A stretch of DNA of 50,625 bases from a virus: positions 1-50,625 of IMG/VR virus record IMGVR_UViG_3300001918_000035; one strand, given 5' to 3'. Shown here one piece after another: positions 1-50,625 of the stretch (position 1 is its first letter; every line of letters starts with the position of its first letter). The notes below the pieces were generated by a model. That model had not been told where the DNA came from and searched no databases. It saw only the letters and a program-made list of their open reading frames with translations. A program made the position numbers and the translations under genes.

Positions 1-726
1 TCACAGCCACTCCGTCATAGAAAGCGCCCAGGCTGTGTCGTTCGGGTCGCGGCGCTCGTAGGCGTCGAAGCGATCAAAGGTGCCGTAGTGAATGCGCTCG
101 TTGCCACCGGCATTCTCGGAATCCGGCTCCTCGACCACTAGGACCGGCCGGCGCTCGCCGCGATCGTAGACGAGCGCCCATAGCTGGCGTCGGATCGCAT
201 CAGGGAGCCCGACGAAGCGCCACTTCAGCGAGCAGAGGACAACCCCATCCTCTCCACCGACGCCCCCGTCCGGCAGAAGCTCTTTCGTGCCTGTGTCGAT
301 CAGCTGCCGACCGCCGCCGCGCTCGTGAGGCGCCTGGAAGCGTGCGCCGGCCATGAAGATCCCGGCCGTAAAGGGAAAGCTGTCGCCTCCGGCCCGCACC
401 CGCAGATAGCGCGCCTGCCGCGGGGCGGGCAGGAGCGCGAGGCCATGGATCGGTCCGATTGCATCCAGGGCCCGGACCGGCTGATCCACGATGGTTTCTG
501 ACGTGCCGCCACCGAACTCCGATGTCAGATCGACCGCGAAGGACGCGTTCAGCGCATTGGTGAAGCCTAGGAAGATGGTGTCGATCGTCTTCACGGCGCC
601 AAGGTCGATGCCAATCGCGAAGAACCCCACCCCCGGGGCGACGTACACCTCCTTCGGCGATGGAGTTCGCAGGTTCTCGGCCCCGTTGGTGACCAGCGCG
701 ATGGGCTCGGGCCTGACGATGATCAT
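1..726 (-). CDS. Predicted tail-tip associated protein (241 aa), unknown family
   Basis: The frame ends with TGA exactly at the window edge, so the gene is complete. I place the start at the ATG giving MIIVRPEPIA, which overlaps the stop of the upstream gene by ATGA; the frame is open further upstream but that stretch is low-complexity Arg-rich shadow. The protein is beta-rich, and the segment around residues 90-120 (APRQARYLRVRAG) resembles a galactose-binding/discoidin-like strand pattern, which is only a visual impression. It follows the tape measure, the tail-tip protein and two small proteins in one leftward operon, so a role in the tail tip or baseplate is inferred from position. I do not recognise the family. 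Confidence 0.6.
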   Translation of the reverse strand: MIIVRPEPIALVTNGAENLRTPSPKEVYVAPGVGFFAIGIDLGAVKTIDTIFLGFTNALNASFAVDLTSEFGGGTSETIVDQPVRALDAIGPIHGLALLPAPRQARYLRVRAGGDSFPFTAGIFMAGARFQAPHERGGGRQLIDTGTKELLPDGGVGGEDGVVLCSLKWRFVGLPDAIRRQLWALVYDRGERRPVLVVEEPDSENAGGNERIHYGTFDRFDAYERRDPNDTAWALSMTEWL

Positions 727-1085
727 AGCGCGCGCAGGACGGTGAGCACCGTCTGCTCCCGATCTTCGGCTTCCTCCACTCCGATCACGAAGGCGGGGAC
801 TCCGCCGGCATAGCCGAGCCGCTCCGATTCGATCGTGACGGCCCGGCCGTACAGGTCTGAGCGCAGGCCGGGCACCACATGAAGGTCGATCGCCAACGGC
901 CCACCAAGGAAGGCGATCTGCCGCGCGCCTTCGGCGTGGGCATCCGACTTGATCGCGAACGGTGTCACGATTTCGCTTTCGCCGGCGTCGCCGGCCCAAG
1001 CGGCGTCGATGGACGCCGCCGCAGCCGTCGTGAACAGCGCGCGCTCCTTCAGCCAGTCGGCGAACCCCGGGTCGACCGCCGCCAT
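723..1085 (-). CDS. Small hypothetical tail-module protein (120 aa)
   Basis: This frame starts at MAAVDPGFADWL and ends in an ATGA overlap with the next gene, a sign of translational coupling. Its composition is normal and acidic, with no membrane segment and no motif I recognise. It lies downstream of the tail-tip protein in the late operon, so it is probably a minor tail or assembly protein. That role is inferred from position only. Confidence 0.6.
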   Translation of the reverse strand: MAAVDPGFADWLKERALFTTAAAASIDAAWAGDAGESEIVTPFAIKSDAHAEGARQIAFLGGPLAIDLHVVPGLRSDLYGRAVTIESERLGYAGGVPAFVIGVEEAEDREQTVLTVLRAL

Positions 1086-1087
1086 CG

Positions 1088-1489
1088 TCAGCTCGCAGGC
1101 TCGGCCGGCGCAGCGGAAACCGCGTATCGGCTCGATGGCGCAGGATCCTCCGCCGGTTCGGGGTAGACAACGCCGAGCGGCGGCGGCTCACCGGTGTCGC
1201 GCATCGCGGCCAGCGCAATCGCCCGCCCCCGGCCGTCGCGCAGCTCGTGCCAGCCGTTGTCGCCGGCGAACGCGGCCAGGCTGCCGGCAAGCTGCTGGCC
1301 GGCCACGCCGGCCTCGTCGCGGCGCGCATAGAGCAGCTCGGCCAGGTTCGCGATCTGGTCGACCGGCGAGGCGCTCGAAGCGATCTCCTGGACTTGGTCG
1401 CGCAACTCTGCAGGCAGCGCCCCCGCATGGCTGACGAGGAACGCCGCGATCGCGCGCCTCGCCTCCGATATATCGCCGAAAAACTGCAT
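1088..1489 (-). CDS. Small hypothetical tail-module protein (133 aa)
   Basis: A GTG at 1504 would overlap the stop of the upstream tail-tip gene, but the ATG at 1489 (MQFFGDISEARR) is preceded by AAGGAGG at ideal spacing, so I use the latter. The protein has a mostly helical N-terminal half and a Pro/Ala-rich C-terminus (EPAEDPAPSSRYAVSAAPAE). No family is recognised. By position it belongs to the tail-tip group of the phage late operon. Confidence 0.6.
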   Translation of the reverse strand: MQFFGDISEARRAIAAFLVSHAGALPAELRDQVQEIASSASPVDQIANLAELLYARRDEAGVAGQQLAGSLAAFAGDNGWHELRDGRGRAIALAAMRDTGEPPPLGVVYPEPAEDPAPSSRYAVSAAPAEPAS

Positions 1490-1500
1490 ATTGGCCTCCT

Positions 1501-4173
1501 TCACCCGACGCTCAGAAAATTCTGGGAAAGCAGCCCGGGAGCGACGCTCAGCCCGCTGGTCTGGTCGGCATTCACCCGGAAGCTGAAGAGCTGCTTGATC
1601 CCCGTGTTGTTCGTCCAGAAACCGACGATCGTGTCGCCATAGGGCTCGCTCGGGAATGACGGCTGGGGCGACCCAGATAACGCTGTCGAATAGGAGCCGC
1701 CCGAAGGCGCCACCTCGATCCGCGCGGTCCGTGTCGCGCTGATCGAGCTGTTCATCACAATGCTCGCATCGAGCGCGACCACTCCGCCCGCCGGAACCAC
1801 GCGCTGAACCACTCCTGATGGAAGCCCGCTGAAGCCGATGAAGGCGCGGCCGTTGCCGTCCATCTGCGGCTTGTTGAGGATGTCGGCGCTGTTCCAGTCG
1901 ATGTTGTTCCTCGTCGCGAGCGACCCCTGGCCGGCGATGGCCGCCGCCGTCCCCAGCGACGTTTTGATCATCGTCAGCGTGAGAAGCGCGCCGGCGAGCG
2001 CGTCTAGAAGGTTCACGCCGGCCACAGCGCCCACCGTCGCGTTGTCCGCCGGCTTGCCTGCTCCGGTCACCTGACTCGCCCAGGCGGCGGCATTCTGCGT
2101 CGCGAGCTGCCCTTGGCCGCTGATTGATCCCGCCATTCCGAGGATCGTCTTGAAGGCTGATAAGGTCGCGGCGATGCCGTCAATGCTCTCGAACATGTTG
2201 AACCCGAAGACGGCGTCGGCCGCGCGCGGGTTGGCGACCGTCCTGAGTGGACCAAAGCTGTTGATCGCTGGCGAGGTGTCCAGGCTGATCGACCAGCCGT
2301 CGTCCCAAAGCGCCTCGTCGATGTTGAAGTATCCGGCCTGGAAGTCGCGGACGCGGATCACAGGGAATTGCCAGAAGGTGTTTGGCTCACCGATCCAGAC
2401 GCAGCAGCGCGATTCATCATGGCCGAAGCGTACCGGCAGCGCGCGTTGGTGAGGCCCGATCATTTGGGCGAACTCGGCAACCCACTGTCCCCAGGTGTTG
2501 TAGCCTCCGATCAGATACGAGACCGAGTTGCCGACGACATAGTCATACAGATCGACGTGAAACCGGAGCATCGTCTGCGTCCAGCTCTGGGGGAGCCGGA
2601 TCTTCACCGCGCCGACCATGTTCGGAGAGCCGCCGCCGAAGGTCGCCCCGACAGGGCTTGGGATTCGCAACACCGCATCCGATAGCGAGTTGTTCAGCAC
2701 CTTGTCGGCGGCTGCCGTGGCGCCGGGACCTTGGCCGCTGATGGCGGCGGCGGTGCCGAGAATCGTCTTGAACGCCTCGAGCAGCGCAACATTGCCGCCG
2801 AGCTGCTCGAGAAGGTTGGCCCCGAAGATTGCTCCGACGGTGGCGTTGTCGGCCGGTTTGCCGGGGCCGGCAACCTGGCTGCCCCACTGCGCGGTGTTCG
2901 CGGTCGCGAGCGCTCCCTGCCCGGCGATCCCGGCCGATGTCCGCGTCTCCGTCTTGTTCGCTCCGCCTTCCTGGGGCCGGAGCGCGTCGATCGGCGTGTT
3001 GTCCGAATAGGCGACGTCCGATCCGCGCAGCACCGCGGCGATCTCGCCATCGCTATGCTGGCGCTGATTGCGCCGGTAGCCGACGCGCCGTGCCCGGGTC
3101 GGCCGCAGCTGCTGCTGCCGTGTCGAGCTGATCGGCTTCAGCACCTCGACCGGATTGTCGAAGCTGATCTGCCGGAGTTGGATCGCACCGGCGGGATCCA
3201 GGACCCAGAGGAGCGAGCATCCGAGGAGCAGCCTGTCGATCGCCTGGGCGGCGGTCTCGTTCTCGTCTCCAATGTGCAAGCCAGCCGGTCCGGGCCGCCA
3301 GGCTGCCGCCTCGACCGCGTTGCCGATGACCGGGCCGCCTGCGGCCGCGAGCACCCGCCCCGCCAGGCCGACGACGTCGTCGACATAGCCCGGGCCAAGC
3401 TCACCGCGAAGATCGGCCGTGATCGGGCCCGAAGGCTGCGTCCACCATTTCGCGCACGCGATCGACGGCGCGACCACCCCGCCGCCCTGCGGCGCTTGCG
3501 CCGCCTGAAGCGCCGCGAACGTCGCCGCGACCGATCCCTGCCAGGCAACGCCGACGAAGCTGCCGGCGCTCCCCTTGTCGCGCAACGCGTCAAAGCCCTG
3601 CAGCGGCCGGGCGGGGTCGCCGAACTCGTAGATGCTGTTCGCCTTGTCGAGGATGCGACCCTCGACATTATAGACACGCCCCCAGGAGCGGCGCTTGAGC
3701 CGGCCTTCCGCCTCCGCCACACCCTCGATCCCGCCGGTGCCCGCGAACCGCGACGTCACAAGAGGCTTGTCGATTCCCGCCGAAAGGTCGGCGATGGTGA
3801 GCACCAACCGGCCGCCGGCGGCGCTCGCATCCGCCACCGTGCCGCTGAGCCGGGTGGCGAATGGCCCTTCCTCAGGCCCGACCTCAACGACGATCGAAGC
3901 TCCCGGCCAGTAGAGCGCCGCCAGCTGCTCGAGCAGCGACGCCTCGGCCGGCGCGAAGGCGATCGTGCCCGTCGTCGGCAAGGTGCCGCCGGTCCACCCA
4001 TTTTCGTCGAACGACAAGCGGGCGGCAAAGCGCGGACTGCGGACCAGGCCAGCGCGATAATGCTGCCCATCATGGTAAAGCGGCGCGCGCCCACCCCCTC
4101 CCAGGCGCACCGCCTGCGCGACACCCGTCGCAGGATTTCTCGGGTAGACGGTGATGAGCGTGCGGCGGCTCAC
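1501..4173 (-). CDS. Phage tail tip / central fibre protein (890 aa)
   Basis: This is a large virion protein directly downstream of the tape measure gene, the position of the central tail hub or tip protein (lambda J-like role) in siphoviruses. Residues 1-370 look like a compact hub region (MSRRTLITVYPRNP at the start). Residues about 410-490 and 680-770 contain two related repeats with the phrase GKPADNATVG followed by a helix and TAAAI(S/A)GQG, a motif common in tail-tip proteins of alphaproteobacterial phages. The C-terminus (about 780-890) is beta-rich, likely receptor-facing. The start is GTG and overlaps the stop of the tape measure gene by four bases. The hub and tip assignment rests on synteny and the repeat motif; the adhesive target is unknown. 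Confidence 0.8.
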   Translation of the reverse strand: MSRRTLITVYPRNPATGVAQAVRLGGGGRAPLYHDGQHYRAGLVRSPRFAARLSFDENGWTGGTLPTTGTIAFAPAEASLLEQLAALYWPGASIVVEVGPEEGPFATRLSGTVADASAAGGRLVLTIADLSAGIDKPLVTSRFAGTGGIEGVAEAEGRLKRRSWGRVYNVEGRILDKANSIYEFGDPARPLQGFDALRDKGSAGSFVGVAWQGSVAATFAALQAAQAPQGGGVVAPSIACAKWWTQPSGPITADLRGELGPGYVDDVVGLAGRVLAAAGGPVIGNAVEAAAWRPGPAGLHIGDENETAAQAIDRLLLGCSLLWVLDPAGAIQLRQISFDNPVEVLKPISSTRQQQLRPTRARRVGYRRNQRQHSDGEIAAVLRGSDVAYSDNTPIDALRPQEGGANKTETRTSAGIAGQGALATANTAQWGSQVAGPGKPADNATVGAIFGANLLEQLGGNVALLEAFKTILGTAAAISGQGPGATAAADKVLNNSLSDAVLRIPSPVGATFGGGSPNMVGAVKIRLPQSWTQTMLRFHVDLYDYVVGNSVSYLIGGYNTWGQWVAEFAQMIGPHQRALPVRFGHDESRCCVWIGEPNTFWQFPVIRVRDFQAGYFNIDEALWDDGWSISLDTSPAINSFGPLRTVANPRAADAVFGFNMFESIDGIAATLSAFKTILGMAGSISGQGQLATQNAAAWASQVTGAGKPADNATVGAVAGVNLLDALAGALLTLTMIKTSLGTAAAIAGQGSLATRNNIDWNSADILNKPQMDGNGRAFIGFSGLPSGVVQRVVPAGGVVALDASIVMNSSISATRTARIEVAPSGGSYSTALSGSPQPSFPSEPYGDTIVGFWTNNTGIKQLFSFRVNADQTSGLSVAPGLLSQNFLSVG

Positions 4174-7100
4174 AGCAACGACACCCGCTCGGTGCGCGAG
4201 AAGCTGCCGCCGATCAGCTGCGCGGCCGTCTGCGCCGGAGTGTTCGCCAGGCGCCGCAGATAGCTGTTCTGCTCCGCCAGCAGATCGTTCGTCTCGTTGG
4301 TCAGCGAATTGTTCGTGTCGAGCTTGTCGTTCGTCGCGCGCGCGGCCTCCGCCTGGGCTTTGACCCGCTCATTCTCGAGCGCGATGATCTGCTCGGCCGA
4401 GCTGCGGGAGCTGGCCAGGTCGGACGCGTATTCGGCGCCGGCGGTACCGAAGGCTTCTCGACTGATCTCGATCAGCTGCCGCCTCAGGTCGGCCACGCGC
4501 TGGGTCGCGCCCTCGCCGCCCGACCGGGCATCCGCTTCTGCGCTCGCGATCTCCCCGAGCAGCCGATCCCGCTGCTCGGCAAGCGTGCCCTCGAACAGGT
4601 TGCCGAACGACAGATCCTTCAGCAGCGCCTGAAGGGGCCCGGTGCGCTCGGCCAGGACGCGCTCGAGCGCCTGGTTCCGATCCTTCGCGTTCTGCTCCTC
4701 GAGCTTCACGAGGTCGAAGCCGTACTTGCGGGCGATCCGGTTCCGTTCGGCGATCTGACGCTCCAAATCCCTGAAGGTCTGGCCGATCGCGGCGTCGATC
4801 CCGCCGAGCAGCGTTTCCAGCTCCTGGACGTTCAGGGCTTCCTTGATCGCTTTCTCGATGTTGTCGTTGGATCCGAGAGCCTGAGCGACCTTCGGGCTCA
4901 GCCCGGTGATCGCGCCATCGGCGATCGCGTCTGCTATGGCGAAGGCGATCGCGCCGCCTTCGTCCTGCCCGAAGTCGATCGCGCCTCGCTTCGTTTTCGT
5001 GACGCCGCGGCCCGTCGGGTCGACACGCAGATTCTTGTCCCTGACGCCGATCGAGACGGCAAAGCTCCCGAGCGTCCCGCCAAGAGCTTCCGCAATCTGC
5101 TGCAACCCGCCTTGCACAGAGGTTGCAAGGCCGGATGCCGCCTGCCGAAGCCCAGCATTGTTTCCGGCAACGTCCGCCTTCTGATCGACGCTCGTGATGG
5201 TCGCCGAGGCGCGCGGCGTCGACTTCAGAAGGTTGCCCACCACACCGCCGAGAATGCCGCCAACGATCGATCCAAGCGGCCCAGCGGCACTGCCGAGCAT
5301 CCCGAAGAGCTGCTCGCCGGCGAGGCCGCCAAGGGCGCCGCCGATCGCGCCACCGGTGCTGCTGCCGACCAGGCTGCCGACCGACCCGCCCGCCGCACCA
5401 TAACCGAGCGTCTTGCCCAGAGTTTTCGAGAGGCCCTCCGGAAAGATGCCGCGCTCGCCGAACACGCGGCCAAACACCTTGTCCAGCGACTTCTCGAACG
5501 CGCCCGTCACGCTCTGGAAGCCGTCAGCGAAGCCATTGCCGCTTCCGCTGCCGAAGCGCCGGGCCAGATCGGCGCGACTGCGCGTGGCATAGTCTTCCAG
5601 GCTGCCGATCGGCGCGTCTGTTGGCCTGATCGGCGGAGTACCGGGCCCGCGCCGGGACAGAAGGGTCAGGATGCCGCCAGCTCGGCCCCCGACGGTGTTG
5701 AAATTGCCGGTTTGCGCGCCGGTCAGCAGCCCGATCAGCGGCCCGACGATGCGGCCGAGCCGGCCGCCGAGGATCTGGGCGATGGCCTGGGCAGCATCGA
5801 GACCCGTCTGGCGGAACGCGTCACCGCCGCTGCGACCGGCGTCCGCCATGCGGACCTTCAGGTCATCCGAAACATCGATCAGCGGGCGATCGATCGCCTC
5901 GGTGAGCGCTTTGCCTGCCTCGCCCAGCCGGTCCTTCAGCTGCTCGGCCTGGAGACGGGATATCTCCTGCGCATTGCGAACCCCGGCCTCCACCTGCAGG
6001 CGTTCGGACTGCTCCTGCGAAAGCATCCCGGCCGAGCGAAGCTTTATGATCTCGCTAAGGTCTTCGGTGTAGCGGCGGTTTGCTGCCGCGACGCCGTCAT
6101 AGCGGCTCTCGAGCCCCTCGAGCGCGCTCTGCAGCTCCCTGACCGATCGTGCGGCATCGCGCGTCGCCTTGGCGCCGGACTGGCGGGCTTCCCTCGCGCC
6201 TCGCTCGGCGGCCTCGGCAGCGTTCAGTTCGTTGGTGGCGGCGAGCAGCTGCTCGCGATAGGTCGCCGCGGCCTGCCCGCCGGCCTTAGCCGCGTCGCGA
6301 CCGCGCAGCTCGACGAGGCGCAGTTCCGCACGAGCCTTTGACGTCCGGTCGGTCGCCGCCGCAAGCGCCACCTCGGCCTCGATCAAAGACGTGTTGACCG
6401 GCGCCGCGGCGCGCCGGCTGTCGACCAGTCGTCGCTGAGCCTCGGTGGCGGTGCCCGCGGCAACCGCGATCTTCGCGACCTCGAGCCGCGTGTTCTCGGC
6501 GGCCTTGGCGCTGTCGACGGTTGCCCCGGCCAACTGCCGGATTCGGGTGGCCAAGCCACGGATCTTCGGATCGGAGCGGGCGATGCCGTCGACTGCGCGG
6601 CTGAACTGCTCTGCGTTGACCCGCCCCTGGGCGTAGGCCGCGGCAAGGCTCGCGACCTGGCGTTCGCTCCGCGTGATCTCAGTCGGCACGGCGATCTGGA
6701 AGCCGCGCTCGCCAACGGCCGTCCGCTGCTGACCGACCTCGAGCCCGGTTGTGATGAGCGCCGTGCGACGCCGCTGATATTCGAGACGCTGCCGGCCGAA
6801 CTCGACCGCGCGCTGATCTGCCGCTGCGAGCGCCTGGATGACAGAGATCTGGCGCGCCAGCTTGCCCGTCGTCTCGTCGACGATTCTGCCGAGATCGAAC
6901 TGCTTTTCCTCGAGCCGCTTCGTCGCGTCGGCGCCGTCGCGCATCGATGTTGCAAACAGGCCGATCAGCGTCGTGGCGCCGATTACCGCCGCGCCCCATG
7001 GACCGGCAAGGAAGCTCGCCACAGCGCCGACACGCCCGCCTACATTCGCCATGGCGGCCGCCAGCTGCCCGCCCTGCTGGCCGAGGATCAGGAATGCGTT

Positions 7101-7469
7101 GGTGCCGGCGATCGCCTGGACCTGGATATCCGACAGCTGCTGCGAGACCTGGACCATCGAGGCGCGCTGCTGGCGGAGTGCTGTGTCGGCATCCCTGCTC
7201 GCCCGAGAAAGGCGATCCTTCGACACGGCCACGCCCCCCGCGGCCGCGGCCGCGCCTCGCTCCGCCCGGGCCAATTGCTCGGCCGAGTTCGCCGCCTGCC
7301 GCATCGCCGACCCGACTCTGTCGGTGCTGGCGCGCAGCGTCTCGCCGCCGGCGGCGGCGCCCTTGGCGGCGGCGGCGACGTTTTGCATTTCCCGTTCGGT
7401 CAGGTTCAGCTGGCCGACCAGCCCGCCATCCTTGGCTGTCAGCCGGACAGAGACTGTCAGGTCGGTCAT
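4170..7469 (-). CDS. Tail tape measure protein (1099 aa)
   Basis: This long, Ala/Arg/Glu-rich, largely helical protein begins MTDLTVSVRLTAKDGG, a typical start for tape measure proteins of transposable siphophages. Coiled-coil segments occupy much of residues 20-130, 200-480 and 950-1080. Hydrophobic stretches lie near residues 135-185 (including LAGPWGAAVIGATTLIGLFA). A Gly/Ala-rich segment around 690-750 (GGSVGSLVGSSTGGAIGGAL) could insert into the cell envelope. It scaffolds tail-tube polymerisation and sets tail length; about 1100 residues implies a tail on the order of 150 nm by the usual rule of thumb. It overlaps both neighbours by ATGA-type junctions and follows the frameshifting chaperone genes as in lambda. 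Confidence 0.9.
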   Translation of the reverse strand: MTDLTVSVRLTAKDGGLVGQLNLTEREMQNVAAAAKGAAAGGETLRASTDRVGSAMRQAANSAEQLARAERGAAAAAGGVAVSKDRLSRASRDADTALRQQRASMVQVSQQLSDIQVQAIAGTNAFLILGQQGGQLAAAMANVGGRVGAVASFLAGPWGAAVIGATTLIGLFATSMRDGADATKRLEEKQFDLGRIVDETTGKLARQISVIQALAAADQRAVEFGRQRLEYQRRRTALITTGLEVGQQRTAVGERGFQIAVPTEITRSERQVASLAAAYAQGRVNAEQFSRAVDGIARSDPKIRGLATRIRQLAGATVDSAKAAENTRLEVAKIAVAAGTATEAQRRLVDSRRAAAPVNTSLIEAEVALAAATDRTSKARAELRLVELRGRDAAKAGGQAAATYREQLLAATNELNAAEAAERGAREARQSGAKATRDAARSVRELQSALEGLESRYDGVAAANRRYTEDLSEIIKLRSAGMLSQEQSERLQVEAGVRNAQEISRLQAEQLKDRLGEAGKALTEAIDRPLIDVSDDLKVRMADAGRSGGDAFRQTGLDAAQAIAQILGGRLGRIVGPLIGLLTGAQTGNFNTVGGRAGGILTLLSRRGPGTPPIRPTDAPIGSLEDYATRSRADLARRFGSGSGNGFADGFQSVTGAFEKSLDKVFGRVFGERGIFPEGLSKTLGKTLGYGAAGGSVGSLVGSSTGGAIGGALGGLAGEQLFGMLGSAAGPLGSIVGGILGGVVGNLLKSTPRASATITSVDQKADVAGNNAGLRQAASGLATSVQGGLQQIAEALGGTLGSFAVSIGVRDKNLRVDPTGRGVTKTKRGAIDFGQDEGGAIAFAIADAIADGAITGLSPKVAQALGSNDNIEKAIKEALNVQELETLLGGIDAAIGQTFRDLERQIAERNRIARKYGFDLVKLEEQNAKDRNQALERVLAERTGPLQALLKDLSFGNLFEGTLAEQRDRLLGEIASAEADARSGGEGATQRVADLRRQLIEISREAFGTAGAEYASDLASSRSSAEQIIALENERVKAQAEAARATNDKLDTNNSLTNETNDLLAEQNSYLRRLANTPAQTAAQLIGGSFSRTERVSLL

Positions 7470-7810
7470 GGGCGCGCCGCCGCGGCCTCGATGGCCGCCG
7501 CCTCCATGATCAGCAGATCCGCGAAAAGTGCCGGCGTCATCTTCAGCCCCAAGCCTTCGGCCGTCGGCGCGACCGCCTCATAACGGATGCCCAGCCGCAC
7601 CCCGACGGTGGGGTGCCAGATCCATTGCGTGCCGAGCGCGGTGAACAGCGCGACAGCGTCCACTTCGTCCGGGCCGATCTCGATCGGCCGATCGGCCGTT
7701 GCGGGCCGCTCGACCCAGTCGGGCAGCGCTGCCGCCGCGGTCAGCGCGTCCGTCTCCGCCCGCTTGCCGCCGCCGCGCCCGCGGGCCCAAGCCTGCGCGG
7801 CGGCCTTCAG
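7466..7810 (-). CDS. Tail assembly chaperone, gpT-like part (DUF1799), made by -1 frameshift
   Basis: This is a 114-residue frame with the sequence LPDWVERPATADRP and TQWIWHPTVGVRLGIRYEA, resembling the DUF1799 tail proteins that occupy the lambda gpT position. It has no ATG or GTG at a sensible place. The first codon after the upstream stop overlap is a CTG, and the frame is open far upstream. A slippery heptamer GGGAAAC sits exactly at the end of the preceding gene, so this part is most likely joined to it by a -1 ribosomal shift, giving a fusion of about 257 aa. It overlaps the tape measure start by ATGA. Such fusions act as tape-measure chaperones and are absent from the finished virion. 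Confidence 0.75.
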   Translation of the reverse strand: MKAAAQAWARGRGGGKRAETDALTAAAALPDWVERPATADRPIEIGPDEVDAVALFTALGTQWIWHPTVGVRLGIRYEAVAPTAEGLGLKMTPALFADLLIMEAAAIEAAAARP

Positions 7811-8238
7811 TTTCCCTTCCTGATCTCCGCACCGCCGCGCACGCAGACGGAAAAGGCTTGGCACGCGGCCTGGAACACGCCGTTCACCTTCACGAGGCGG
7901 ACCAGGTTGTCGCGGCTGAACGGCAGCGGCTCGCCATTGGCGGCCGCCACCTTCCGCCAGTCGACGGTGAAGCGAAGCAGGAAATCCGCCCATTCGCCGC
8001 TCACAATGGCGGCGGGCTGCTCCGGTCGATCGCTTCCGTCCTCGCCGACCGCATCCATGCCGAGCCGGGCGACGCGCTGATCGACGCGGATGCCCTCGAT
8101 CTCCAGCGCCGCGACCTGATCGGCGTCCAGCAGCCGAAACTGCAGCTCGATCTCGTTCTGGACGATCGCACCGTCCTCCGCGACGCCGGGCCAGCGCACC
8201 GGCCACCAGGCTCGCTGCTCGTCGACCAGCTTGAACAT
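7807..8238 (-). CDS. Tail assembly chaperone, gpG-like (143 aa)
   Basis: This 143-residue protein (MFKLVDEQRAWWPVRWPG) lies between the tail tube gene and the DUF1799 frame, the position of lambda G. Its last codons are AAG GGA AAC TGA, which hold the slippery site, so most ribosomes should stop here and a minority should extend into the next frame. The ATG overlaps the stop of the tail tube gene. The sequence contains WADFLLRFTVDWRKV, a pattern shared with phage chaperone-like proteins. The role (binding the tape measure and recruiting tube subunits) comes from synteny and the frameshift signal rather than from a recognised catalytic motif. Confidence 0.8.
   Translation of the reverse strand: MFKLVDEQRAWWPVRWPGVAEDGAIVQNEIELQFRLLDADQVAALEIEGIRVDQRVARLGMDAVGEDGSDRPEQPAAIVSGEWADFLLRFTVDWRKVAAANGEPLPFSRDNLVRLVKVNGVFQAACQAFSVCVRGGAEIRKGN
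7810..7816 (-). promoter_or_regulatory. -1 programmed ribosomal frameshift slippery site GGGAAAC
   Basis: On the minus strand the heptamer reads G GGA AAC in the zero frame of the upstream chaperone gene and is followed immediately by its TGA stop. A tandem -1 slip re-pairs as GGG AAA and continues with CTG into the DUF1799 frame. The lambda G-T site is GGGAAAG in the same position. Confidence 0.8.
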
Positions 8239-9176
8239 CAGCGCGCCTCCAGGATCAGATCGTCCTGGCCGGCGCGGACGTTCGCGCCATAGCCGATCGT
8301 GTACATCAGGTCGTCGCCATCCTCCTGCTCTTCGATGGAGAGGATCTGGACGAAGCCGAGCGTCAGCTCGACGATATTCCCGGCGACGGTCCCGTGCGTC
8401 ACCTGCGCCGCCACCTCGGCCCCGGTGCGGAGCGTGCCGAAATAGTTGCGCTCGCTGGCCTTGGGCGCCTTGATGACAATCTGCCCGGTCAGCGCATGGT
8501 TCCCGCGCTGGACGCTGTTCTCGCCGACCAGGTTGCGAACCGCCGGCTGCGCGCCGATCTCACCCGTGAACGACTGGAGCTTCGCCGCATAGCCGTCGAG
8601 CGTGAACTCGGTATTGGCCGTGTTCACCTCGAGCGGCGCGCGCCAGCGGCTGAAATCGGGGACGCCCGGAGCTGCGTCGGTGACCGGATCGCCCGCCGGC
8701 AGGAGACCGATCATCGAGAGGTTCAGAAAGGCGTATGCGCCCGCGGTGAAATTGAAGCCGAAAGTGCCGCGACAGCCCAGCGCCACCACCCTCTGATCGC
8801 CGCGCCAGCTGTAGACGGTCGCCGAGCTGAGCACAGCGCCGGCCGCAGCGAACCGCTGAGTCGCGCTCGTGTCGGCCACCAGCTCCGGCGCGACCATGCC
8901 GCACGCCTCGAGATGTTCCATCCAGCCAGGCGCGACGCCGGCGTCACCGGACCCGGCAAGCTCCAGCTCGTAGCTGAAGGCGGACCGCGCATTGGTGTTC
9001 GCGCTGGGCGATCGCCCGCGGGACGGCACGTCGAGATTCCGCTCGAGCGTGTCCATCTGTACCGGCGTTCGCTGGAAGTTACGCGTGAGCGCGGCGTTCG
9101 CAAGCGCCGTCGGGGCCGCGTCCGTGCCGTAAACGGCTTCCTTCTTCAGCAGGATCGTCTTGACGATATCGACCAC
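8238..9176 (-). CDS. Major tail tube protein (312 aa)
   Basis: This protein starts MVDIVKTILLKKEAVYGTDA, a pattern typical of tail tube subunits of Mu-like siphophages (a short helix, then the phrase EAVYGTDAAPT). The rest is beta-rich, as expected for a hexameric tube ring, and ends EEQEDGDDLMYTIGYGANVR. The start codon is GTG with GGAGGG just upstream. It lies between the head-tail completion genes and the tail chaperone pair, the conserved siphovirus order. I see no sheath gene next to it, which supports a non-contractile tail. Confidence 0.85.
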   Translation of the reverse strand: MVDIVKTILLKKEAVYGTDAAPTALANAALTRNFQRTPVQMDTLERNLDVPSRGRSPSANTNARSAFSYELELAGSGDAGVAPGWMEHLEACGMVAPELVADTSATQRFAAAGAVLSSATVYSWRGDQRVVALGCRGTFGFNFTAGAYAFLNLSMIGLLPAGDPVTDAAPGVPDFSRWRAPLEVNTANTEFTLDGYAAKLQSFTGEIGAQPAVRNLVGENSVQRGNHALTGQIVIKAPKASERNYFGTLRTGAEVAAQVTHGTVAGNIVELTLGFVQILSIEEQEDGDDLMYTIGYGANVRAGQDDLILEAR

Positions 9177-9179
9177 GGG

Positions 9180-9377
9180 TCAGCCCTCCTCGGCTTGATC
9201 GGGATTTACGGCCGCCTCGGCCGCCTCGGCCGGCGCCAGCGCCGGATCCGCCTTCCCATTCAGCGCGCGCATGCGGGCGGGCCCGACGAGCGGCAGGCCG
9301 TGGCGGTCAAGCTCATAGCCCGCGTCGTTCATGCGGCGCGGCGCGGTCGGGGCGGCAGTTCGGGGGCGCTTTGTCAT
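9180..9377 (-). CDS. Small hypothetical phage protein (65 aa)
   Basis: This short frame begins MTKRPRTAAPTAPRR and contains YELDRHGLPLVGPARM, with a Glu/Ala-rich tail. Its ATG overlaps the stop of the gene upstream, and the GGAGGG serving the tail tube gene lies just past its end. Small proteins of this size sit before the tail tube in other transposable siphophages, but I cannot name a family or function. Confidence 0.6.
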   Translation of the reverse strand: MTKRPRTAAPTAPRRMNDAGYELDRHGLPLVGPARMRALNGKADPALAPAEAAEAAVNPDQAEEG

Positions 9378-9787
9378 GTCAGCCTCAGTCTCCAGGCGGT
9401 CCTAAAGGTCACCCCCCACGCCATCATGCTTCCGTCAGCGGATAGCAGCCGGCCACCGGCCAGCTCGCACGCGCGCGAGGCGTCAGGATGCGTCCAGCCC
9501 GCGATCGCGCGGATCACTGCCTGGACCGCCTCCTCCAGCGCCTCGGATATCGCTTCGGCTCGGCGCGCGGCCGCCGGGAGCACGATCACCACCATGAAGG
9601 CTTGCTCGACCTTCTGGTCGATCGCGTGTTGGCCGGAGAGCGAGTTCGGGCTGGCCGCTTCACGCTCTGGAACGACGTAGAAGCTCTGTCCGGCCGGCGC
9701 CGCCTTCAGCCCGGCGAACTCCATGACGCCGTAGACGTGCGGCAGGCCAGCTCCCTTCAGACGGTCCACGAACGGCTGCAACCTCAC
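9374..9787 (-). CDS. Probable tail terminator / head-tail joining protein (137 aa)
   Basis: The GTG start (reading VRLQPFVDRLKGAG) overlaps the stop of the upstream gpG-type gene by GTGA. The frame is open much further upstream, but that part is a shadow of the neighbour. The phrase QSFYVVPEREAASPN and the mixed alpha/beta pattern ending WGVTFRTAWRLR resemble Mu gp37-like (DUF1834) and other tail-terminator proteins. Its position between the tail-completion gene and the tail tube fits a ring that caps the tube. The family assignment is tentative. Confidence 0.6.
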   Translation of the reverse strand: MRLQPFVDRLKGAGLPHVYGVMEFAGLKAAPAGQSFYVVPEREAASPNSLSGQHAIDQKVEQAFMVVIVLPAAARRAEAISEALEEAVQAVIRAIAGWTHPDASRACELAGGRLLSADGSMMAWGVTFRTAWRLRLT

Positions 9788-10311
9788 GGCGCCACCGCCG
9801 GCGCCGCGCCGCCGCTGGTGAAGGCCTGAAAGAGGTGGTCGGCGATCGCATCCAGCGCAAAGGCCCGGTTGACCTCGTCGAACCCGAGGAACGGCCGCGC
9901 CGGGATCACGACCTTGGCGACGATCCGACCGGCGAAGCTGAGCGCGCCAGCGGCGCGAGGGACGATGGTCGCGCCGAACTGATGTGTCGCCGCGTAGACG
10001 GCGGGGCCGCCTGACGCCTCGACGCCGGCAGCGGCATAGTCGGCGCCCCAGTCCGGCTGGACCGCTCCTCGGAGCATGCCGGAGAGCTGCAGGATCTTCT
10101 CGCCCGGGTTCTCGCGCGTGCGCTCCGTCTGCTTCCATGGCACGCCGTCCGGCCCGCGCTCGGCTTCGAAACGATCATCTGTGGTGGCCGCCAGGTGAAC
10201 GGCGATCTCCTGCATCGGCGCACTCAGATCGACCGCAAGCTCCGCCGCGCGCCGCAGCGCCCGGGTCAGCTCGTCGCCCAGCTCGATTTCGACGTCGATG
10301 CCTCCGCTCAC
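9784..10311 (-). CDS. Phage virion morphogenesis (tail completion) protein, Mu gpG family (175 aa)
   Basis: The sequence contains hallmarks of the phage virion morphogenesis family: MQEIAVHLAATTDDRFEAE, then GVPWKQTERTRENPG, then LQLSGMLRGA, then YAATHQFGATI and finally ARPFLGFDE. Members act in head-tail joining or tail completion. The GTG start overlaps the stop of the upstream connector gene and its own stop overlaps the following start, so the three genes are translationally coupled. Length is close to the family norm (about 150-180 aa). Confidence 0.88.
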   Translation of the reverse strand: MSGGIDVEIELGDELTRALRRAAELAVDLSAPMQEIAVHLAATTDDRFEAERGPDGVPWKQTERTRENPGEKILQLSGMLRGAVQPDWGADYAAAGVEASGGPAVYAATHQFGATIVPRAAGALSFAGRIVAKVVIPARPFLGFDEVNRAFALDAIADHLFQAFTSGGAAPAVAP

Positions 10312-11039
10312 AGGCCATAGTCCTTGAGCCCGCCCGGATAGGCGCGGTCGCCCGGGGCGAAGAGCACCGGGTCGCTCGCCTGCTCCGCCGGCACGAGCGG
10401 TGCGGCCGACGGCACCGGAAGCTTGCCGTCCCGGATACTCTCAAGCATCCGGGTGCTGGCCTTTGCCGCCTCTTCGACGCCTTCGGGCGCGCCGTTCGGA
10501 TAAAGGCTGGCGCGCGCGAGATCGGCGATCGCCTTTTCGATGATGATCGGCACCGAAGCGAGCGGGAGCTGATAGCGGCCCGCCAGGTGCGCCTCGACGA
10601 CGGCCTGCGCATCGGTCAGCCGCGCGACGAGGAGATCGCGGTCGATCCTGCCCGAGCCATCCGCGTCGGTCATCCGCACGACTTCCGGCAGACCGAACCG
10701 GCGCACGAAGCTCTCGATCGTGAGATACGGAGCGCCCCCGTCCGGCATGACCCACGCGCCGTCGATCACCACGATCTCGGCATCGCTTTCGCGCGTCGAG
10801 CCATCCGCCAGCTCGGCGCGCGCGGTGAGCAGATAACGCTCGCCGTCCGTGCCGCCGCCGATCGTCGCCGTAGCGCGCCCGCCGAAGAGCGCCCAGTTCA
10901 GCGTGAGCGGAGCGGCGCCGGCGACGAGGCCTCGCGCGACTGCGCCGATCTCGATCAGCTGCGCGACCGCAATATCGCGGTCGAACTGAAGGTCGAGCTT
11001 GAGCTCCTCGGCCGGCTGCTTGGGGATCGTCTGCATCAT
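10308..11039 (-). CDS. Head-tail connector: N-terminal adaptor-like domain fused to gp36/DUF1320 domain (243 aa)
   Basis: The C-terminal half (about 105-230) matches Mu gp36 (DUF1320): YLTIESFVRRFGLPEV, then VEAHLAGRYQLPLASVP, then AIADLARASLYPNGAPE. That family usually spans about 140 residues alone. The N-terminal 100 residues (ELKLDLQFDRDIAV to DAEIVVIDGAWV) form a beta-rich unit with GGGTDGERYLLTARA that resembles the small fibre-tail adaptor or Ig-like proteins often encoded next to gp36. This looks like a fusion of two normally separate virion proteins. It overlaps both neighbours by ATGA/TGA junctions, in keeping with fixed stoichiometry. Confidence 0.75.
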   Translation of the reverse strand: MMQTIPKQPAEELKLDLQFDRDIAVAQLIEIGAVARGLVAGAAPLTLNWALFGGRATATIGGGTDGERYLLTARAELADGSTRESDAEIVVIDGAWVMPDGGAPYLTIESFVRRFGLPEVVRMTDADGSGRIDRDLLVARLTDAQAVVEAHLAGRYQLPLASVPIIIEKAIADLARASLYPNGAPEGVEEAAKASTRMLESIRDGKLPVPSAAPLVPAEQASDPVLFAPGDRAYPGGLKDYGL

Positions 11040-11275
11040 TCCAGCCCGAGCGCCGACCGATAGGTCTCGAGGAGCGCATCCGCTTCCTGGCGGACGTTCT
11101 TCTCCATGCGCCTCAGGCGCACGATCGCCCGCATCGTCTTCACGTCATAGCCGTTGGCCTTCGCTTCGGCGTAGACGTCGCGGATATCGTCGGAGATCCC
11201 CTTCTTCTCCTCCTCGAGGCGCTCGACGCGCTCGATGAAGAGCCGCAGCTGCTCGGCGGCGACAGCGTCCGACAT
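11036..11275 (-). CDS. GapR-like protein, DUF2312/UPF0335 (79 aa)
   Basis: The whole protein matches the GapR family. It begins VAAEQLRLFIERVERLEEEK, followed by DIRDVYAEAKANGYDV, RAIVRLRRM and a C-terminal ALLETYRSALGLE. In alphaproteobacteria GapR is a small coiled-coil DNA-binding protein that encircles overtwisted DNA and assists topoisomerases and replication. Here it is encoded inside the late structural operon, between the gp35-like and the connector genes, with start and stop overlaps to both. The family identity is strong; whether it is packaged, acts on phage DNA during packaging or replication, or competes with the host copy cannot be told from sequence. Confidence 0.88.
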   Translation of the reverse strand: MSDAVAAEQLRLFIERVERLEEEKKGISDDIRDVYAEAKANGYDVKTMRAIVRLRRMEKNVRQEADALLETYRSALGLE

Positions 11276-11892
11276 CAGGCGGCACCCCGCGCGGTCAGGC
11301 GGCCCGCCTCGATCTTCTGGACCAGCTCAGCCTTGGTGTCGTTGCTGTCCCAGGCGATGCCCTCCTCCGTCGCGACCCGCCGCAGCTCGTCGCGCAGCAT
11401 GTCGACCGACACCGGCTTGGGCGCGGTGGGAGTCACGGGCTCGGGCGGAGCGGCGGCTTCCATCGGCGGCGCCGCGGGATCGGCGAACGGCATGCCGCCG
11501 CCCGAGGCCTTCAACGCTTCAATCTCGGCGGCCTGGTCGGCGATTTTCTGCTGGAGATGCGCGATCTCCTCGCCGGTTGCGTCCGATCGAGCCCGCGCCT
11601 TCGCGACACGTTCGCGCTCCAGGGGCTCCAACGCCGCCGCCGCGCCGGCGAGGTTCGCGAACTCGCCGAGGAACTGCGGCCGGCCGGACTCGTCGAAGTA
11701 GTAGACGGCGCGCAACTTGACCGCCTCGCCACCCGACGAACCCTCAGCCTGCTCCAGGACACGCACAGCACCCAGTCGCTCGAGCGCCCGCGCGTCGGCC
11801 GGCGCCATCAGCAGCCGGTCGCCCGGCGCGGCCGGAGTGCGCCCGCCGTTCCGCACGGGGCTGATCGCTTCAACGAGGATGTGGGTGTCCAT
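11275..11892 (-). CDS. gp35-like head-associated protein with C-terminal HeH/LEM-like motif (205 aa)
   Basis: The N-terminus (MDTHILVEAISPVRNGGRT, then GDRLLMAPADARALERLG) resembles the Mu gp35-type proteins encoded next to the capsid gene. A coiled coil follows (about 105-140, EEIAHLQQKIADQAAEIEAL), then a Pro/Ala-rich linker. The final 40 residues (LRRVATEEGIAWDSNDTKAE) look like the helix-extended-helix (LEM-like) nucleic-acid or protein binding fold found at the end of this family. A weak AAAGG lies before the ATG. The role may be in capsid maturation or DNA contact, but is not established from the sequence. Confidence 0.7.
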   Translation of the reverse strand: MDTHILVEAISPVRNGGRTPAAPGDRLLMAPADARALERLGAVRVLEQAEGSSGGEAVKLRAVYYFDESGRPQFLGEFANLAGAAAALEPLERERVAKARARSDATGEEIAHLQQKIADQAAEIEALKASGGGMPFADPAAPPMEAAAPPEPVTPTAPKPVSVDMLRDELRRVATEEGIAWDSNDTKAELVQKIEAGRLTARGAA

Positions 11893-11939
11893 GAAAATGC
11901 CTTTCAGCTTGGATGCAAGCGAGCAGTGGGCGGCCCTTC

Positions 11940-11973
11940 GGTGGCGCGGCGCGCCGGAGAGCGCCGCGCCACC
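11940..11973 (-). terminator. Strong intercistronic hairpin downstream of the capsid gene
   Basis: A perfect 13-bp inverted repeat (arms 11940-11952 and 11961-11973, loop of 8) lies between the capsid stop and the gp35-like start. No T-run follows on the minus strand, so it may be an attenuator or an mRNA-stabilising 3' structure that keeps the capsid message abundant, rather than a full terminator. Confidence 0.65.
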
Positions 11974-11991
11974 TTCAGAGCAGCGACAGGA

Positions 11992-12924
11992 TCAGATCGC
12001 GCCCTGGATCAGGAAGCCGGCGTCGGCGCCGACCAGCTCGGGGCTGAACTCGTCGAAGACATCGTTCAGCCAGCTCCGCACGCCGCCTTCCCAGCGCGCC
12101 GGCGCGACATAGGGATGGTTGCGCAGCTGGTAGGTGTAGCCGAAGCTGGGCAGCCCCATCGCCCGGCCCGCCGCCGCGGCCGGCACATAGGCGAGGATCG
12201 CGTCATCGCCCCAGATGTCGATCGACTCCCCGGCCTCGGTGTCATAGATCGCGTCGCCGAACGCGATGTTGTCGACTTCGAAGTACATCTTCAGCTGCGC
12301 GAGGGTGACCGAGTCCTGCGCGGTGTACTTGAAGTTCTCGAGGATCTTCGGGTGGATCTGCAGCTTCGTCCCGACGGCGCCGCCCATCACCAGCGTGTTG
12401 GGGCGGCGACCGATGCGCTTGCGGATCGTCTCCTTCGCGTCGAACACCACTTCCTTCGGGCTCGAGGCAGGATCGCTCCACTTGTCGGCACCGGCGAGCG
12501 CGAGCTTGTTGCTCGCGGCATAGGCTGCGGCGTTGCGCGCGGCCTCCGCTTGGCTGATCTCCTTGTCGAGCGCGACGACGTTCAGGACGGTGTCGACGCC
12601 GATCCGCTGCAGATCGAGCCCCGGGACGGCCTCGGCCTCCTCCAGATGCTCCTGCGGCGTCTTCGCGGAGAGCGCGCGCTGGATCAGGGAGACGGGCTTG
12701 CCTTCATAGCCGAAGTCCATCTGCCCGATCTGGGCGCCAGGCGCGCGCTTGATCCGCGGGCGCTTGAAGCTCGATCGGTCGAACTCGATTCGCTTCGCCG
12801 CGCGGGTCGGCATCGGAACGGTGGGGAACAGCGCCGAACCAACGAAATCGGCATTCTGATAACCGCGCGCATGCTCGGTCAGCAGGGGATCGACGAGACG
12901 CGCCTGATCGGGGGACATGCTCAT
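11992..12924 (-). CDS. Major capsid protein of the Mu-like prophage (310 aa)
   Basis: The protein begins MSMSPDQARLVDPLLTEHAR, with ALFPTVPMPTRAAKRIEFDR shortly after, a pattern seen in major capsid proteins of transposable siphophages. Further marks are RRPNTLVMGGAVGTKLQIHP near residue 180 and the C-terminal RWEGGVRSWLNDVFDEFSPE. It is encoded after the protease and decoration genes in the usual head order, and is flanked by hairpins on both sides, which suggests separate control of its high expression. AGAAGG precedes the ATG at 12924. Length is normal for an HK97-fold capsid without a large scaffold domain. Confidence 0.88.
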   Translation of the reverse strand: MSMSPDQARLVDPLLTEHARGYQNADFVGSALFPTVPMPTRAAKRIEFDRSSFKRPRIKRAPGAQIGQMDFGYEGKPVSLIQRALSAKTPQEHLEEAEAVPGLDLQRIGVDTVLNVVALDKEISQAEAARNAAAYAASNKLALAGADKWSDPASSPKEVVFDAKETIRKRIGRRPNTLVMGGAVGTKLQIHPKILENFKYTAQDSVTLAQLKMYFEVDNIAFGDAIYDTEAGESIDIWGDDAILAYVPAAAAGRAMGLPSFGYTYQLRNHPYVAPARWEGGVRSWLNDVFDEFSPELVGADAGFLIQGAI

Positions 12925-13033
12925 TGGGATTGGACCTTCTGCCTTTCTGACGCCGCCTCTGATCGACGGCCGCTGCTGGATGCCGGGCTTCCACCGGCTG
13001 CGGCTTGCGCCTCTTCCACTCCCCCGCGGCGGG

Positions 13034-13053
13034 GCCGGAGCACGCCCTCCGGC
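13034..13053 (-). other. Hairpin between decoration and capsid genes
   Basis: The arms GCCGGAG (13034-13040) and CTCCGGC (13047-13053) form a 7-bp stem with a 6-base loop inside the 166-bp gap between the head decoration and capsid genes. No T-run follows. It could protect or partly terminate the message. I see no gene in this gap. Confidence 0.4.
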
Positions 13054-13090
13054 TGGCCCGGACGCATGACGCGCCCGGCTCTCAGGTGTC

Positions 13091-13438
13091 TCAGTTTCGG
13101 ATCTGCAGGATCTCGACCATGCTGCCGGCGCCCGCGGACGGCTGCAGAGCGCGAGCGAGGGTGACGCCCGCCGCCTTCAGGATCGCGCGACCCTGGGCAT
13201 CGGACTGGACCTCCTGCCCGGCGGCAAAGGCGCCGCCCGCTTCGACGATCGTGGTCCCGAGCGCGTTGACCGGGAACTGCTTGCCTGCCTCGACGCCATA
13301 TTCGGAGACACCCATGGCGACGGCGCCGGCGCCAGCCTGGGCCGATTGGCCATTGGCGTCGGGATAGGCGATGAACCGACGGGGGGCGACGGCCGCGGCG
13401 GCGATGGCCGAGAGGGTCAGGATGGGGATCTGCTGCAT
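13091..13438 (-). CDS. Head decoration protein, DUF2190-like (115 aa)
   Basis: This small protein (MQQIPILTLSAIAAAAVAPR) has alternating Gly and beta segments, including AVAMGVSEYGVEAGKQFPV, then EVQSDAQGRAI, ending SMVEILQIRN. That pattern fits the DUF2190/capsid cement group, trimeric spikes that stabilise the capsid. It is encoded between the prohead protease and the major capsid gene, the normal place. The hydrophobic N-terminus could be mistaken for a signal peptide but is usual in this family. Confidence 0.75.
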   Translation of the reverse strand: MQQIPILTLSAIAAAAVAPRRFIAYPDANGQSAQAGAGAVAMGVSEYGVEAGKQFPVNALGTTIVEAGGAFAAGQEVQSDAQGRAILKAAGVTLARALQPSAGAGSMVEILQIRN

Positions 13439-13463
13439 GTTCGTTCCTCAGATGAAGTGCGGG

Positions 13464-14420
13464 TCAGGCGGCCAGCTCGGCCTCGGCCAGCGACACCGCG
13501 GTCATCCACGGCATCTCGGGCTTCTCCGCCTGGATCGCCTTCGCGCGACCATGGATCTTGAGCGCCTTCGGATCGGCGCTGTGCCCGGGCGGCATGGCGA
13601 AGCTGACCGCCGTCTTGGCGCCGGCGCCGGCACCCTTGTCGGCAGGCGCCGCCTCGCCGAGCGACACGAGCGGCTGGGCGCCCGACAGGAGCGCGCGGAA
13701 CTCGTCGGCCGGCGACTTTTCGCCCTCCTCCCCGAAGGAGACCGGCGCGAGCGGCGCCAGCACGTCCAGGATGCCGATCACCTTGGCCTTTGCGGCCGGA
13801 GCCAGCTTGGCCTGGCCGACCAAACCTTCGACGAAGGAGACGTTCGCGGCATGGAAAGCGGCGCGCGCATCGGCGGCGGCTTTCGCTTCGCGCGCTGCGA
13901 TCTCCGCCTCGCGCGCGTCGAGTTCCGCTTCGCGCTCGGCGAAGCTGGCGTTCTTGTCGGTCACCTGGGTCTCCTCGTTTTCGAAAGTGGCGAGGGGCGC
14001 GCTGTCGCTCGCCTCGCTGAAATGGACGGTGCCCAGCCCCTTCACCGCCGGCGCCGCGCCGCCCAGAAAGCCGATGTGCTTCAGGTACCAGGCGCCGGGC
14101 TTCGGGTTCGCGGGATGATCGGGCGGATAGAAGCTGGATGAGATCTTCGGATAGCGGCCGGCATTGACCGCCTCGGCGAAGGCAGGCTCGATCTTGTCGG
14201 CATCGGCGACCAGGCGGTCGCCCTCGACCTTCAGCCCCGCCGCCCAGCCATAGGCGGGGGCGTCGAGCTGCGGATGGCCGACCACCAGCGGCGCCGGATC
14301 GCTCGCAGCATCATAGGACGCGGCGATCGCCGCCAGGTCCGACGCGCCGAAGCTGACCTGCGTGCCCTCCACGGACGTGAAGGTGCCGGTGCGCATGATG
14401 GTGATGGGCTTGCGATCCAT
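13464..14420 (-). CDS. Mu I-like prohead protease / scaffold (318 aa)
   Basis: The start at 14420 (MDRKPITIMRTGTFTSVEG) fits the Mu gpI family, which normally begins a few residues before the phrase RTGTFTS. The frame remains open 25 codons upstream, with another ATG at 14447 just behind a terminator-like hairpin. Conserved features are APLVVGHPQLDAPAYGWAAG (around 45-65), YPKISSSFYPP and AWYLKHIGFLGGAAPAVKG, the protease core. A charged coiled coil at about 160-200 and an Ala-rich C-terminus would be the scaffold part, released after self-cleavage. It is the first gene of the leftward structural operon. Its usual upstream partners (portal, MuF) are in the other arm of the prophage. Confidence 0.88.
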   Translation of the reverse strand: MDRKPITIMRTGTFTSVEGTQVSFGASDLAAIAASYDAASDPAPLVVGHPQLDAPAYGWAAGLKVEGDRLVADADKIEPAFAEAVNAGRYPKISSSFYPPDHPANPKPGAWYLKHIGFLGGAAPAVKGLGTVHFSEASDSAPLATFENEETQVTDKNASFAEREAELDAREAEIAAREAKAAADARAAFHAANVSFVEGLVGQAKLAPAAKAKVIGILDVLAPLAPVSFGEEGEKSPADEFRALLSGAQPLVSLGEAAPADKGAGAGAKTAVSFAMPPGHSADPKALKIHGRAKAIQAEKPEMPWMTAVSLAEAELAA

Positions 14421-14447
14421 GCCCGCCTGAGTGCGGGCTGCGCGCAT

Positions 14448-14473
14448 TGAAAAATGCTTCTGCGAACAGAAGC
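14448..14473 (-). terminator. Rho-independent terminator with UUCG loop just before the structural operon
   Basis: On the minus strand a perfect 7-bp stem GCTTCTG/CAGAAGC with a TTCG tetraloop is followed by ATTTTTC. It points leftward and ends right where the protease reading frame begins, so it would stop transcripts entering the structural operon unless they are antiterminated. On the plus strand no T-run follows. Confidence 0.8.
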
Positions 14474-14480
14474 GGCGCGA

Positions 14481-14660
14481 GGACGGGCCGTCCAATGGCT
14501 CTCGGACCTAAGCCACTAGGGCCGTCCCGCCAAGGCGCTTGTTGGCGAGCTCCCAATCTCAACGATAGCGTACGTCCGACGAATGACGCGAGAGACTCGA
14601 CTCGCGCTTGTCCGATTGCCTAAGCTTACATCTTGCTAGGAACGCTCAGGGGGCACAGGC
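14481..14660. promoter_or_regulatory. Intergenic control region between the two divergent prophage arms
   Basis: This gap separates the leftward protease gene from the rightward accessory module. It contains the near-perfect palindrome GGACGGGCCGTCC (14481-14493) and a repeat of GGGCCGTCC at 14485-14493 and 14519-14527. These are possible operator half sites. I could not pick a convincing -35/-10 pair on either strand. AGGGGG before the ATG at 14661 serves as ribosome binding site. Confidence 0.4.
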
Positions 14661-15638
14661 ATGCTGCAGGCAACAGACCGGGAGGTGGTCCGGTTTGATC
14701 TCACCTTCGATACCAACCCGTCTGGGCTTACCGTTCCGATGACCGAGATCGGCACCTATCTTCTGGACCGAGTTCAAGCGGGGCTGGCCGTTTCTGCAAT
14801 CGAGGCCGAAAGATATCTCTTGCTGATTGCCGACGGTCGGATGGTGGCGCTTCCATCCGGCGCTCGAGCCCTATCGCTTCTCTTCCACCTCGGCGATCCA
14901 GATGCGTCTGATGCCTCCGTCATTCATCTGAAGAAGCGCACTTTACGACATTTCCAAAAAGAAGAGGAAGAAGGCCGGGCTGTGTCCGCTCATCTGCTAC
15001 TTTGCCTCGAGCCGGCGACCCCCAGAGGCAGGATTTATCGCGCACTCTTGGAGAAAGTTGTTGGCCTCGGACAGAGCAGGGTGAAACCCGAGTTACAGCG
15101 TCAGCTTAGGCAGGTCTTCCGCGATAAAGAGATTCCAGTCACTGATATTGATGGAAACGAGCGAAAGGCCATCCCAAGGGTAGAACTCCAGCCGGTTGCC
15201 TCGGAACGGCTGAAAGCGGAGCTGCAGGACGGAACAAAAATCGGAACGGTCCGCCTCGTGAACAGCCGAATTGAGGACGGCGGCTTCGATCCGCCCGCCT
15301 TCGCCGAGATAAAGCGCCGCGAGATGGCTTTGAAGGTCGATGTTCCGCTTGGCATGAAGGCTGAGGAGGCGCTTCGGGCTCTCCAGCTTTTCGCGCGCGA
15401 GAACCGATTCGATGAAATGTATGTGCAGTGGGAGCGTCCGAAGCCTGCGTCGGCTGACGAGAGGGTCATGCCGAACCGCGCGAAAATCGATGTGATGAAC
15501 GACGATATCGGAGAGACGCTCTTCGCGCAGCGGCATATCATCAAGCTAGCGGAGCGCATGAACGATTGCGTGCCCGCCCTGCGGGACGATATGATCGATG
15601 CGATGGCCGCCCTGCTCGACCAGGCGCAACGCGGGTGA
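14661..15638 (+). CDS. Accessory protein of unknown family, first gene of a two-gene module (325 aa)
   Basis: This cytosolic protein starts MLQATDREVVRFDLTFDT behind AGGGGG. Residues 1-110 look alpha/beta, a charged segment LKKRTLRHFQKEEEEGRA follows, then AHLLLCLEPATPRGRIYRAL. The C-terminal half contains KVDVPLGMKAEEALRALQLF, MPNRAKIDVMNDDIGETLF and RHIIKLAERMND. I see no nuclease, ATPase or HTH motif. Base composition appears lower in GC than the flanking phage genes, suggesting a separately acquired cassette. The following gene, 15 bp away, encodes a four-helix membrane protein. A soluble sensor plus membrane effector would resemble a defence or exclusion pair in layout, such as Kiwa in size and topology, but I make no sequence claim of homology. 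Confidence 0.65.
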   Translation: MLQATDREVVRFDLTFDTNPSGLTVPMTEIGTYLLDRVQAGLAVSAIEAERYLLLIADGRMVALPSGARALSLLFHLGDPDASDASVIHLKKRTLRHFQKEEEEGRAVSAHLLLCLEPATPRGRIYRALLEKVVGLGQSRVKPELQRQLRQVFRDKEIPVTDIDGNERKAIPRVELQPVASERLKAELQDGTKIGTVRLVNSRIEDGGFDPPAFAEIKRREMALKVDVPLGMKAEEALRALQLFARENRFDEMYVQWERPKPASADERVMPNRAKIDVMNDDIGETLFAQRHIIKLAERMNDCVPALRDDMIDAMAALLDQAQRG

Positions 15639-15653
15639 AATTGGGCTAACGCT

Positions 15654-16244
15654 TTGACGCTGCTTGCACCTCTACGTTTTTTGACGATTCGGCACCGGTT
15701 TTGGTTCCGATACAACCTCGTTTTGCCCGCAGCAGGGGGCGGAATCGCAGCCGCAACCGTGATGTTCTGGCCTGGCGCAAGTTCACTGGCGGGTAACGCC
15801 GGCCTCCTGAGTCAGCTACAAAATCCACTCGCCATCCTCGGTGGATTTTTCGTGGCTGCGCTGACGCTGATTACTACAGAGAAGAATGGCGTTCTCTCCG
15901 CCAAGATTGGCGGTTCATCGCCGCCCCGCTTGCCACGCGAGCCTGAGCCGCTGAGCCGAAGGAGATTTCTCGCGTATCTGTTTGGATACCTATCTTTCTC
16001 GGCATTCTCATTAGTCATGATTTCGGTAGCAGTGAGCACACTAGCTCCTGGCGCATCTGAAATGATGCCACCGATGGCGCGGCCTTACGTAAAGGGCTTG
16101 GTCACATTCATTCTTGCGACGTGGACATCGCACGTTTTCGTGTCGACGCTTCTTGGCCTCTATTACTTTACGGAGCGCCTGCAGCAGATGGACGTGGAAC
16201 CTCGAGCTGGCCGACCTGCGGCAACTCCTACGCCGGCTGAATAG
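15654..16244 (+). CDS. Four-helix membrane protein, second gene of the accessory module (196 aa)
   Basis: I see about four hydrophobic segments: residues about 22-40 (PAAGGGIAAATVMFW), 58-75 (LAILGGFFVAALTLITT), 106-131 (YLFGYLSFSAFSLVMISVAV) and 146-172. A short cytosolic-type loop rich in Pro/Arg/Glu (about 85-102) and a Pro/Ala-rich tail complete it. The start is probably the TTG at 15654, because no ATG or GTG lies before the first helix and an upstream TTG runs into a stop; no clear ribosome site is visible, which hints at coupling to the preceding gene. Function is unknown. Its pairing with the soluble protein and its place among prophage accessory genes suggest superinfection exclusion or defence. 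Confidence 0.6.
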   Translation: MTLLAPLRFLTIRHRFWFRYNLVLPAAGGGIAAATVMFWPGASSLAGNAGLLSQLQNPLAILGGFFVAALTLITTEKNGVLSAKIGGSSPPRLPREPEPLSRRRFLAYLFGYLSFSAFSLVMISVAVSTLAPGASEMMPPMARPYVKGLVTFILATWTSHVFVSTLLGLYYFTERLQQMDVEPRAGRPAATPTPAE

Positions 16245-16357
16245 CGCAAACCTCTCGGCGTCGTTCAAGCCGCGCAAATCCTTCGATGTCTACGCCGGCT
16301 GCAAGTATGCCCGCTGAAGCAGTGCGATCTCCCGCGCTGTGGCTGACAGGGGAGGCC

Positions 16358-16445
16358 GGGGCGTAGCAGCGCCCCAAGCCGCGGGATTGCAGCCCGCACC
16401 TCCTGCAGCCCGGGCTGCAGTCAGTTCCCCCGGCGGGCACCCCGC
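16358..16445 (+). other. Cluster of four hairpins upstream of the adenine methylase gene
   Basis: Four inverted repeats lie in a row: GGGGCG/CGCCCC (16358-16375), GCGGG/CCCGC (16381-16397), an 18-bp perfect palindrome CTGCAGCCCGGGCTGCAG (16403-16420) and GCGGG/CCCGC with a 3-base loop (16433-16445). No protein gene fits in 16245-16471. This may be a structured leader RNA, a small RNA, or a terminator of the upstream module plus operators of the methylase gene. Confidence 0.5.
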
Positions 16446-16471
16446 TGGGCACGTAGAGCAGATTGAGAAAC

Positions 16472-17308
16472 ATGGAGTCGAGTCCCTTGGAGCCGGTGCG
16501 TCCGGTTCGACCCGCGGCTGCCTATATCGGCGGCAAGCGGAACCTGTCCCGCCGCCTGGTCGCCATGATCGATGGCGTCACTCATGAGGCGTATTGCGAA
16601 CCGTTCGTCGGCATGGGCGGTGTTTTCCTGCGCCGGACGCGGCGGCCGAAAGTGGAGGTCGTGAACGACATCAGCGGCGACGTCGTGACTCTCTTCCGGG
16701 TCCTGCAGGAGCACTATCCATATTTCGTCGACATGCTTCGATGGCGCCTGACCAGCCGGGCAGAGTTCGAGCGTCTGCTGTCCCTGCCTGGTGATCGGCT
16801 GACCGATCTGCAGCGCGCTGCGCGCTTTCTCTACGTCCAACGGACAGCGTTCGGCGGCAAGGTCGCGGGCCGCACCTTCGGCGTCTCGCCAATGACGTCC
16901 GCTCGTTTTGACGTCACGAAGCTGGAACCTCTCCTCGCCGATTTGCACGAACGCCTGGCGGGTGTGGTGATCGAGCGACTTGCATGGTCGGAGTTCCTGG
17001 ATCGCTACGATCGACCTGGAACGCTGTTCTACCTCGATCCGCCTTACTGGGGCTGCGAAGACGACTATGGCCCCGGCGTTTTCGACGGTTCGAACTTTGA
17101 GCGGCTGGCCGACCACCTGGCGCGCCTGAGAGGGCGCTTCATCTTGTCGATCAACGACCGCCCAGAAATTCACCGCTTGTTTTCGCGGTTCCACATTGCT
17201 CCCGCGACGCTGACATATCGGATCAGTGGCGCTCCGACCGACGCCCACGAACTGATTATAAGCAGCCCTGATATTTGCGGTGGACTGAGTGGTCATAACG
17301 GGTGCTAA
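16472..17308 (+). CDS. DNA adenine methylase, D12 class (Dam-like, 278 aa)
   Basis: The protein transfers a methyl group from S-adenosylmethionine to N6 of adenine. The AdoMet-binding motif is the variant YIGGKRNL near residue 16, followed by EAYCEPFVGMGGVFLRR. The catalytic motif is DPPYWG (D189-Y192). The order of motifs is that of the Dam/M.MboI type (D12 family), unlike CcrM. I chose the ATG at 16472; a TTG three codons earlier is possible. The gene lies in the accessory zone by the repressor. It probably modifies phage DNA against host restriction, a function filled by Mom in Mu, or alters methylation-sensitive promoters. Target sequence cannot be read from the protein; GATC is the family's usual target. 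Confidence 0.88.
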   Translation: MESSPLEPVRPVRPAAAYIGGKRNLSRRLVAMIDGVTHEAYCEPFVGMGGVFLRRTRRPKVEVVNDISGDVVTLFRVLQEHYPYFVDMLRWRLTSRAEFERLLSLPGDRLTDLQRAARFLYVQRTAFGGKVAGRTFGVSPMTSARFDVTKLEPLLADLHERLAGVVIERLAWSEFLDRYDRPGTLFYLDPPYWGCEDDYGPGVFDGSNFERLADHLARLRGRFILSINDRPEIHRLFSRFHIAPATLTYRISGAPTDAHELIISSPDICGGLSGHNGC

Positions 17309-17463
17309 CACCTTGACCCGCACGCTGGCCAACTTCATGAATCGGCCAGGTGTCCGTACCGTCCTTTTCCTCCGGCTCCGGCAGCGCTCCCTAATCGGCG
17401 CGGGGGGCCAGTCGGGCTCTCCGGAGGCCGGGCTCTGCCCGGGGCAAGAAAAGGAGACCGCCT

Positions 17464-17577
17464 ATGCGACGCGTCTTTGTGCGCTCGTATACGCGCTGGC
17501 GGCTTGGCCGGGTGGAGGCTGTGAGGGCCCACACCCGGCGCTGGCCTAACCAGTTCGTGTTCTCGTTCGTGAAGTAG
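17464..17577 (+). CDS. Candidate 37-aa basic aromatic microprotein
   Basis: A short frame starts ATG at 17464 behind AAAAGGAGA at ideal spacing and ends TAG at 17577. It reads MRRVFVRSYTRWRLGRVEAV at the start and ends FVFSFVK. The predicted product is strongly basic with many aromatic residues. It follows a hairpin (CCGGGC TCT GCCCGG, around 17429-17443). The evidence is the good ribosome site and the non-random composition; there is no family I can name. Confidence 0.45.
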   Translation: MRRVFVRSYTRWRLGRVEAVRAHTRRWPNQFVFSFVK

Positions 17578-17615
17578 CAACACTCTCGATCGGCGGTACG
17601 GGCACCACCTGGCAG

Positions 17616-17641
17616 ATCATTCGAACCACCAGCCGAATGAT
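17616..17641. promoter_or_regulatory. Perfect 8-bp inverted repeat, possible operator
   Basis: ATCATTCG (17616-17623) and CGAATGAT (17634-17641) form a perfect dyad with a 10-base spacer, about one DNA turn between the half sites, which fits binding by a dimeric regulator. It lies in the 264-bp gap (17578-17841) in which I see no convincing gene. Confidence 0.45.
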
Positions 17642-17841
17642 ACCGGTCCGCAAGCGCGACGATACGAATCGCGCCCGCCGTATGTCAAACGTTGTATGGC
17701 CATTTCGGACGAGCTGCGCAGACCTGCAGAACAAAGCCGGTGTGCTTGCGCGAATCGGCAGAACGCCGCCAGAACATTCCGGTGCTGTCGCCCACGTCGT
17801 CATCGATTCGCCTCCAGCCAGCCTTCCCAGACAAGGTCGAG

Positions 17842-18033
17842 ATGTATCGGTTCGTGACGCCGGCACGCTGTGGCGAGTGGCGGGAGTCGCGCCGGCGCGC
17901 GATGCTGGACGCCGCGCGCGCCGGCTTCGGCTCGATCGACGAACACCCCGCCGCCCCGGGCGAGGAGCGCCGAATCTATCTGCACCCGTTCGTGGCGATC
18001 GAAACGACCGTTCTGGCCGAGCAAGCAGCCTGA
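17842..18033 (+). CDS. Small hypothetical protein (63 aa)
   Basis: This frame starts MYRFVTPARCGEWRESRR behind AAGG and contains DAARAGFGSIDEHPAAPGEE and IYLHPFVAIETTVLA. The frame is open upstream to an ATG at 17692, but that part is low in protein-like character. The pattern (short helix with GEW, acidic middle, beta end) looks like a genuine small phage protein. It has no recognised family and lies just outside the repressor gene, transcribed toward it. Confidence 0.5.
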   Translation: MYRFVTPARCGEWRESRRRAMLDAARAGFGSIDEHPAAPGEERRIYLHPFVAIETTVLAEQAA

Positions 18034-18090
18034 GATTGGACGCGCGGGGCTTGGAGCGGATACCTCCGCTTCGAGATGCCGCTAAATCGC

Positions 18091-18109
18091 CGTGGGCACG
18101 ATGCCCACG
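18091..18109. terminator. Hairpin between convergent genes, likely repressor terminator
   Basis: CGTGGGCA (18091-18098) pairs perfectly with TGCCCACG (18102-18109) around a 3-base loop. It lies between the end of the small plus-strand gene (18033) and the end of the leftward repressor gene (18197). No clear T-run is present on either strand, so termination efficiency is uncertain. Confidence 0.45.
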
Positions 18110-18196
18110 ATAGTTAGAGGCGTCTTGGGTGGTTTCGGTCGGAAGCCGCCGGTTGGCCGCTGGCGGGGCTTAAAATCGGCTTGATCCTGGCACCGC

Positions 18197-18862
18197 TCAC
18201 CATTGCTTGCCGGACCAGACGACGCGACCGAGAACGCGGAGTCGCTCGTCGACTTCGGCCGCCGGCACATCAATTGGCCCATAATCCGGGTTTTTGCTGA
18301 GAATGAGGATCCCGATGGCCGATCTCTGAAGCCGCTTCACCATCAGCTCGCCGTCAAACACGATGACGTACATCGCCTCGGCTCGATATCGCTGGCTCTT
18401 ATCGTACATTACAAGATCGCCGTCGCTGATGTCCGGCAACATGCTCTTCCCGCGAGCAATGACGATCTCGAGGGAGGATAACGAGCCCAACGTCCGAGCG
18501 TAGCTAGCGGGGAAAGGCAGCTCGTCTACGACCGCCGGCTCTGCCCCGGCAGACCGACCATATCCGGCCGAAGCCTCAACCTCGACGATCGGAATATTGA
18601 CTATCGCGTCCCGGAGGTCGCTCGCCGATTGACCTCCCGTCAACAGGAAATCGACACTGACCCCGACTTCGGCTGCGATCGCGGCGAGCCTAGCTGCGCC
18701 GATCCCTTGGCCGGTCCGCAGGACGTTGTTCAGGTTCTGCCGGCTGATTCCTAAGCGACGCGCGATCTCAGCCTGACCGCCCGCTTTCTTCACAGCCGTG
18801 GCAAGCCGTTCCCGAGCCTCGTCGGATAGCCCTTTCGCTTCCGAGCGAGACTTACTTGACAT
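18197..18862 (-). CDS. CI/LexA-like phage repressor with S24 autocleavage domain (221 aa)
   Basis: This is the prophage lysogeny repressor. The N-terminus holds a helix-turn-helix (GGQAEIARRLGISRQNLNNV, about residues 28-47). The C-terminus is a LexA/UmuD-type S24 peptidase with nucleophile serine S140 in ARGKSML and general-base lysine K176 in LMVKRLQ. RecA-stimulated self-cleavage would therefore link induction to DNA damage, unlike the Mu c protein, which has no such domain. The start may be the ATG at 18862 or the in-frame GTG at 18868. It is transcribed away from the Ner/transposase operon, and the shared 18862-18915 gap holds paired TGTCCA half sites, likely its operator. Confidence 0.9.
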   Translation of the reverse strand: MSSKSRSEAKGLSDEARERLATAVKKAGGQAEIARRLGISRQNLNNVLRTGQGIGAARLAAIAAEVGVSVDFLLTGGQSASDLRDAIVNIPIVEVEASAGYGRSAGAEPAVVDELPFPASYARTLGSLSSLEIVIARGKSMLPDISDGDLVMYDKSQRYRAEAMYVIVFDGELMVKRLQRSAIGILILSKNPDYGPIDVPAAEVDERLRVLGRVVWSGKQW

Positions 18863-18884
18863 GTCCACTTTGCTTGTCCATTGA
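18856..18884 (+). promoter_or_regulatory. Early (transposase operon) promoter with TGTCCA operator repeats
   Basis: TTGACA at 18856-18861 is a consensus -35; 17 bases later CATTGA/ATTGAA offers a weak -10 box. Two TGTCCA copies (18862-18867 and 18875-18880) 13 bp apart lie within the spacer and overlap the repressor start. A repressor or Ner bound here could block both directions. Confidence 0.55.
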
Positions 18885-18914
18885 AATGCGACACATCGTC
18901 AAGGAGCTGTCGCG

Positions 18915-19196
18915 TTGGCGCAGGACTGGCACCCGGAGGACATCAAGGCGGAGGTTCGCAAGCGCGGGATGACGCTCGCCGAGATCGGCCGCCTCAACGG
19001 CTTGTCTCGTCAGACGATGGCACATGCGCTGGTCCAGCCGAGTGCTGCTGCGGAGCGGGTGATCGCCGATGCGATCGGGATCGCTGCTCATCATATCTGG
19101 CCCTCCCGCTACCACCCGGACGGGAGCCGCAAGCGTCCGCAGCCTCCCGTCAATTATCACCGTATGCCGCGCTTCGTCGCAGAGGCGGCCGCGTGA
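18915..19196 (+). CDS. ner: Ner-like DNA-binding protein (93 aa)
   Basis: This small helix-turn-helix protein has the Ner/Nlp signature: DWHPEDIKAEVRKRGMTLAE, then GLSRQTMAHAL, then AIGIAAHHIWPSRYHPDG. Ner of Mu turns down early and repressor transcription during lytic growth. The start is a TTG at 18915 with AAGGAG eight bases upstream. It is the first gene of the rightward early operon, divergent from the repressor, the canonical position. The C-terminal extension (about 70-93) is longer than in Mu Ner (75 aa). Confidence 0.9.
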   Translation: MAQDWHPEDIKAEVRKRGMTLAEIGRLNGLSRQTMAHALVQPSAAAERVIADAIGIAAHHIWPSRYHPDGSRKRPQPPVNYHRMPRFVAEAAA

Positions 19197-19297
19197 GCCT
19201 CACCTACCAGCATATTTCCCGCGTTTTCCACCTGCAAATGTGGACAGTCCGCGACGCCGTCTCGCTCTGGGACTGCGGTGAAGGCGCGCGACGCTGA
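19193..19297 (+). CDS. Candidate 34-aa ORF coupling ner and the transposase
   Basis: A GTG at 19193 overlaps the ner stop, and the frame ends TGA overlapping the transposase ATG (TGATG). It reads MSLTYQHISRVFHLQMWTVR at the start. The tight overlaps at both ends suggest it is translated, possibly only to carry ribosomes to the transposase start. There is no family resemblance. Confidence 0.4.
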   Translation: MSLTYQHISRVFHLQMWTVRDAVSLWDCGEGARR

Positions 19298-21099
19298 TGC
19301 GGGCCGGGGGGACGCATCTCAGCGCAGGCGATCTGGCCCAGCTGGAGCTTGACGGGCTGCCGTCGACGAAGCGCGGTGTCGCTCTGCTGGCGGACCGGGA
19401 GGGCTGGTCCTGGACGGATCAACCCGGCAATGGCGGCTTGACGCGTCTCTACGCGATCGCCGACCTGCCGGTTCTCGCTCGCCGCGATCTCGCCGCCCGC
19501 TGGGCGGACCAGGCGCCGAGCAGCTTGCGCGGACGCGGGCGGCCGAAGGGCACGGACTTCTTCACGCGCCACCCCGATGTGGCCAGCGCGGTCGAGGCGA
19601 TCCTTGCCGAGCGGCAGCTGTCCGTTCCTCGCATTCTCGAGCTTCTGGAAACCCGGTTCGACGAGCTGCCGTCGCTCCGCACGCTGCGGCGGTTCGTGAC
19701 CACGGTCGAGCGCGCTAAGCCTGCTCTGCTGGCCTCCACGCGCGATCCGGACGCCTACAAGAGCCGCTTCCGCGTCTCACTTGGCCGCGCCGATGGCGGC
19801 GTCACCCATGCCCACCAGGTGTGGGAGCTGGACACCACCAAGGCGGACGTCATGACCAGGGGCGGCCGCCGCATGGTCCTGGGCGTGATCGACCGTTGGT
19901 CGCGTCGTGCGCGCTTCCTGGTGGCGCCGTCGGAGAGCGGGCAATCCGTCCGGCGCTTGCTGATCGACACGATCCGCGGCTGGGGCGTGCTGCCGGAGGC
20001 GGTCGCGACCGACAACGGTGCCGGCTATATCAATGCCTCGATCAAGACGGCGCTCGAGGCGCTCGGGATCGAGCACCGGATCTGCCCGCCGGGAAGCCCG
20101 GAAAAGAAGCCGTTCGTGGAGCGGCTGTTCGGGACATTCACCCGCGAACGGGCGGAGCTGCTGCGCGGCTACGCCGGCCACAGCGTCGCCGAAGCGCAGA
20201 AGCTGCGCGCGATCGCCCGCAAGCAGACCGGCCGGGCCGTGATCGTGCCGGAGCTTGAGGCCGACGAGCTGCAGGCGATTCTCGATGCTTGGGTAGATGG
20301 CGTCTACCACCAGCGGGAGCACAGCGCCCTCCGGATGACGCCGATGGCCAAGTGGCTGTCCTCCCCGACGCGGGCAGCAGCTGCGCCCGCCGAGGATGTG
20401 CTGAAGGTCGCGCTCTCCGCCTATGTCGGGACGCACAAGGTCGGGAAGCGCGGCTTGGTGTGGCGAGGCGGACGCTATTGGGCCGCGGAGCTGGCGCCGT
20501 TCGTCGGCCGGCCGGTCACCGTTCGCCGGGACGAAGAAGATCTCGGGGCGCTGTTTGCCTTCGACGAGAACGGCCGTTTCATCGGCACGGCAGTCAATGC
20601 CGAACGGGCTGGGTTGTCCGAAGAGCTGTTCGCTAGGGAGGCGCGGCGCCAGCAGGCCGATTGGATGAAGGCGGCGCGCGCGGAGCTGCGCGACCGCCAG
20701 CGTGATTTCTCGATCGAGAAGGCCAAGGACCAGCTGCTGCGCCGCGACGCCGAGCGCGCAGGCAGGCTCACCGCCCTGCCGCTTCCGACCACGGAACGGG
20801 CAACCGCCACCATGCTCAGTATCGCTCTGGCGCCGGCGCCATCGATGCCGACACCTGAGCGCCTGGCGGACGCCGTTCGCCGTTCCGCGCCTGGCCCACG
20901 CTTGGAGAGCCTCGCCGATCGGATCGCCCGCGTCGACGCTGTCATCGCCGCCGCCGATCGCGGCGAGGCGGTCGATCCCGACGAGCTGCGCCGCGCAAGG
21001 CTCTACGCCACCTCAACGGAATACCGCGCCGAGAAGCTGACGGCAGCGGTCTTCCGGCCCCGAACAACCGCCCCGATCCCCGGCCGCAAGGTCGGCTGA
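19297..21099 (+). CDS. A: MuA-like DDE transposase (600 aa)
   Basis: This enzyme cuts and joins the phage ends during integration and replicative transposition. The catalytic triad is visible: D179 in WELDTTKAD, D239 in ATDNGAGY, and E275 in KPFVERLFGTF. Spacing between the last two acids is 36, close to the D-35-E of retroviral-type enzymes and shorter than the 56 of Mu A. Residues 1-90 hold the winged-helix part that binds the ends (GVALLADREGWSWTDQ). Residues about 370-440 form the beta-barrel (GLVWRGGRYWAAELAPFVGR) and the C-terminus would contact the B protein. Start ATG overlaps the preceding stop. Family identity is certain. Confidence 0.95.
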   Translation: MRAGGTHLSAGDLAQLELDGLPSTKRGVALLADREGWSWTDQPGNGGLTRLYAIADLPVLARRDLAARWADQAPSSLRGRGRPKGTDFFTRHPDVASAVEAILAERQLSVPRILELLETRFDELPSLRTLRRFVTTVERAKPALLASTRDPDAYKSRFRVSLGRADGGVTHAHQVWELDTTKADVMTRGGRRMVLGVIDRWSRRARFLVAPSESGQSVRRLLIDTIRGWGVLPEAVATDNGAGYINASIKTALEALGIEHRICPPGSPEKKPFVERLFGTFTRERAELLRGYAGHSVAEAQKLRAIARKQTGRAVIVPELEADELQAILDAWVDGVYHQREHSALRMTPMAKWLSSPTRAAAAPAEDVLKVALSAYVGTHKVGKRGLVWRGGRYWAAELAPFVGRPVTVRRDEEDLGALFAFDENGRFIGTAVNAERAGLSEELFAREARRQQADWMKAARAELRDRQRDFSIEKAKDQLLRRDAERAGRLTALPLPTTERATATMLSIALAPAPSMPTPERLADAVRRSAPGPRLESLADRIARVDAVIAAADRGEAVDPDELRRARLYATSTEYRAEKLTAAVFRPRTTAPIPGRKVG

Positions 21100-21119
21100 C
21101 CACCGAAGGAGGACTGCCT

Positions 21120-21881
21120 GTGACCCAAGCTTTCGAACCTCAGCTGGAGCTGGAGCCGGCGCGGCCGGTCCATGCGCAGCTGACCAACATGAGCCTCGCG
21201 CTGCGCACGCTGCTCGATTGCCAGGAGGCGCCCGAGGGGAGCCCGCGCCTCGGCCTGTTCTATGGGCCATCCGGCTACGGCAAGAGTGTGGCCGCTGCCT
21301 TCTGCGCCGGCCGGTTCGAGGCCGCGTTCATCGAAGCGAAGTCGGTCTGGGCTCAGCGCTCGATCCTCGAGGCGATCGCCCGCGAACTGGGCGTAAGCCG
21401 GCTGGAGCGGACCAACCCCAAGATCCTCCAGCAGATCATCGACGCGCTCCGGCACGAGCCCCGCGCGCTGATCATCGACGAGATGGATCACCTGGTGAAG
21501 AAGCAGTCCGTCGAGGTGATCCGCGACATCCACGACGGCGCGGGCGTGCCGATCATGATGATCGGCGAAGAGGCGCTGCCGGCGAAGCTCAAGGAATGGG
21601 AGCGGTTCGACAACCGCATCCTGGTCGCCACCGCTGCTCAGCCGGCAAGCTTCGACGACGGTCGCAAACTGCGCGATCATTACTGCAACCGGGTGTCGAT
21701 CGCCGACGATCTCGTCGCGCTGTTCGTCGAGCGCACGAAGGGCGTCACTCGCCGGGTCGTGACCAATCTCCAGCAGGCGCAGCGCCTGGCGCTCGAGGAG
21801 GGCGCAGACGCGATCGACTGCGATTGGTGGGGACGCCGCCCGGTGCTGACCGGCGAAGTCGCGCTGCGGCGGGCAGCGTGA
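21120..21881 (+). CDS. B: MuB-like AAA+ ATPase, transposition target protein (253 aa)
   Basis: This ATPase binds target DNA, activates the transposase and gives target immunity. Walker A is GPSGYGKS (residues 49-56) and Walker B is ALIIDEMD (D120, E121). The sequence continues with GVPIMMIGEEALPAKLKEWE as in MuB/TniB-type proteins. At 253 aa it is shorter than Mu B (312 aa), and the first 25 residues do not hold the N-terminal helix-turn-helix of Mu B. The GTG start has AAGGAGG upstream. It follows the transposase directly, and its stop overlaps the next start (TGATG). Confidence 0.93.
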   Translation: MTQAFEPQLELEPARPVHAQLTNMSLALRTLLDCQEAPEGSPRLGLFYGPSGYGKSVAAAFCAGRFEAAFIEAKSVWAQRSILEAIARELGVSRLERTNPKILQQIIDALRHEPRALIIDEMDHLVKKQSVEVIRDIHDGAGVPIMMIGEEALPAKLKEWERFDNRILVATAAQPASFDDGRKLRDHYCNRVSIADDLVALFVERTKGVTRRVVTNLQQAQRLALEEGADAIDCDWWGRRPVLTGEVALRRAA

Positions 21882-22471
21882 TGCAGCCCGGCTCCTCTCC
21901 GATCGCCGAGCCGCTGTGGACGGAGCTGCGCCGCCGGCGCCGCCCCGCAACGATCCGCGAACTCCAGCTCGCCACGGCCACGCGCCGCAGCTCTGTCGTC
22001 CAGCAGATCGGACGCTGGGAGCGGGCCGGGTTCGTCCGCCGAATCCCCGACACGAGGCCGCTTGCAATCGCCATGATCCCGACCGTCGCAAAATTTTCGA
22101 AGCCGCCCCGCGCCGTCTGCTCGGATCGCCCGGGTGCGCATCAGCGCCAACGCATCTGGGCCGCGATGCGGATCCTGAAGCGCTTCGACATTCCCGCCCT
22201 GGAAATCGCCGCACAGGCCAGCCGGCGCGGGGTCGAGACCTATCTGAACGTGCTGCTGCGCGCCGGTTACGCGAAGCGACTCAGCCGCGGCCACCACAAG
22301 CTCGGCACCTGGTCGACCTACCAGCTGGTGCGGGACACCGGGCGGAAATCCCCGGCGGTGTCGAACCGGGCCGGGGCCTGCCGGCTCGTCGATCGAAACG
22401 ACGGGTCCAGCCATGTCCTGAGCGCGGCGGTCTCCCCCTCTGAAGGGGGGGATATTAACCATGTTCGTTAA
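21881..22471 (+). CDS. Winged-helix DNA-binding protein, unknown role (196 aa)
   Basis: The start ATG overlaps the stop of the B gene. Residues 1-60 read as a winged helix (ATIRELQLATATRRSSVVQQ, then IGRWERAGFVRRI) and residues 80-150 as a second one (RIWAAMRILKRFDIPALEIA, then LLRAGYAKRL). Two consecutive winged helices of this kind occur in early proteins of transposable phages of alphaproteobacteria, but I know no function. The C-terminal 40 residues look disordered, and a CCCCCT/AGGGGG hairpin lies in the last codons (22434-22449). Confidence 0.7.
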   Translation: MQPGSSPIAEPLWTELRRRRRPATIRELQLATATRRSSVVQQIGRWERAGFVRRIPDTRPLAIAMIPTVAKFSKPPRAVCSDRPGAHQRQRIWAAMRILKRFDIPALEIAAQASRRGVETYLNVLLRAGYAKRLSRGHHKLGTWSTYQLVRDTGRKSPAVSNRAGACRLVDRNDGSSHVLSAAVSPSEGGDINHVR

Positions 22472-22850
22472 CCATAATTCCTCCGCCACCAACCTTACAA
22501 AGGCCGCCGCTGCCTGGGCGCCCGACATGCCCGAATGGGTCCGGCTGCTGGCGAGCGCCTGTGACGCGACCAACCAGCGCGCTGTGGCCGAGAAGCTGGG
22601 CAAGTCGAGCGGCTATGTCAGCCGCCTCATCAATCGCAGCTATGCCGGCAGCTATGCCGAAGCCGAGGTCCAGGTCCGCGCCGCCTTCGGCCGCGAAGGC
22701 GTGATCTGCCCGGTCTGGGGCGAGGCCATTCCGCTCTCCAGCTGCCTCCGCATCCGGCGGCGCAAGGACCCTCCCGATAACCAGGCGCGCCGCCTCTACG
22801 CGCGCGTCTGCCCGACCTGCCCGAACAACACCGATCGAGAGGAGGCCTGA
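22461..22850 (+). CDS. Small early HTH protein with C-terminal cysteine pair (129 aa)
   Basis: The protein has a helix-turn-helix at about residues 38-60 (NQRAVAEKLGKSSGYVSRLI), an arginine-rich middle and a CPTCPNN motif close to the end. It could be a transcription regulator of the early operon. The start overlaps the end of the previous gene by 11 bases. TTAACCAT occurs twice around the start (22455-22462 and 22468-22475), a possible regulator site. No precise family. Confidence 0.65.
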   Translation: MFVNHNSSATNLTKAAAAWAPDMPEWVRLLASACDATNQRAVAEKLGKSSGYVSRLINRSYAGSYAEAEVQVRAAFGREGVICPVWGEAIPLSSCLRIRRRKDPPDNQARRLYARVCPTCPNNTDREEA

Positions 22851-22851
22851 C

Positions 22852-23106
22852 ATGCCTGTTTCAAGGCTGCTGCGCGGCCGTTGCGACGCCCGGGAAACGG
22901 CCAGGCCCGATGCGCTCGGGCGGCCCTTGAACGCTTACGTCCGGGAATGCCCCGCCTGTGCGGCCACCGGCTTCACCGCCCAGGGCTGGTGCGGCGAGTG
23001 TCGCGGCCTTGGCTGGTACGCCGTCGTTCGCCGGATCGACGTGCTGGCGACCGTCCTGATCGGCAGCGGCGCAGGCGCTGTCGCGATCCTGGTGCTCGCG
23101 CTGTGA
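22852..23106 (+). CDS. Small zinc-ribbon protein with a C-terminal membrane helix (84 aa)
   Basis: A strong GAGAGGAGG lies before the ATG. The sequence has CPAC and CGEC pairs (residues 34-52, RECPACAATGFTAQGWCGEC), a DnaJ-like zinc-knuckle pattern, followed by a hydrophobic C-terminal helix (VLATVLIGSGAGAVAILVLA). This is a tail-anchored arrangement. I see no known family; a host-takeover role is a guess. Confidence 0.6.
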   Translation: MPVSRLLRGRCDARETARPDALGRPLNAYVRECPACAATGFTAQGWCGECRGLGWYAVVRRIDVLATVLIGSGAGAVAILVLAL

Positions 23107-23318
23107 CCCGCCCCAGCGACGAACGAGGCCTTGTCGCCCTGATCGCCGGCCGGGGCGACGTGATCGTCTACCGGCCGGCCGAGCCCAACCACTGCCCGCG
23201 CTGCGGCCGCGCCAACTGGCTCGTCGGTCGCGTCACGGCGGAGTGCGCCAGCTGCGGGACCGCGCTTCCCCTTGTCCATCCATCCCCGTCCGCATTGCCC
23301 GAAAGGATCGAAGAATGA
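23103..23318 (+). CDS. Small zinc-ribbon protein (71 aa)
   Basis: GTG start overlapping the previous stop. Two cysteine pairs, CPRCGRANW and CASCGTALP, form a zinc ribbon in the middle. It is coupled to the Gam gene by ATGA. Small ribbons like this are frequent in early operons of transposable phages and may bind DNA or RNA polymerase, but nothing here tells which. Confidence 0.6.
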   Translation: MTRPSDERGLVALIAGRGDVIVYRPAEPNHCPRCGRANWLVGRVTAECASCGTALPLVHPSPSALPERIEE

Positions 23319-23896
23319 CCGCGAGACCGCGCCGCAAGGCGCCGCGCCTGCAGGCGCCGCAGACGATCGAGGAAGCGACCGCATTGCTGGCCGACTATGC
23401 CGCCTGCCTCACCCAGGCGGAGCAGCTCCGCGCCGATGCCGACGCGTCGATTGCCAAGATCGAAGGCGCCCGCGACGAATTTCTGAAGCCGCTCGAGGAG
23501 CGGATGAAGGACAACTTCCGGCAGCTGCGCGCCTGGTGGGCCGTCGCCGGCGAGGCGATCACCGAGGGCAAGCGCAAGTCGGCCGAAATCGCCGGGTGCG
23601 TTCTGGGCGAGCGCATGACGCCGCCGAAGCTCGCCTTCGCGGCAGGGATGGATGAGGCAGACGCCGTAGACGAGATCCTCGCCAGCGATCTCGACGACGA
23701 GAAGCTGATCGTCACGACGATGAAGCTGATCAAGCCGGTAATCATCCAGCTGCTCAAGGACGAGAACAGCGACGACGCGCGCGAACTGCGAACGCGTGGT
23801 CTGTTCCTGAAGCAGACGACGGAGTTCTTCATCGACCGCGCGGCTCCGAAGCCGCCTGCGACCGAGCAGATCGAGACGGAGGGCGCTGGGCTGTGA
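23315..23896 (+). CDS. gam: Gam-like host-nuclease inhibitor (193 aa)
   Basis: Gam binds double-stranded DNA ends as a Ku-like dimer and shields them from exonucleases. The sequence has the long N-terminal helical hairpin (about residues 18-75: EEATALLADYAACLTQAEQL, then GARDEFLKPLEERMKDNFRQ), then KRKSAEIAGCVLGERMTPPK, which matches the family phrase around a small beta unit, and a C-terminal LRTRGLFLKQTTEFFID. Mu Gam is 174 aa. Its place downstream of A and B agrees with Mu. The start overlaps the preceding stop. Confidence 0.85.
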   Translation: MTARPRRKAPRLQAPQTIEEATALLADYAACLTQAEQLRADADASIAKIEGARDEFLKPLEERMKDNFRQLRAWWAVAGEAITEGKRKSAEIAGCVLGERMTPPKLAFAAGMDEADAVDEILASDLDDEKLIVTTMKLIKPVIIQLLKDENSDDARELRTRGLFLKQTTEFFIDRAAPKPPATEQIETEGAGL

Positions 23897-24174
23897 GCGG
23901 ATCCTTCCTTCATGAAGCCGACGGCATTCGCGTGCCGGTCATCCATTCGGTGCTTCCAGCCGCCGCCGATCGCCGCCGCCTTTTCTGCGGTATCGCGGCC
24001 GGCGACTGCTCTGGCGGGATCGCCATCACGATCTGGGCCGAAGACGGCACGCAGCTGTCGGTCGAGCTGAACGACGACGCCTTCGATGTCTTCGCGGGCA
24101 TTCTGGCGGCCGCGATCGAGCGCCGCTCCGTTGCCATCCTCGGCAACCGGACGGGCGGGGAGACGATCCAGTGA
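23893..24174 (+). CDS. Small early protein, unknown (93 aa)
   Basis: GTG start overlapping the Gam stop; the stop overlaps the next GTG. The sequence (GIAAGDCSGGIAITIWAEDG, then VELNDDAFDVFAGILAAAIE) looks like a small alpha/beta fold. No motif I recognise. Its fixed position in a tightly overlapped operon argues that it is translated. Confidence 0.55.
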   Translation: MSGSFLHEADGIRVPVIHSVLPAAADRRRLFCGIAAGDCSGGIAITIWAEDGTQLSVELNDDAFDVFAGILAAAIERRSVAILGNRTGGETIQ

Positions 24175-24557
24175 CCGATCCTCGTCTCGAAGCTCTGGAG
24201 CAGCGCGTCACCGCGATTGAAGCGCGCCTCGGCGATCCTGCCGCCGAGCGCGCGGCGCGTGAAGCGATCGTACTCCGCATCGTCGATGCGGTTGCCGCTG
24301 TCCGCAACGTGCCGCGCGGAGAAATCCTGGGCGCCGCCCGCGATCACCAGGCGGCCGCCGCGCGCGCGATGATCTGCTGGATCGCCCGGCAGGCGACGAC
24401 GATCAGCATCTATCAGCTTGGCGGGCTGCTCGGCGGTCGCGACCATGCGACCGTCCGGTCGGCCATCGCGCGCGCCGAGCAGCTCCGCGCACGCGACTAT
24501 GAGTTTCGCGAGGCCGCCGATCGCGTCCTGGCTGCGGTTCGAGGGGACGCCGGATGA
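24171..24557 (+). CDS. Free-standing DnaA domain IV-like DNA-binding protein (128 aa)
   Basis: Residues 1-30 form a short coiled coil (EALEQRVTAIEARLG). Residues about 35-105 match domain IV of the replication initiator DnaA: VPRGEILGAARDHQAAAARA, then ISIYQLGGLLGGRDHATV, with the DnaA signature GGRDHATV at G88-V95. No AAA+ domain is present. It would be expected to bind DnaA boxes. The family assignment from the signature is strong. Inferred roles: mark the phage or host origin, compete with host DnaA, or regulate promoters containing DnaA boxes. GTG start, overlaps on both sides. Confidence 0.85.
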   Translation: MTDPRLEALEQRVTAIEARLGDPAAERAAREAIVLRIVDAVAAVRNVPRGEILGAARDHQAAAARAMICWIARQATTISIYQLGGLLGGRDHATVRSAIARAEQLRARDYEFREAADRVLAAVRGDAG

Positions 24558-24856
24558 CGCCGAAACAGCGCCGCGCCCTGGAGTTCATCGGCGGCTTTGT
24601 CGAGACGACTGGGGTCAGCCCTTCCTACGAGGAGATTGCCGAAGGCATCGGAATTCCGCGCTCGAGCAAATCGCGCGTGTTCGCGATCGTCACATCCCTG
24701 ATCGAGCGCGGCTATCTCACCCGCGAAGGCGGCGCGGGACGGCCGCGCTCGCTGAGGCCGACAACAGCGGGCCGCGCGGTCATTCCTCAGGTCAGCCTGG
24801 CCGGCATCCCGACGTCGGCGCTCTATGCCGAGCTCGAGCGCCGCCGCCATGGGTAG
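24554..24856 (+). CDS. Free-standing LexA DNA-binding domain protein (100 aa)
   Basis: Residues 1-68 match the LexA winged helix: MTPKQRRALEFIGGFVETTG, then VSPSYEEIAEGIGIPRSSKS and SLIERGYLTREGGAGRPRSL. The S24 autocleavage domain (about 120 residues) is missing; the C-terminus is a short helix. It could occupy SOS boxes without being removed by RecA, or act on phage promoters. The start overlaps the preceding stop; the end overlaps the GemA start by 8 bases. Confidence 0.85.
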   Translation: MTPKQRRALEFIGGFVETTGVSPSYEEIAEGIGIPRSSKSRVFAIVTSLIERGYLTREGGAGRPRSLRPTTAGRAVIPQVSLAGIPTSALYAELERRRHG

Positions 24857-25565
24857 ATCCTTCGCGAGCATCGCCGGTCGAGCGATCCGCACCGCCGAGG
24901 GCAAAGCCGACAGCCGGATAAAGCTGATGGCAGCGGTTCACGCCGCGGCGAAGCGCCACGGGATGGACGACGACGATCGCCGGGAGATGCAGCTGCAGCT
25001 GACCGACAAGCGGTCCATGGCGGACATGACGCTTGCCGATCTGGGGAAGCTCCTCGACCATCTCAACAAGGGCTGGAAGGGGCAGAGCGGCGGCCGCGCC
25101 ACCACGGGCAAGATCCGCGCGCTATGGTGGACGCTCTACTGGCTCGGCGCTGTCGCCGATCCGAGCGACCGCGCCATCGATGGCTTTGTCCGCCGGCAGG
25201 GCGGCCCCGCCAGCCTCCGCTTCGTCGACCATCGGGCGGCGCAGCCGATCATCGAGGCGCTCAAGAGCTGGGCCGCGCGTGAGGGCGTGAAGTGGCCCGC
25301 CGAAGCCGAGCTTGCGGAGATGCAGGCCGGCAATCCGGGGCTCACCATGCCGCTCTTCGAGCGCCACGCGGTCCTGCGCGCGATCGGGCGCAAGCTTACA
25401 GAGCGCGGCGCCCTGCACTTCGCTGGCGAGGTTGCCTACGCCCAGACCGCGCTCGCGCTCGGGCCAAATCATTTCGCCTGGGGCGCCCACGAGCTGGACG
25501 CCGCCATCCGGCTGCTCGGCAAGAAGCATCGCCGGCTGATCAATCCGAGAGGGAGCGTCGAATGA
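24849..25565 (+). CDS. gemA: GemA / Mu gp16-like protein, DUF1018 (238 aa)
   Basis: The central part matches the gp16/GemA family: KLMAAVHAAAKRHGMDDDDR, then SMADMTLADLGKLLDHLNK, then GKIRALWWTLYWLGAVADPS and FVRRQGGPASLRF. In Mu, GemA affects host DNA supercoiling and gene expression. The C-terminal 80 residues extend beyond the usual core and include a helical stretch ending KKHRRLINPRGSVE. I use the ATG at 24849 (MGRSFASIAGRAIRTAEGK) rather than an ATG 24 bases upstream, which lies within the LexA-like gene. Confidence 0.85.
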   Translation: MGRSFASIAGRAIRTAEGKADSRIKLMAAVHAAAKRHGMDDDDRREMQLQLTDKRSMADMTLADLGKLLDHLNKGWKGQSGGRATTGKIRALWWTLYWLGAVADPSDRAIDGFVRRQGGPASLRFVDHRAAQPIIEALKSWAAREGVKWPAEAELAEMQAGNPGLTMPLFERHAVLRAIGRKLTERGALHFAGEVAYAQTALALGPNHFAWGAHELDAAIRLLGKKHRRLINPRGSVE

Positions 25566-26152
25566 GGATTCGCGTCCATATCGCGTTCAAGCCGCACGTC
25601 GTCCTCCCGGTCGGGCTGGCGCGACAGCACATCGTCGCCTGGGATCCGTCGGCGGGGCCGCTGATCGCCCAGCCAGAACCGGCGCCAGAGGGGCGGCGGA
25701 GCTGGAGCCAGGCGGAGCTGCAGCTCCTTCGCAACCTTTATCCGGCGGGCGGCGTCCCGGCCGTGCGGGCCGTCCTGCCAGCGCGGTCCGATCGGTCGAT
25801 CGAGAACAAGGCGGCCCGCCTCAGCCTGAAGCGCCTGGTCGCGAAGCGACACGACGAGCCGGTCCTGCCGGCGCCTTCAGCGACCCCACCGAGGCCGTCT
25901 ACGGCTTCGGCGCCGGCCAGGCCCGCCACTGCGGCGCCTCGCAAGCCAGTGCCGCCCAGCTGGGTCGAGCAGCAGATCGCAAAGCTCCAGGCGGCCAGAA
26001 ACGTGCTGCGCGGCCGAGGCGTCTCCGTCACGCCGAACGGGCGCGATCCGGGCACCAGCGGCTGGTGGGTCTCCGGATTCACGGCAGTGCTGACGTCGGC
26101 AGAGGTGATCGCTTACGCCGAGCAGCTGACTGCACCGACGGCGCCGGCATGA
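25562..26152 (+). CDS. SANT/GcrA-like HTH protein (196 aa)
   Basis: ATGA overlaps on both sides. Residues about 43-92 (RRSWSQAELQLLRNLYPAGG, then SDRSIENKAARLSLKR) follow the pattern of a single Myb/SANT or GcrA-type three-helix DNA-binding domain. A Pro/Ala-rich linker (about 95-130) leads to a C-terminal unit (ERGVSVTPNGRDPGTSGWWV-like, ending VIAYAEQLTAP). It may be a transcription regulator; a link to the alphaproteobacterial cell-cycle factor GcrA is only pattern-based. Confidence 0.6.
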   Translation: MRIRVHIAFKPHVVLPVGLARQHIVAWDPSAGPLIAQPEPAPEGRRSWSQAELQLLRNLYPAGGVPAVRAVLPARSDRSIENKAARLSLKRLVAKRHDEPVLPAPSATPPRPSTASAPARPATAAPRKPVPPSWVEQQIAKLQAARNVLRGRGVSVTPNGRDPGTSGWWVSGFTAVLTSAEVIAYAEQLTAPTAPA

Positions 26153-26640
26153 ACGACGATCTTCCCACGATCGACGAGCTGCCGATCCCGGAGGACGTCC
26201 AGATCTCCGACAAATGGTCGGAGCAGATGGTCGAAATGGCGGGTCACATCGGGGCCTATCAGACCCTCCGCCTGCTCGAGCATTATGGCGGGCAGCAGCT
26301 GTCGTTCACAAAGGAGCTGGTCGAAGGCGATCTGGCCGAGCTGCTCGGCGCCGAGGCCGCGCAGATGCTCCGCAAGATTTATCTCGGCGAGCGCGTCCAG
26401 CTGCCGACGGGCAAGAACGCGATCGCCTACGCCAAGCGGCAACCCGTCCTGGCCGCTGTTCGATCGGGGGATCTGACCGGCCAGGACGCGACGAAGATCC
26501 TGAAGACGTCACGGACCTACGTCTCGCACTTGATCAACGACACGCTGGAAGGCACAGGTGTCGTCCCGCCGCCGCAGTTCCGGCGGCGCAGGCGCGGCGA
26601 TCCGCGCCAGATCGAGCTGTTCGAACAACAGCATAGCTGA
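26149..26640 (+). CDS. mor: Mor-like middle/late transcription activator (163 aa)
   Basis: The protein has the features of the Mu Mor/C family: a helical N-terminal dimerisation part (SEQMVEMAGHIGAYQTLRLL), then HYGGQQLSFTKE, then a C-terminal helix-turn-helix (AVRSGDLTGQDATKILKTSR, then TYVSHLIND). Mor activates the middle promoter in Mu. The gene is the last of the early operon and is followed by a 119-bp gap before the packaging genes, exactly where such an activator would work. Its C-terminal tail (RRRRRGDPRQIELFEQQ) is an addition relative to Mu Mor (129 aa). Confidence 0.8.
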   Translation: MNDDLPTIDELPIPEDVQISDKWSEQMVEMAGHIGAYQTLRLLEHYGGQQLSFTKELVEGDLAELLGAEAAQMLRKIYLGERVQLPTGKNAIAYAKRQPVLAAVRSGDLTGQDATKILKTSRTYVSHLINDTLEGTGVVPPPQFRRRRRGDPRQIELFEQQHS

Positions 26641-26759
26641 GGAGCGCTTCCGCCCGCGTAAGGCGGATTTCTGAGGCGCCACGGGCATCGTCCCTCCACG
26701 TCGTTGGGGGAGGTTGTCCGGGTGCGTATCGTTCATCGCCGCTGGTCGGGGCGTCGGCT
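26641..26759 (+). promoter_or_regulatory. Gap with probable early terminator and Mor-dependent promoter
   Basis: Two hairpins are visible: CCGCC/GGCGG (26650-26666) followed by ATTTCT, and CCCTCC/GGGAGG (26692-26713). The first could end the early operon. No good -35 box is seen, as expected for an activator-dependent promoter that would drive the packaging genes. Confidence 0.4.
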
Positions 26760-27053
26760 GTGAGCCTTCGCGACTTGGTCGAGATCGGCACCGCCCTGGC
26801 CGGGCTCACACCCATCATCCTGCTGGCCGGCTTCTGGTGGCTGGGACACCGCCTCGCGAACGCCGAGGCGCGGATCCACGCGATCGAGAGCGCCCGCGCC
26901 GGAGACCCGACGCCATCCGGCCTGTCCAAGGACATCGGCAAGGTTGCCGAGCGCGTGAAGGGAGTCGAGGCTCAGATCGACTCGCTCGCAGACCAGCTCG
27001 GGACGACGAACAACTACCTTCACGCTCTGATCGAGAAAGGGCTCAGCAAGTGA
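26760..27053 (+). CDS. DUF2730-like membrane/coiled-coil protein (97 aa)
   Basis: GTG start. One N-terminal membrane helix (TALAGLTPIILLAGFWWLG) is followed by a coiled coil (ANAEARIHAIESA, then VAERVKGVEAQIDSLADQLG). This matches the DUF2730 family encoded just before the terminase genes in Mu-like phages (Mu gp25 position). It may belong to the lysis or DNA-entry functions, but the role is unknown. Confidence 0.7.
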   Translation: MSLRDLVEIGTALAGLTPIILLAGFWWLGHRLANAEARIHAIESARAGDPTPSGLSKDIGKVAERVKGVEAQIDSLADQLGTTNNYLHALIEKGLSK

Positions 27054-27343
27054 GCAGACCGTCCGCCATTCTCGAAATCATCCGTCGTGCCATCCTCGAT
27101 CTGCTCGACCAGATCGGCGGCGAGCATAATGACGACGTCATTGCACGAATGCTCGCAGGCCTCGGCCACCGGATCGCGCGGCGCGAGGTGCGTGAGCAGC
27201 TGCTGTGGCTGAAAGGCCAGGGCCTGGTCTCGGCCGAGGAAATCGGTCCATTCCTGGTCGCGAGGGTGTTGCCCGATGGCCGCGATGTCGCCGCCGGCTC
27301 GCTCGCCATCGACGGAGTCAGCCGCCACAAGACGGGGGATTGA
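27050..27343 (+). CDS. gp26-like winged-helix protein, VpaChn25_0724 family (97 aa)
   Basis: The sequence follows the family closely: ILEIIRRAILDLLDQIGGEH, then MLAGLGHRIARREVREQLLW, then LKGQGLVSAEE, ending DVAAGSLAIDGVSRHKTGD. It is a small winged-helix protein found before the terminase genes in Mu-like phages, function unknown. GTG start overlapping the preceding stop; the next gene starts directly after its stop. Confidence 0.85.
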   Translation: MSRPSAILEIIRRAILDLLDQIGGEHNDDVIARMLAGLGHRIARREVREQLLWLKGQGLVSAEEIGPFLVARVLPDGRDVAAGSLAIDGVSRHKTGD

Positions 27344-27883
27344 GTGGCGAAGCGGTCCACGATCGACAAGCTGCCGCCGCCGATCCGCGAGGCGGTCGAC
27401 GCCGCGATCAAGCGGGGCGCGACGATCGACGAGATCGTCGAGCAGCTGCACGCGCTCGGCGCCGATCATGTCAGTCGCTCCGCCGTCGGCCGCTACAGCA
27501 AGAACTATCGCGAGCTGGCCGATCAGCAGCGGCAGATCTCGTCGGTCGCCAAGGCGTTCGCGAGCGAGTTCGGAGAGGCGGACAATCTCCAGGGGCGGCT
27601 GATGATCCAGCTGCTCAACACCGTGATCACCCGGGCCATCCTGCCGGTGGCGAGCGGCGACGAGATCGAGCTCGACGGCAAGGAGCTCCACTATCTCGCG
27701 CGCGCCGTGAAGGACGTCGCCTCGGCCGCGAAAACCGACGTCGATCGCGAGGCGAAGATCCGCGAGGAAACGAAGAAGCGCGCCCGGGAGGAGGCCGCTG
27801 CTGCGGCCGAGGCCGCGGGCCGCCGTGGTGGAGCCAGCGAGGAGCTGATCGAACTCGTCAAGCGCGAAATCCTCGGCATCTGA
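27344..27883 (+). CDS. Small terminase subunit, Mu gp27-like (DUF3486, 179 aa)
   Basis: The start (MAKRSTIDKLPPPIREAVDA) is typical of DUF3486. A helix-turn-helix follows (TIDEIVEQLHALGADHVSRS, then AVGRYSKNYRELADQ), then helical oligomerisation parts and a charged C-terminus (REAKIREETKKRAREEAAAA). It recognises phage DNA ends for packaging with the large subunit encoded two genes later. GTG start; no gap to the previous gene. Confidence 0.88.
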   Translation: MAKRSTIDKLPPPIREAVDAAIKRGATIDEIVEQLHALGADHVSRSAVGRYSKNYRELADQQRQISSVAKAFASEFGEADNLQGRLMIQLLNTVITRAILPVASGDEIELDGKELHYLARAVKDVASAAKTDVDREAKIREETKKRAREEAAAAAEAAGRRGGASEELIELVKREILGI

Positions 27884-27884
27884 C

Positions 27885-28265
27885 GTGAGCCGCACCCAGC
27901 GCCTCGTCACCGGCCACGGCACCGCCAAACCATCCGATCTCGCGCAGCTCGCGATCGGCGCCGCTGACATTGCCCGCCGCCTCGGCCTGCAGGTTCGCCG
28001 CACCGGCTGCAGCCACTGTCGCACGTCGGGCTCGCGCTATCTCGAAATCGCCGACAAGTTCGGCCTCGTCTGGCGCTTCCGCATCTCCAACCATCGCCGG
28101 CCGAGCGCCAACCGCAACGCGGCGCCGCACTTCGACCTCGTCTCGATCGACGGCCGTTCGGGCCTGTCGCAGATCGAGTTCTGGCTGGGCGAGATCGCGG
28201 CCGGCCGCATCGCCTGGTTCGAACCCGAAGCCGCGCCGGCGCCGCGCATGCGGAGGCGGCGATGA
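27885..28265 (+). CDS. Unknown protein inserted between terminase subunits (126 aa)
   Basis: GTG start 1 bp after the small terminase; the stop overlaps the large terminase start. The sequence contains the CSHCRTSGSRYLEI pair of cysteines, then RISNHRRPSANRNAAPHFDL and GLSQIEFWLGEIAAGRIAWF. The H-x14 to 20-H arrangement with a CxxC may bind metal. An accessory DNA-binding or nuclease function in packaging is possible by position, but I do not recognise the family. Confidence 0.6.
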   Translation: MSRTQRLVTGHGTAKPSDLAQLAIGAADIARRLGLQVRRTGCSHCRTSGSRYLEIADKFGLVWRFRISNHRRPSANRNAAPHFDLVSIDGRSGLSQIEFWLGEIAAGRIAWFEPEAAPAPRMRRRR

Positions 28266-29836
28266 CGCGGAGCAAGGCGCTTGCATCGACGGCGCTCTCC
28301 ACCCCCACGGACAAAGCTCCGGCCGTCTTGCTTCCATATCAGGCGGAGGCATTCCGCCTAAGTTACGATCACCAACTCCTCTTCATCGAAAAGTCGCGAC
28401 GGACGGGCCTCACCTACGCTTTCGCTCCCAAGGCGGTCCTGGGCGCGGCTGCCGAGAAGCGTCCGAAAAACTTCTACTATGTCGGCTACAAGCTCGACAT
28501 GGCGTCGGAGTTCATCGGCTACTGCGCCCTGTTCGCGAAAATGTTCGACAAGCTTTGCACCATCAGTTCGGAGTTTCTCTTCGACGACGGCTCGGAGGAG
28601 GGGATCAAGGCGCTGAAGATCGACTTTCCTTCGGGCAAGTCAATCGTCGCGCTAAGCTCGCAGCCACGTTCGTTCCGCGGCATGCAGGGCGACTGGCTGA
28701 TCGACGAAGGCGCGTTCCACGACAACCTGCGGGAGGTGCTGAAGGCTGCGATCGCGCTGTTCATGTGGGGCGGCCATGGCGTCGTGATCTCCACCCACGA
28801 CGGCGAGGATAACCAGTTCAACACGGTCATCCAGGAAATCCGCGAAAAGAAGCGCGCCGGTTACGTCCAGCGGATCACGCTGAAGGAAGCGCTCGCGCAG
28901 GGGCTGTACAAGCGCATTTGCCTGGTCACGGGCGAGGACTGGTCGCCCGAGAAGGAAGCGGCCTGGGAGGCAAAGCTCCGCGACACCTATGCCGAAGCGG
29001 CAGAGGAAGAGCTGGACGTCATCCCCTCCGAAGGCTCTGGCTCGTACCTCGCCTACGCGACCATCAAGCGACGCATGACGCCGGACTTCCCGGTCGTCCG
29101 TCTGACCTGCCCGGCCGGTTTCGAACGGCAGGATGAGGCGGATCGCAGAAGTTTCATCCTCGACTGGCTGCGAGTCACGGTCGAGCCGCTCATCGGAGGG
29201 TTCCACGCCGATCGGGACAGCTACTTCGGTCAGGACTTCGCGCGGAGCGGCGACGTCTCGCCGCTCGCCTTCGGGCAACATGACGATGCCAAACGCCTGC
29301 TGGCGCGGTTCATTCTCGAAATGCGCAACGTGCCCTTCTCGGATCAGCAGTTCGTGCTGTTCTGGATCCTCGATCGCCTGCCGAGGTTCGCCGCCGGCAA
29401 GATGGACGCGCGCGGCAACGGCTCCGCTCTGGCGGAGGCGGCGCAGCAGAAATTTGGCTTCGATCGGATCGAGGCCGTCCAGGCGTCCGAAAAAACCTAC
29501 CTGGCCTTCATGCCCAAGCTAAAGTCGGCGATCGACGATGGCCAGCTGATCATGCCCGAAGACGAAGGCACGCTGGACGACCTCCGCCTGATCAAAATGG
29601 TTCGCGGCGTACCGATGATCCGGGGGCGGACTGTCGACAGCAAGGCAGATGGCGCGAAGGGCAAGCGTCACGGCGACAATGCGATCGCGCTGATGCACCT
29701 CGTAGCGGCTGCCGAAACAGCCGCCGGTCCTTTCGAGTTCGAGTCTGCCGGCTCACGCGAGGATGCCGGCGGATGGACGGACGGCTTCGCCGGCTTCGGC
29801 ATCGGCGGTCGCGACAATCTGATGGGGTTCTACTGA
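28262..29836 (+). CDS. Large terminase subunit, Mu gp28-like (524 aa)
   Basis: This motor and nuclease pumps DNA into the prohead. The Walker A-like segment is EKSRRTGLTY (residues 43-52), the Walker B is GDWLIDEGAFHD (143-154) and the coupling motif may be the VVISTHDGE region (about 175). The RNase H-like nuclease begins around residue 323 with YFGQDFARSGDVS, with the last acid in GDNAIALMHL near 470. Length is normal for the family. In Mu-type phages packaging is headful from the left end of integrated copies. The portal gene follows after 1 bp. Confidence 0.93.
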   Translation: MTRSKALASTALSTPTDKAPAVLLPYQAEAFRLSYDHQLLFIEKSRRTGLTYAFAPKAVLGAAAEKRPKNFYYVGYKLDMASEFIGYCALFAKMFDKLCTISSEFLFDDGSEEGIKALKIDFPSGKSIVALSSQPRSFRGMQGDWLIDEGAFHDNLREVLKAAIALFMWGGHGVVISTHDGEDNQFNTVIQEIREKKRAGYVQRITLKEALAQGLYKRICLVTGEDWSPEKEAAWEAKLRDTYAEAAEEELDVIPSEGSGSYLAYATIKRRMTPDFPVVRLTCPAGFERQDEADRRSFILDWLRVTVEPLIGGFHADRDSYFGQDFARSGDVSPLAFGQHDDAKRLLARFILEMRNVPFSDQQFVLFWILDRLPRFAAGKMDARGNGSALAEAAQQKFGFDRIEAVQASEKTYLAFMPKLKSAIDDGQLIMPEDEGTLDDLRLIKMVRGVPMIRGRTVDSKADGAKGKRHGDNAIALMHLVAAAETAAGPFEFESAGSREDAGGWTDGFAGFGIGGRDNLMGFY

Positions 29837-29837
29837 C

Positions 29838-31811
29838 ATGGCGGAGAAGCTGCCGGCCGAGCTGGCGCAGGAAATCGCGACCACCGCGGACGGGCGGGAC
29901 ATCACTCGGCCCTTCGTGCGCGATCTGGAGGAGCCGAAGGACCCGCGCCTGCTCGGCGCCGTCGACTGGGGCGTCTACGATCGCATCCTGCTCGACGATC
30001 AGGTCAAGTCGACCATGGCGCAGCGGATCTCCGCCGTGGTGTCGCGGGATTGGGACGTCCTGCCGGGCGACGACGAAGATCCCCGCGCCGTCGAGGCCGC
30101 CGATCGCCTGAAGTTGGTGCTCGAGGCGGCGTCGATCGACCGCGTCCAGGAGAAGATGCGCTGGGCGAGCTTCTACGGCTATGCGGTCGCCGAGCTGCTC
30201 TGGTTCGCCCGCGACGGCCGGCTGGATTTCACCCTGCGCGTCCGTCACGCCCGCCGCTTCCGCTTCACGCCGGCAGGTGAGCTGCGCCTGCTGACGATGG
30301 CGGCGCCGCGCGGCGAGCCGCTGCCCGATCGCAAATTCTGGGTCGTCCGCGCCGGCGCCACCGACGATGACGAGTTTTACGGCCGCGGCCTGGCCGAGTG
30401 GCTCTACTGGCCGGTGCTGTTCAAGCGCAACGGCCTGCGCTTCTGGAACAAGTTCCTCGATCGCTTCGCCCTGCCCACCGCGCTCGGCAAATATCGGCCG
30501 GGCGCGCCGCGCGAGGAAATCCAGCGGCTGTTGCAGGCGCTGCAGGCGATCTCGAACGACAGCGGCATCGCCATCCCGGACGGCGCGGCGGTCGAGCTGC
30601 TCCAGGCCGCGAACGCCGGCCCCGAATTCGCCGCCATGCCGCGCTACATGGACGAGGCGATCGCCAAGATCGTGCTTAGCCAGACGATGACGACGGAGGA
30701 CGGCGCCGGCGGCCGCGCCACCGGCCAGATCCATGCCGGCGTGAAGCTGGAGGTCATCAAGGCCGATGCCGATACGGACAGCGACAGCTTCAACGAAGGC
30801 CCGGCGCGGTGGTGGACCGATCTGAACTTCGGCCCCGACGTCGCGAGCCCGCGCTTCGTCCGCATCGTCGAAGAAGAGGCCGACCTGAAGCGCCAGGCGG
30901 AGGTGGACGAGGCGCTGGATCGGCTTGGCTGGGCGCGCAACGACGACAGCTTCCGCGACACCTTTGGCGACGGATACGATCGGAAGCCCGAGCCGCAGGC
31001 GCCGGCCGTCGTTCCGCGCCTTCCCGCCAACGACGACGCTGACCCGGATGACGAGCAGCAGCAGAGCCCGCGCGCCGAGATCAGCTTCGCCGCGAACGAT
31101 CCGGCGCCGCTCTACGTCAAGCGGCGGCTGAAAAACGCCTCCAGGCTCGTTGCATGGGCGAAGAAGGCCGGGTTCAAGTCTACGATCGACCCGGCCGACA
31201 TGCACGTCACGGTGCTCTATTCCCGGCGCCCGGTCGATTGGTTCAAGCTGGCCGACGACTGGGGCGGCGGCGAGCCGCTCGTCATTGGTCCGGCCGGGCC
31301 GCGCCGGATCGTCCGGTTGGGCGACAAGGGCGAGGCTGTTGCCCTGCTTTTCGGCAGCGGGCGGCTCCAGTGGCGGCACGACGACATGATCTCGCAGGGA
31401 GCGAGCCATGACCACGCCGAATATTTGCCGCACGTGACGATCAGCTACGACGCCGGCGACGTCGATCTGGACGCGCTCGAGCCGTATGACGGCCCGCTGA
31501 CCTTCGGGCCCGAAGAGTTCGAGCCGATCCAGGAGGGCTGGCACGAGAATGTCCGGCAGGTCAGCCTCGCTGAGGGCGAAGGCGACATCGTCGATGCGGT
31601 CGCCGCGCAGCTGGTCGAGCAGGGCCTGACGCCGATGAGCCCCCTGCTGATCCCGCTGGTCGAGGCGATCGAGAAGTCCGGCTCGGCCGAGGATCTGGAG
31701 GCGCACCTGCTTGCCGCCGTCGGAGCCGGGAAAGCGGAACAGTTGGCCGATCTGCTGGCGCGCGCCGGCTTCGGCATGCGCTTGGCTGCCGAAGGCGACG
31801 CCGACCGCTGA
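29838..31811 (+). CDS. DUF935 portal protein with an inserted 2H-phosphoesterase (Acb1-like) domain (657 aa)
   Basis: Residues 1-385 match the Mu gp29 portal: DITRPFVRDLEEPKDPRLLG, then VSRDWDVLPGDDEDP, then YGRGLAEWLYWPVLFKRNGL and LSQTMTTEDGAGGRATGQIH. Mu-type portals are about 510 aa; here a linker rich in Pro/Asp/Gln (about 385-420) leads to a 2H-type domain (about 425-570) with two HxT motifs: MHVTVLYS (H456, T458) and LPHVTISY (H532, T534), 76 residues apart. T4 Acb1, which cuts the cyclic nucleotide signals of CBASS, has the same two-motif fold. Residues about 585-657 then resume the helical C-terminal tail typical of DUF935. The insertion therefore lies within the portal. Confidence 0.88.
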   Translation: MAEKLPAELAQEIATTADGRDITRPFVRDLEEPKDPRLLGAVDWGVYDRILLDDQVKSTMAQRISAVVSRDWDVLPGDDEDPRAVEAADRLKLVLEAASIDRVQEKMRWASFYGYAVAELLWFARDGRLDFTLRVRHARRFRFTPAGELRLLTMAAPRGEPLPDRKFWVVRAGATDDDEFYGRGLAEWLYWPVLFKRNGLRFWNKFLDRFALPTALGKYRPGAPREEIQRLLQALQAISNDSGIAIPDGAAVELLQAANAGPEFAAMPRYMDEAIAKIVLSQTMTTEDGAGGRATGQIHAGVKLEVIKADADTDSDSFNEGPARWWTDLNFGPDVASPRFVRIVEEEADLKRQAEVDEALDRLGWARNDDSFRDTFGDGYDRKPEPQAPAVVPRLPANDDADPDDEQQQSPRAEISFAANDPAPLYVKRRLKNASRLVAWAKKAGFKSTIDPADMHVTVLYSRRPVDWFKLADDWGGGEPLVIGPAGPRRIVRLGDKGEAVALLFGSGRLQWRHDDMISQGASHDHAEYLPHVTISYDAGDVDLDALEPYDGPLTFGPEEFEPIQEGWHENVRQVSLAEGEGDIVDAVAAQLVEQGLTPMSPLLIPLVEAIEKSGSAEDLEAHLLAAVGAGKAEQLADLLARAGFGMRLAAEGDADR

Positions 31812-33097
31812 TGACCGATATTCGCGCCTCGATCGGCTTGCCGCCCGACGATACGGTCGAGGCCTTCCGCGCGAAGGGCGTCTATCCGGTCACGCCGAAC
31901 TGGGATGCGGTGTGGCAGGAGGAGAATGCTCGCGCCTTCTACGTCACCAAGCTTCTCGATCGCACGCTCGCCGAGCGCGTCCGCGCCTCGCTCGACGATG
32001 CCATCGCCAAGGGTGGCACGTTCGAGCAGTGGAAAGCAGCGATCGTTCCCCAGCTCCAGGAGGCGGGCTGGTATGGCCGCGTCGAGAACCGGCCCGAGCT
32101 GACCGGCGTCGACTATCCGATCTTCGTCGGCAGAAGCCGCCTGCGGACGATCTACGACACGAACCTGCGGATGGCGCGCGCCGCCGGCAAATGGAAGCGC
32201 ATCCAGGCGCTGAAGCGGGTGGCACCCTATCTGCGCTACACGGCGATCCTCGACACCCGAACCCGGCCGGAACACCGGCTGTGGCACGGCACGATCCTGC
32301 CCGTCGACCATCCCTGGTGGGACACGCATTTTCCGCCATGCGGCTGGCACTGCCGTTGCAACGTCGTCCAGCTCTCCGATCGCGATCTCCGCGCCCGCGG
32401 CTGGAAAGTGACCGCCGAACCGCCCGGCGGCCGTAACCGGCCATGGCGCCGCTCTGACGGCACGATCGTCCAGGTACCGAACGGCATCGACCCGGGCTTC
32501 GCCTACAACCCCGGCAAAGCGCACATGCGCGGCCTGGTACCCCCGCCAGTCGAAGGGCCCCTCGCGACGCCCGCCATCCGACCAGCCGATCTGCCGCCGC
32601 TGCCGGCGCCGCGCGAGAGACGCGAGACCCTTCCGGACGAGCTGAGCGACGAGCAGGCGATCGGACGCTTCCTCGCGCGCTTCCCCGGCCGCCGTGCGGC
32701 CGACGGCACTGTCCTGACACAGGACGCGGCTGGTGAGCCGCTGATCCTCGATGATCGCTTCTTCCGCAGGGGTGAAGGCTCGCCGCGCGAAGGCGCGCTG
32801 AAGCTCCGCGCGGACCGGAAGCGCCTCCTGCTGCAGCTCGCCGAGACGCTCCTCGATCCGGACGAGATCTGGTGGACGTGGCAGTCGATCGAACTGGCCA
32901 ACGGCCGAACCATCCAGCGCGTGGCGCGCCGCTATGTCGCCCGATTCCTGATCGACGGCCAGGACCTGCCGCTCGTCGTCGTGATGCAGACGGATGCCGA
33001 CGGGTGGCGCGGGGTGACGGCCTATGTCGGGAACAATCTCGGCTACGCGGACAAGGAGCAGGTGCGGGGAGGCTGGCTTGCCTACCGCCGCCAATGA
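31811..33097 (+). CDS. MuF head morphogenesis protein with C-terminal PBECR-like nuclease domain (428 aa)
   Basis: Residues about 15-200 match the Mu F/SPP1 gp7 minor head family: PVTPNWDAVWQEENARAFYV, then TIYDTNLRMARAAGKWKRIQ and the signature DTRTRPEHRLWHG with PPCGWHCRCNVVQLS. These proteins enter the prohead and may be ejected with DNA. Residues about 273-428 (LPDELSDEQAIGRFLARFPG, then DPDEIWWTWQSIELANGRTI, then PLVVVMQTDADGWRGVTAYV) resemble the phage Barnase-EndoU-ColicinE5/D-RelE (PBECR) group of toxin-like nucleases often fused to MuF. The start overlaps the portal stop. The nuclease activity is a family inference. Confidence 0.85.
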   Translation: MTDIRASIGLPPDDTVEAFRAKGVYPVTPNWDAVWQEENARAFYVTKLLDRTLAERVRASLDDAIAKGGTFEQWKAAIVPQLQEAGWYGRVENRPELTGVDYPIFVGRSRLRTIYDTNLRMARAAGKWKRIQALKRVAPYLRYTAILDTRTRPEHRLWHGTILPVDHPWWDTHFPPCGWHCRCNVVQLSDRDLRARGWKVTAEPPGGRNRPWRRSDGTIVQVPNGIDPGFAYNPGKAHMRGLVPPPVEGPLATPAIRPADLPPLPAPRERRETLPDELSDEQAIGRFLARFPGRRAADGTVLTQDAAGEPLILDDRFFRRGEGSPREGALKLRADRKRLLLQLAETLLDPDEIWWTWQSIELANGRTIQRVARRYVARFLIDGQDLPLVVVMQTDADGWRGVTAYVGNNLGYADKEQVRGGWLAYRRQ

Positions 33098-33101
33098 GAA
33101 A

Positions 33102-33121
33102 GGCCGGGGTCTCCCCCGGCC
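33102..33121 (+). terminator. Strong GC hairpin after the MuF gene
   Basis: GGCCGGGG and CCCCGGCC form a perfect 8-bp stem with a TCTC loop, 4 bases after the MuF stop. No T-run follows (CTCCCTG). It marks the end of the packaging gene group. The rest of 33122-33252 contains no gene I can support. Confidence 0.6.
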
Positions 33122-33252
33122 CTCCCTGCGCTGCAGCCGACCTTCTGAAGCAACACCGCCAGCATCGATAGGCCCGGCGCGCTCGCCGTGCGGTCTCGCT
33201 GACGTACGCGCGCGGAAGCGGCTTTTCAAGCGGCACTATGGGAGGGGAGGAT

Positions 33253-33573
33253 ATGGGTAAGCTATCACCAACAGCAGAGGATCGCGCCGTCTCGGTGGCG
33301 GAGGGCGTGCTGGATGCGCCGGGTGCGTCGCGGCCGGTCCGGGTGAACGGGCGCACCAATGTCTCCGTTTCCGGGGTGTTCACCGGCACGCTCCAGCTAG
33401 AGCGCAGCTTCGACGGCGGCGACACCTGGATCGCGATCACCGCCGCGGGCGCGCCGATCGAGTTCACTGGCCCCTTCTCGGAAGAAATAGAGGAAGCGGA
33501 AGCCGGCATGCTATACCGCTTGAACGCGGTTGCATTGAGCGCTGGCGCAGCGAACTGGCGCTTCAGCCGATGA
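33253..33573 (+). CDS. Small beta-sandwich virion protein (106 aa)
   Basis: I choose the ATG at 33253 because GGGAGGGGAGG lies right before it; another ATG at 33238 would put this site inside the gene. The protein ([19 protein letters not shown], then [20 protein letters not shown], ending [19 protein letters not shown]) reads as an Ig-like or BNR-like sandwich common next to phage fibre genes. It is coupled to the large fibre gene by an ATGA overlap, so it may be an adaptor or decoration partner of the fibre. Confidence 0.65.
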
Positions 33574-36500
33574 TCCGCAGCGTCCTAAAGGGCGCCGGAC
33601 GCGGAGGCAGCGGCGATCTGCGCCTGACGCCGCCCGTCATCCCCCAGGACGCCGAGGGCGATGTGTCGCGCCTGCGATCAAACCTGCGCGGCGCGCTTAC
33701 GTTCACGAAGCTCTCGGGCGCCTCCGTGATCGCTATCGCCGCGAACGGAGACGTCTCGCTATCGGCGGCTCTCGGCGAAGGCGGCACCGCCGTTTTTCGC
33801 GCCCGCGCCCAGAACACCAGCGGCGATGCGATTGAGCGCGAGCTCACCCTCCGCGCCGCCGGCCCGGGGCCTGCGCCAGCGCCGGCGCCCAGCGACACGA
33901 TGCCGGATCCTTTCGCATTTCAGGGGATCGACGACGCCGAGCCGGAGACGCTGTACACCTCGAACGCTGTGACCCCGACCGGCTTCGATTCGCCGGCGCC
34001 GATCAGCATCGGCGGCAGCCATGCCGACCAATATCAGATTAACGATAGCGCGTGGACCGCCGCACCGGGCACCTTCCCACCCGGAGCGAGCGTCCGGGCT
34101 CGGCTGACGACGTCCGCGAGCTACGAAGCAACGGCGCGCGCTGCGGTGACGATCGGCGGGGTGACGGCGTACTTCGACGTCACGACCCGCGCTGCGCCCG
34201 CCCCGACGCCCAGCCCGACTCCGAGCCCAACGCCCACGCCGACGCCCACTCCCACCCCGGCCTTCAGCCCGGCGGACCTGTTCGCCAGCGGCGAGTTGGG
34301 CGCATTCGCCGATTTCGGCCGCGCCGAGACATTGTTCGCCGACACCGCTCGCACCCAGCCGGCCGGCGCTGGAGGCGCGATCGCTGGCGTCACCGACCTA
34401 AGCGGTCGCGGCAATCACTTCACCAGCGGGTCGGTCAACAGCCGGCCCGCGATCGCCGATCTGGGCGGCGTCCCCTGCGCGTTCTTCGAGGGGCAGGGCT
34501 GGTCAGGCAGTCCTAACGAGCCGGACCATCTCCGCACGCCCAATCTCACTATCCCTCAGCCCTGCACGATGCTCGTGATTGCTCGTCCGGCAGTCCGACA
34601 GACGTCCGTGATCGTCGCCGGGAACAACTCGGTCTGGGAACCCGGGATCGCGATTGAGCAGCAGGGCGCCAGCCCGGCTTATGAACGCTTCCGCATCCGC
34701 GCCGGATCGGTGCTGGCCCCGGTTGCCAACGCGTCGCTCTGGGACGGATGGAGCGTGCTCCTGGCCGAGTTCAACGGCACGTCCAGCACTCTCTGGCTGA
34801 ACGGGGTGCAGCATGTCACCGGCAACGCGGGTGCCGCAGGCTTCGCGAACCTGGCTTGGCGGCTCGGCGGCTCGAACTTCGGCAGCGGCTTCAACGGCCA
34901 CATTGCCGCCGCTCTGCTGATCGGTCGACAGCTCACGCCGGCCGAGCGCGCGGATCTCACTGCCTGGGCCAACGGCCGGATCGTCCCGGGCGGCTCGCCG
35001 TCGCCCAGCCCGTCACCCAGCCCAACGCCAACCCCATCTCCGACGCCCAGTCCGTCTCCGACGCCCAGCCCATCGCCAACGCCGAGCCCGTCGCCATCCC
35101 CCAGCCCGACGCCGAGCCCGACCGGGACGATCGTCCAGCCCGCCGCGAGCTACGTCGGTCAGAACACCGCGCCGATCGCGATCAACAATGCCGCGCACAC
35201 CCCGGAATATTACGCTCTCTGGTCGGGCTTTGGCGGCAAGGCCGCGTACGACGCGATCCAGCCCGATCTGACGCCGCCACCGGACGGCGATCCGGTCACC
35301 AGAAACGGCGAGCCCACTTTCACCTGGAACATTGACCAGGACGATTTCGAGATCGAGGCGCAGGATTTCGCGCTCGACATGACCTGCCTCGCGCCAGGCC
35401 TGGGGCCGATCGATGGCAGAACAGACCGCATCGATCTCTACCTGGAGAACGCTCAGCCGACTTCGCTTGATGGCCACAGCTATCAGTGGATCACCAGCGA
35501 CAAGGCGCATGGCGGCTATCCGGCGATCCGCGCGGTCCTGCGCTTCGATCGGAACGGAAAGCACGCGCTGAAGGCGATTTTCCGCTGTCAGGGCGGGATC
35601 GAGGCGATGCGTGAGGCGGTGCTGTGGGTGAACATCCCGTCGCTGCCGAACTATATCAATCGGCACGAGCGGAGCCTCTATGTCGATCCTGTCAACGGCC
35701 AGGACCGCATCGACGACGGTGCCGATCGCGGCGGGCCGACCAAACCGTTCCGGACCGAAGAGTTCGCGCTCGGCTTGATGCGTGGGACCGGCGTCGCCTT
35801 CAATGGCAGCAACTGGCTGCATGCGACGCACGAGGGCGGCTACATCTACATGCTGCCAGGCCTCCATCTGTTCGATGGCGTCGCGCAGGCGAATGCGGGC
35901 GACAATCCGAACTGGGCCAACACCCAGCTTCCCGTGCGGATGCGGCCTGCTCCCGGGGTGGCAAAGAGCGAGGTGATTGTCACCCGCTCCGAGCAGTACT
36001 TCGAGATGTCGTCGGCCTCCGCCGACGACGGGCATTGCCTTTTGCGGATCGCCGGGTCGATGAGCGGCACGACGATGACCGTCACCCTGCTCGACGATCA
36101 GGGAAGCGGCGTCCGCGTGCACGACGGCATGCTCATCCACTATCGGCGAGCCGACGGTTCGAACACACGCGCCAACACCCGCGTCGTGCGCCAGATCCTG
36201 CCGCTGCAGGCAGGCGAGGCGATCGGCGGCGTCGGCCGCTACACCGTCGGGAACATCCCGGAGCCGACCGGGCCAATAAGCCTATGGGCTTTCTCGATCC
36301 CGAACATCGTGCACCGCAAGATCCGCTTCGCGGACTGTCTGGTCGACGGTCATCGGTGGCATCGCATCGCTGGCAGCTCGCTGATGTTCTCGGTCCATTT
36401 CATACGCTGCAGCTGGAGAAAGGACTTCGACATACGCGGACCGGAAAGCCCGGTACGACCCGGAGCGCCGATGTTCCCGCGCGACACCAGCAGTTTTGGC

Positions 36501-37991
36501 AATGTCATCGTGCAAGCCGCGGACGCGCGGGTCGCATTCTTCGACTGCGATGGCGACATCAACAGCCTGGGCGGCGCCGAGACCCTGATCAACTGCGGCT
36601 TCAACGCCTCTTGGGACGCTCTCTACAATGGCCGCACCGCCGCCGCGACGGCCACGCACCTGAACCTGATGAACGTCCAGATCAATCAGGTGCCGAAACA
36701 CAAGTGCCGCCTGCATCATGCGCCGGAGATTGAGGTCGTCAGCACGGAGTTCCTGCCGGCCGGCTCGCAGGCAATCGGCGGCGAAGCGGCCGTGGACACG
36801 GTGCGCCTCCATTTCAGCGGCAACGACTATGCGACGCCCGAGGCTGACATTTGCGTCACGGTGCTCAACGGCGACCGCACCCACATCGACTATTTCTCCG
36901 GCGTTTCCGACTGCGTGGTCCAGAACGGCCGGCTGATGAGCGTACGTCTTCGCCGCCGCCTTGATCAGGACCTCGTCGATCTCGAGAACAGCAATGGCGG
37001 TCAGCCCGTCAAGGTCATGATCTCGAAGGTGAAGCACGCGGACAGCGCGATCCAAACCTTCGAGAATGCGCCGCTCACCAACGTCGGCATGATCGGCTTT
37101 TCGGCGACGACCGACCTCGGCGGGCAGATGATGCTGCTGACCACGAACACCGTGCAAAGCTTCAACGCCTCTACCGGGCAGCCGGGCAGCGGCACGAACA
37201 GCTTCCAGGCAACGGTGGCGGCGGATGGCCGGACACTGACGCTGGTCAATGCGCCTGGGCTGCGGTTGCGCCATGGCTGGTTGGTCGGCCGGTCGGCCGC
37301 GGAGCGAGCGTTTATCGTTCCCGGCGGGACTGCGGACAACGTTGTCGGCACCGCTTGGCGCCTCTCGGAGCCGCTGACGCCGGGCACCTTTTCGGGGTGG
37401 CAGTTCATCACCTGCTTCTCTCGCGCGGCGCTCGTGAACACGGTGATGCAGCGCCGGCCGATGGGCACCAACTCGACCTGGGGCACCAACGCCGGTCAGA
37501 ACCTGGCCAGTTGGACCTCGCAGATCGCGAACCGGGGCGTGCGCGATGTCGGCTTGATGTTCGCCACCTTGCTCGGCCGCCATCAGATCGGCCACCATTC
37601 TCTGGGATTGTGGCTCCTGACCGACACCTTCATGAAATTCGAGCGGTTCCGGATCGATGCCTCGATTTTGGACGATATCAGCACCGGCGGCGCTCGCCCG
37701 CTGACCGCCGCCGAGCTACGCGGCGAGCGCGTGCGTCTGCTGTCGCAGGGAGGGCCGCTGCCGAGCAGCAGCGGCTCACCGGTCCCGCCAGGCCTGGTGG
37801 CTCCGGTGCTCGGCGATCTCGATTATGCGTCGATCAGTCCAGCAGCGTTTCGAATGCCGGCGGAATATTCGACGCTCGGCCCCTGGTGCACGCAAGCAGA
37901 TGTCGACTTCATGCCGTTCGACCTGTTCGGCAATCCGCGCCGAGTGGGAGACCCCGTCGGCGCGGTCGCCAGGCTTCAGGGTCAGGCGTAA
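33570..37991 (+). CDS. Giant tail fibre/spike-like protein with LamG and beta-helix domains (1473 aa)
   Basis: There is no signal peptide. Residues 1-205 are beta-rich, with Ig-like repeats. A first Pro/Thr/Ser linker lies at about 208-230. Residues about 230-470 form a concanavalin A/LamG jelly roll ([20 protein letters not shown], then [15 protein letters not shown], then [20 protein letters not shown]), a motif common in phage fibres. A second linker (about 474-520) is built of SP/TP dipeptides. The remaining 950 residues look like a right-handed beta-helix ([17 protein letters not shown], then VHFIRCSW), ending [17 protein letters not shown]. Most likely a host-surface binding or degrading spike. 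It is coupled to the small upstream gene and ends in a 10-bp tail-to-tail overlap with the PEP-CTERM gene. Confidence 0.7.
34195..34263 (+). repeat. Short tandem repeat coding a (TP/SP)n linker
   Basis: Imperfect 6-base units (pattern of CCNACG and CCGAGC) encode [17 protein letters not shown]-type sequence. Slippage would change linker length in steps of two residues without breaking the frame. Confidence 0.7.
34990..35128 (+). repeat. Longer tandem repeat coding a second (SP/TP)n linker
   Basis: About 22 imperfect 6-base units encode alternating Ser-Pro and Thr-Pro between the LamG-like and beta-helix domains. Such a stretch is prone to in-frame expansion and contraction. Confidence 0.7.
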
Positions 37992-38578
37992 ACGACGTGA
38001 GTTCTGCGACGCGCGCGCAGTGCCCCGCCCATCAGGCCGAAGCCACCGAGCATCATCGCCCAGCTCGCGGGCTCTGGCACGACAGCGAACGCCGCCGGCG
38101 CCGACCAGTAGCCGCCCGGGCTGTTGGCGCTGGTGATCACGAACTCGGTGACCAGCTGCTGGCCGCGGAACGCGCCCTCGATCACGCCGCGCATGTCGTT
38201 CTCGGTCTCGGAAAGCGCCAAGCCCCCAACCGAGCCGAAGATCCGGAGGCGATCGTCGGCGGCGGTGTAGATCACGTCGAAGCTGGACGGGACGAAGCGT
38301 TCGAAGCGCCAATTGATCGAGGGCGGCAGGCCGCTCAGGGCGAAATCAGCGCTTGTGTCGACGTCAATCAGCTTGACCACCTGCGCGTTGCGCCGCCACT
38401 CCCCGGCGGACGGGTCGAAAGGGTCGTTCGGCGTGATGATCAATGGCGTTTCTGCGCTCGGCGCGCCAATGCGGTCGAACGCCGACGCTATCACTCCGAT
38501 TTGGGTGGTGATCGTCGCAGCGCCTGTTGGCGCAGCGCTGAGAGTTGCGGCAGCCGCCGCGGCAAATATGAGTCGCAC
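37982..38578 (-). CDS. PEP-CTERM sorting-domain secreted protein (198 aa)
   Basis: The N-terminus is a signal peptide ([20 protein letters not shown]). The C-terminus is a PEP-CTERM tripartite signal: [20 protein letters not shown] followed by an Arg-rich RARRR end, the sphingomonad type (PEPxxWA) processed by exosortase. The middle (about 25-165) is a beta-rich domain with unknown function. GTG start at 38578 with AAGGGG at good spacing. It lies inside the predicted prophage end, converging on the fibre gene, so it would be a moron, a host-type gene carried by the phage and likely expressed from its own promoter in lysogens. The alternative is that the prophage ends before it, but the terminal-like repeats lie beyond it. 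Confidence 0.85.
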
Positions 38579-39022
38579 ATCAAACCCCTTTGTCAGTGGA
38601 GAAAAGAGCCTCAGTCATGTGGTTAAGCGGCGCAAGTGGTGATCGTGCGAGCGCGCCGAATTGGGACGGCTAGCCCCGATCGGCCGATAGCGCCCAGAAT
38701 TAACCAGGTTGGAACCCTGGCTTTGTAGCCGAGCGCTGCAGCCTTCGAGCCCCGCTATCTGCCCGTTTTTCTCTGTTTTCCGCGCCTTCCAGCACAGACG
38801 GACTTGTTTTTTCGAAAGGTGGGAAATCGCTTCGATGCTCAAGCTGAGAATGGCTGTTTTCCGCGCTTTGCAAGGGCGGTGCAGCGCGAAGGTGGGAATC
38901 AATCGGCCAAAAAATCGATTCGAGCTCGCGGCGGTCAGAAAACGGCGGTTTTCGGCCCCTTTTGTCCCGCTTCGGGCCCCGTAAATCCCGCCTCTTTCTC
39001 TCGATGATTTATTGGCCAGTCA
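38579..39022 (+). mobile_element. Predicted right end of the transposable prophage
   Basis: This region codes for no protein. Three related motifs are present: CTGTTTTCCGCGCCTTCC at 38773, CTGTTTTCCGCGCTTTG at 38854 and CGGTTTTCGGCCCCTTTTG at 38946, spaced 81 and 92 bp, compatible with transposase-binding sites at a phage end. The end itself is probably the CA at 39021-39022 (or 39023-39024), because the GTA DUF2793 frame loses its family resemblance at this point. The left end and the 5-bp target duplication are outside the window, so the exact base is not proven. Confidence 0.55.
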
Positions 39023-39428
39023 CAACCGCCGGCTGGCGCGCGCCGACCACTTGCTGCCCGTCGATCCGGACCGTCGAGAAGCGCCCTTCCCCGGCCCGCC
39101 AGGCGCCGGCGACGTGGCAGACGAACAATTGCTGGTCGACGGCCCAGACCAGCATGCCCTCGCGCGGGCGGAGGAAGCGCCAGCCGCCGTCCGTCCAGCC
39201 GGCGAGCGCGCCGGCCGCGTCCGCCCAGAGGCCGGTCGGCGCGTCGCCGACCAGCCAGCACTGGCCGATCGCCGGGTCGGCCGGCGGCGCGTTCACGCCC
39301 GCCGCCTCGACCGCCGCGCACAGGCCGAGGTCGATCAGCACGAGCGCCTCATTATGGGTGAGATCCTTCTGCGCCTGGGCTGCCTCCAGAAAAGGGAGGC
39401 CGTGGCGCGCGGTCGCGACATCGGTCAT
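39009..39428 (-). pseudogene. GTA tail-fibre-type DUF2793 gene, 3' end replaced by the prophage
   Basis: The protein (139 aa) matches DUF2793: RHGLPFLEAAQAQKDLTHNE, then NAPPADPAIGQCWLVGDAPT, then AGALAGWTDGGWRFLRPREG and VRIDGQQVVGARQPAV. Family members go on with a Pro/Gly segment and a helical end resembling EARAAI..LLAALRxHGLI. Here the last five codons (VTGQ and stop) appear to be prophage DNA. About 30 C-terminal residues are missing. It is the last gene in view of the GTA cluster, coupled by ATGA to the g15-like gene. It may still yield a partly working protein. The lost end should lie beyond the left prophage end. Confidence 0.75.
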
Positions 39429-41587
39429 AGAGTCTCCATCAGCGGCACGATGAGGTGGGTGGGCAGCGACGCCGCATGGGTGCCCAGCTGCCGGAGCGAG
39501 ACGCGCGCCTCGGCAGCGAGCAGCCGGTCCGCCGCGACGGCCGCGGCGTCATAGTGGAAGCGGGGCGCCATGGTCTCGACCGTGCGGACCGCGTCGCCGA
39601 GCGCGATCTCCAGCGCATAGGCTTCGCGCTCTTCGGCAAGCGGCACATCGCCGCCGTCCGGCCAGCGCCAGCCGCTGCGGCTGCAGCGGACCCAGCCGAG
39701 ATCGAAGCCGCCATCGGCGCGGCGGGCGGCGCGGAAATGCACCGGCGGCAGCGGCCGCAGCGCGGCCCCGATCGCGGCCGCCGCGGCCGGGACCGGCGCC
39801 GGATCGCCCGGCCCCGCCGCCAGCAGCTGCACGGTCGCGCTGAAGGCCGCGACCGGCGGATCATGGGCGATGAGCGCGTCGGGATCGATCAGGACGAAGC
39901 GTTCGCCCAGCTGGTGGCGAGCCGCGGCAGCGGCCGTGCCCCGCCGGCCGCGCAGCAGCTCCGCCAGCCGCCAGCGGCTGCCGCCCAGCGGCTCGGCCCG
40001 GCCGAACTGGACCAGCTCGTCGCCGAGCAAAGCGAGATTGGCCCCCGCCTGCAAGCGATGCGCGTCGGCATCGGCAAGCAGCATCCCGTCGTGCAGCAGA
40101 TCGACCGTCACCTGATGGCGTCGGTCGGCGATCGCCGCGCCCGCCGGCGGCAGCACCGATGCCGCGACGCCGATCACGGCCGGCGGCGCCGTCCGGCCGA
40201 TCGGCTCCCAGCTGGTGCCGGCATCGCGGCTCGCCAGCAGGCTCGCGCGGCGCCACCCCGGCAGCGGCCCGGCCGCGGCGATCCACAGGCGCGGCGTCGC
40301 CGGCGGCGCGTCGCCGAGCGGCGGCAGGTCGATCAGATGGACGATCGTGGGCCCATGGGGAAGATCGGGGGCCGCCAGCGCCCGTCCCGCCGCCGCCGTG
40401 ATCGGCACCCGCGGCCCGGCGTCGATCCGTTCGAGCTCCAGGCGGACGCCGTCGCGATCGATCGTCTTCCCGATAAGGCGCCAGCGCCCGCCGTCCGCGG
40501 CGAGGGCGAGATCGGCGCCGACCGGCAGCGCCATCAGCCGCCAGCCGCCGCGGACGGCGCGCAGCCGCCGCCCGCCTTCGGCGCGGCGGAGCGCGTCCGC
40601 CGCCACGCTTTTCGCCTGCGCGGCGGTCAGCGCCGCGGGCAGCGCGAAGCGGATCGGCGGCCCGGATCTGCCCGCCTGCCGCGCCCGCTGGAGCCCGGCC
40701 AGATAGTCACGGGCCGGATCGAAATAGGCGAGCTCCGCTTCGACAGGCGCCGCATCGCCGTCCAGCTCCTCTTCCTCCCAGGCGATCGCGTCGCCGGCGA
40801 TCTCCGTCACCGGCGGGTCGGCGGCGGGCCAGGCCAGCCGGCAGCCGCGCTCGACGGCGGGGCCGCGGGTCAGCGGCGCCAGCGTCTCGATCAGATCGGC
40901 GAGGCCGGCATCGCTGGCTGCATAGCCGTGCACCGCCTCGCCCGCATCGGGCGGCACCACGGCGTCGCCGGCCAGATCGGCCAGGATCGCGCCGATCGCG
41001 ACCGGACCGGCATCGGCCTCGATCTCGAAGGTCAGCGCCGGGATGCGGTTGCCGAACGGTTCGAGCGCCAGATTCTCGAACACGGCATAGGCGCCGCCGC
41101 GATAGGCGGGCGCCAGCCCCTCGGCGGCCGCGATCAGCGGATCGGGCGCCTGGTCTTCGCTGCCGAGATGCAGCCGGAAGGCGGTCTCGCTTTTCCAGTC
41201 GCCGGCGGCGCCGCGGAGCAGATTGCCGTCGGCCCAGATGCGGTGGACGGCGCGCAGCGGACGCGCCGACAGGAGGACTGCGAACGACGCCGAATAGCTG
41301 TAGCTGACCGTCGCCGGCCGGCCCTTGCCGCCGCCGGTCCGCGACCGGCTCTCGATCAGGTCGGTCGCCCAGATCACGCTGCCGGCGACGCGCATCCGGC
41401 CGTACAGCCGGGGGATCGGCGCGCCATAGGTCGAGCTCTGCACCCGCAGATCCTGGAGGCGCGGCCCTTCGCGCGCCTTGGGCGGGAACAGGCGCTGGTC
41501 GATCGCCTGGCCCACCAATGTCCCGATCGCCCCGCCGACGCGGGCGCCGATCAGCGTGCCGACGGCACCAAGGAGCAGAGTCGCCAT
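39425..41587 (-). CDS. GTA g15-like tail hub/fibre protein (720 aa)
   Basis: The N-terminus is a glycine-rich hydrophobic stretch (MATLLLGAVGTLIGARVGGA) followed by AIDQRLFPP, as in RcGTA g15. The early part has YGAPIPRLYGRMRVAGSVIW and PATVSYSYSASFAVLLSARP, hallmarks of the family. It forms the tip or spike of the GTA tail. At 720 aa it is much shorter than the approximately 1300-aa RcGTA protein; I see no GTA TIM-barrel segment between the hub region (about 130-350) and the tail part. I chose the ATG at 41587; a TTG six codons upstream is less likely. It overlaps the g14-like gene end by 37 bp. Confidence 0.88.
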   Translation of the reverse strand: MATLLLGAVGTLIGARVGGAIGTLVGQAIDQRLFPPKAREGPRLQDLRVQSSTYGAPIPRLYGRMRVAGSVIWATDLIESRSRTGGGKGRPATVSYSYSASFAVLLSARPLRAVHRIWADGNLLRGAAGDWKSETAFRLHLGSEDQAPDPLIAAAEGLAPAYRGGAYAVFENLALEPFGNRIPALTFEIEADAGPVAIGAILADLAGDAVVPPDAGEAVHGYAASDAGLADLIETLAPLTRGPAVERGCRLAWPAADPPVTEIAGDAIAWEEEELDGDAAPVEAELAYFDPARDYLAGLQRARQAGRSGPPIRFALPAALTAAQAKSVAADALRRAEGGRRLRAVRGGWRLMALPVGADLALAADGGRWRLIGKTIDRDGVRLELERIDAGPRVPITAAAGRALAAPDLPHGPTIVHLIDLPPLGDAPPATPRLWIAAAGPLPGWRRASLLASRDAGTSWEPIGRTAPPAVIGVAASVLPPAGAAIADRRHQVTVDLLHDGMLLADADAHRLQAGANLALLGDELVQFGRAEPLGGSRWRLAELLRGRRGTAAAAARHQLGERFVLIDPDALIAHDPPVAAFSATVQLLAAGPGDPAPVPAAAAAIGAALRPLPPVHFRAARRADGGFDLGWVRCSRSGWRWPDGGDVPLAEEREAYALEIALGDAVRTVETMAPRFHYDAAAVAADRLLAAEARVSLRQLGTHAASLPTHLIVPLMETL

Positions 41588-41946
41588 GTTCCGATGATCT
41601 CCCAATCCGGCGCGCCGGGCCGTTCGACGACGCGGCCCAGGCCGGCGTCCGCATGGATCAGGCCGCCGTCACTCAGAATGCCGAGGTGAAGCTGGCCCGG
41701 CCCCGGCCGCATCAGCAGCACGTCGCCCGGCCGCCGCTCCGCCGCCGCCGGGACGAAGCCCGCCGCCTCCAGCGCCGCCGCGATCCGGCGCGGATCGCCG
41801 CCGCGCAGCGCATAGCCGGTCGGGGCCGGCGCCTCAGCCGCCCAGGCGACCAGCCCGATACAGTCGAGACCCGTGGCGGGGTCCCGCCCGTGAAGGCGGA
41901 AGCGGGCGCCGATCAGGGCGCGGGCGCGGGCGGCAAGGTCGCTCAT
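41551..41946 (-). CDS. GTA g14-like NlpC/P60 peptidase (131 aa)
   Basis: A cell-wall peptidase of the GTA tail. The catalytic cysteine is C29 in TGLDCIGLV and the histidine H87 in GQLHLGIL, with a polar residue following in the AGLGRVVE region. Start ATG at 41946 (MSDLAARARALIGARFRLHG) overlaps the g13-like stop. RcGTA g14 is similar in length. It probably opens peptidoglycan of the recipient cell during DNA delivery. Confidence 0.9.
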   Translation of the reverse strand: MSDLAARARALIGARFRLHGRDPATGLDCIGLVAWAAEAPAPTGYALRGGDPRRIAAALEAAGFVPAAAERRPGDVLLMRPGPGQLHLGILSDGGLIHADAGLGRVVERPGAPDWEIIGTWRLCSLVPSAR

Positions 41947-42755
41947 TCGCCGGGATAGCGCGTCAGGAGGTCGGTGCCGGGCAGATGCGGCTCGCCGCGG
42001 AAATTCTCCCAATTGCCGAAGCGGTCGCGGCAGGTCGCGAAGCTCTTGTCGCAGCCCTCGATGATCTCCGCGCGGTCGCCCGGGGCGAGCGGAAAGCGCG
42101 GCGCCGCCGCCAGCGTGACAGTCGCGCCGGCGCTGGCGAGGATCGCCTCGGCCAGCCCGCCATTGTCGCCGTCCAGCCAGCGCAGCCGGCCCCAGCCCCA
42201 GGCGTTCGGCGCGGGCTCGGCCCGGTCGAGCATGACCTCCGCCCCGGCCGCGGCGACGACGCGCACCAGCCGCCGGCGGCCGGCGAGATCGACTCGGCAG
42301 CGCCGGTCGCCCAGCTCGGCGCGGCATTCGGGCGACGTCACTTCGGTGATCCGCTCGGCAAGCCGGCTCTCGACGCCGCGCAGCGCGGCATGGAATTGGC
42401 CGCGGGCGATGCGCACCGGCCCGAGCGTGCCGCGCGCCAGCTCGACGAAGCGGGCGGGATCCGTCCAGTCGACTGCCAGCAGGCGGATCGCCGCACCGTC
42501 CCAGCGGCCGGCCTGCAGGTCGGCAGCGGTGATCGCATCCGCGCTCAGGGCGCCGCTCAGGTCGACCGCGCCGCCCTCGGCCGGCAGGGCGGCTTCGATC
42601 GCGGACGGGACGATGCCGGGCGCCGCGCGGTAAAGAAAGCCGTCGACCAGCAGCGGCCGGTCGTGCGCGGTGAAGCCCATCGCCACCCCGTCGCGCCGTT
42701 CCAGCCGCCAGCAGAGCGCCACCGTCAGGCTGTCGCCGTCGAGAAAGGCCGTCAT
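41943..42755 (-). CDS. GTA g13-like tail hub protein, DUF2163 (270 aa)
   Basis: The protein starts MTAFLDGDSLTVALCWRLER and holds the DUF2163 signature: GFTAHDRPLLVDGFLYRAAP, then the C-terminal cysteine set SPECRAELGDRRCRVDLAGR and IIEGCDKSFATCRDRFGNWE, ending FRGEPHLPGTD. The four cysteines bind an iron-sulfur cluster in RcGTA g13, as I recall. It overlaps the neighbours by ATGA at both ends. Length is close to the family (about 290 aa). Confidence 0.92.
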   Translation of the reverse strand: MTAFLDGDSLTVALCWRLERRDGVAMGFTAHDRPLLVDGFLYRAAPGIVPSAIEAALPAEGGAVDLSGALSADAITAADLQAGRWDGAAIRLLAVDWTDPARFVELARGTLGPVRIARGQFHAALRGVESRLAERITEVTSPECRAELGDRRCRVDLAGRRRLVRVVAAAGAEVMLDRAEPAPNAWGWGRLRWLDGDNGGLAEAILASAGATVTLAAAPRFPLAPGDRAEIIEGCDKSFATCRDRFGNWENFRGEPHLPGTDLLTRYPGE

Positions 42756-45028
42756 TCGCGCACCTCGATCAGCGGCACGCTGCCCGCCTCTCCGGCCAGG
42801 AAGGTCGCCCGGCTGACTTCCAGCCGGTCCTCGGCGAAGCGCACCGGCACGTCGAAGCGGTAACCGGCCGTGATCACGGCGTCCGCCGCCGGCGGCACCG
42901 CGAAGACGATCACGCCGCGATCGTCGAGCGACCAGGCGGCGGTCTCGGCGCCGTTCACCGCCACGCGGACGCTGCCCGCGACCGGGCGCGTGATCCGGCG
43001 CGTGGCGGCGCCGTAATTCTTGACGAGCGGGAAGTGGCTCCTTGTGCCGTCCCCGATGCCCAGCGTCTGGTCGAGCGGGCCGGGCACGCCCGTCATGCCC
43101 GCCGAACTGTCGTCGAGCGGATCGCGGAAGCGGAAGCCGCGCAAGGGCCCGTGCCGCGCCCGGAAGAAAGCGAGCAGCCGGCCGAGATCCGCTTCGGACC
43201 TGAGGCCGGGCCCGGCGTCGAAGCGCAGCCGGGCTTCGGCCCATTCGGCGTTGCGCTGCTCGCGTCCGCCCGCCCCGCTTGCGATCGCGGTCGCCGTCAT
43301 CGCCTCGACCGCCGCGTCGCGGCCGATGTCGAGCGGAAACAGCACGTCGTCGAAAGCCTCCATCGCCGCCTCCTCGCTGAACCATGTGAAGCCGTCCCGC
43401 ATCACCTGCGGCAGCGCCCAGAGCACCGTTTCCGCCACGCCTCGCGCGCGGGCACGCGCGGCCGCCGCGGCGATCGCCTGCCACTGGCGGGACTGGTCGG
43501 GGCGCAGCACGAAGCCCGCCAGATAATGCTGTTCGGGAACCGGATAGCCGAGCCGCGCGGTCAGCTCGGCCAGCCCCGCGGCGCTGGCGGCGATCCGCTC
43601 CTCCGTCACCCAGGTATAGTCTTCGAGCTGGAGCACGTCGAAGGCGGGCTTCGCCCAGCCGATCGGCGCCAGCGCCCGCTTCAGCTCCGGCGCCGACAGC
43701 ACCGTCGGCAGATAGACGAGCACGAGCGATTCCGCGTCCGGCGCCTCGATGCGGACCGCCGCGACCAGCGCTGCCGTCGATGCCGCGAGCAAGGCGCCGG
43801 CGGCGTCGAGCGCGGCGATCTGCGCTGCCGACATCGGCGCGGTGACATCGTCGATCACCGGCGGGTCGCCGAGCGCCTGGCGGGCGGCGGCGTCGTAGAT
43901 GTGGAGCCGCCGGTCGAACCCCACCCACCACCAGGGCTCGCCGACCTGGAAGCGGACGCGCAGCCCCGCCTCGCGGCCGATCGCCGCGAAGGCGCGCCCG
44001 ACCGCCTGCAGATAGGCCATGGCCTCGGCGACCGCCGGCGACAGGAGCGTCGACGGGGGCGACCAGCCGGTGTGCGCGGGATCGCCATTCGCCGCCCGCT
44101 GCTTCCACGGCTCCGGGCAATGGGCGTCGAACAGCTCGTAGCTGAGCGACCAGATCAGCTCGAAGTCGAGCGCCCGGGCGCGCACGGCGAAGTCCCGATG
44201 CCAGGCCGCGGCCGGGGCGCAGAGCGCCCCGCCGCTGGTCGTCACGAGGCCATTTTCCAGCCGGAAATAATGGCTCATGCCGACATAATGGTTGATCAGC
44301 CCGCGATAGCCGAGCTGGAGGATGGTGCGCAGCACCCGTTCGGGCGTCAGATTGTAGCAATCGTCATAGCCGGTCGCGATCCTGAGCGGGTGGGGCGGCA
44401 CCAGCGGGTCGCCGATCGCCAGCACCGATGCGCGGCCGGTGCTGGCGATCCCGGACAGCTCCACCCAGCCTTCGGCCGCCGCCGCCAGGCTGCCCCCGGC
44501 CGGATCATAGCCGGGCGGCACCAGCGAAATGAACATCCGGTCGATGTCGCCGGCCCAGACCGGATCGGCCTCCCCCGGCAGCAGGAAGCCGCCGGACAGG
44601 GCATCGAAGTCGATCCGGATCTCGGCATCGTCGGGCGTGCCATCGGCATAATTCCACAGCCGGACATACCAGGCGCGCGCATGGCCGGCGGCGTCGCGCC
44701 CTTCGATGGTCAGCGTCGGGCCATGGACGGCGTCGAGCGGCAGCACCCCCGCCGAGCGCCAGTGGAAGCGCACGGCGCAGCCGCGATAGTCCCGCGCCGT
44801 CTCATAGGCGAGCAGCGGATGGTCGTGCCGGTCCTCGGACCACCAGATCAGCCCCGCCAGATCGTTGCGGCGATAGCAGACCAGGTCGACGCGCAGCGCA
44901 TCGGCCGCCTGCGTCACCACCGCCGCCATCATCGGGCGCGGGAAATCGATGGTCCAGAAACGCGGATCGAAGCGCTTGATGAACCCCTTTTCCTGCGCGT
45001 CCGGCGCCGCTGCCAGCCAATAGCCCAT
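42752..45028 (-). CDS. GTA g12-like DUF2460 distal tail protein with a large N-terminal extension (758 aa)
   Basis: Residues about 560-757 match DUF2460 (g12): DDVLFPLDIGRDAAVEAMTA, then REQRNAEWAEARLRFDAGPG, then LLAFFRARHGPLRGFRFRDP. The DUF2460 protein of RcGTA is about 210 aa alone. Here about 550 residues precede it: an N-terminal beta-rich part (RFDPRFWTIDFPRPMMAAVV) and a stretch at about 215-545 that reads as a TIM-barrel/glycosidase-like fold (LTPERVLRTILQLGYRGLIN, then FELIWSLSYELFDAHCPEPW, then RVRFQVGEPWWWVGFDRRLH). The extension may bind or cut a cell-surface glycan. Its start ATG at 45028 lies 5 bases from the tape measure stop. Confidence 0.85.
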   Translation of the reverse strand: MGYWLAAAPDAQEKGFIKRFDPRFWTIDFPRPMMAAVVTQAADALRVDLVCYRRNDLAGLIWWSEDRHDHPLLAYETARDYRGCAVRFHWRSAGVLPLDAVHGPTLTIEGRDAAGHARAWYVRLWNYADGTPDDAEIRIDFDALSGGFLLPGEADPVWAGDIDRMFISLVPPGYDPAGGSLAAAAEGWVELSGIASTGRASVLAIGDPLVPPHPLRIATGYDDCYNLTPERVLRTILQLGYRGLINHYVGMSHYFRLENGLVTTSGGALCAPAAAWHRDFAVRARALDFELIWSLSYELFDAHCPEPWKQRAANGDPAHTGWSPPSTLLSPAVAEAMAYLQAVGRAFAAIGREAGLRVRFQVGEPWWWVGFDRRLHIYDAAARQALGDPPVIDDVTAPMSAAQIAALDAAGALLAASTAALVAAVRIEAPDAESLVLVYLPTVLSAPELKRALAPIGWAKPAFDVLQLEDYTWVTEERIAASAAGLAELTARLGYPVPEQHYLAGFVLRPDQSRQWQAIAAAAARARARGVAETVLWALPQVMRDGFTWFSEEAAMEAFDDVLFPLDIGRDAAVEAMTATAIASGAGGREQRNAEWAEARLRFDAGPGLRSEADLGRLLAFFRARHGPLRGFRFRDPLDDSSAGMTGVPGPLDQTLGIGDGTRSHFPLVKNYGAATRRITRPVAGSVRVAVNGAETAAWSLDDRGVIVFAVPPAADAVITAGYRFDVPVRFAEDRLEVSRATFLAGEAGSVPLIEVRE

Positions 45029-45033
45029 CGGCG

Positions 45034-45609
45034 TCAGCGCTCGAGCGCGCGGCGGACCGCCCGCGCGATCTGGCGGCCGGAACGTTGCAGCGCCTGCGCC
45101 GGTTCGGTGCCGCCGGGCGCCATGATGGTGATGGCGACGCGCACGTCCCGGCCGCCGCCCGGCCCGGCAGCCGGGTTGGGCAGGATCGATCCGGCCTGGG
45201 CGGGGGCGAACAGCTCGGGCCCGCGCTCGCCGACCAGATAGGCGCGGCCCGGCGCGACCGGCCCGCCGGCGGCGCGACCGGGCGCGCCCCCGGCACCGGC
45301 GAACAGCGCCGCCGGGCCGCGCCAGCCGCCGCCGGTCGCCAGCCCGCCCAGAATGGCCGCCAGCCCGGCCCGGTCGGCGCTCGCCGCGATCTCCGCGAGC
45401 AGCGCGAGCGTCGCCCGCGCCAGCTCCTCCAGCCCCAGCCGGCCGGTGCGCGCGGCGCGCACCAGCACGGTCTCGAGCGTCCGTCCCGCCCGTTCGGCGC
45501 CCTGCGCGAACGGACCGTCCAGCTCCGCCCGCATCGCCGCCACGTCGCGGGCGAAGCCGGCAGTGTCGGCGCGCACCGCGACGACCAGCCGTTCGATTTC
45601 CTCATCCAT
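45034..45609 (-). CDS. GTA g11-like short tape measure protein (191 aa)
   Basis: Starts MDEEIERLVVAVRADTAGFA, the tape measure pattern of GTAs. Helical N-terminal half with an Ala/Leu-rich segment (LELARATLALLAEIAASADR-like), then a Gly/Pro-rich part with GRAYLVGERGPELFAPAQAG, a typical tape measure C-terminal motif. RcGTA g11 is about 220 aa, giving a very short tail. It overlaps the chaperone gene by 8 bases. Compare the 1099-aa tape measure of the prophage. Confidence 0.88.
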   Translation of the reverse strand: MDEEIERLVVAVRADTAGFARDVAAMRAELDGPFAQGAERAGRTLETVLVRAARTGRLGLEELARATLALLAEIAASADRAGLAAILGGLATGGGWRGPAALFAGAGGAPGRAAGGPVAPGRAYLVGERGPELFAPAQAGSILPNPAAGPGGGRDVRVAITIMAPGGTEPAQALQRSGRQIARAVRRALER

Positions 45610-45793
45610 CGGGGAAACTCTCCTGTAGCCGGGCGAGGAGCGCGCCGTCGCCGGCGCCGTCCTCGGGCGGCGCCAATGCGGTCAGCACCGTCGCCAGTTC
45701 CGCCGGGGTCGCGCGCCAGAACTCGTCCGGCCGCCAGCCGAGCACCGCGCCGGCAAGACCGGCGAGGCCGGTCGCGCGGTCGGCGAACCTCAT
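45602..45793 (-). CDS. GTA tail assembly chaperone, g10.1-like (63 aa)
   Basis: Small protein, start ATG at 45793 (MRFADRATGLAGLAGAVLGW), then RPDEFWRATPAELATVLTAL, matching the rcc01693-type chaperone family of GTAs. Start overlaps the g10-like stop (ATGA). Acts before tape measure and tube assembly. Confidence 0.85.
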   Translation of the reverse strand: MRFADRATGLAGLAGAVLGWRPDEFWRATPAELATVLTALAPPEDGAGDGALLARLQESFPDG

Positions 45794-46101
45794 CGGCCTT
45801 GCAGCACCTGCTGGAGCAGCGGCTTGAGCGCGGCGGCACTGGCCGCCAGCCCCGCTGCCGCCACGCCTTCGCCGAACGCTTCGCGGCTCAGCCCGTCCGG
45901 CCGGTCGGCCAGGCAATGCCAGAACAGCGCCACCATCTCCTGGATGGTCAGCCGGCCGCCCGCCGCCCGGTCGACCAGCGCGAAGAGCGGGCCGAGCTCC
46001 TCCTCGGCGGCGACCAGCGCGGCGAAGCTCGGCCGCAAGATGAGCGTCGCGCCCGCCACCTGCAGGCGCGCTTCGCCGCGCGCCGGGTTCGCGCCGCTCA
46101 T
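45790..46101 (-). CDS. GTA g10-like tail assembly protein (103 aa)
   Basis: Begins MSGANPARGEARLQVAGATL and contains LRPSFAALVAAEEELGPLFA and LTIQEMVALFWHCLADRP, the GTA gp10 (tail tube chaperone) pattern. Couples to the tail tube gene upstream and to the smaller chaperone downstream. Equivalent in role to lambda G without a frameshift signal; the two chaperones are separate genes here. Confidence 0.88.
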   Translation of the reverse strand: MSGANPARGEARLQVAGATLILRPSFAALVAAEEELGPLFALVDRAAGGRLTIQEMVALFWHCLADRPDGLSREAFGEGVAAAGLAASAAALKPLLQQVLQGR

Positions 46102-46505
46102 GCCGGCACCACCGGGCCGGAGCTTTCCAGGCTCAGCGCATAGCTGCGCTCGCCGTTGAAATCGCCGGCATAGTCGAGGCGGGACACGAGGAAGCGGCCG
46201 CGCATCCGCTCGCCGCTCTCGAAGCTCAGCTCGAAATCGTCGATCGCGCCCGCCAGCGCATGGGCCCGCAGCCGCGCTTCGGCGGCCGATCCGGTGAACA
46301 CGCCGGCGCCCGAGACCGAGACCGAGCGGATGCCGGCCCCGGCGAGCAGCTCCCGCCAGCCGCCCGAGCCCTTGTTCGTCACCACGACGGCTTCGCCGTT
46401 CACCGACATCTGCGTCGTCCGCAGCCCCGCCACCGTCGCATAGGCGGGCGGGCTCGCCCCGTCGCCGATCTTCAGCAGAAAGGCGCTTCCTCGTTCCATT
46501 GCCAT
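46098..46505 (-). CDS. GTA g9-like major tail tube protein (135 aa)
   Basis: Starts MAMERGSAFLLKIGDGASPP and holds TTQMSVNGEAVVVTNKGSGG and ELSFESGERMRGRFLVSRLD, a signature of the GTA/TP901-like tail tube family (phage major tail protein 2 type). Beta-rich throughout. Forms the hexameric tail tube. Confidence 0.92.
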   Translation of the reverse strand: MAMERGSAFLLKIGDGASPPAYATVAGLRTTQMSVNGEAVVVTNKGSGGWRELLAGAGIRSVSVSGAGVFTGSAAEARLRAHALAGAIDDFELSFESGERMRGRFLVSRLDYAGDFNGERSYALSLESSGPVVPA

Positions 46506-46518
46506 CGCACCTGCTCCC

Positions 46519-46911
46519 TCAGTCTTCGATCGCCCGCACCCTGAGATCGACGGCGCCGATCCAGCCCGGGCCGTCGCGGCCGCTGCGGCTGCGCACGAAA
46601 GTGGCGCCGCCGAGCTGCCAGCCGGGCAGCGTCCGCGGCAGCGCGGCCGCGGCCCGGACGATGCCGTCCATCAGCCGGCGCAGCCGCGCCGGATCGGGGC
46701 CGACGTCGCGCACGGTCGCGCCCAGCCGCAGCTCGCGGCCCTGCCGGTCCTGGAGCGACCAGTCGGCGGCGATCACGTCGCCGATCTCGATCCAGGGCGG
46801 CGTCGCCCGCGGCGGCCGGCCGATGAACACGCCATGCGCTTCGCTCCGGACCGCCGGCTCGGCCGCGATCGCGGCCCGGAGCGCGTCCGCCACATGCTGT
46901 TCGACACTCAT
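46519..46911 (-). CDS. GTA g8-like tail terminator, DUF3168 (130 aa)
   Basis: Matches DUF3168: MSVEQHVADALRAAIAAEPA, then PPWIEIGDVIAADWSLQDRQ, then RRLMDGIVRAAAALPRTLPG. Caps the tail tube and joins it to the head. Start overlaps the stop of the small gene upstream (46908-46911). Confidence 0.88.
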   Translation of the reverse strand: MSVEQHVADALRAAIAAEPAVRSEAHGVFIGRPPRATPPWIEIGDVIAADWSLQDRQGRELRLGATVRDVGPDPARLRRLMDGIVRAAAALPRTLPGWQLGGATFVRSRSGRDGPGWIGAVDLRVRAIED

Positions 46912-47111
46912 CTCAGCAGCTCTCCGATCCAGCGCAGCCGCGCATCCTCGAACCAGCGGCGCCGGAGGCCACGGCCGCGGAGCCGCACCTCGCCGTCCGC
47001 CGCCTCGGCCGTGACGCCGGGGACGGCGATCGTGCGCGCCAGCCGCGCCGCCAGCGCCGCCGCGCGATCGGCGGCGCGCTGCCCGGCCCGGGCCTGAAGT
47101 CGTTCGAACAT
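46908..47111 (-). CDS. Small GTA head-tail joining protein (67 aa)
   Basis: ATG at 47111 (MFERLQARAGQRAADRAAAL) overlaps the g6-like stop; ends RWFEDARLRWIGELLR. In position between g6-like and g8-like genes it stands where RcGTA has g7. It is shorter than RcGTA g7 (about 110 aa), so it may be a reduced or different connector. Family resemblance is weak. Confidence 0.65.
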   Translation of the reverse strand: MFERLQARAGQRAADRAAALAARLARTIAVPGVTAEAADGEVRLRGRGLRRRWFEDARLRWIGELLR

Positions 47112-47659
47112 CAGGCGAGCCGCAGCCGCTGCCATGGCCGCCACAGCGCGGCGACGGCGGCCGGCGGCACCGCGGCGGCGGAGGCGTCGTCGCGATTGAC
47201 GAACAGATGCAGCGCCAGCCGCACCACGCCCTGGGCGACCGGCGGCGGCACCTGCGCCCAGCCGGATGCCAGCCCCGCCTCGTACCGCACCCGCACCCGC
47301 CCGGCGGCGCCGGGCTGCGTCACCCGCACCCAGCCGCCGCCGTCCGGCGCGATGTCGATGCCATAGGCCTCGACCGGCAGCGGAAAGACCGCGCCTTCGG
47401 CCGGGAGTCCGTCGACGCCGGCGATCGCCCGCACCGGGCGGGCGGCCAGGGCCGTCCAGGTCGCGGCCGCCCCGATCACTTCCTCGGCCCCGCGCGCGAT
47501 CAGCACCTGGCCGCAAAAGCTTTCGCACAGCAGCAGCGCGGTCGCGGCCAGGGCGTCGATCACCGGATCCTCATCCTCCTGCACGATCCGCGCAAATTGC
47601 TTGACCGCTTCCCGCGTCGCCGCGATTTCGGCCGCAGGCAGCTCCGCCAGCGTCACCAT
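47111..47659 (-). CDS. GTA g6-like head-tail connector (182 aa)
   Basis: Starts MVTLAELPAAEIAATREAVK behind GGAGGG. Contains IDALAATALLLCESFCGQVL and RVRVRYEAGLASGWAQVPPP with VVRLALHLFVNRDD, the pattern of the HK97 gp6/GTA g6 connectors (DUF3859-like naming uncertain). Stands directly after the capsid gene, as usual. Confidence 0.87.
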   Translation of the reverse strand: MVTLAELPAAEIAATREAVKQFARIVQEDEDPVIDALAATALLLCESFCGQVLIARGAEEVIGAAATWTALAARPVRAIAGVDGLPAEGAVFPLPVEAYGIDIAPDGGGWVRVTQPGAAGRVRVRYEAGLASGWAQVPPPVAQGVVRLALHLFVNRDDASAAAVPPAAVAALWRPWQRLRLA

Positions 47660-47713
47660 CAGCCTTGCCCTCCCTGCCCGGGCCTGGCGGCCCGGGCTTT
47701 CTGGTCCATCCGG

Positions 47714-48772
47714 TCACGCCGTCGCGAAGCGCATCAGCTTGATCGCCTCGCTGTTCGTCACCGCGCCGCCGACGCGCTTGACCGCGTAGAAATGGACGAA
47801 CGGCTTGTGGGAAAAGGGATCGCGCAGGATGGTGGTCTCGCGCCGCTCGGCGATCAGATAGCCGAGCCGGAAATTGCCGAAGGCGATGGCGAAGCTGTCC
47901 GCGGCGATGTCGGGCATGTCCTCCGCCTCGATCACCGGATAGCCGAGCAGCAGCGCCGGCTCGCCGTTCGCCAGCGCCGGCTGCCACAGGAACGCGCCGT
48001 CGCTGGTCTTGAACTTGCGGATGCGCGCCAGCGTCGCCGAGTTCATCACCCACGCCGCGCCCTGGCGATAGGGCGCGCGCAGCAGCTGCACCAGGTCGAT
48101 CAGCCGGTCGGCCGGGTTGCTTGCCGGAAAGCCGCCGGCGAGCCCGGAAGGCAGATATTGCAGCGCGCCGAACGGCCGCACCGCATCGTTCTGCGTGGTC
48201 GGCGTGCCGGTCAGAAAGCCGCGCGGCTTGTTGACGCCGTCGCCCAGGATGAAGGCGCTGCCCTCGGCGCGGGCGAATTCGGTGGCGATCTCGCCGGCCA
48301 GCCACGCTTCGACGTCGAACGCCGCATCGTCCAGCATCGCCTGGCTGGCCGCGGGATTGGCGTAAAGCTCGCCCATCGGCGGCGCGATCTCGCGAAAGTC
48401 CGGCGTGTCGGTCTCCGGCCGCGCCGCCACTTCGCTGACCCAGCCCGAGGGCGTCCCGCCCGTCGTAACCAGCTTGCGATAGCCGGCAGAGCCGACCTGA
48501 ACCACATTGGCGATCGACCGGATCGGCGAGATCGCCTTCAGCGTCGCATCGATCTGCGCGTCGATCTCGCGCGGGACGGCGAAGCCGCCATCGGCGCCGG
48601 TGGTCGCATCGAAGCTCTTGAGCTCGAGCTCCGACCCGCGGCGCAGATAGCCGTCGACGAAGGCGGATCGGCCGGCATCGGCACGGGCGCCGGCAAGCGC
48701 CGGGCGGTCGGGCGCCGGCATGGCGGCAGGGTCGGGCGCGGCCGAAGCGAAGCCGCTGGTCATCTCGTCCAT
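47714..48772 (-). CDS. GTA g5-like HK97-fold major capsid protein (352 aa)
   Basis: Start ATG at 48772 has AAGGAG at good distance and overlaps the protease end by 13 bases. The N-terminal 60 residues (MDEMTSGFASAAPDPA onward) are the short delta-type segment. The mature shell begins near FDATTGADGGFAVPREIDAQ and includes ISPIRSIANVVQVGSAGYRK, then WVMNSATLARIRKFKTSDGA and GYPVIEAEDMPDIAADSFAI, all standard HK97 phrases. Length is a little below RcGTA g5 (about 395 aa). Confidence 0.94.
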   Translation of the reverse strand: MDEMTSGFASAAPDPAAMPAPDRPALAGARADAGRSAFVDGYLRRGSELELKSFDATTGADGGFAVPREIDAQIDATLKAISPIRSIANVVQVGSAGYRKLVTTGGTPSGWVSEVAARPETDTPDFREIAPPMGELYANPAASQAMLDDAAFDVEAWLAGEIATEFARAEGSAFILGDGVNKPRGFLTGTPTTQNDAVRPFGALQYLPSGLAGGFPASNPADRLIDLVQLLRAPYRQGAAWVMNSATLARIRKFKTSDGAFLWQPALANGEPALLLGYPVIEAEDMPDIAADSFAIAFGNFRLGYLIAERRETTILRDPFSHKPFVHFYAVKRVGGAVTNSEAIKLMRFATA

Positions 48773-49176
48773 TCCACTCTCCTTGCGGTCGGCGCCTCCG
48801 GGGTCGGAGGCGGGGTCAATCGGGGGTCGGCGGCGACGCGCGCCACGCGGGCCAGAGGCTGCATCGGCAGCCGCACCAGGCTCACTTCGACCAGTTCGAG
48901 CGCGATCAGCTCGCGGCCGATCGCCAGGCGCCGCGCCGCCTGCACGCGAAAGCCGATCGACAGGCCGAGACCGGGCCAGACCGGCCGGTCGCAAATGCCC
49001 GTCACCCACAGGCCGATGGCGTTTTCGCCCAGCGCCTCGATCGTGCCGGCGACGGCGCCATGCTCCCAGCACAGCGCGACCGGCCTCGGCCGCGGCCCGA
49101 AGGCGCCGCTGCGGATCACGTCGCCGCTGCGGTCGGCGCGGTCGAACAGCGCGGCATAGCCGGCGAACCGCGTCAC
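48760..49176 (-). CDS. GTA g4-like prohead protease (138 aa)
   Basis: GTG start at 49176 (VTRFAGYAALFDRADRSGDV) overlaps the preceding stop. HK97-type protease: catalytic histidine in ALCWEHGA (near residue 45) and serine in GLGLSIGF (near residue 75). At 138 aa it is shorter than most S78 proteases (about 180) but the core is complete. Trims the capsid precursors. Confidence 0.9.
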   Translation of the reverse strand: MTRFAGYAALFDRADRSGDVIRSGAFGPRPRPVALCWEHGAVAGTIEALGENAIGLWVTGICDRPVWPGLGLSIGFRVQAARRLAIGRELIALELVEVSLVRLPMQPLARVARVAADPRLTPPPTPEAPTARRVEWTR

Positions 49177-49481
49177 CGGAGATGCTCCACCAGCCCGGCG
49201 CGGACGGTCAGCCCGACCAGCAGCACCGCCAGCAGCAGCCGCACCGCCCAGCCGGCGACCGCCTTCACGGCCGAGCTTTTCACGTCCCGCCATGCGCGCA
49301 GCAGATCGCGCAGCTCGCGGACGTCGCGGCCGGCGAGGTCGTCGGCCAGGCCGAGATCGGCGAAGGCCCGGCGGGCGCCGAGCTGGCTCGCCTCTTCGAT
49401 CAGGCCGCGCAGCGTCGCCATCGGCGCGCCTTCCTCATGCGCCTGGGCGAGCAGCGCCGCGAGCAGCGTCTCGTTGGACAT
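49173..49481 (-). CDS. GTA g3.5-like small protein with a C-terminal hydrophobic helix (102 aa)
   Basis: ATG at 49481 (MSNETLLAALLAQAHEEGAP) with GAGGGG upstream. The first 60 residues are helical (LRGLIEEASQLGARRAFADL), the end is a hydrophobic helix (AVRLLLAVLLVGLTVRAGLV). Stands between portal and protease as RcGTA g3.5 does; resembles the DUF6127 group of sphingomonad GTAs. No known biochemical role. Confidence 0.8.
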   Translation of the reverse strand: MSNETLLAALLAQAHEEGAPMATLRGLIEEASQLGARRAFADLGLADDLAGRDVRELRDLLRAWRDVKSSAVKAVAGWAVRLLLAVLLVGLTVRAGLVEHLR

Positions 49482-49530
49482 TCCTGCCCCTCTCAAAATC
49501 TTGGCGCCCCCGCGCCGCTGCGTCCGCGCC

Positions 49531-50625
49531 TCACAGGCCGACGACGCGGCGCTTCTCCTCGGCGGTCAGGAAATCGGCCTGGCTCGCCATCGCCCACACC
49601 CGCTCGCGATCCTCGGCCAGTTCCGGGATGCGGTCGAGCTCGACGCGCAGGACCGGATCGGGCCACCACCCGCCCAGCGCCTGGGTCAGGCCGGCCAGGA
49701 TCTTGGTGGCAAGCGGCAGGATGGTGAGCCGCCACAGCGCCCGGTTCGCTTCGCGGTAATTGGCGTAGGTCGCGTCGCCCGGCAGGCCGAGCAGCATCGG
49801 CGGCACGCCGAAGGCCAGGGCGATCTCGCGCGCGGCCGCCGCCTTCAGGCCGACAAAGTCCATGTCGGCCGGGCTGAGGCTCATCGCCTGCCAGCGCAGG
49901 CCGCCTTCCAGCAGCAGCGGGCGTCCGGCATTGCCGGCGCCCTGGAACTGCGTCTCCAGCTCGCCGCGCAACCGGTCGAACTGATCGGCGGACAAGGGCG
50001 CCGGCCCATCGGCGACCAGCGCGCCGGAGGGCCGCGCGGCATTGTCGAGCAGGGCCTTGTTCCAGCGGGTCGCCGCATTGTGGATCGCGATCGCGCCCGC
50101 AGCGGCGCCGAGGCAGCCGAGGCCGAGATGGTCGTCGAGCGGATGGAAGCCCTTCAGGTGGACGATCTGCGGCCGCGGCCCGGCGGCGTCGAACCGCTCG
50201 CAGATCTCCCCGACCCGGTAGAGATAGGTGGACGGCCAGCCGCGCGCATCCGCCTCGACCGCCACGCGCTCGGGCCGGAGCGCGAACAGCTCGGTCAGCG
50301 CGCCGCCCGGGTCGGTCAGCAGCCGCACGAACCCGTTGCCGTTCAGCATCAGGTGCGCGGCGACGGTTTCGAGCAGGCCCTGGCCGCCGGACTGGGCGGT
50401 CAGCAGGCGCAGCATCGCCGGATCGGACGCGGCGATCGGCGTCTGCCCCAGGCTCTCGCAGACCAGCCGCACCGCGCGCTGGGCGACGGGATTGGCCAGA
50501 TAGCCGTCCCGCACCTGCGCCTCATAGCCGCGCGGCCATTGTCCCGCCGCCGTCACCGGCGCGAAGCCGCGCGTCAGCGACGGGCGCGCGCTTGCCCGCG
50601 CCGCCTTTCGTCCGAACCATTGCAT
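49531..50625 (-). CDS. GTA g3-like HK97 portal protein (364 aa)
   Basis: The start ATG is the last codon of the window, so the protein is complete at the edge. Portal features: NPVAQRAVRLVCESLGQTPI near residue 45, NGNGFVRLLTDPGGALTELF, then FHPLDDHLGLGCLGAAAGAI, WNKALLDNAARPSGALVADG and FGVPPMLLGLPGDATYANYR, as in the HK97 portal family. It is the dodecameric gate for DNA. The terminase gene of the GTA is expected just beyond the window's right edge. Confidence 0.94.
   Translation of the reverse strand: MQWFGRKAARASARPSLTRGFAPVTAAGQWPRGYEAQVRDGYLANPVAQRAVRLVCESLGQTPIAASDPAMLRLLTAQSGGQGLLETVAAHLMLNGNGFVRLLTDPGGALTELFALRPERVAVEADARGWPSTYLYRVGEICERFDAAGPRPQIVHLKGFHPLDDHLGLGCLGAAAGAIAIHNAATRWNKALLDNAARPSGALVADGPAPLSADQFDRLRGELETQFQGAGNAGRPLLLEGGLRWQAMSLSPADMDFVGLKAAAAREIALAFGVPPMLLGLPGDATYANYREANRALWRLTILPLATKILAGLTQALGGWWPDPVLRVELDRIPELAEDRERVWAMASQADFLTAEEKRRVVGL

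Follow-up and report, generated by a model that had tools for sequence, protein, structure and literature searches.

Phage DNA passes into and out of the head by way of a ring of portal proteins, and Acb1 is a counter-defence nuclease that opens the cyclic oligonucleotides of CBASS. Portal proteins fused to Acb1 are already known in portals of the DUF1073 type (PF06381), in which the Acb1 domain is the C-terminus of the protein; examples are the portals of Pam3 (PDB 8hds), phiPSA1, RHEph04, and the Synechococcus phages Ssp-JY39 and Ssp-JY40. The reference Acb1 proteins (PF23474; PDB 7t26 and 7t27) are those of T4, where gp57B is a stand-alone protein of 152 amino acids, and of FBB1. For T4 Acb1, the roles of individual residues have been described: E141 reads the adenine, and W147 is in the lid (PMC9117128). 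We have found no account so far of how a portal-borne Acb1 works as a soluble counter-defence enzyme, and a literature search found no paper on portal-borne Acb1 or on a Mu-type portal with Acb1, an absence that is weak evidence.

Processing of head proteins by a head protease is described in other phages. In the Mu virion, the last 124 residues of the portal gp29 are not seen, and the authors attribute the loss to protease I (PMC11915804). The T4 protease cuts after L/I-X-E, a signal comparably short to the motif that we describe below, and it processes internal proteins such as IPI, which are ejected; the T4 scaffold fragments mostly exit via pores or the portal, whereas IPI and Alt remain inside until their ejection (PMC9026906). 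For Mu, B3 and their relatives, portal processing is reported or likely, and we have found no named site.

Here we analyze a viral DNA of 50,625 nucleotides (IMG/VR record IMGVR_UViG_3300001918_000035), which we call the window, in which a Mu-type portal carries an Acb1 domain that has a copy of a short motif on each side. For Mu-type phages this motif suggests a simple and testable answer to how a portal-borne Acb1 works, namely that the head protease frees it. It also supplies, for Mu, B3 and their relatives, a motif at which cleavage is predicted, and it points to the portal tail as a natural slot for cargo.

A Mu-type portal with an inserted domain

The gene (29838..31811, plus strand) is an open reading frame of 657 amino acids. 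Residues 46-377 (29973..30968) are the Portal_Mu core (PF06074/DUF935, E = 3.7e-93), matched nearly over the full length of the profile (positions 3-335 of 336). By alignment, a linker of variable length rich in P, D and A follows (residues 378-414, 30969..31079), and then a first copy of the motif, ISFA (residues 415-418, 31080..31091), a putative head-protease site. The Acb1 domain (PF23474) covers residues 424-570 (31107..31547), with 129 bits against a cut-off of 27 (E = 1.3e-37). A second putative head-protease site, VSLAE (residues 575-579, 31560..31574), comes after it, and the protein ends in a helical tail of 78 residues (31575..31808) homologous to the tail of relatives without Acb1. 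With these E-values and bit scores, neither the Acb1 match nor the Portal_Mu match is due to chance. The DUF1073 profile PF06381 does not match the window portal, which has the 78-residue tail behind its Acb1 domain, and neither PADLOC nor NCBIfam gives any match to it. A structure model of the full-length portal was set aside (pLDDT 54); the model of the domain alone is good.

The first-pass annotation, made from the letters alone, had this open reading frame, its coordinates and a pair of HxT motifs (H456/T458 and H532/T534, 76 residues apart) exactly as translation and profile search give them. It had also proposed that a DUF935 portal is interrupted near residue 385 and then resumes a C-terminal tail. 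The insertion and the tail both stand, the latter being a C-terminal tail of about 80 residues common to Mu-type portals without Acb1, but the position does not: the foreign segment spans residues about 419-579, and residues 378-414 are the linker.

A natural empty site is found in a close relative (L013, with 67% identity across the whole alignment), which reads ...AAASFAEGEGDIVDA, where the window reads ...AEISFA-[ANDPAPLYV...Acb1...VRQVSLA]-EGEGDIVDA. The close relatives without Acb1 have a single copy of the motif, and the comparison with the empty site indicates that the insert brings the second one.

The suggested survey of DUF935 portals for the same insertion gives at least 28 distinct Acb1-bearing Mu-type forms in metagenomic phages and prophages, and in all of the 28 distinct cases a tail of 83-101 amino acids stands behind the domain. 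One relative lies in a Sphingomonas MAG. In DUF1073 portals, on the other hand, Acb1 has 0-6 amino acids behind it. The single exception, L135, is the only DUF1073-type portal with Acb1 away from its end, with 184 residues behind the domain.

A motif shared by the portal and the protease-scaffold

The motif, [V/A]SFA(E), brackets Acb1 in two copies in most of the 28 Mu-type portals. In the window it is also found in the Mu I/Z-like head maturation protease and scaffold (13464..14495, minus strand, with a true start probably inside the open reading frame), where it sits at the junction of protease and scaffold and repeats through the scaffold, as NASFAE, PVSFGE, LVSLGE, AVSFAM, AVSLAE and, once, NVSFVE. 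The scaffold part of the window has 5 occurrences of S[FL][AG], against 0.46 in shuffled sequences (with a maximum of 4 in 1000 shuffles), and that of most Acb1-bearing phages has 4-7, against about 0.3. Over the 28 portals, the density of S[FL]A per 100 amino acids rises from 0.03 in the portal core to 3.15 over the 16 residues that precede Acb1; it is 0 inside Acb1 and 2.64 over the 20 residues that follow. These ratios are not independent trials, because the 28 sequences are related.

The motif varies among phages and agrees within a phage. Exact words shared by portal and scaffold are AALSAE in Mu, EFAEGD in B3 and VSLAE in the window. The distance from the motif to the end of the portal is 78-88 residues in Mu, in B3, in the window and in those relatives for which it was counted. 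A segment defined only by its position, 70-100 residues from the C-terminus of the portal, was compared with the phage's own scaffold and with those of 15 other phages. It resembles its own scaffold more than the others, with none of 20,000 permutations reaching as high a value, whereas for a control segment 30-60 residues from the C-terminus 10,798 of 20,000 permutations do. Both the density and the permutation test were designed after the motif had been noticed, and they are not blind. They replaced a best 6-mer statistic, of the flank against its own scaffold relative to shuffled flanks, which had too little power to decide, since a scaffold of 200 amino acids offers a fair match to any flank. 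The motif class is weaker and hard to see in the six most divergent Mu-type phages (L058, L068, L069, L094, L096 and L108).

The portals and proteases of Mu (gp29, I/Z) and B3 are like those of the window in the core, in the C-terminal tail of about 80 residues, and in a motif common to the tail and the protease-scaffold. They differ in having no Acb1 and one copy of the motif. In Mu gp29 the motif is at 427-432, 80 residues from the C-terminus, and a cut there predicts the loss of about 8.9 kDa; the part equivalent to the window tail is missing from the mature Mu portal. From its recurrence in the scaffold, its co-variation with the scaffold, and the loss of the Mu tail, we infer that the motif is a head-protease site.

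A proposed excision of Acb1 in the prohead

Portals have their C-terminal side toward the interior of the head. The Acb1 cassette of the window lies just upstream of the portal tail of about 80 residues, between the two putative protease motifs. Once the portal is part of the prohead, with this side inward, Acb1 would thus be freed within the prohead: the head protease would remove the tail, as it apparently does in Mu, and the same step would release residues 419-579. Cuts at both copies would result in a body of 46.9 kDa, an Acb1 of 17.9 kDa and a tail of 7.9 kDa. We consider it reasonably probable that the portal is a polyprotein from which the head protease excises, inside the prohead, an Acb1 enzyme of 161 amino acids. 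Up to 12 molecules per head (a presumed copy number) would be freed at the assembly stage.

Two fates can be proposed for the enzyme. It may degrade cGAMP-like signals in the infected cell, either before the cleavage or after leaking out of the head. More speculatively, it may remain enclosed in the head until it is ejected into the next host. Under either fate Acb1 would be present at a useful place and time: in the producing cell while heads assemble, or in the next cell as the phage enters it. A more tentative proposal, which we regard as doubtful though worth stating, is that Mu-type portals in general are polyproteins from which the head protease releases a counter-defence enzyme, that this enzyme is ejected with the DNA, so that the next cell is reached with a ready CBASS-degrading enzyme, and that the duplicated site is a landing site for cargo domains. 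It resembles what is known of T4 IPI and Alt and of P1 DarA and Hdf, proteins placed in the prohead that act in the host against defence or for take-over; the T4 internal proteins are processed by the head protease, and ejection is reported for the T4 IP proteins and Alt. These proteins differ in being non-homologous, separate internal proteins outside the portal. In T4, the acb1 gene (57B) adjoins ipI, the gene of an injected internal protein (L046, 3592-4411).

The flanking motifs argue for an Acb1 that is cut off the portal rather than one that stays part of it. In none of the Acb1-bearing portals does the first copy have the E of the fuller motif (it reads SFAA, SFAL or SFGV), and it may for this reason be cut less well. 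An active Acb1 that is never excised would act late in infection, in the cytoplasm, as part of a portal that is still unassembled, as it presumably does in DUF1073 phages, and in the virion it would simply be concealed or mobile. Such a portal could indeed be active in the cell as soon as it is synthesised. Moreover, DUF1073 portals hold the same domain at their very C-terminus, and when we looked for a comparable shared motif in those portals and their proteases, none was recognised; excision is therefore no general need of a portal-borne Acb1. What this reading leaves unexplained in Mu-type phages is the presence of the motif on both sides of the domain and its co-variation with the protease-scaffold, and we take it to be unlikely.

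Slightly less likely still is that the duplicated motif is not a protease site at all, but a peptide that binds scaffold or shell and anchors the portal in the prohead. Co-variation with the scaffold, taken alone, would also follow from binding. The position of the motif at the protease-scaffold junction and its repeats throughout the scaffold, however, are as expected of self-cutting sites, and the Mu virion lacks the tail that follows the motif.

Conservation and identity of the Acb1 domain

Seven of the nine functional residues of T4 Acb1 are kept in the alignment: Y426, H456, T458, H532, T534, E562 and W568 of the window correspond to T4 Y12, H44, T46, H113, T115, E141 and W147. Among the ligand contacts Y12, E141 and W147 are kept, W74 is replaced by V, in a row of the alignment that depends on how the loop is aligned, and F107 by H. 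W74 is not diagnostic, since the DUF1073 group is also without it. Over the 28 distinct Mu-type domains, E141 and the second catalytic histidine (H113) are invariant, and the first (H44) is kept in 26. Conservation of the HxT motifs in relatives, on which the first-pass annotation had staked its reading, is thus complete for the second histidine and partial for the first, which is replaced by Y in L003 and L021 (one phage lineage) and by N in L054, all with open frames and with the other ligand residues kept.

These replacements imply that catalysis is not strictly required. In those three copies it may have been lost, and they may be sponges or decaying copies. Extended to the whole group, they would favor a domain that is no longer mainly an enzyme and acts as a sponge for cyclic oligonucleotides or has a structural role in the head. 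We find this improbable, because the first histidine is kept in 26 of 28 domains including that of the window, and purifying selection holds. The pairwise dN/dS of the Acb1 domain is 0.06-0.31, mostly like that of the portal core and with some pairs near synonymous saturation, values that indicate that the domain is maintained.

The inserted domain is a member of the Acb1 family within the 2H superfamily. The first-pass annotation had called a 2H fold from the two HxT motifs; the Pfam match (E = 1.3e-37) and the structure comparison that it had proposed bear this out and make the assignment more exact. A model of the domain built from a 45-sequence alignment (pLDDT 88.4) matches FBB1 Acb1 with cGAMP (7t27) with Z 17.3 and an rmsd of 2.1 A over 136 residues, apo Acb1 with Z 16.3, the BCSR5 phage phosphodiesterase with Z 14.3, and other 2H enzymes with Z 11.5 or less. 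The window domain is thus like the T4 and FBB1 enzymes in fold, HxT/HxT tetrad, Y12, E141, W147 and domain length; it differs in being a cassette within a structural head protein. The Pam3 portal 8hds, the sequence of which has a homologous Acb1, is absent from the lists of structure matches to the domain, which is a hint, and no proof, that the domain is unmodelled there.

A 2H phosphoesterase with a different substrate (2',3'-cyclic RNA ends, tRNA repair, 2'-5' oligoadenylates) would fit so broad a superfamily, where LigT-like folds also match with Z about 11, but it is very unlikely given that Acb1 is the best match by a wide margin and that E141 and W147, both kept, favor Acb1 chemistry over a generic 2H enzyme. 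The domain probably destroys a bacterial alarm signal of the CBASS type. Such a target is plausible because CD-NTase genes of the CBASS kind are found in two of six genomes, a small sample, from the genus of the host of one relative.

Distribution and probable exchange between portal families

None of 50,697 isolate phage records matches the window portal at 80% query coverage or more; the isolate Mu-type portals among the matches listed align only with roughly its first 400 residues. Used alone as the query, the Acb1 domain finds DUF1073 portals, the best of them 52-53% identical among the matches listed. In the two such portals that were checked PF06381 matches and PF06074 does not, which confirms the statement in the first-pass annotation that DUF1073 portals carry Acb1. 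The portals from Pam3, phiPSA1, RHEph04 and the two Synechococcus phages, like the window, have Acb1 fused to the portal, with 35-53% identity to the window domain. They differ in portal family, in having Acb1 at the extreme C-terminus with no tail, and in that no duplicated protease-like motif was found. In the Synechococcus phage Yong-M3-232 (L004, 158-2144) the annotation gives portal and Acb1 as separate genes that overlap in different frames; in its close relative Ssp-JY40 they are fused, so that either the Yong-M3-232 genes are truly split or the record contains a frameshift.

We classified 110 Acb1-bearing frames from loci mostly of IMG/VR, some of which come from the same contig: DUF1073-type portals account for 62 and Mu-type portals for 42 (28 distinct domains), and 6 are others. 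For one relative, 200 genomes from the family of its host hold 10 clear Mu-type portals, two of them with Acb1. A tree of the Acb1 domains requires at least two label changes for the Mu-type domains, which fall on one side of a branch in 0% of the bootstrap trees, while its strongly supported branches alone are compatible with a single origin. The pattern suggests that the cassette has probably been exchanged between portal families more than once.

Genomic neighbourhood

The window holds a Mu-like transposable phage, with a MuA-like transposase, a MuB-like protein, a gp27-like small terminase, the large terminase, the portal, and then MuF. The I/Z-like head protease-scaffold, the major head protein and the connectors are on the minus strand in the left part of the window. 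Its structural genes are split into a minus-strand block at 1-14495 (protease, major head protein, connectors and tail genes) and a plus-strand block at 27344-33097 (terminase, portal and MuF).

Directly after the portal-Acb1 gene, the MuF minor head protein (31811..33097, plus strand) is fused to a PBECR2 nuclease-like domain (residues 294-426). This second enzyme-bearing head protein beside the first fits a head that carries enzymes, and does not prove it.

An open reading frame of 1473 amino acids (33570-37991, plus strand), which has SPTPTP-type repeats and weakly resembles a tail fibre family, is at the right end of the Mu-like part. Adjoining the Mu-like phage, a second and unrelated head-tail cluster occupies 38935-50625 on the minus strand, as in a gene-transfer-agent or HK97-type element; it has a portal of another type (49531-50625), a head protease, an adaptor, a major tail protein, a tape-measure-like protein and an Rcc01698-like tail protein (39425-41605).
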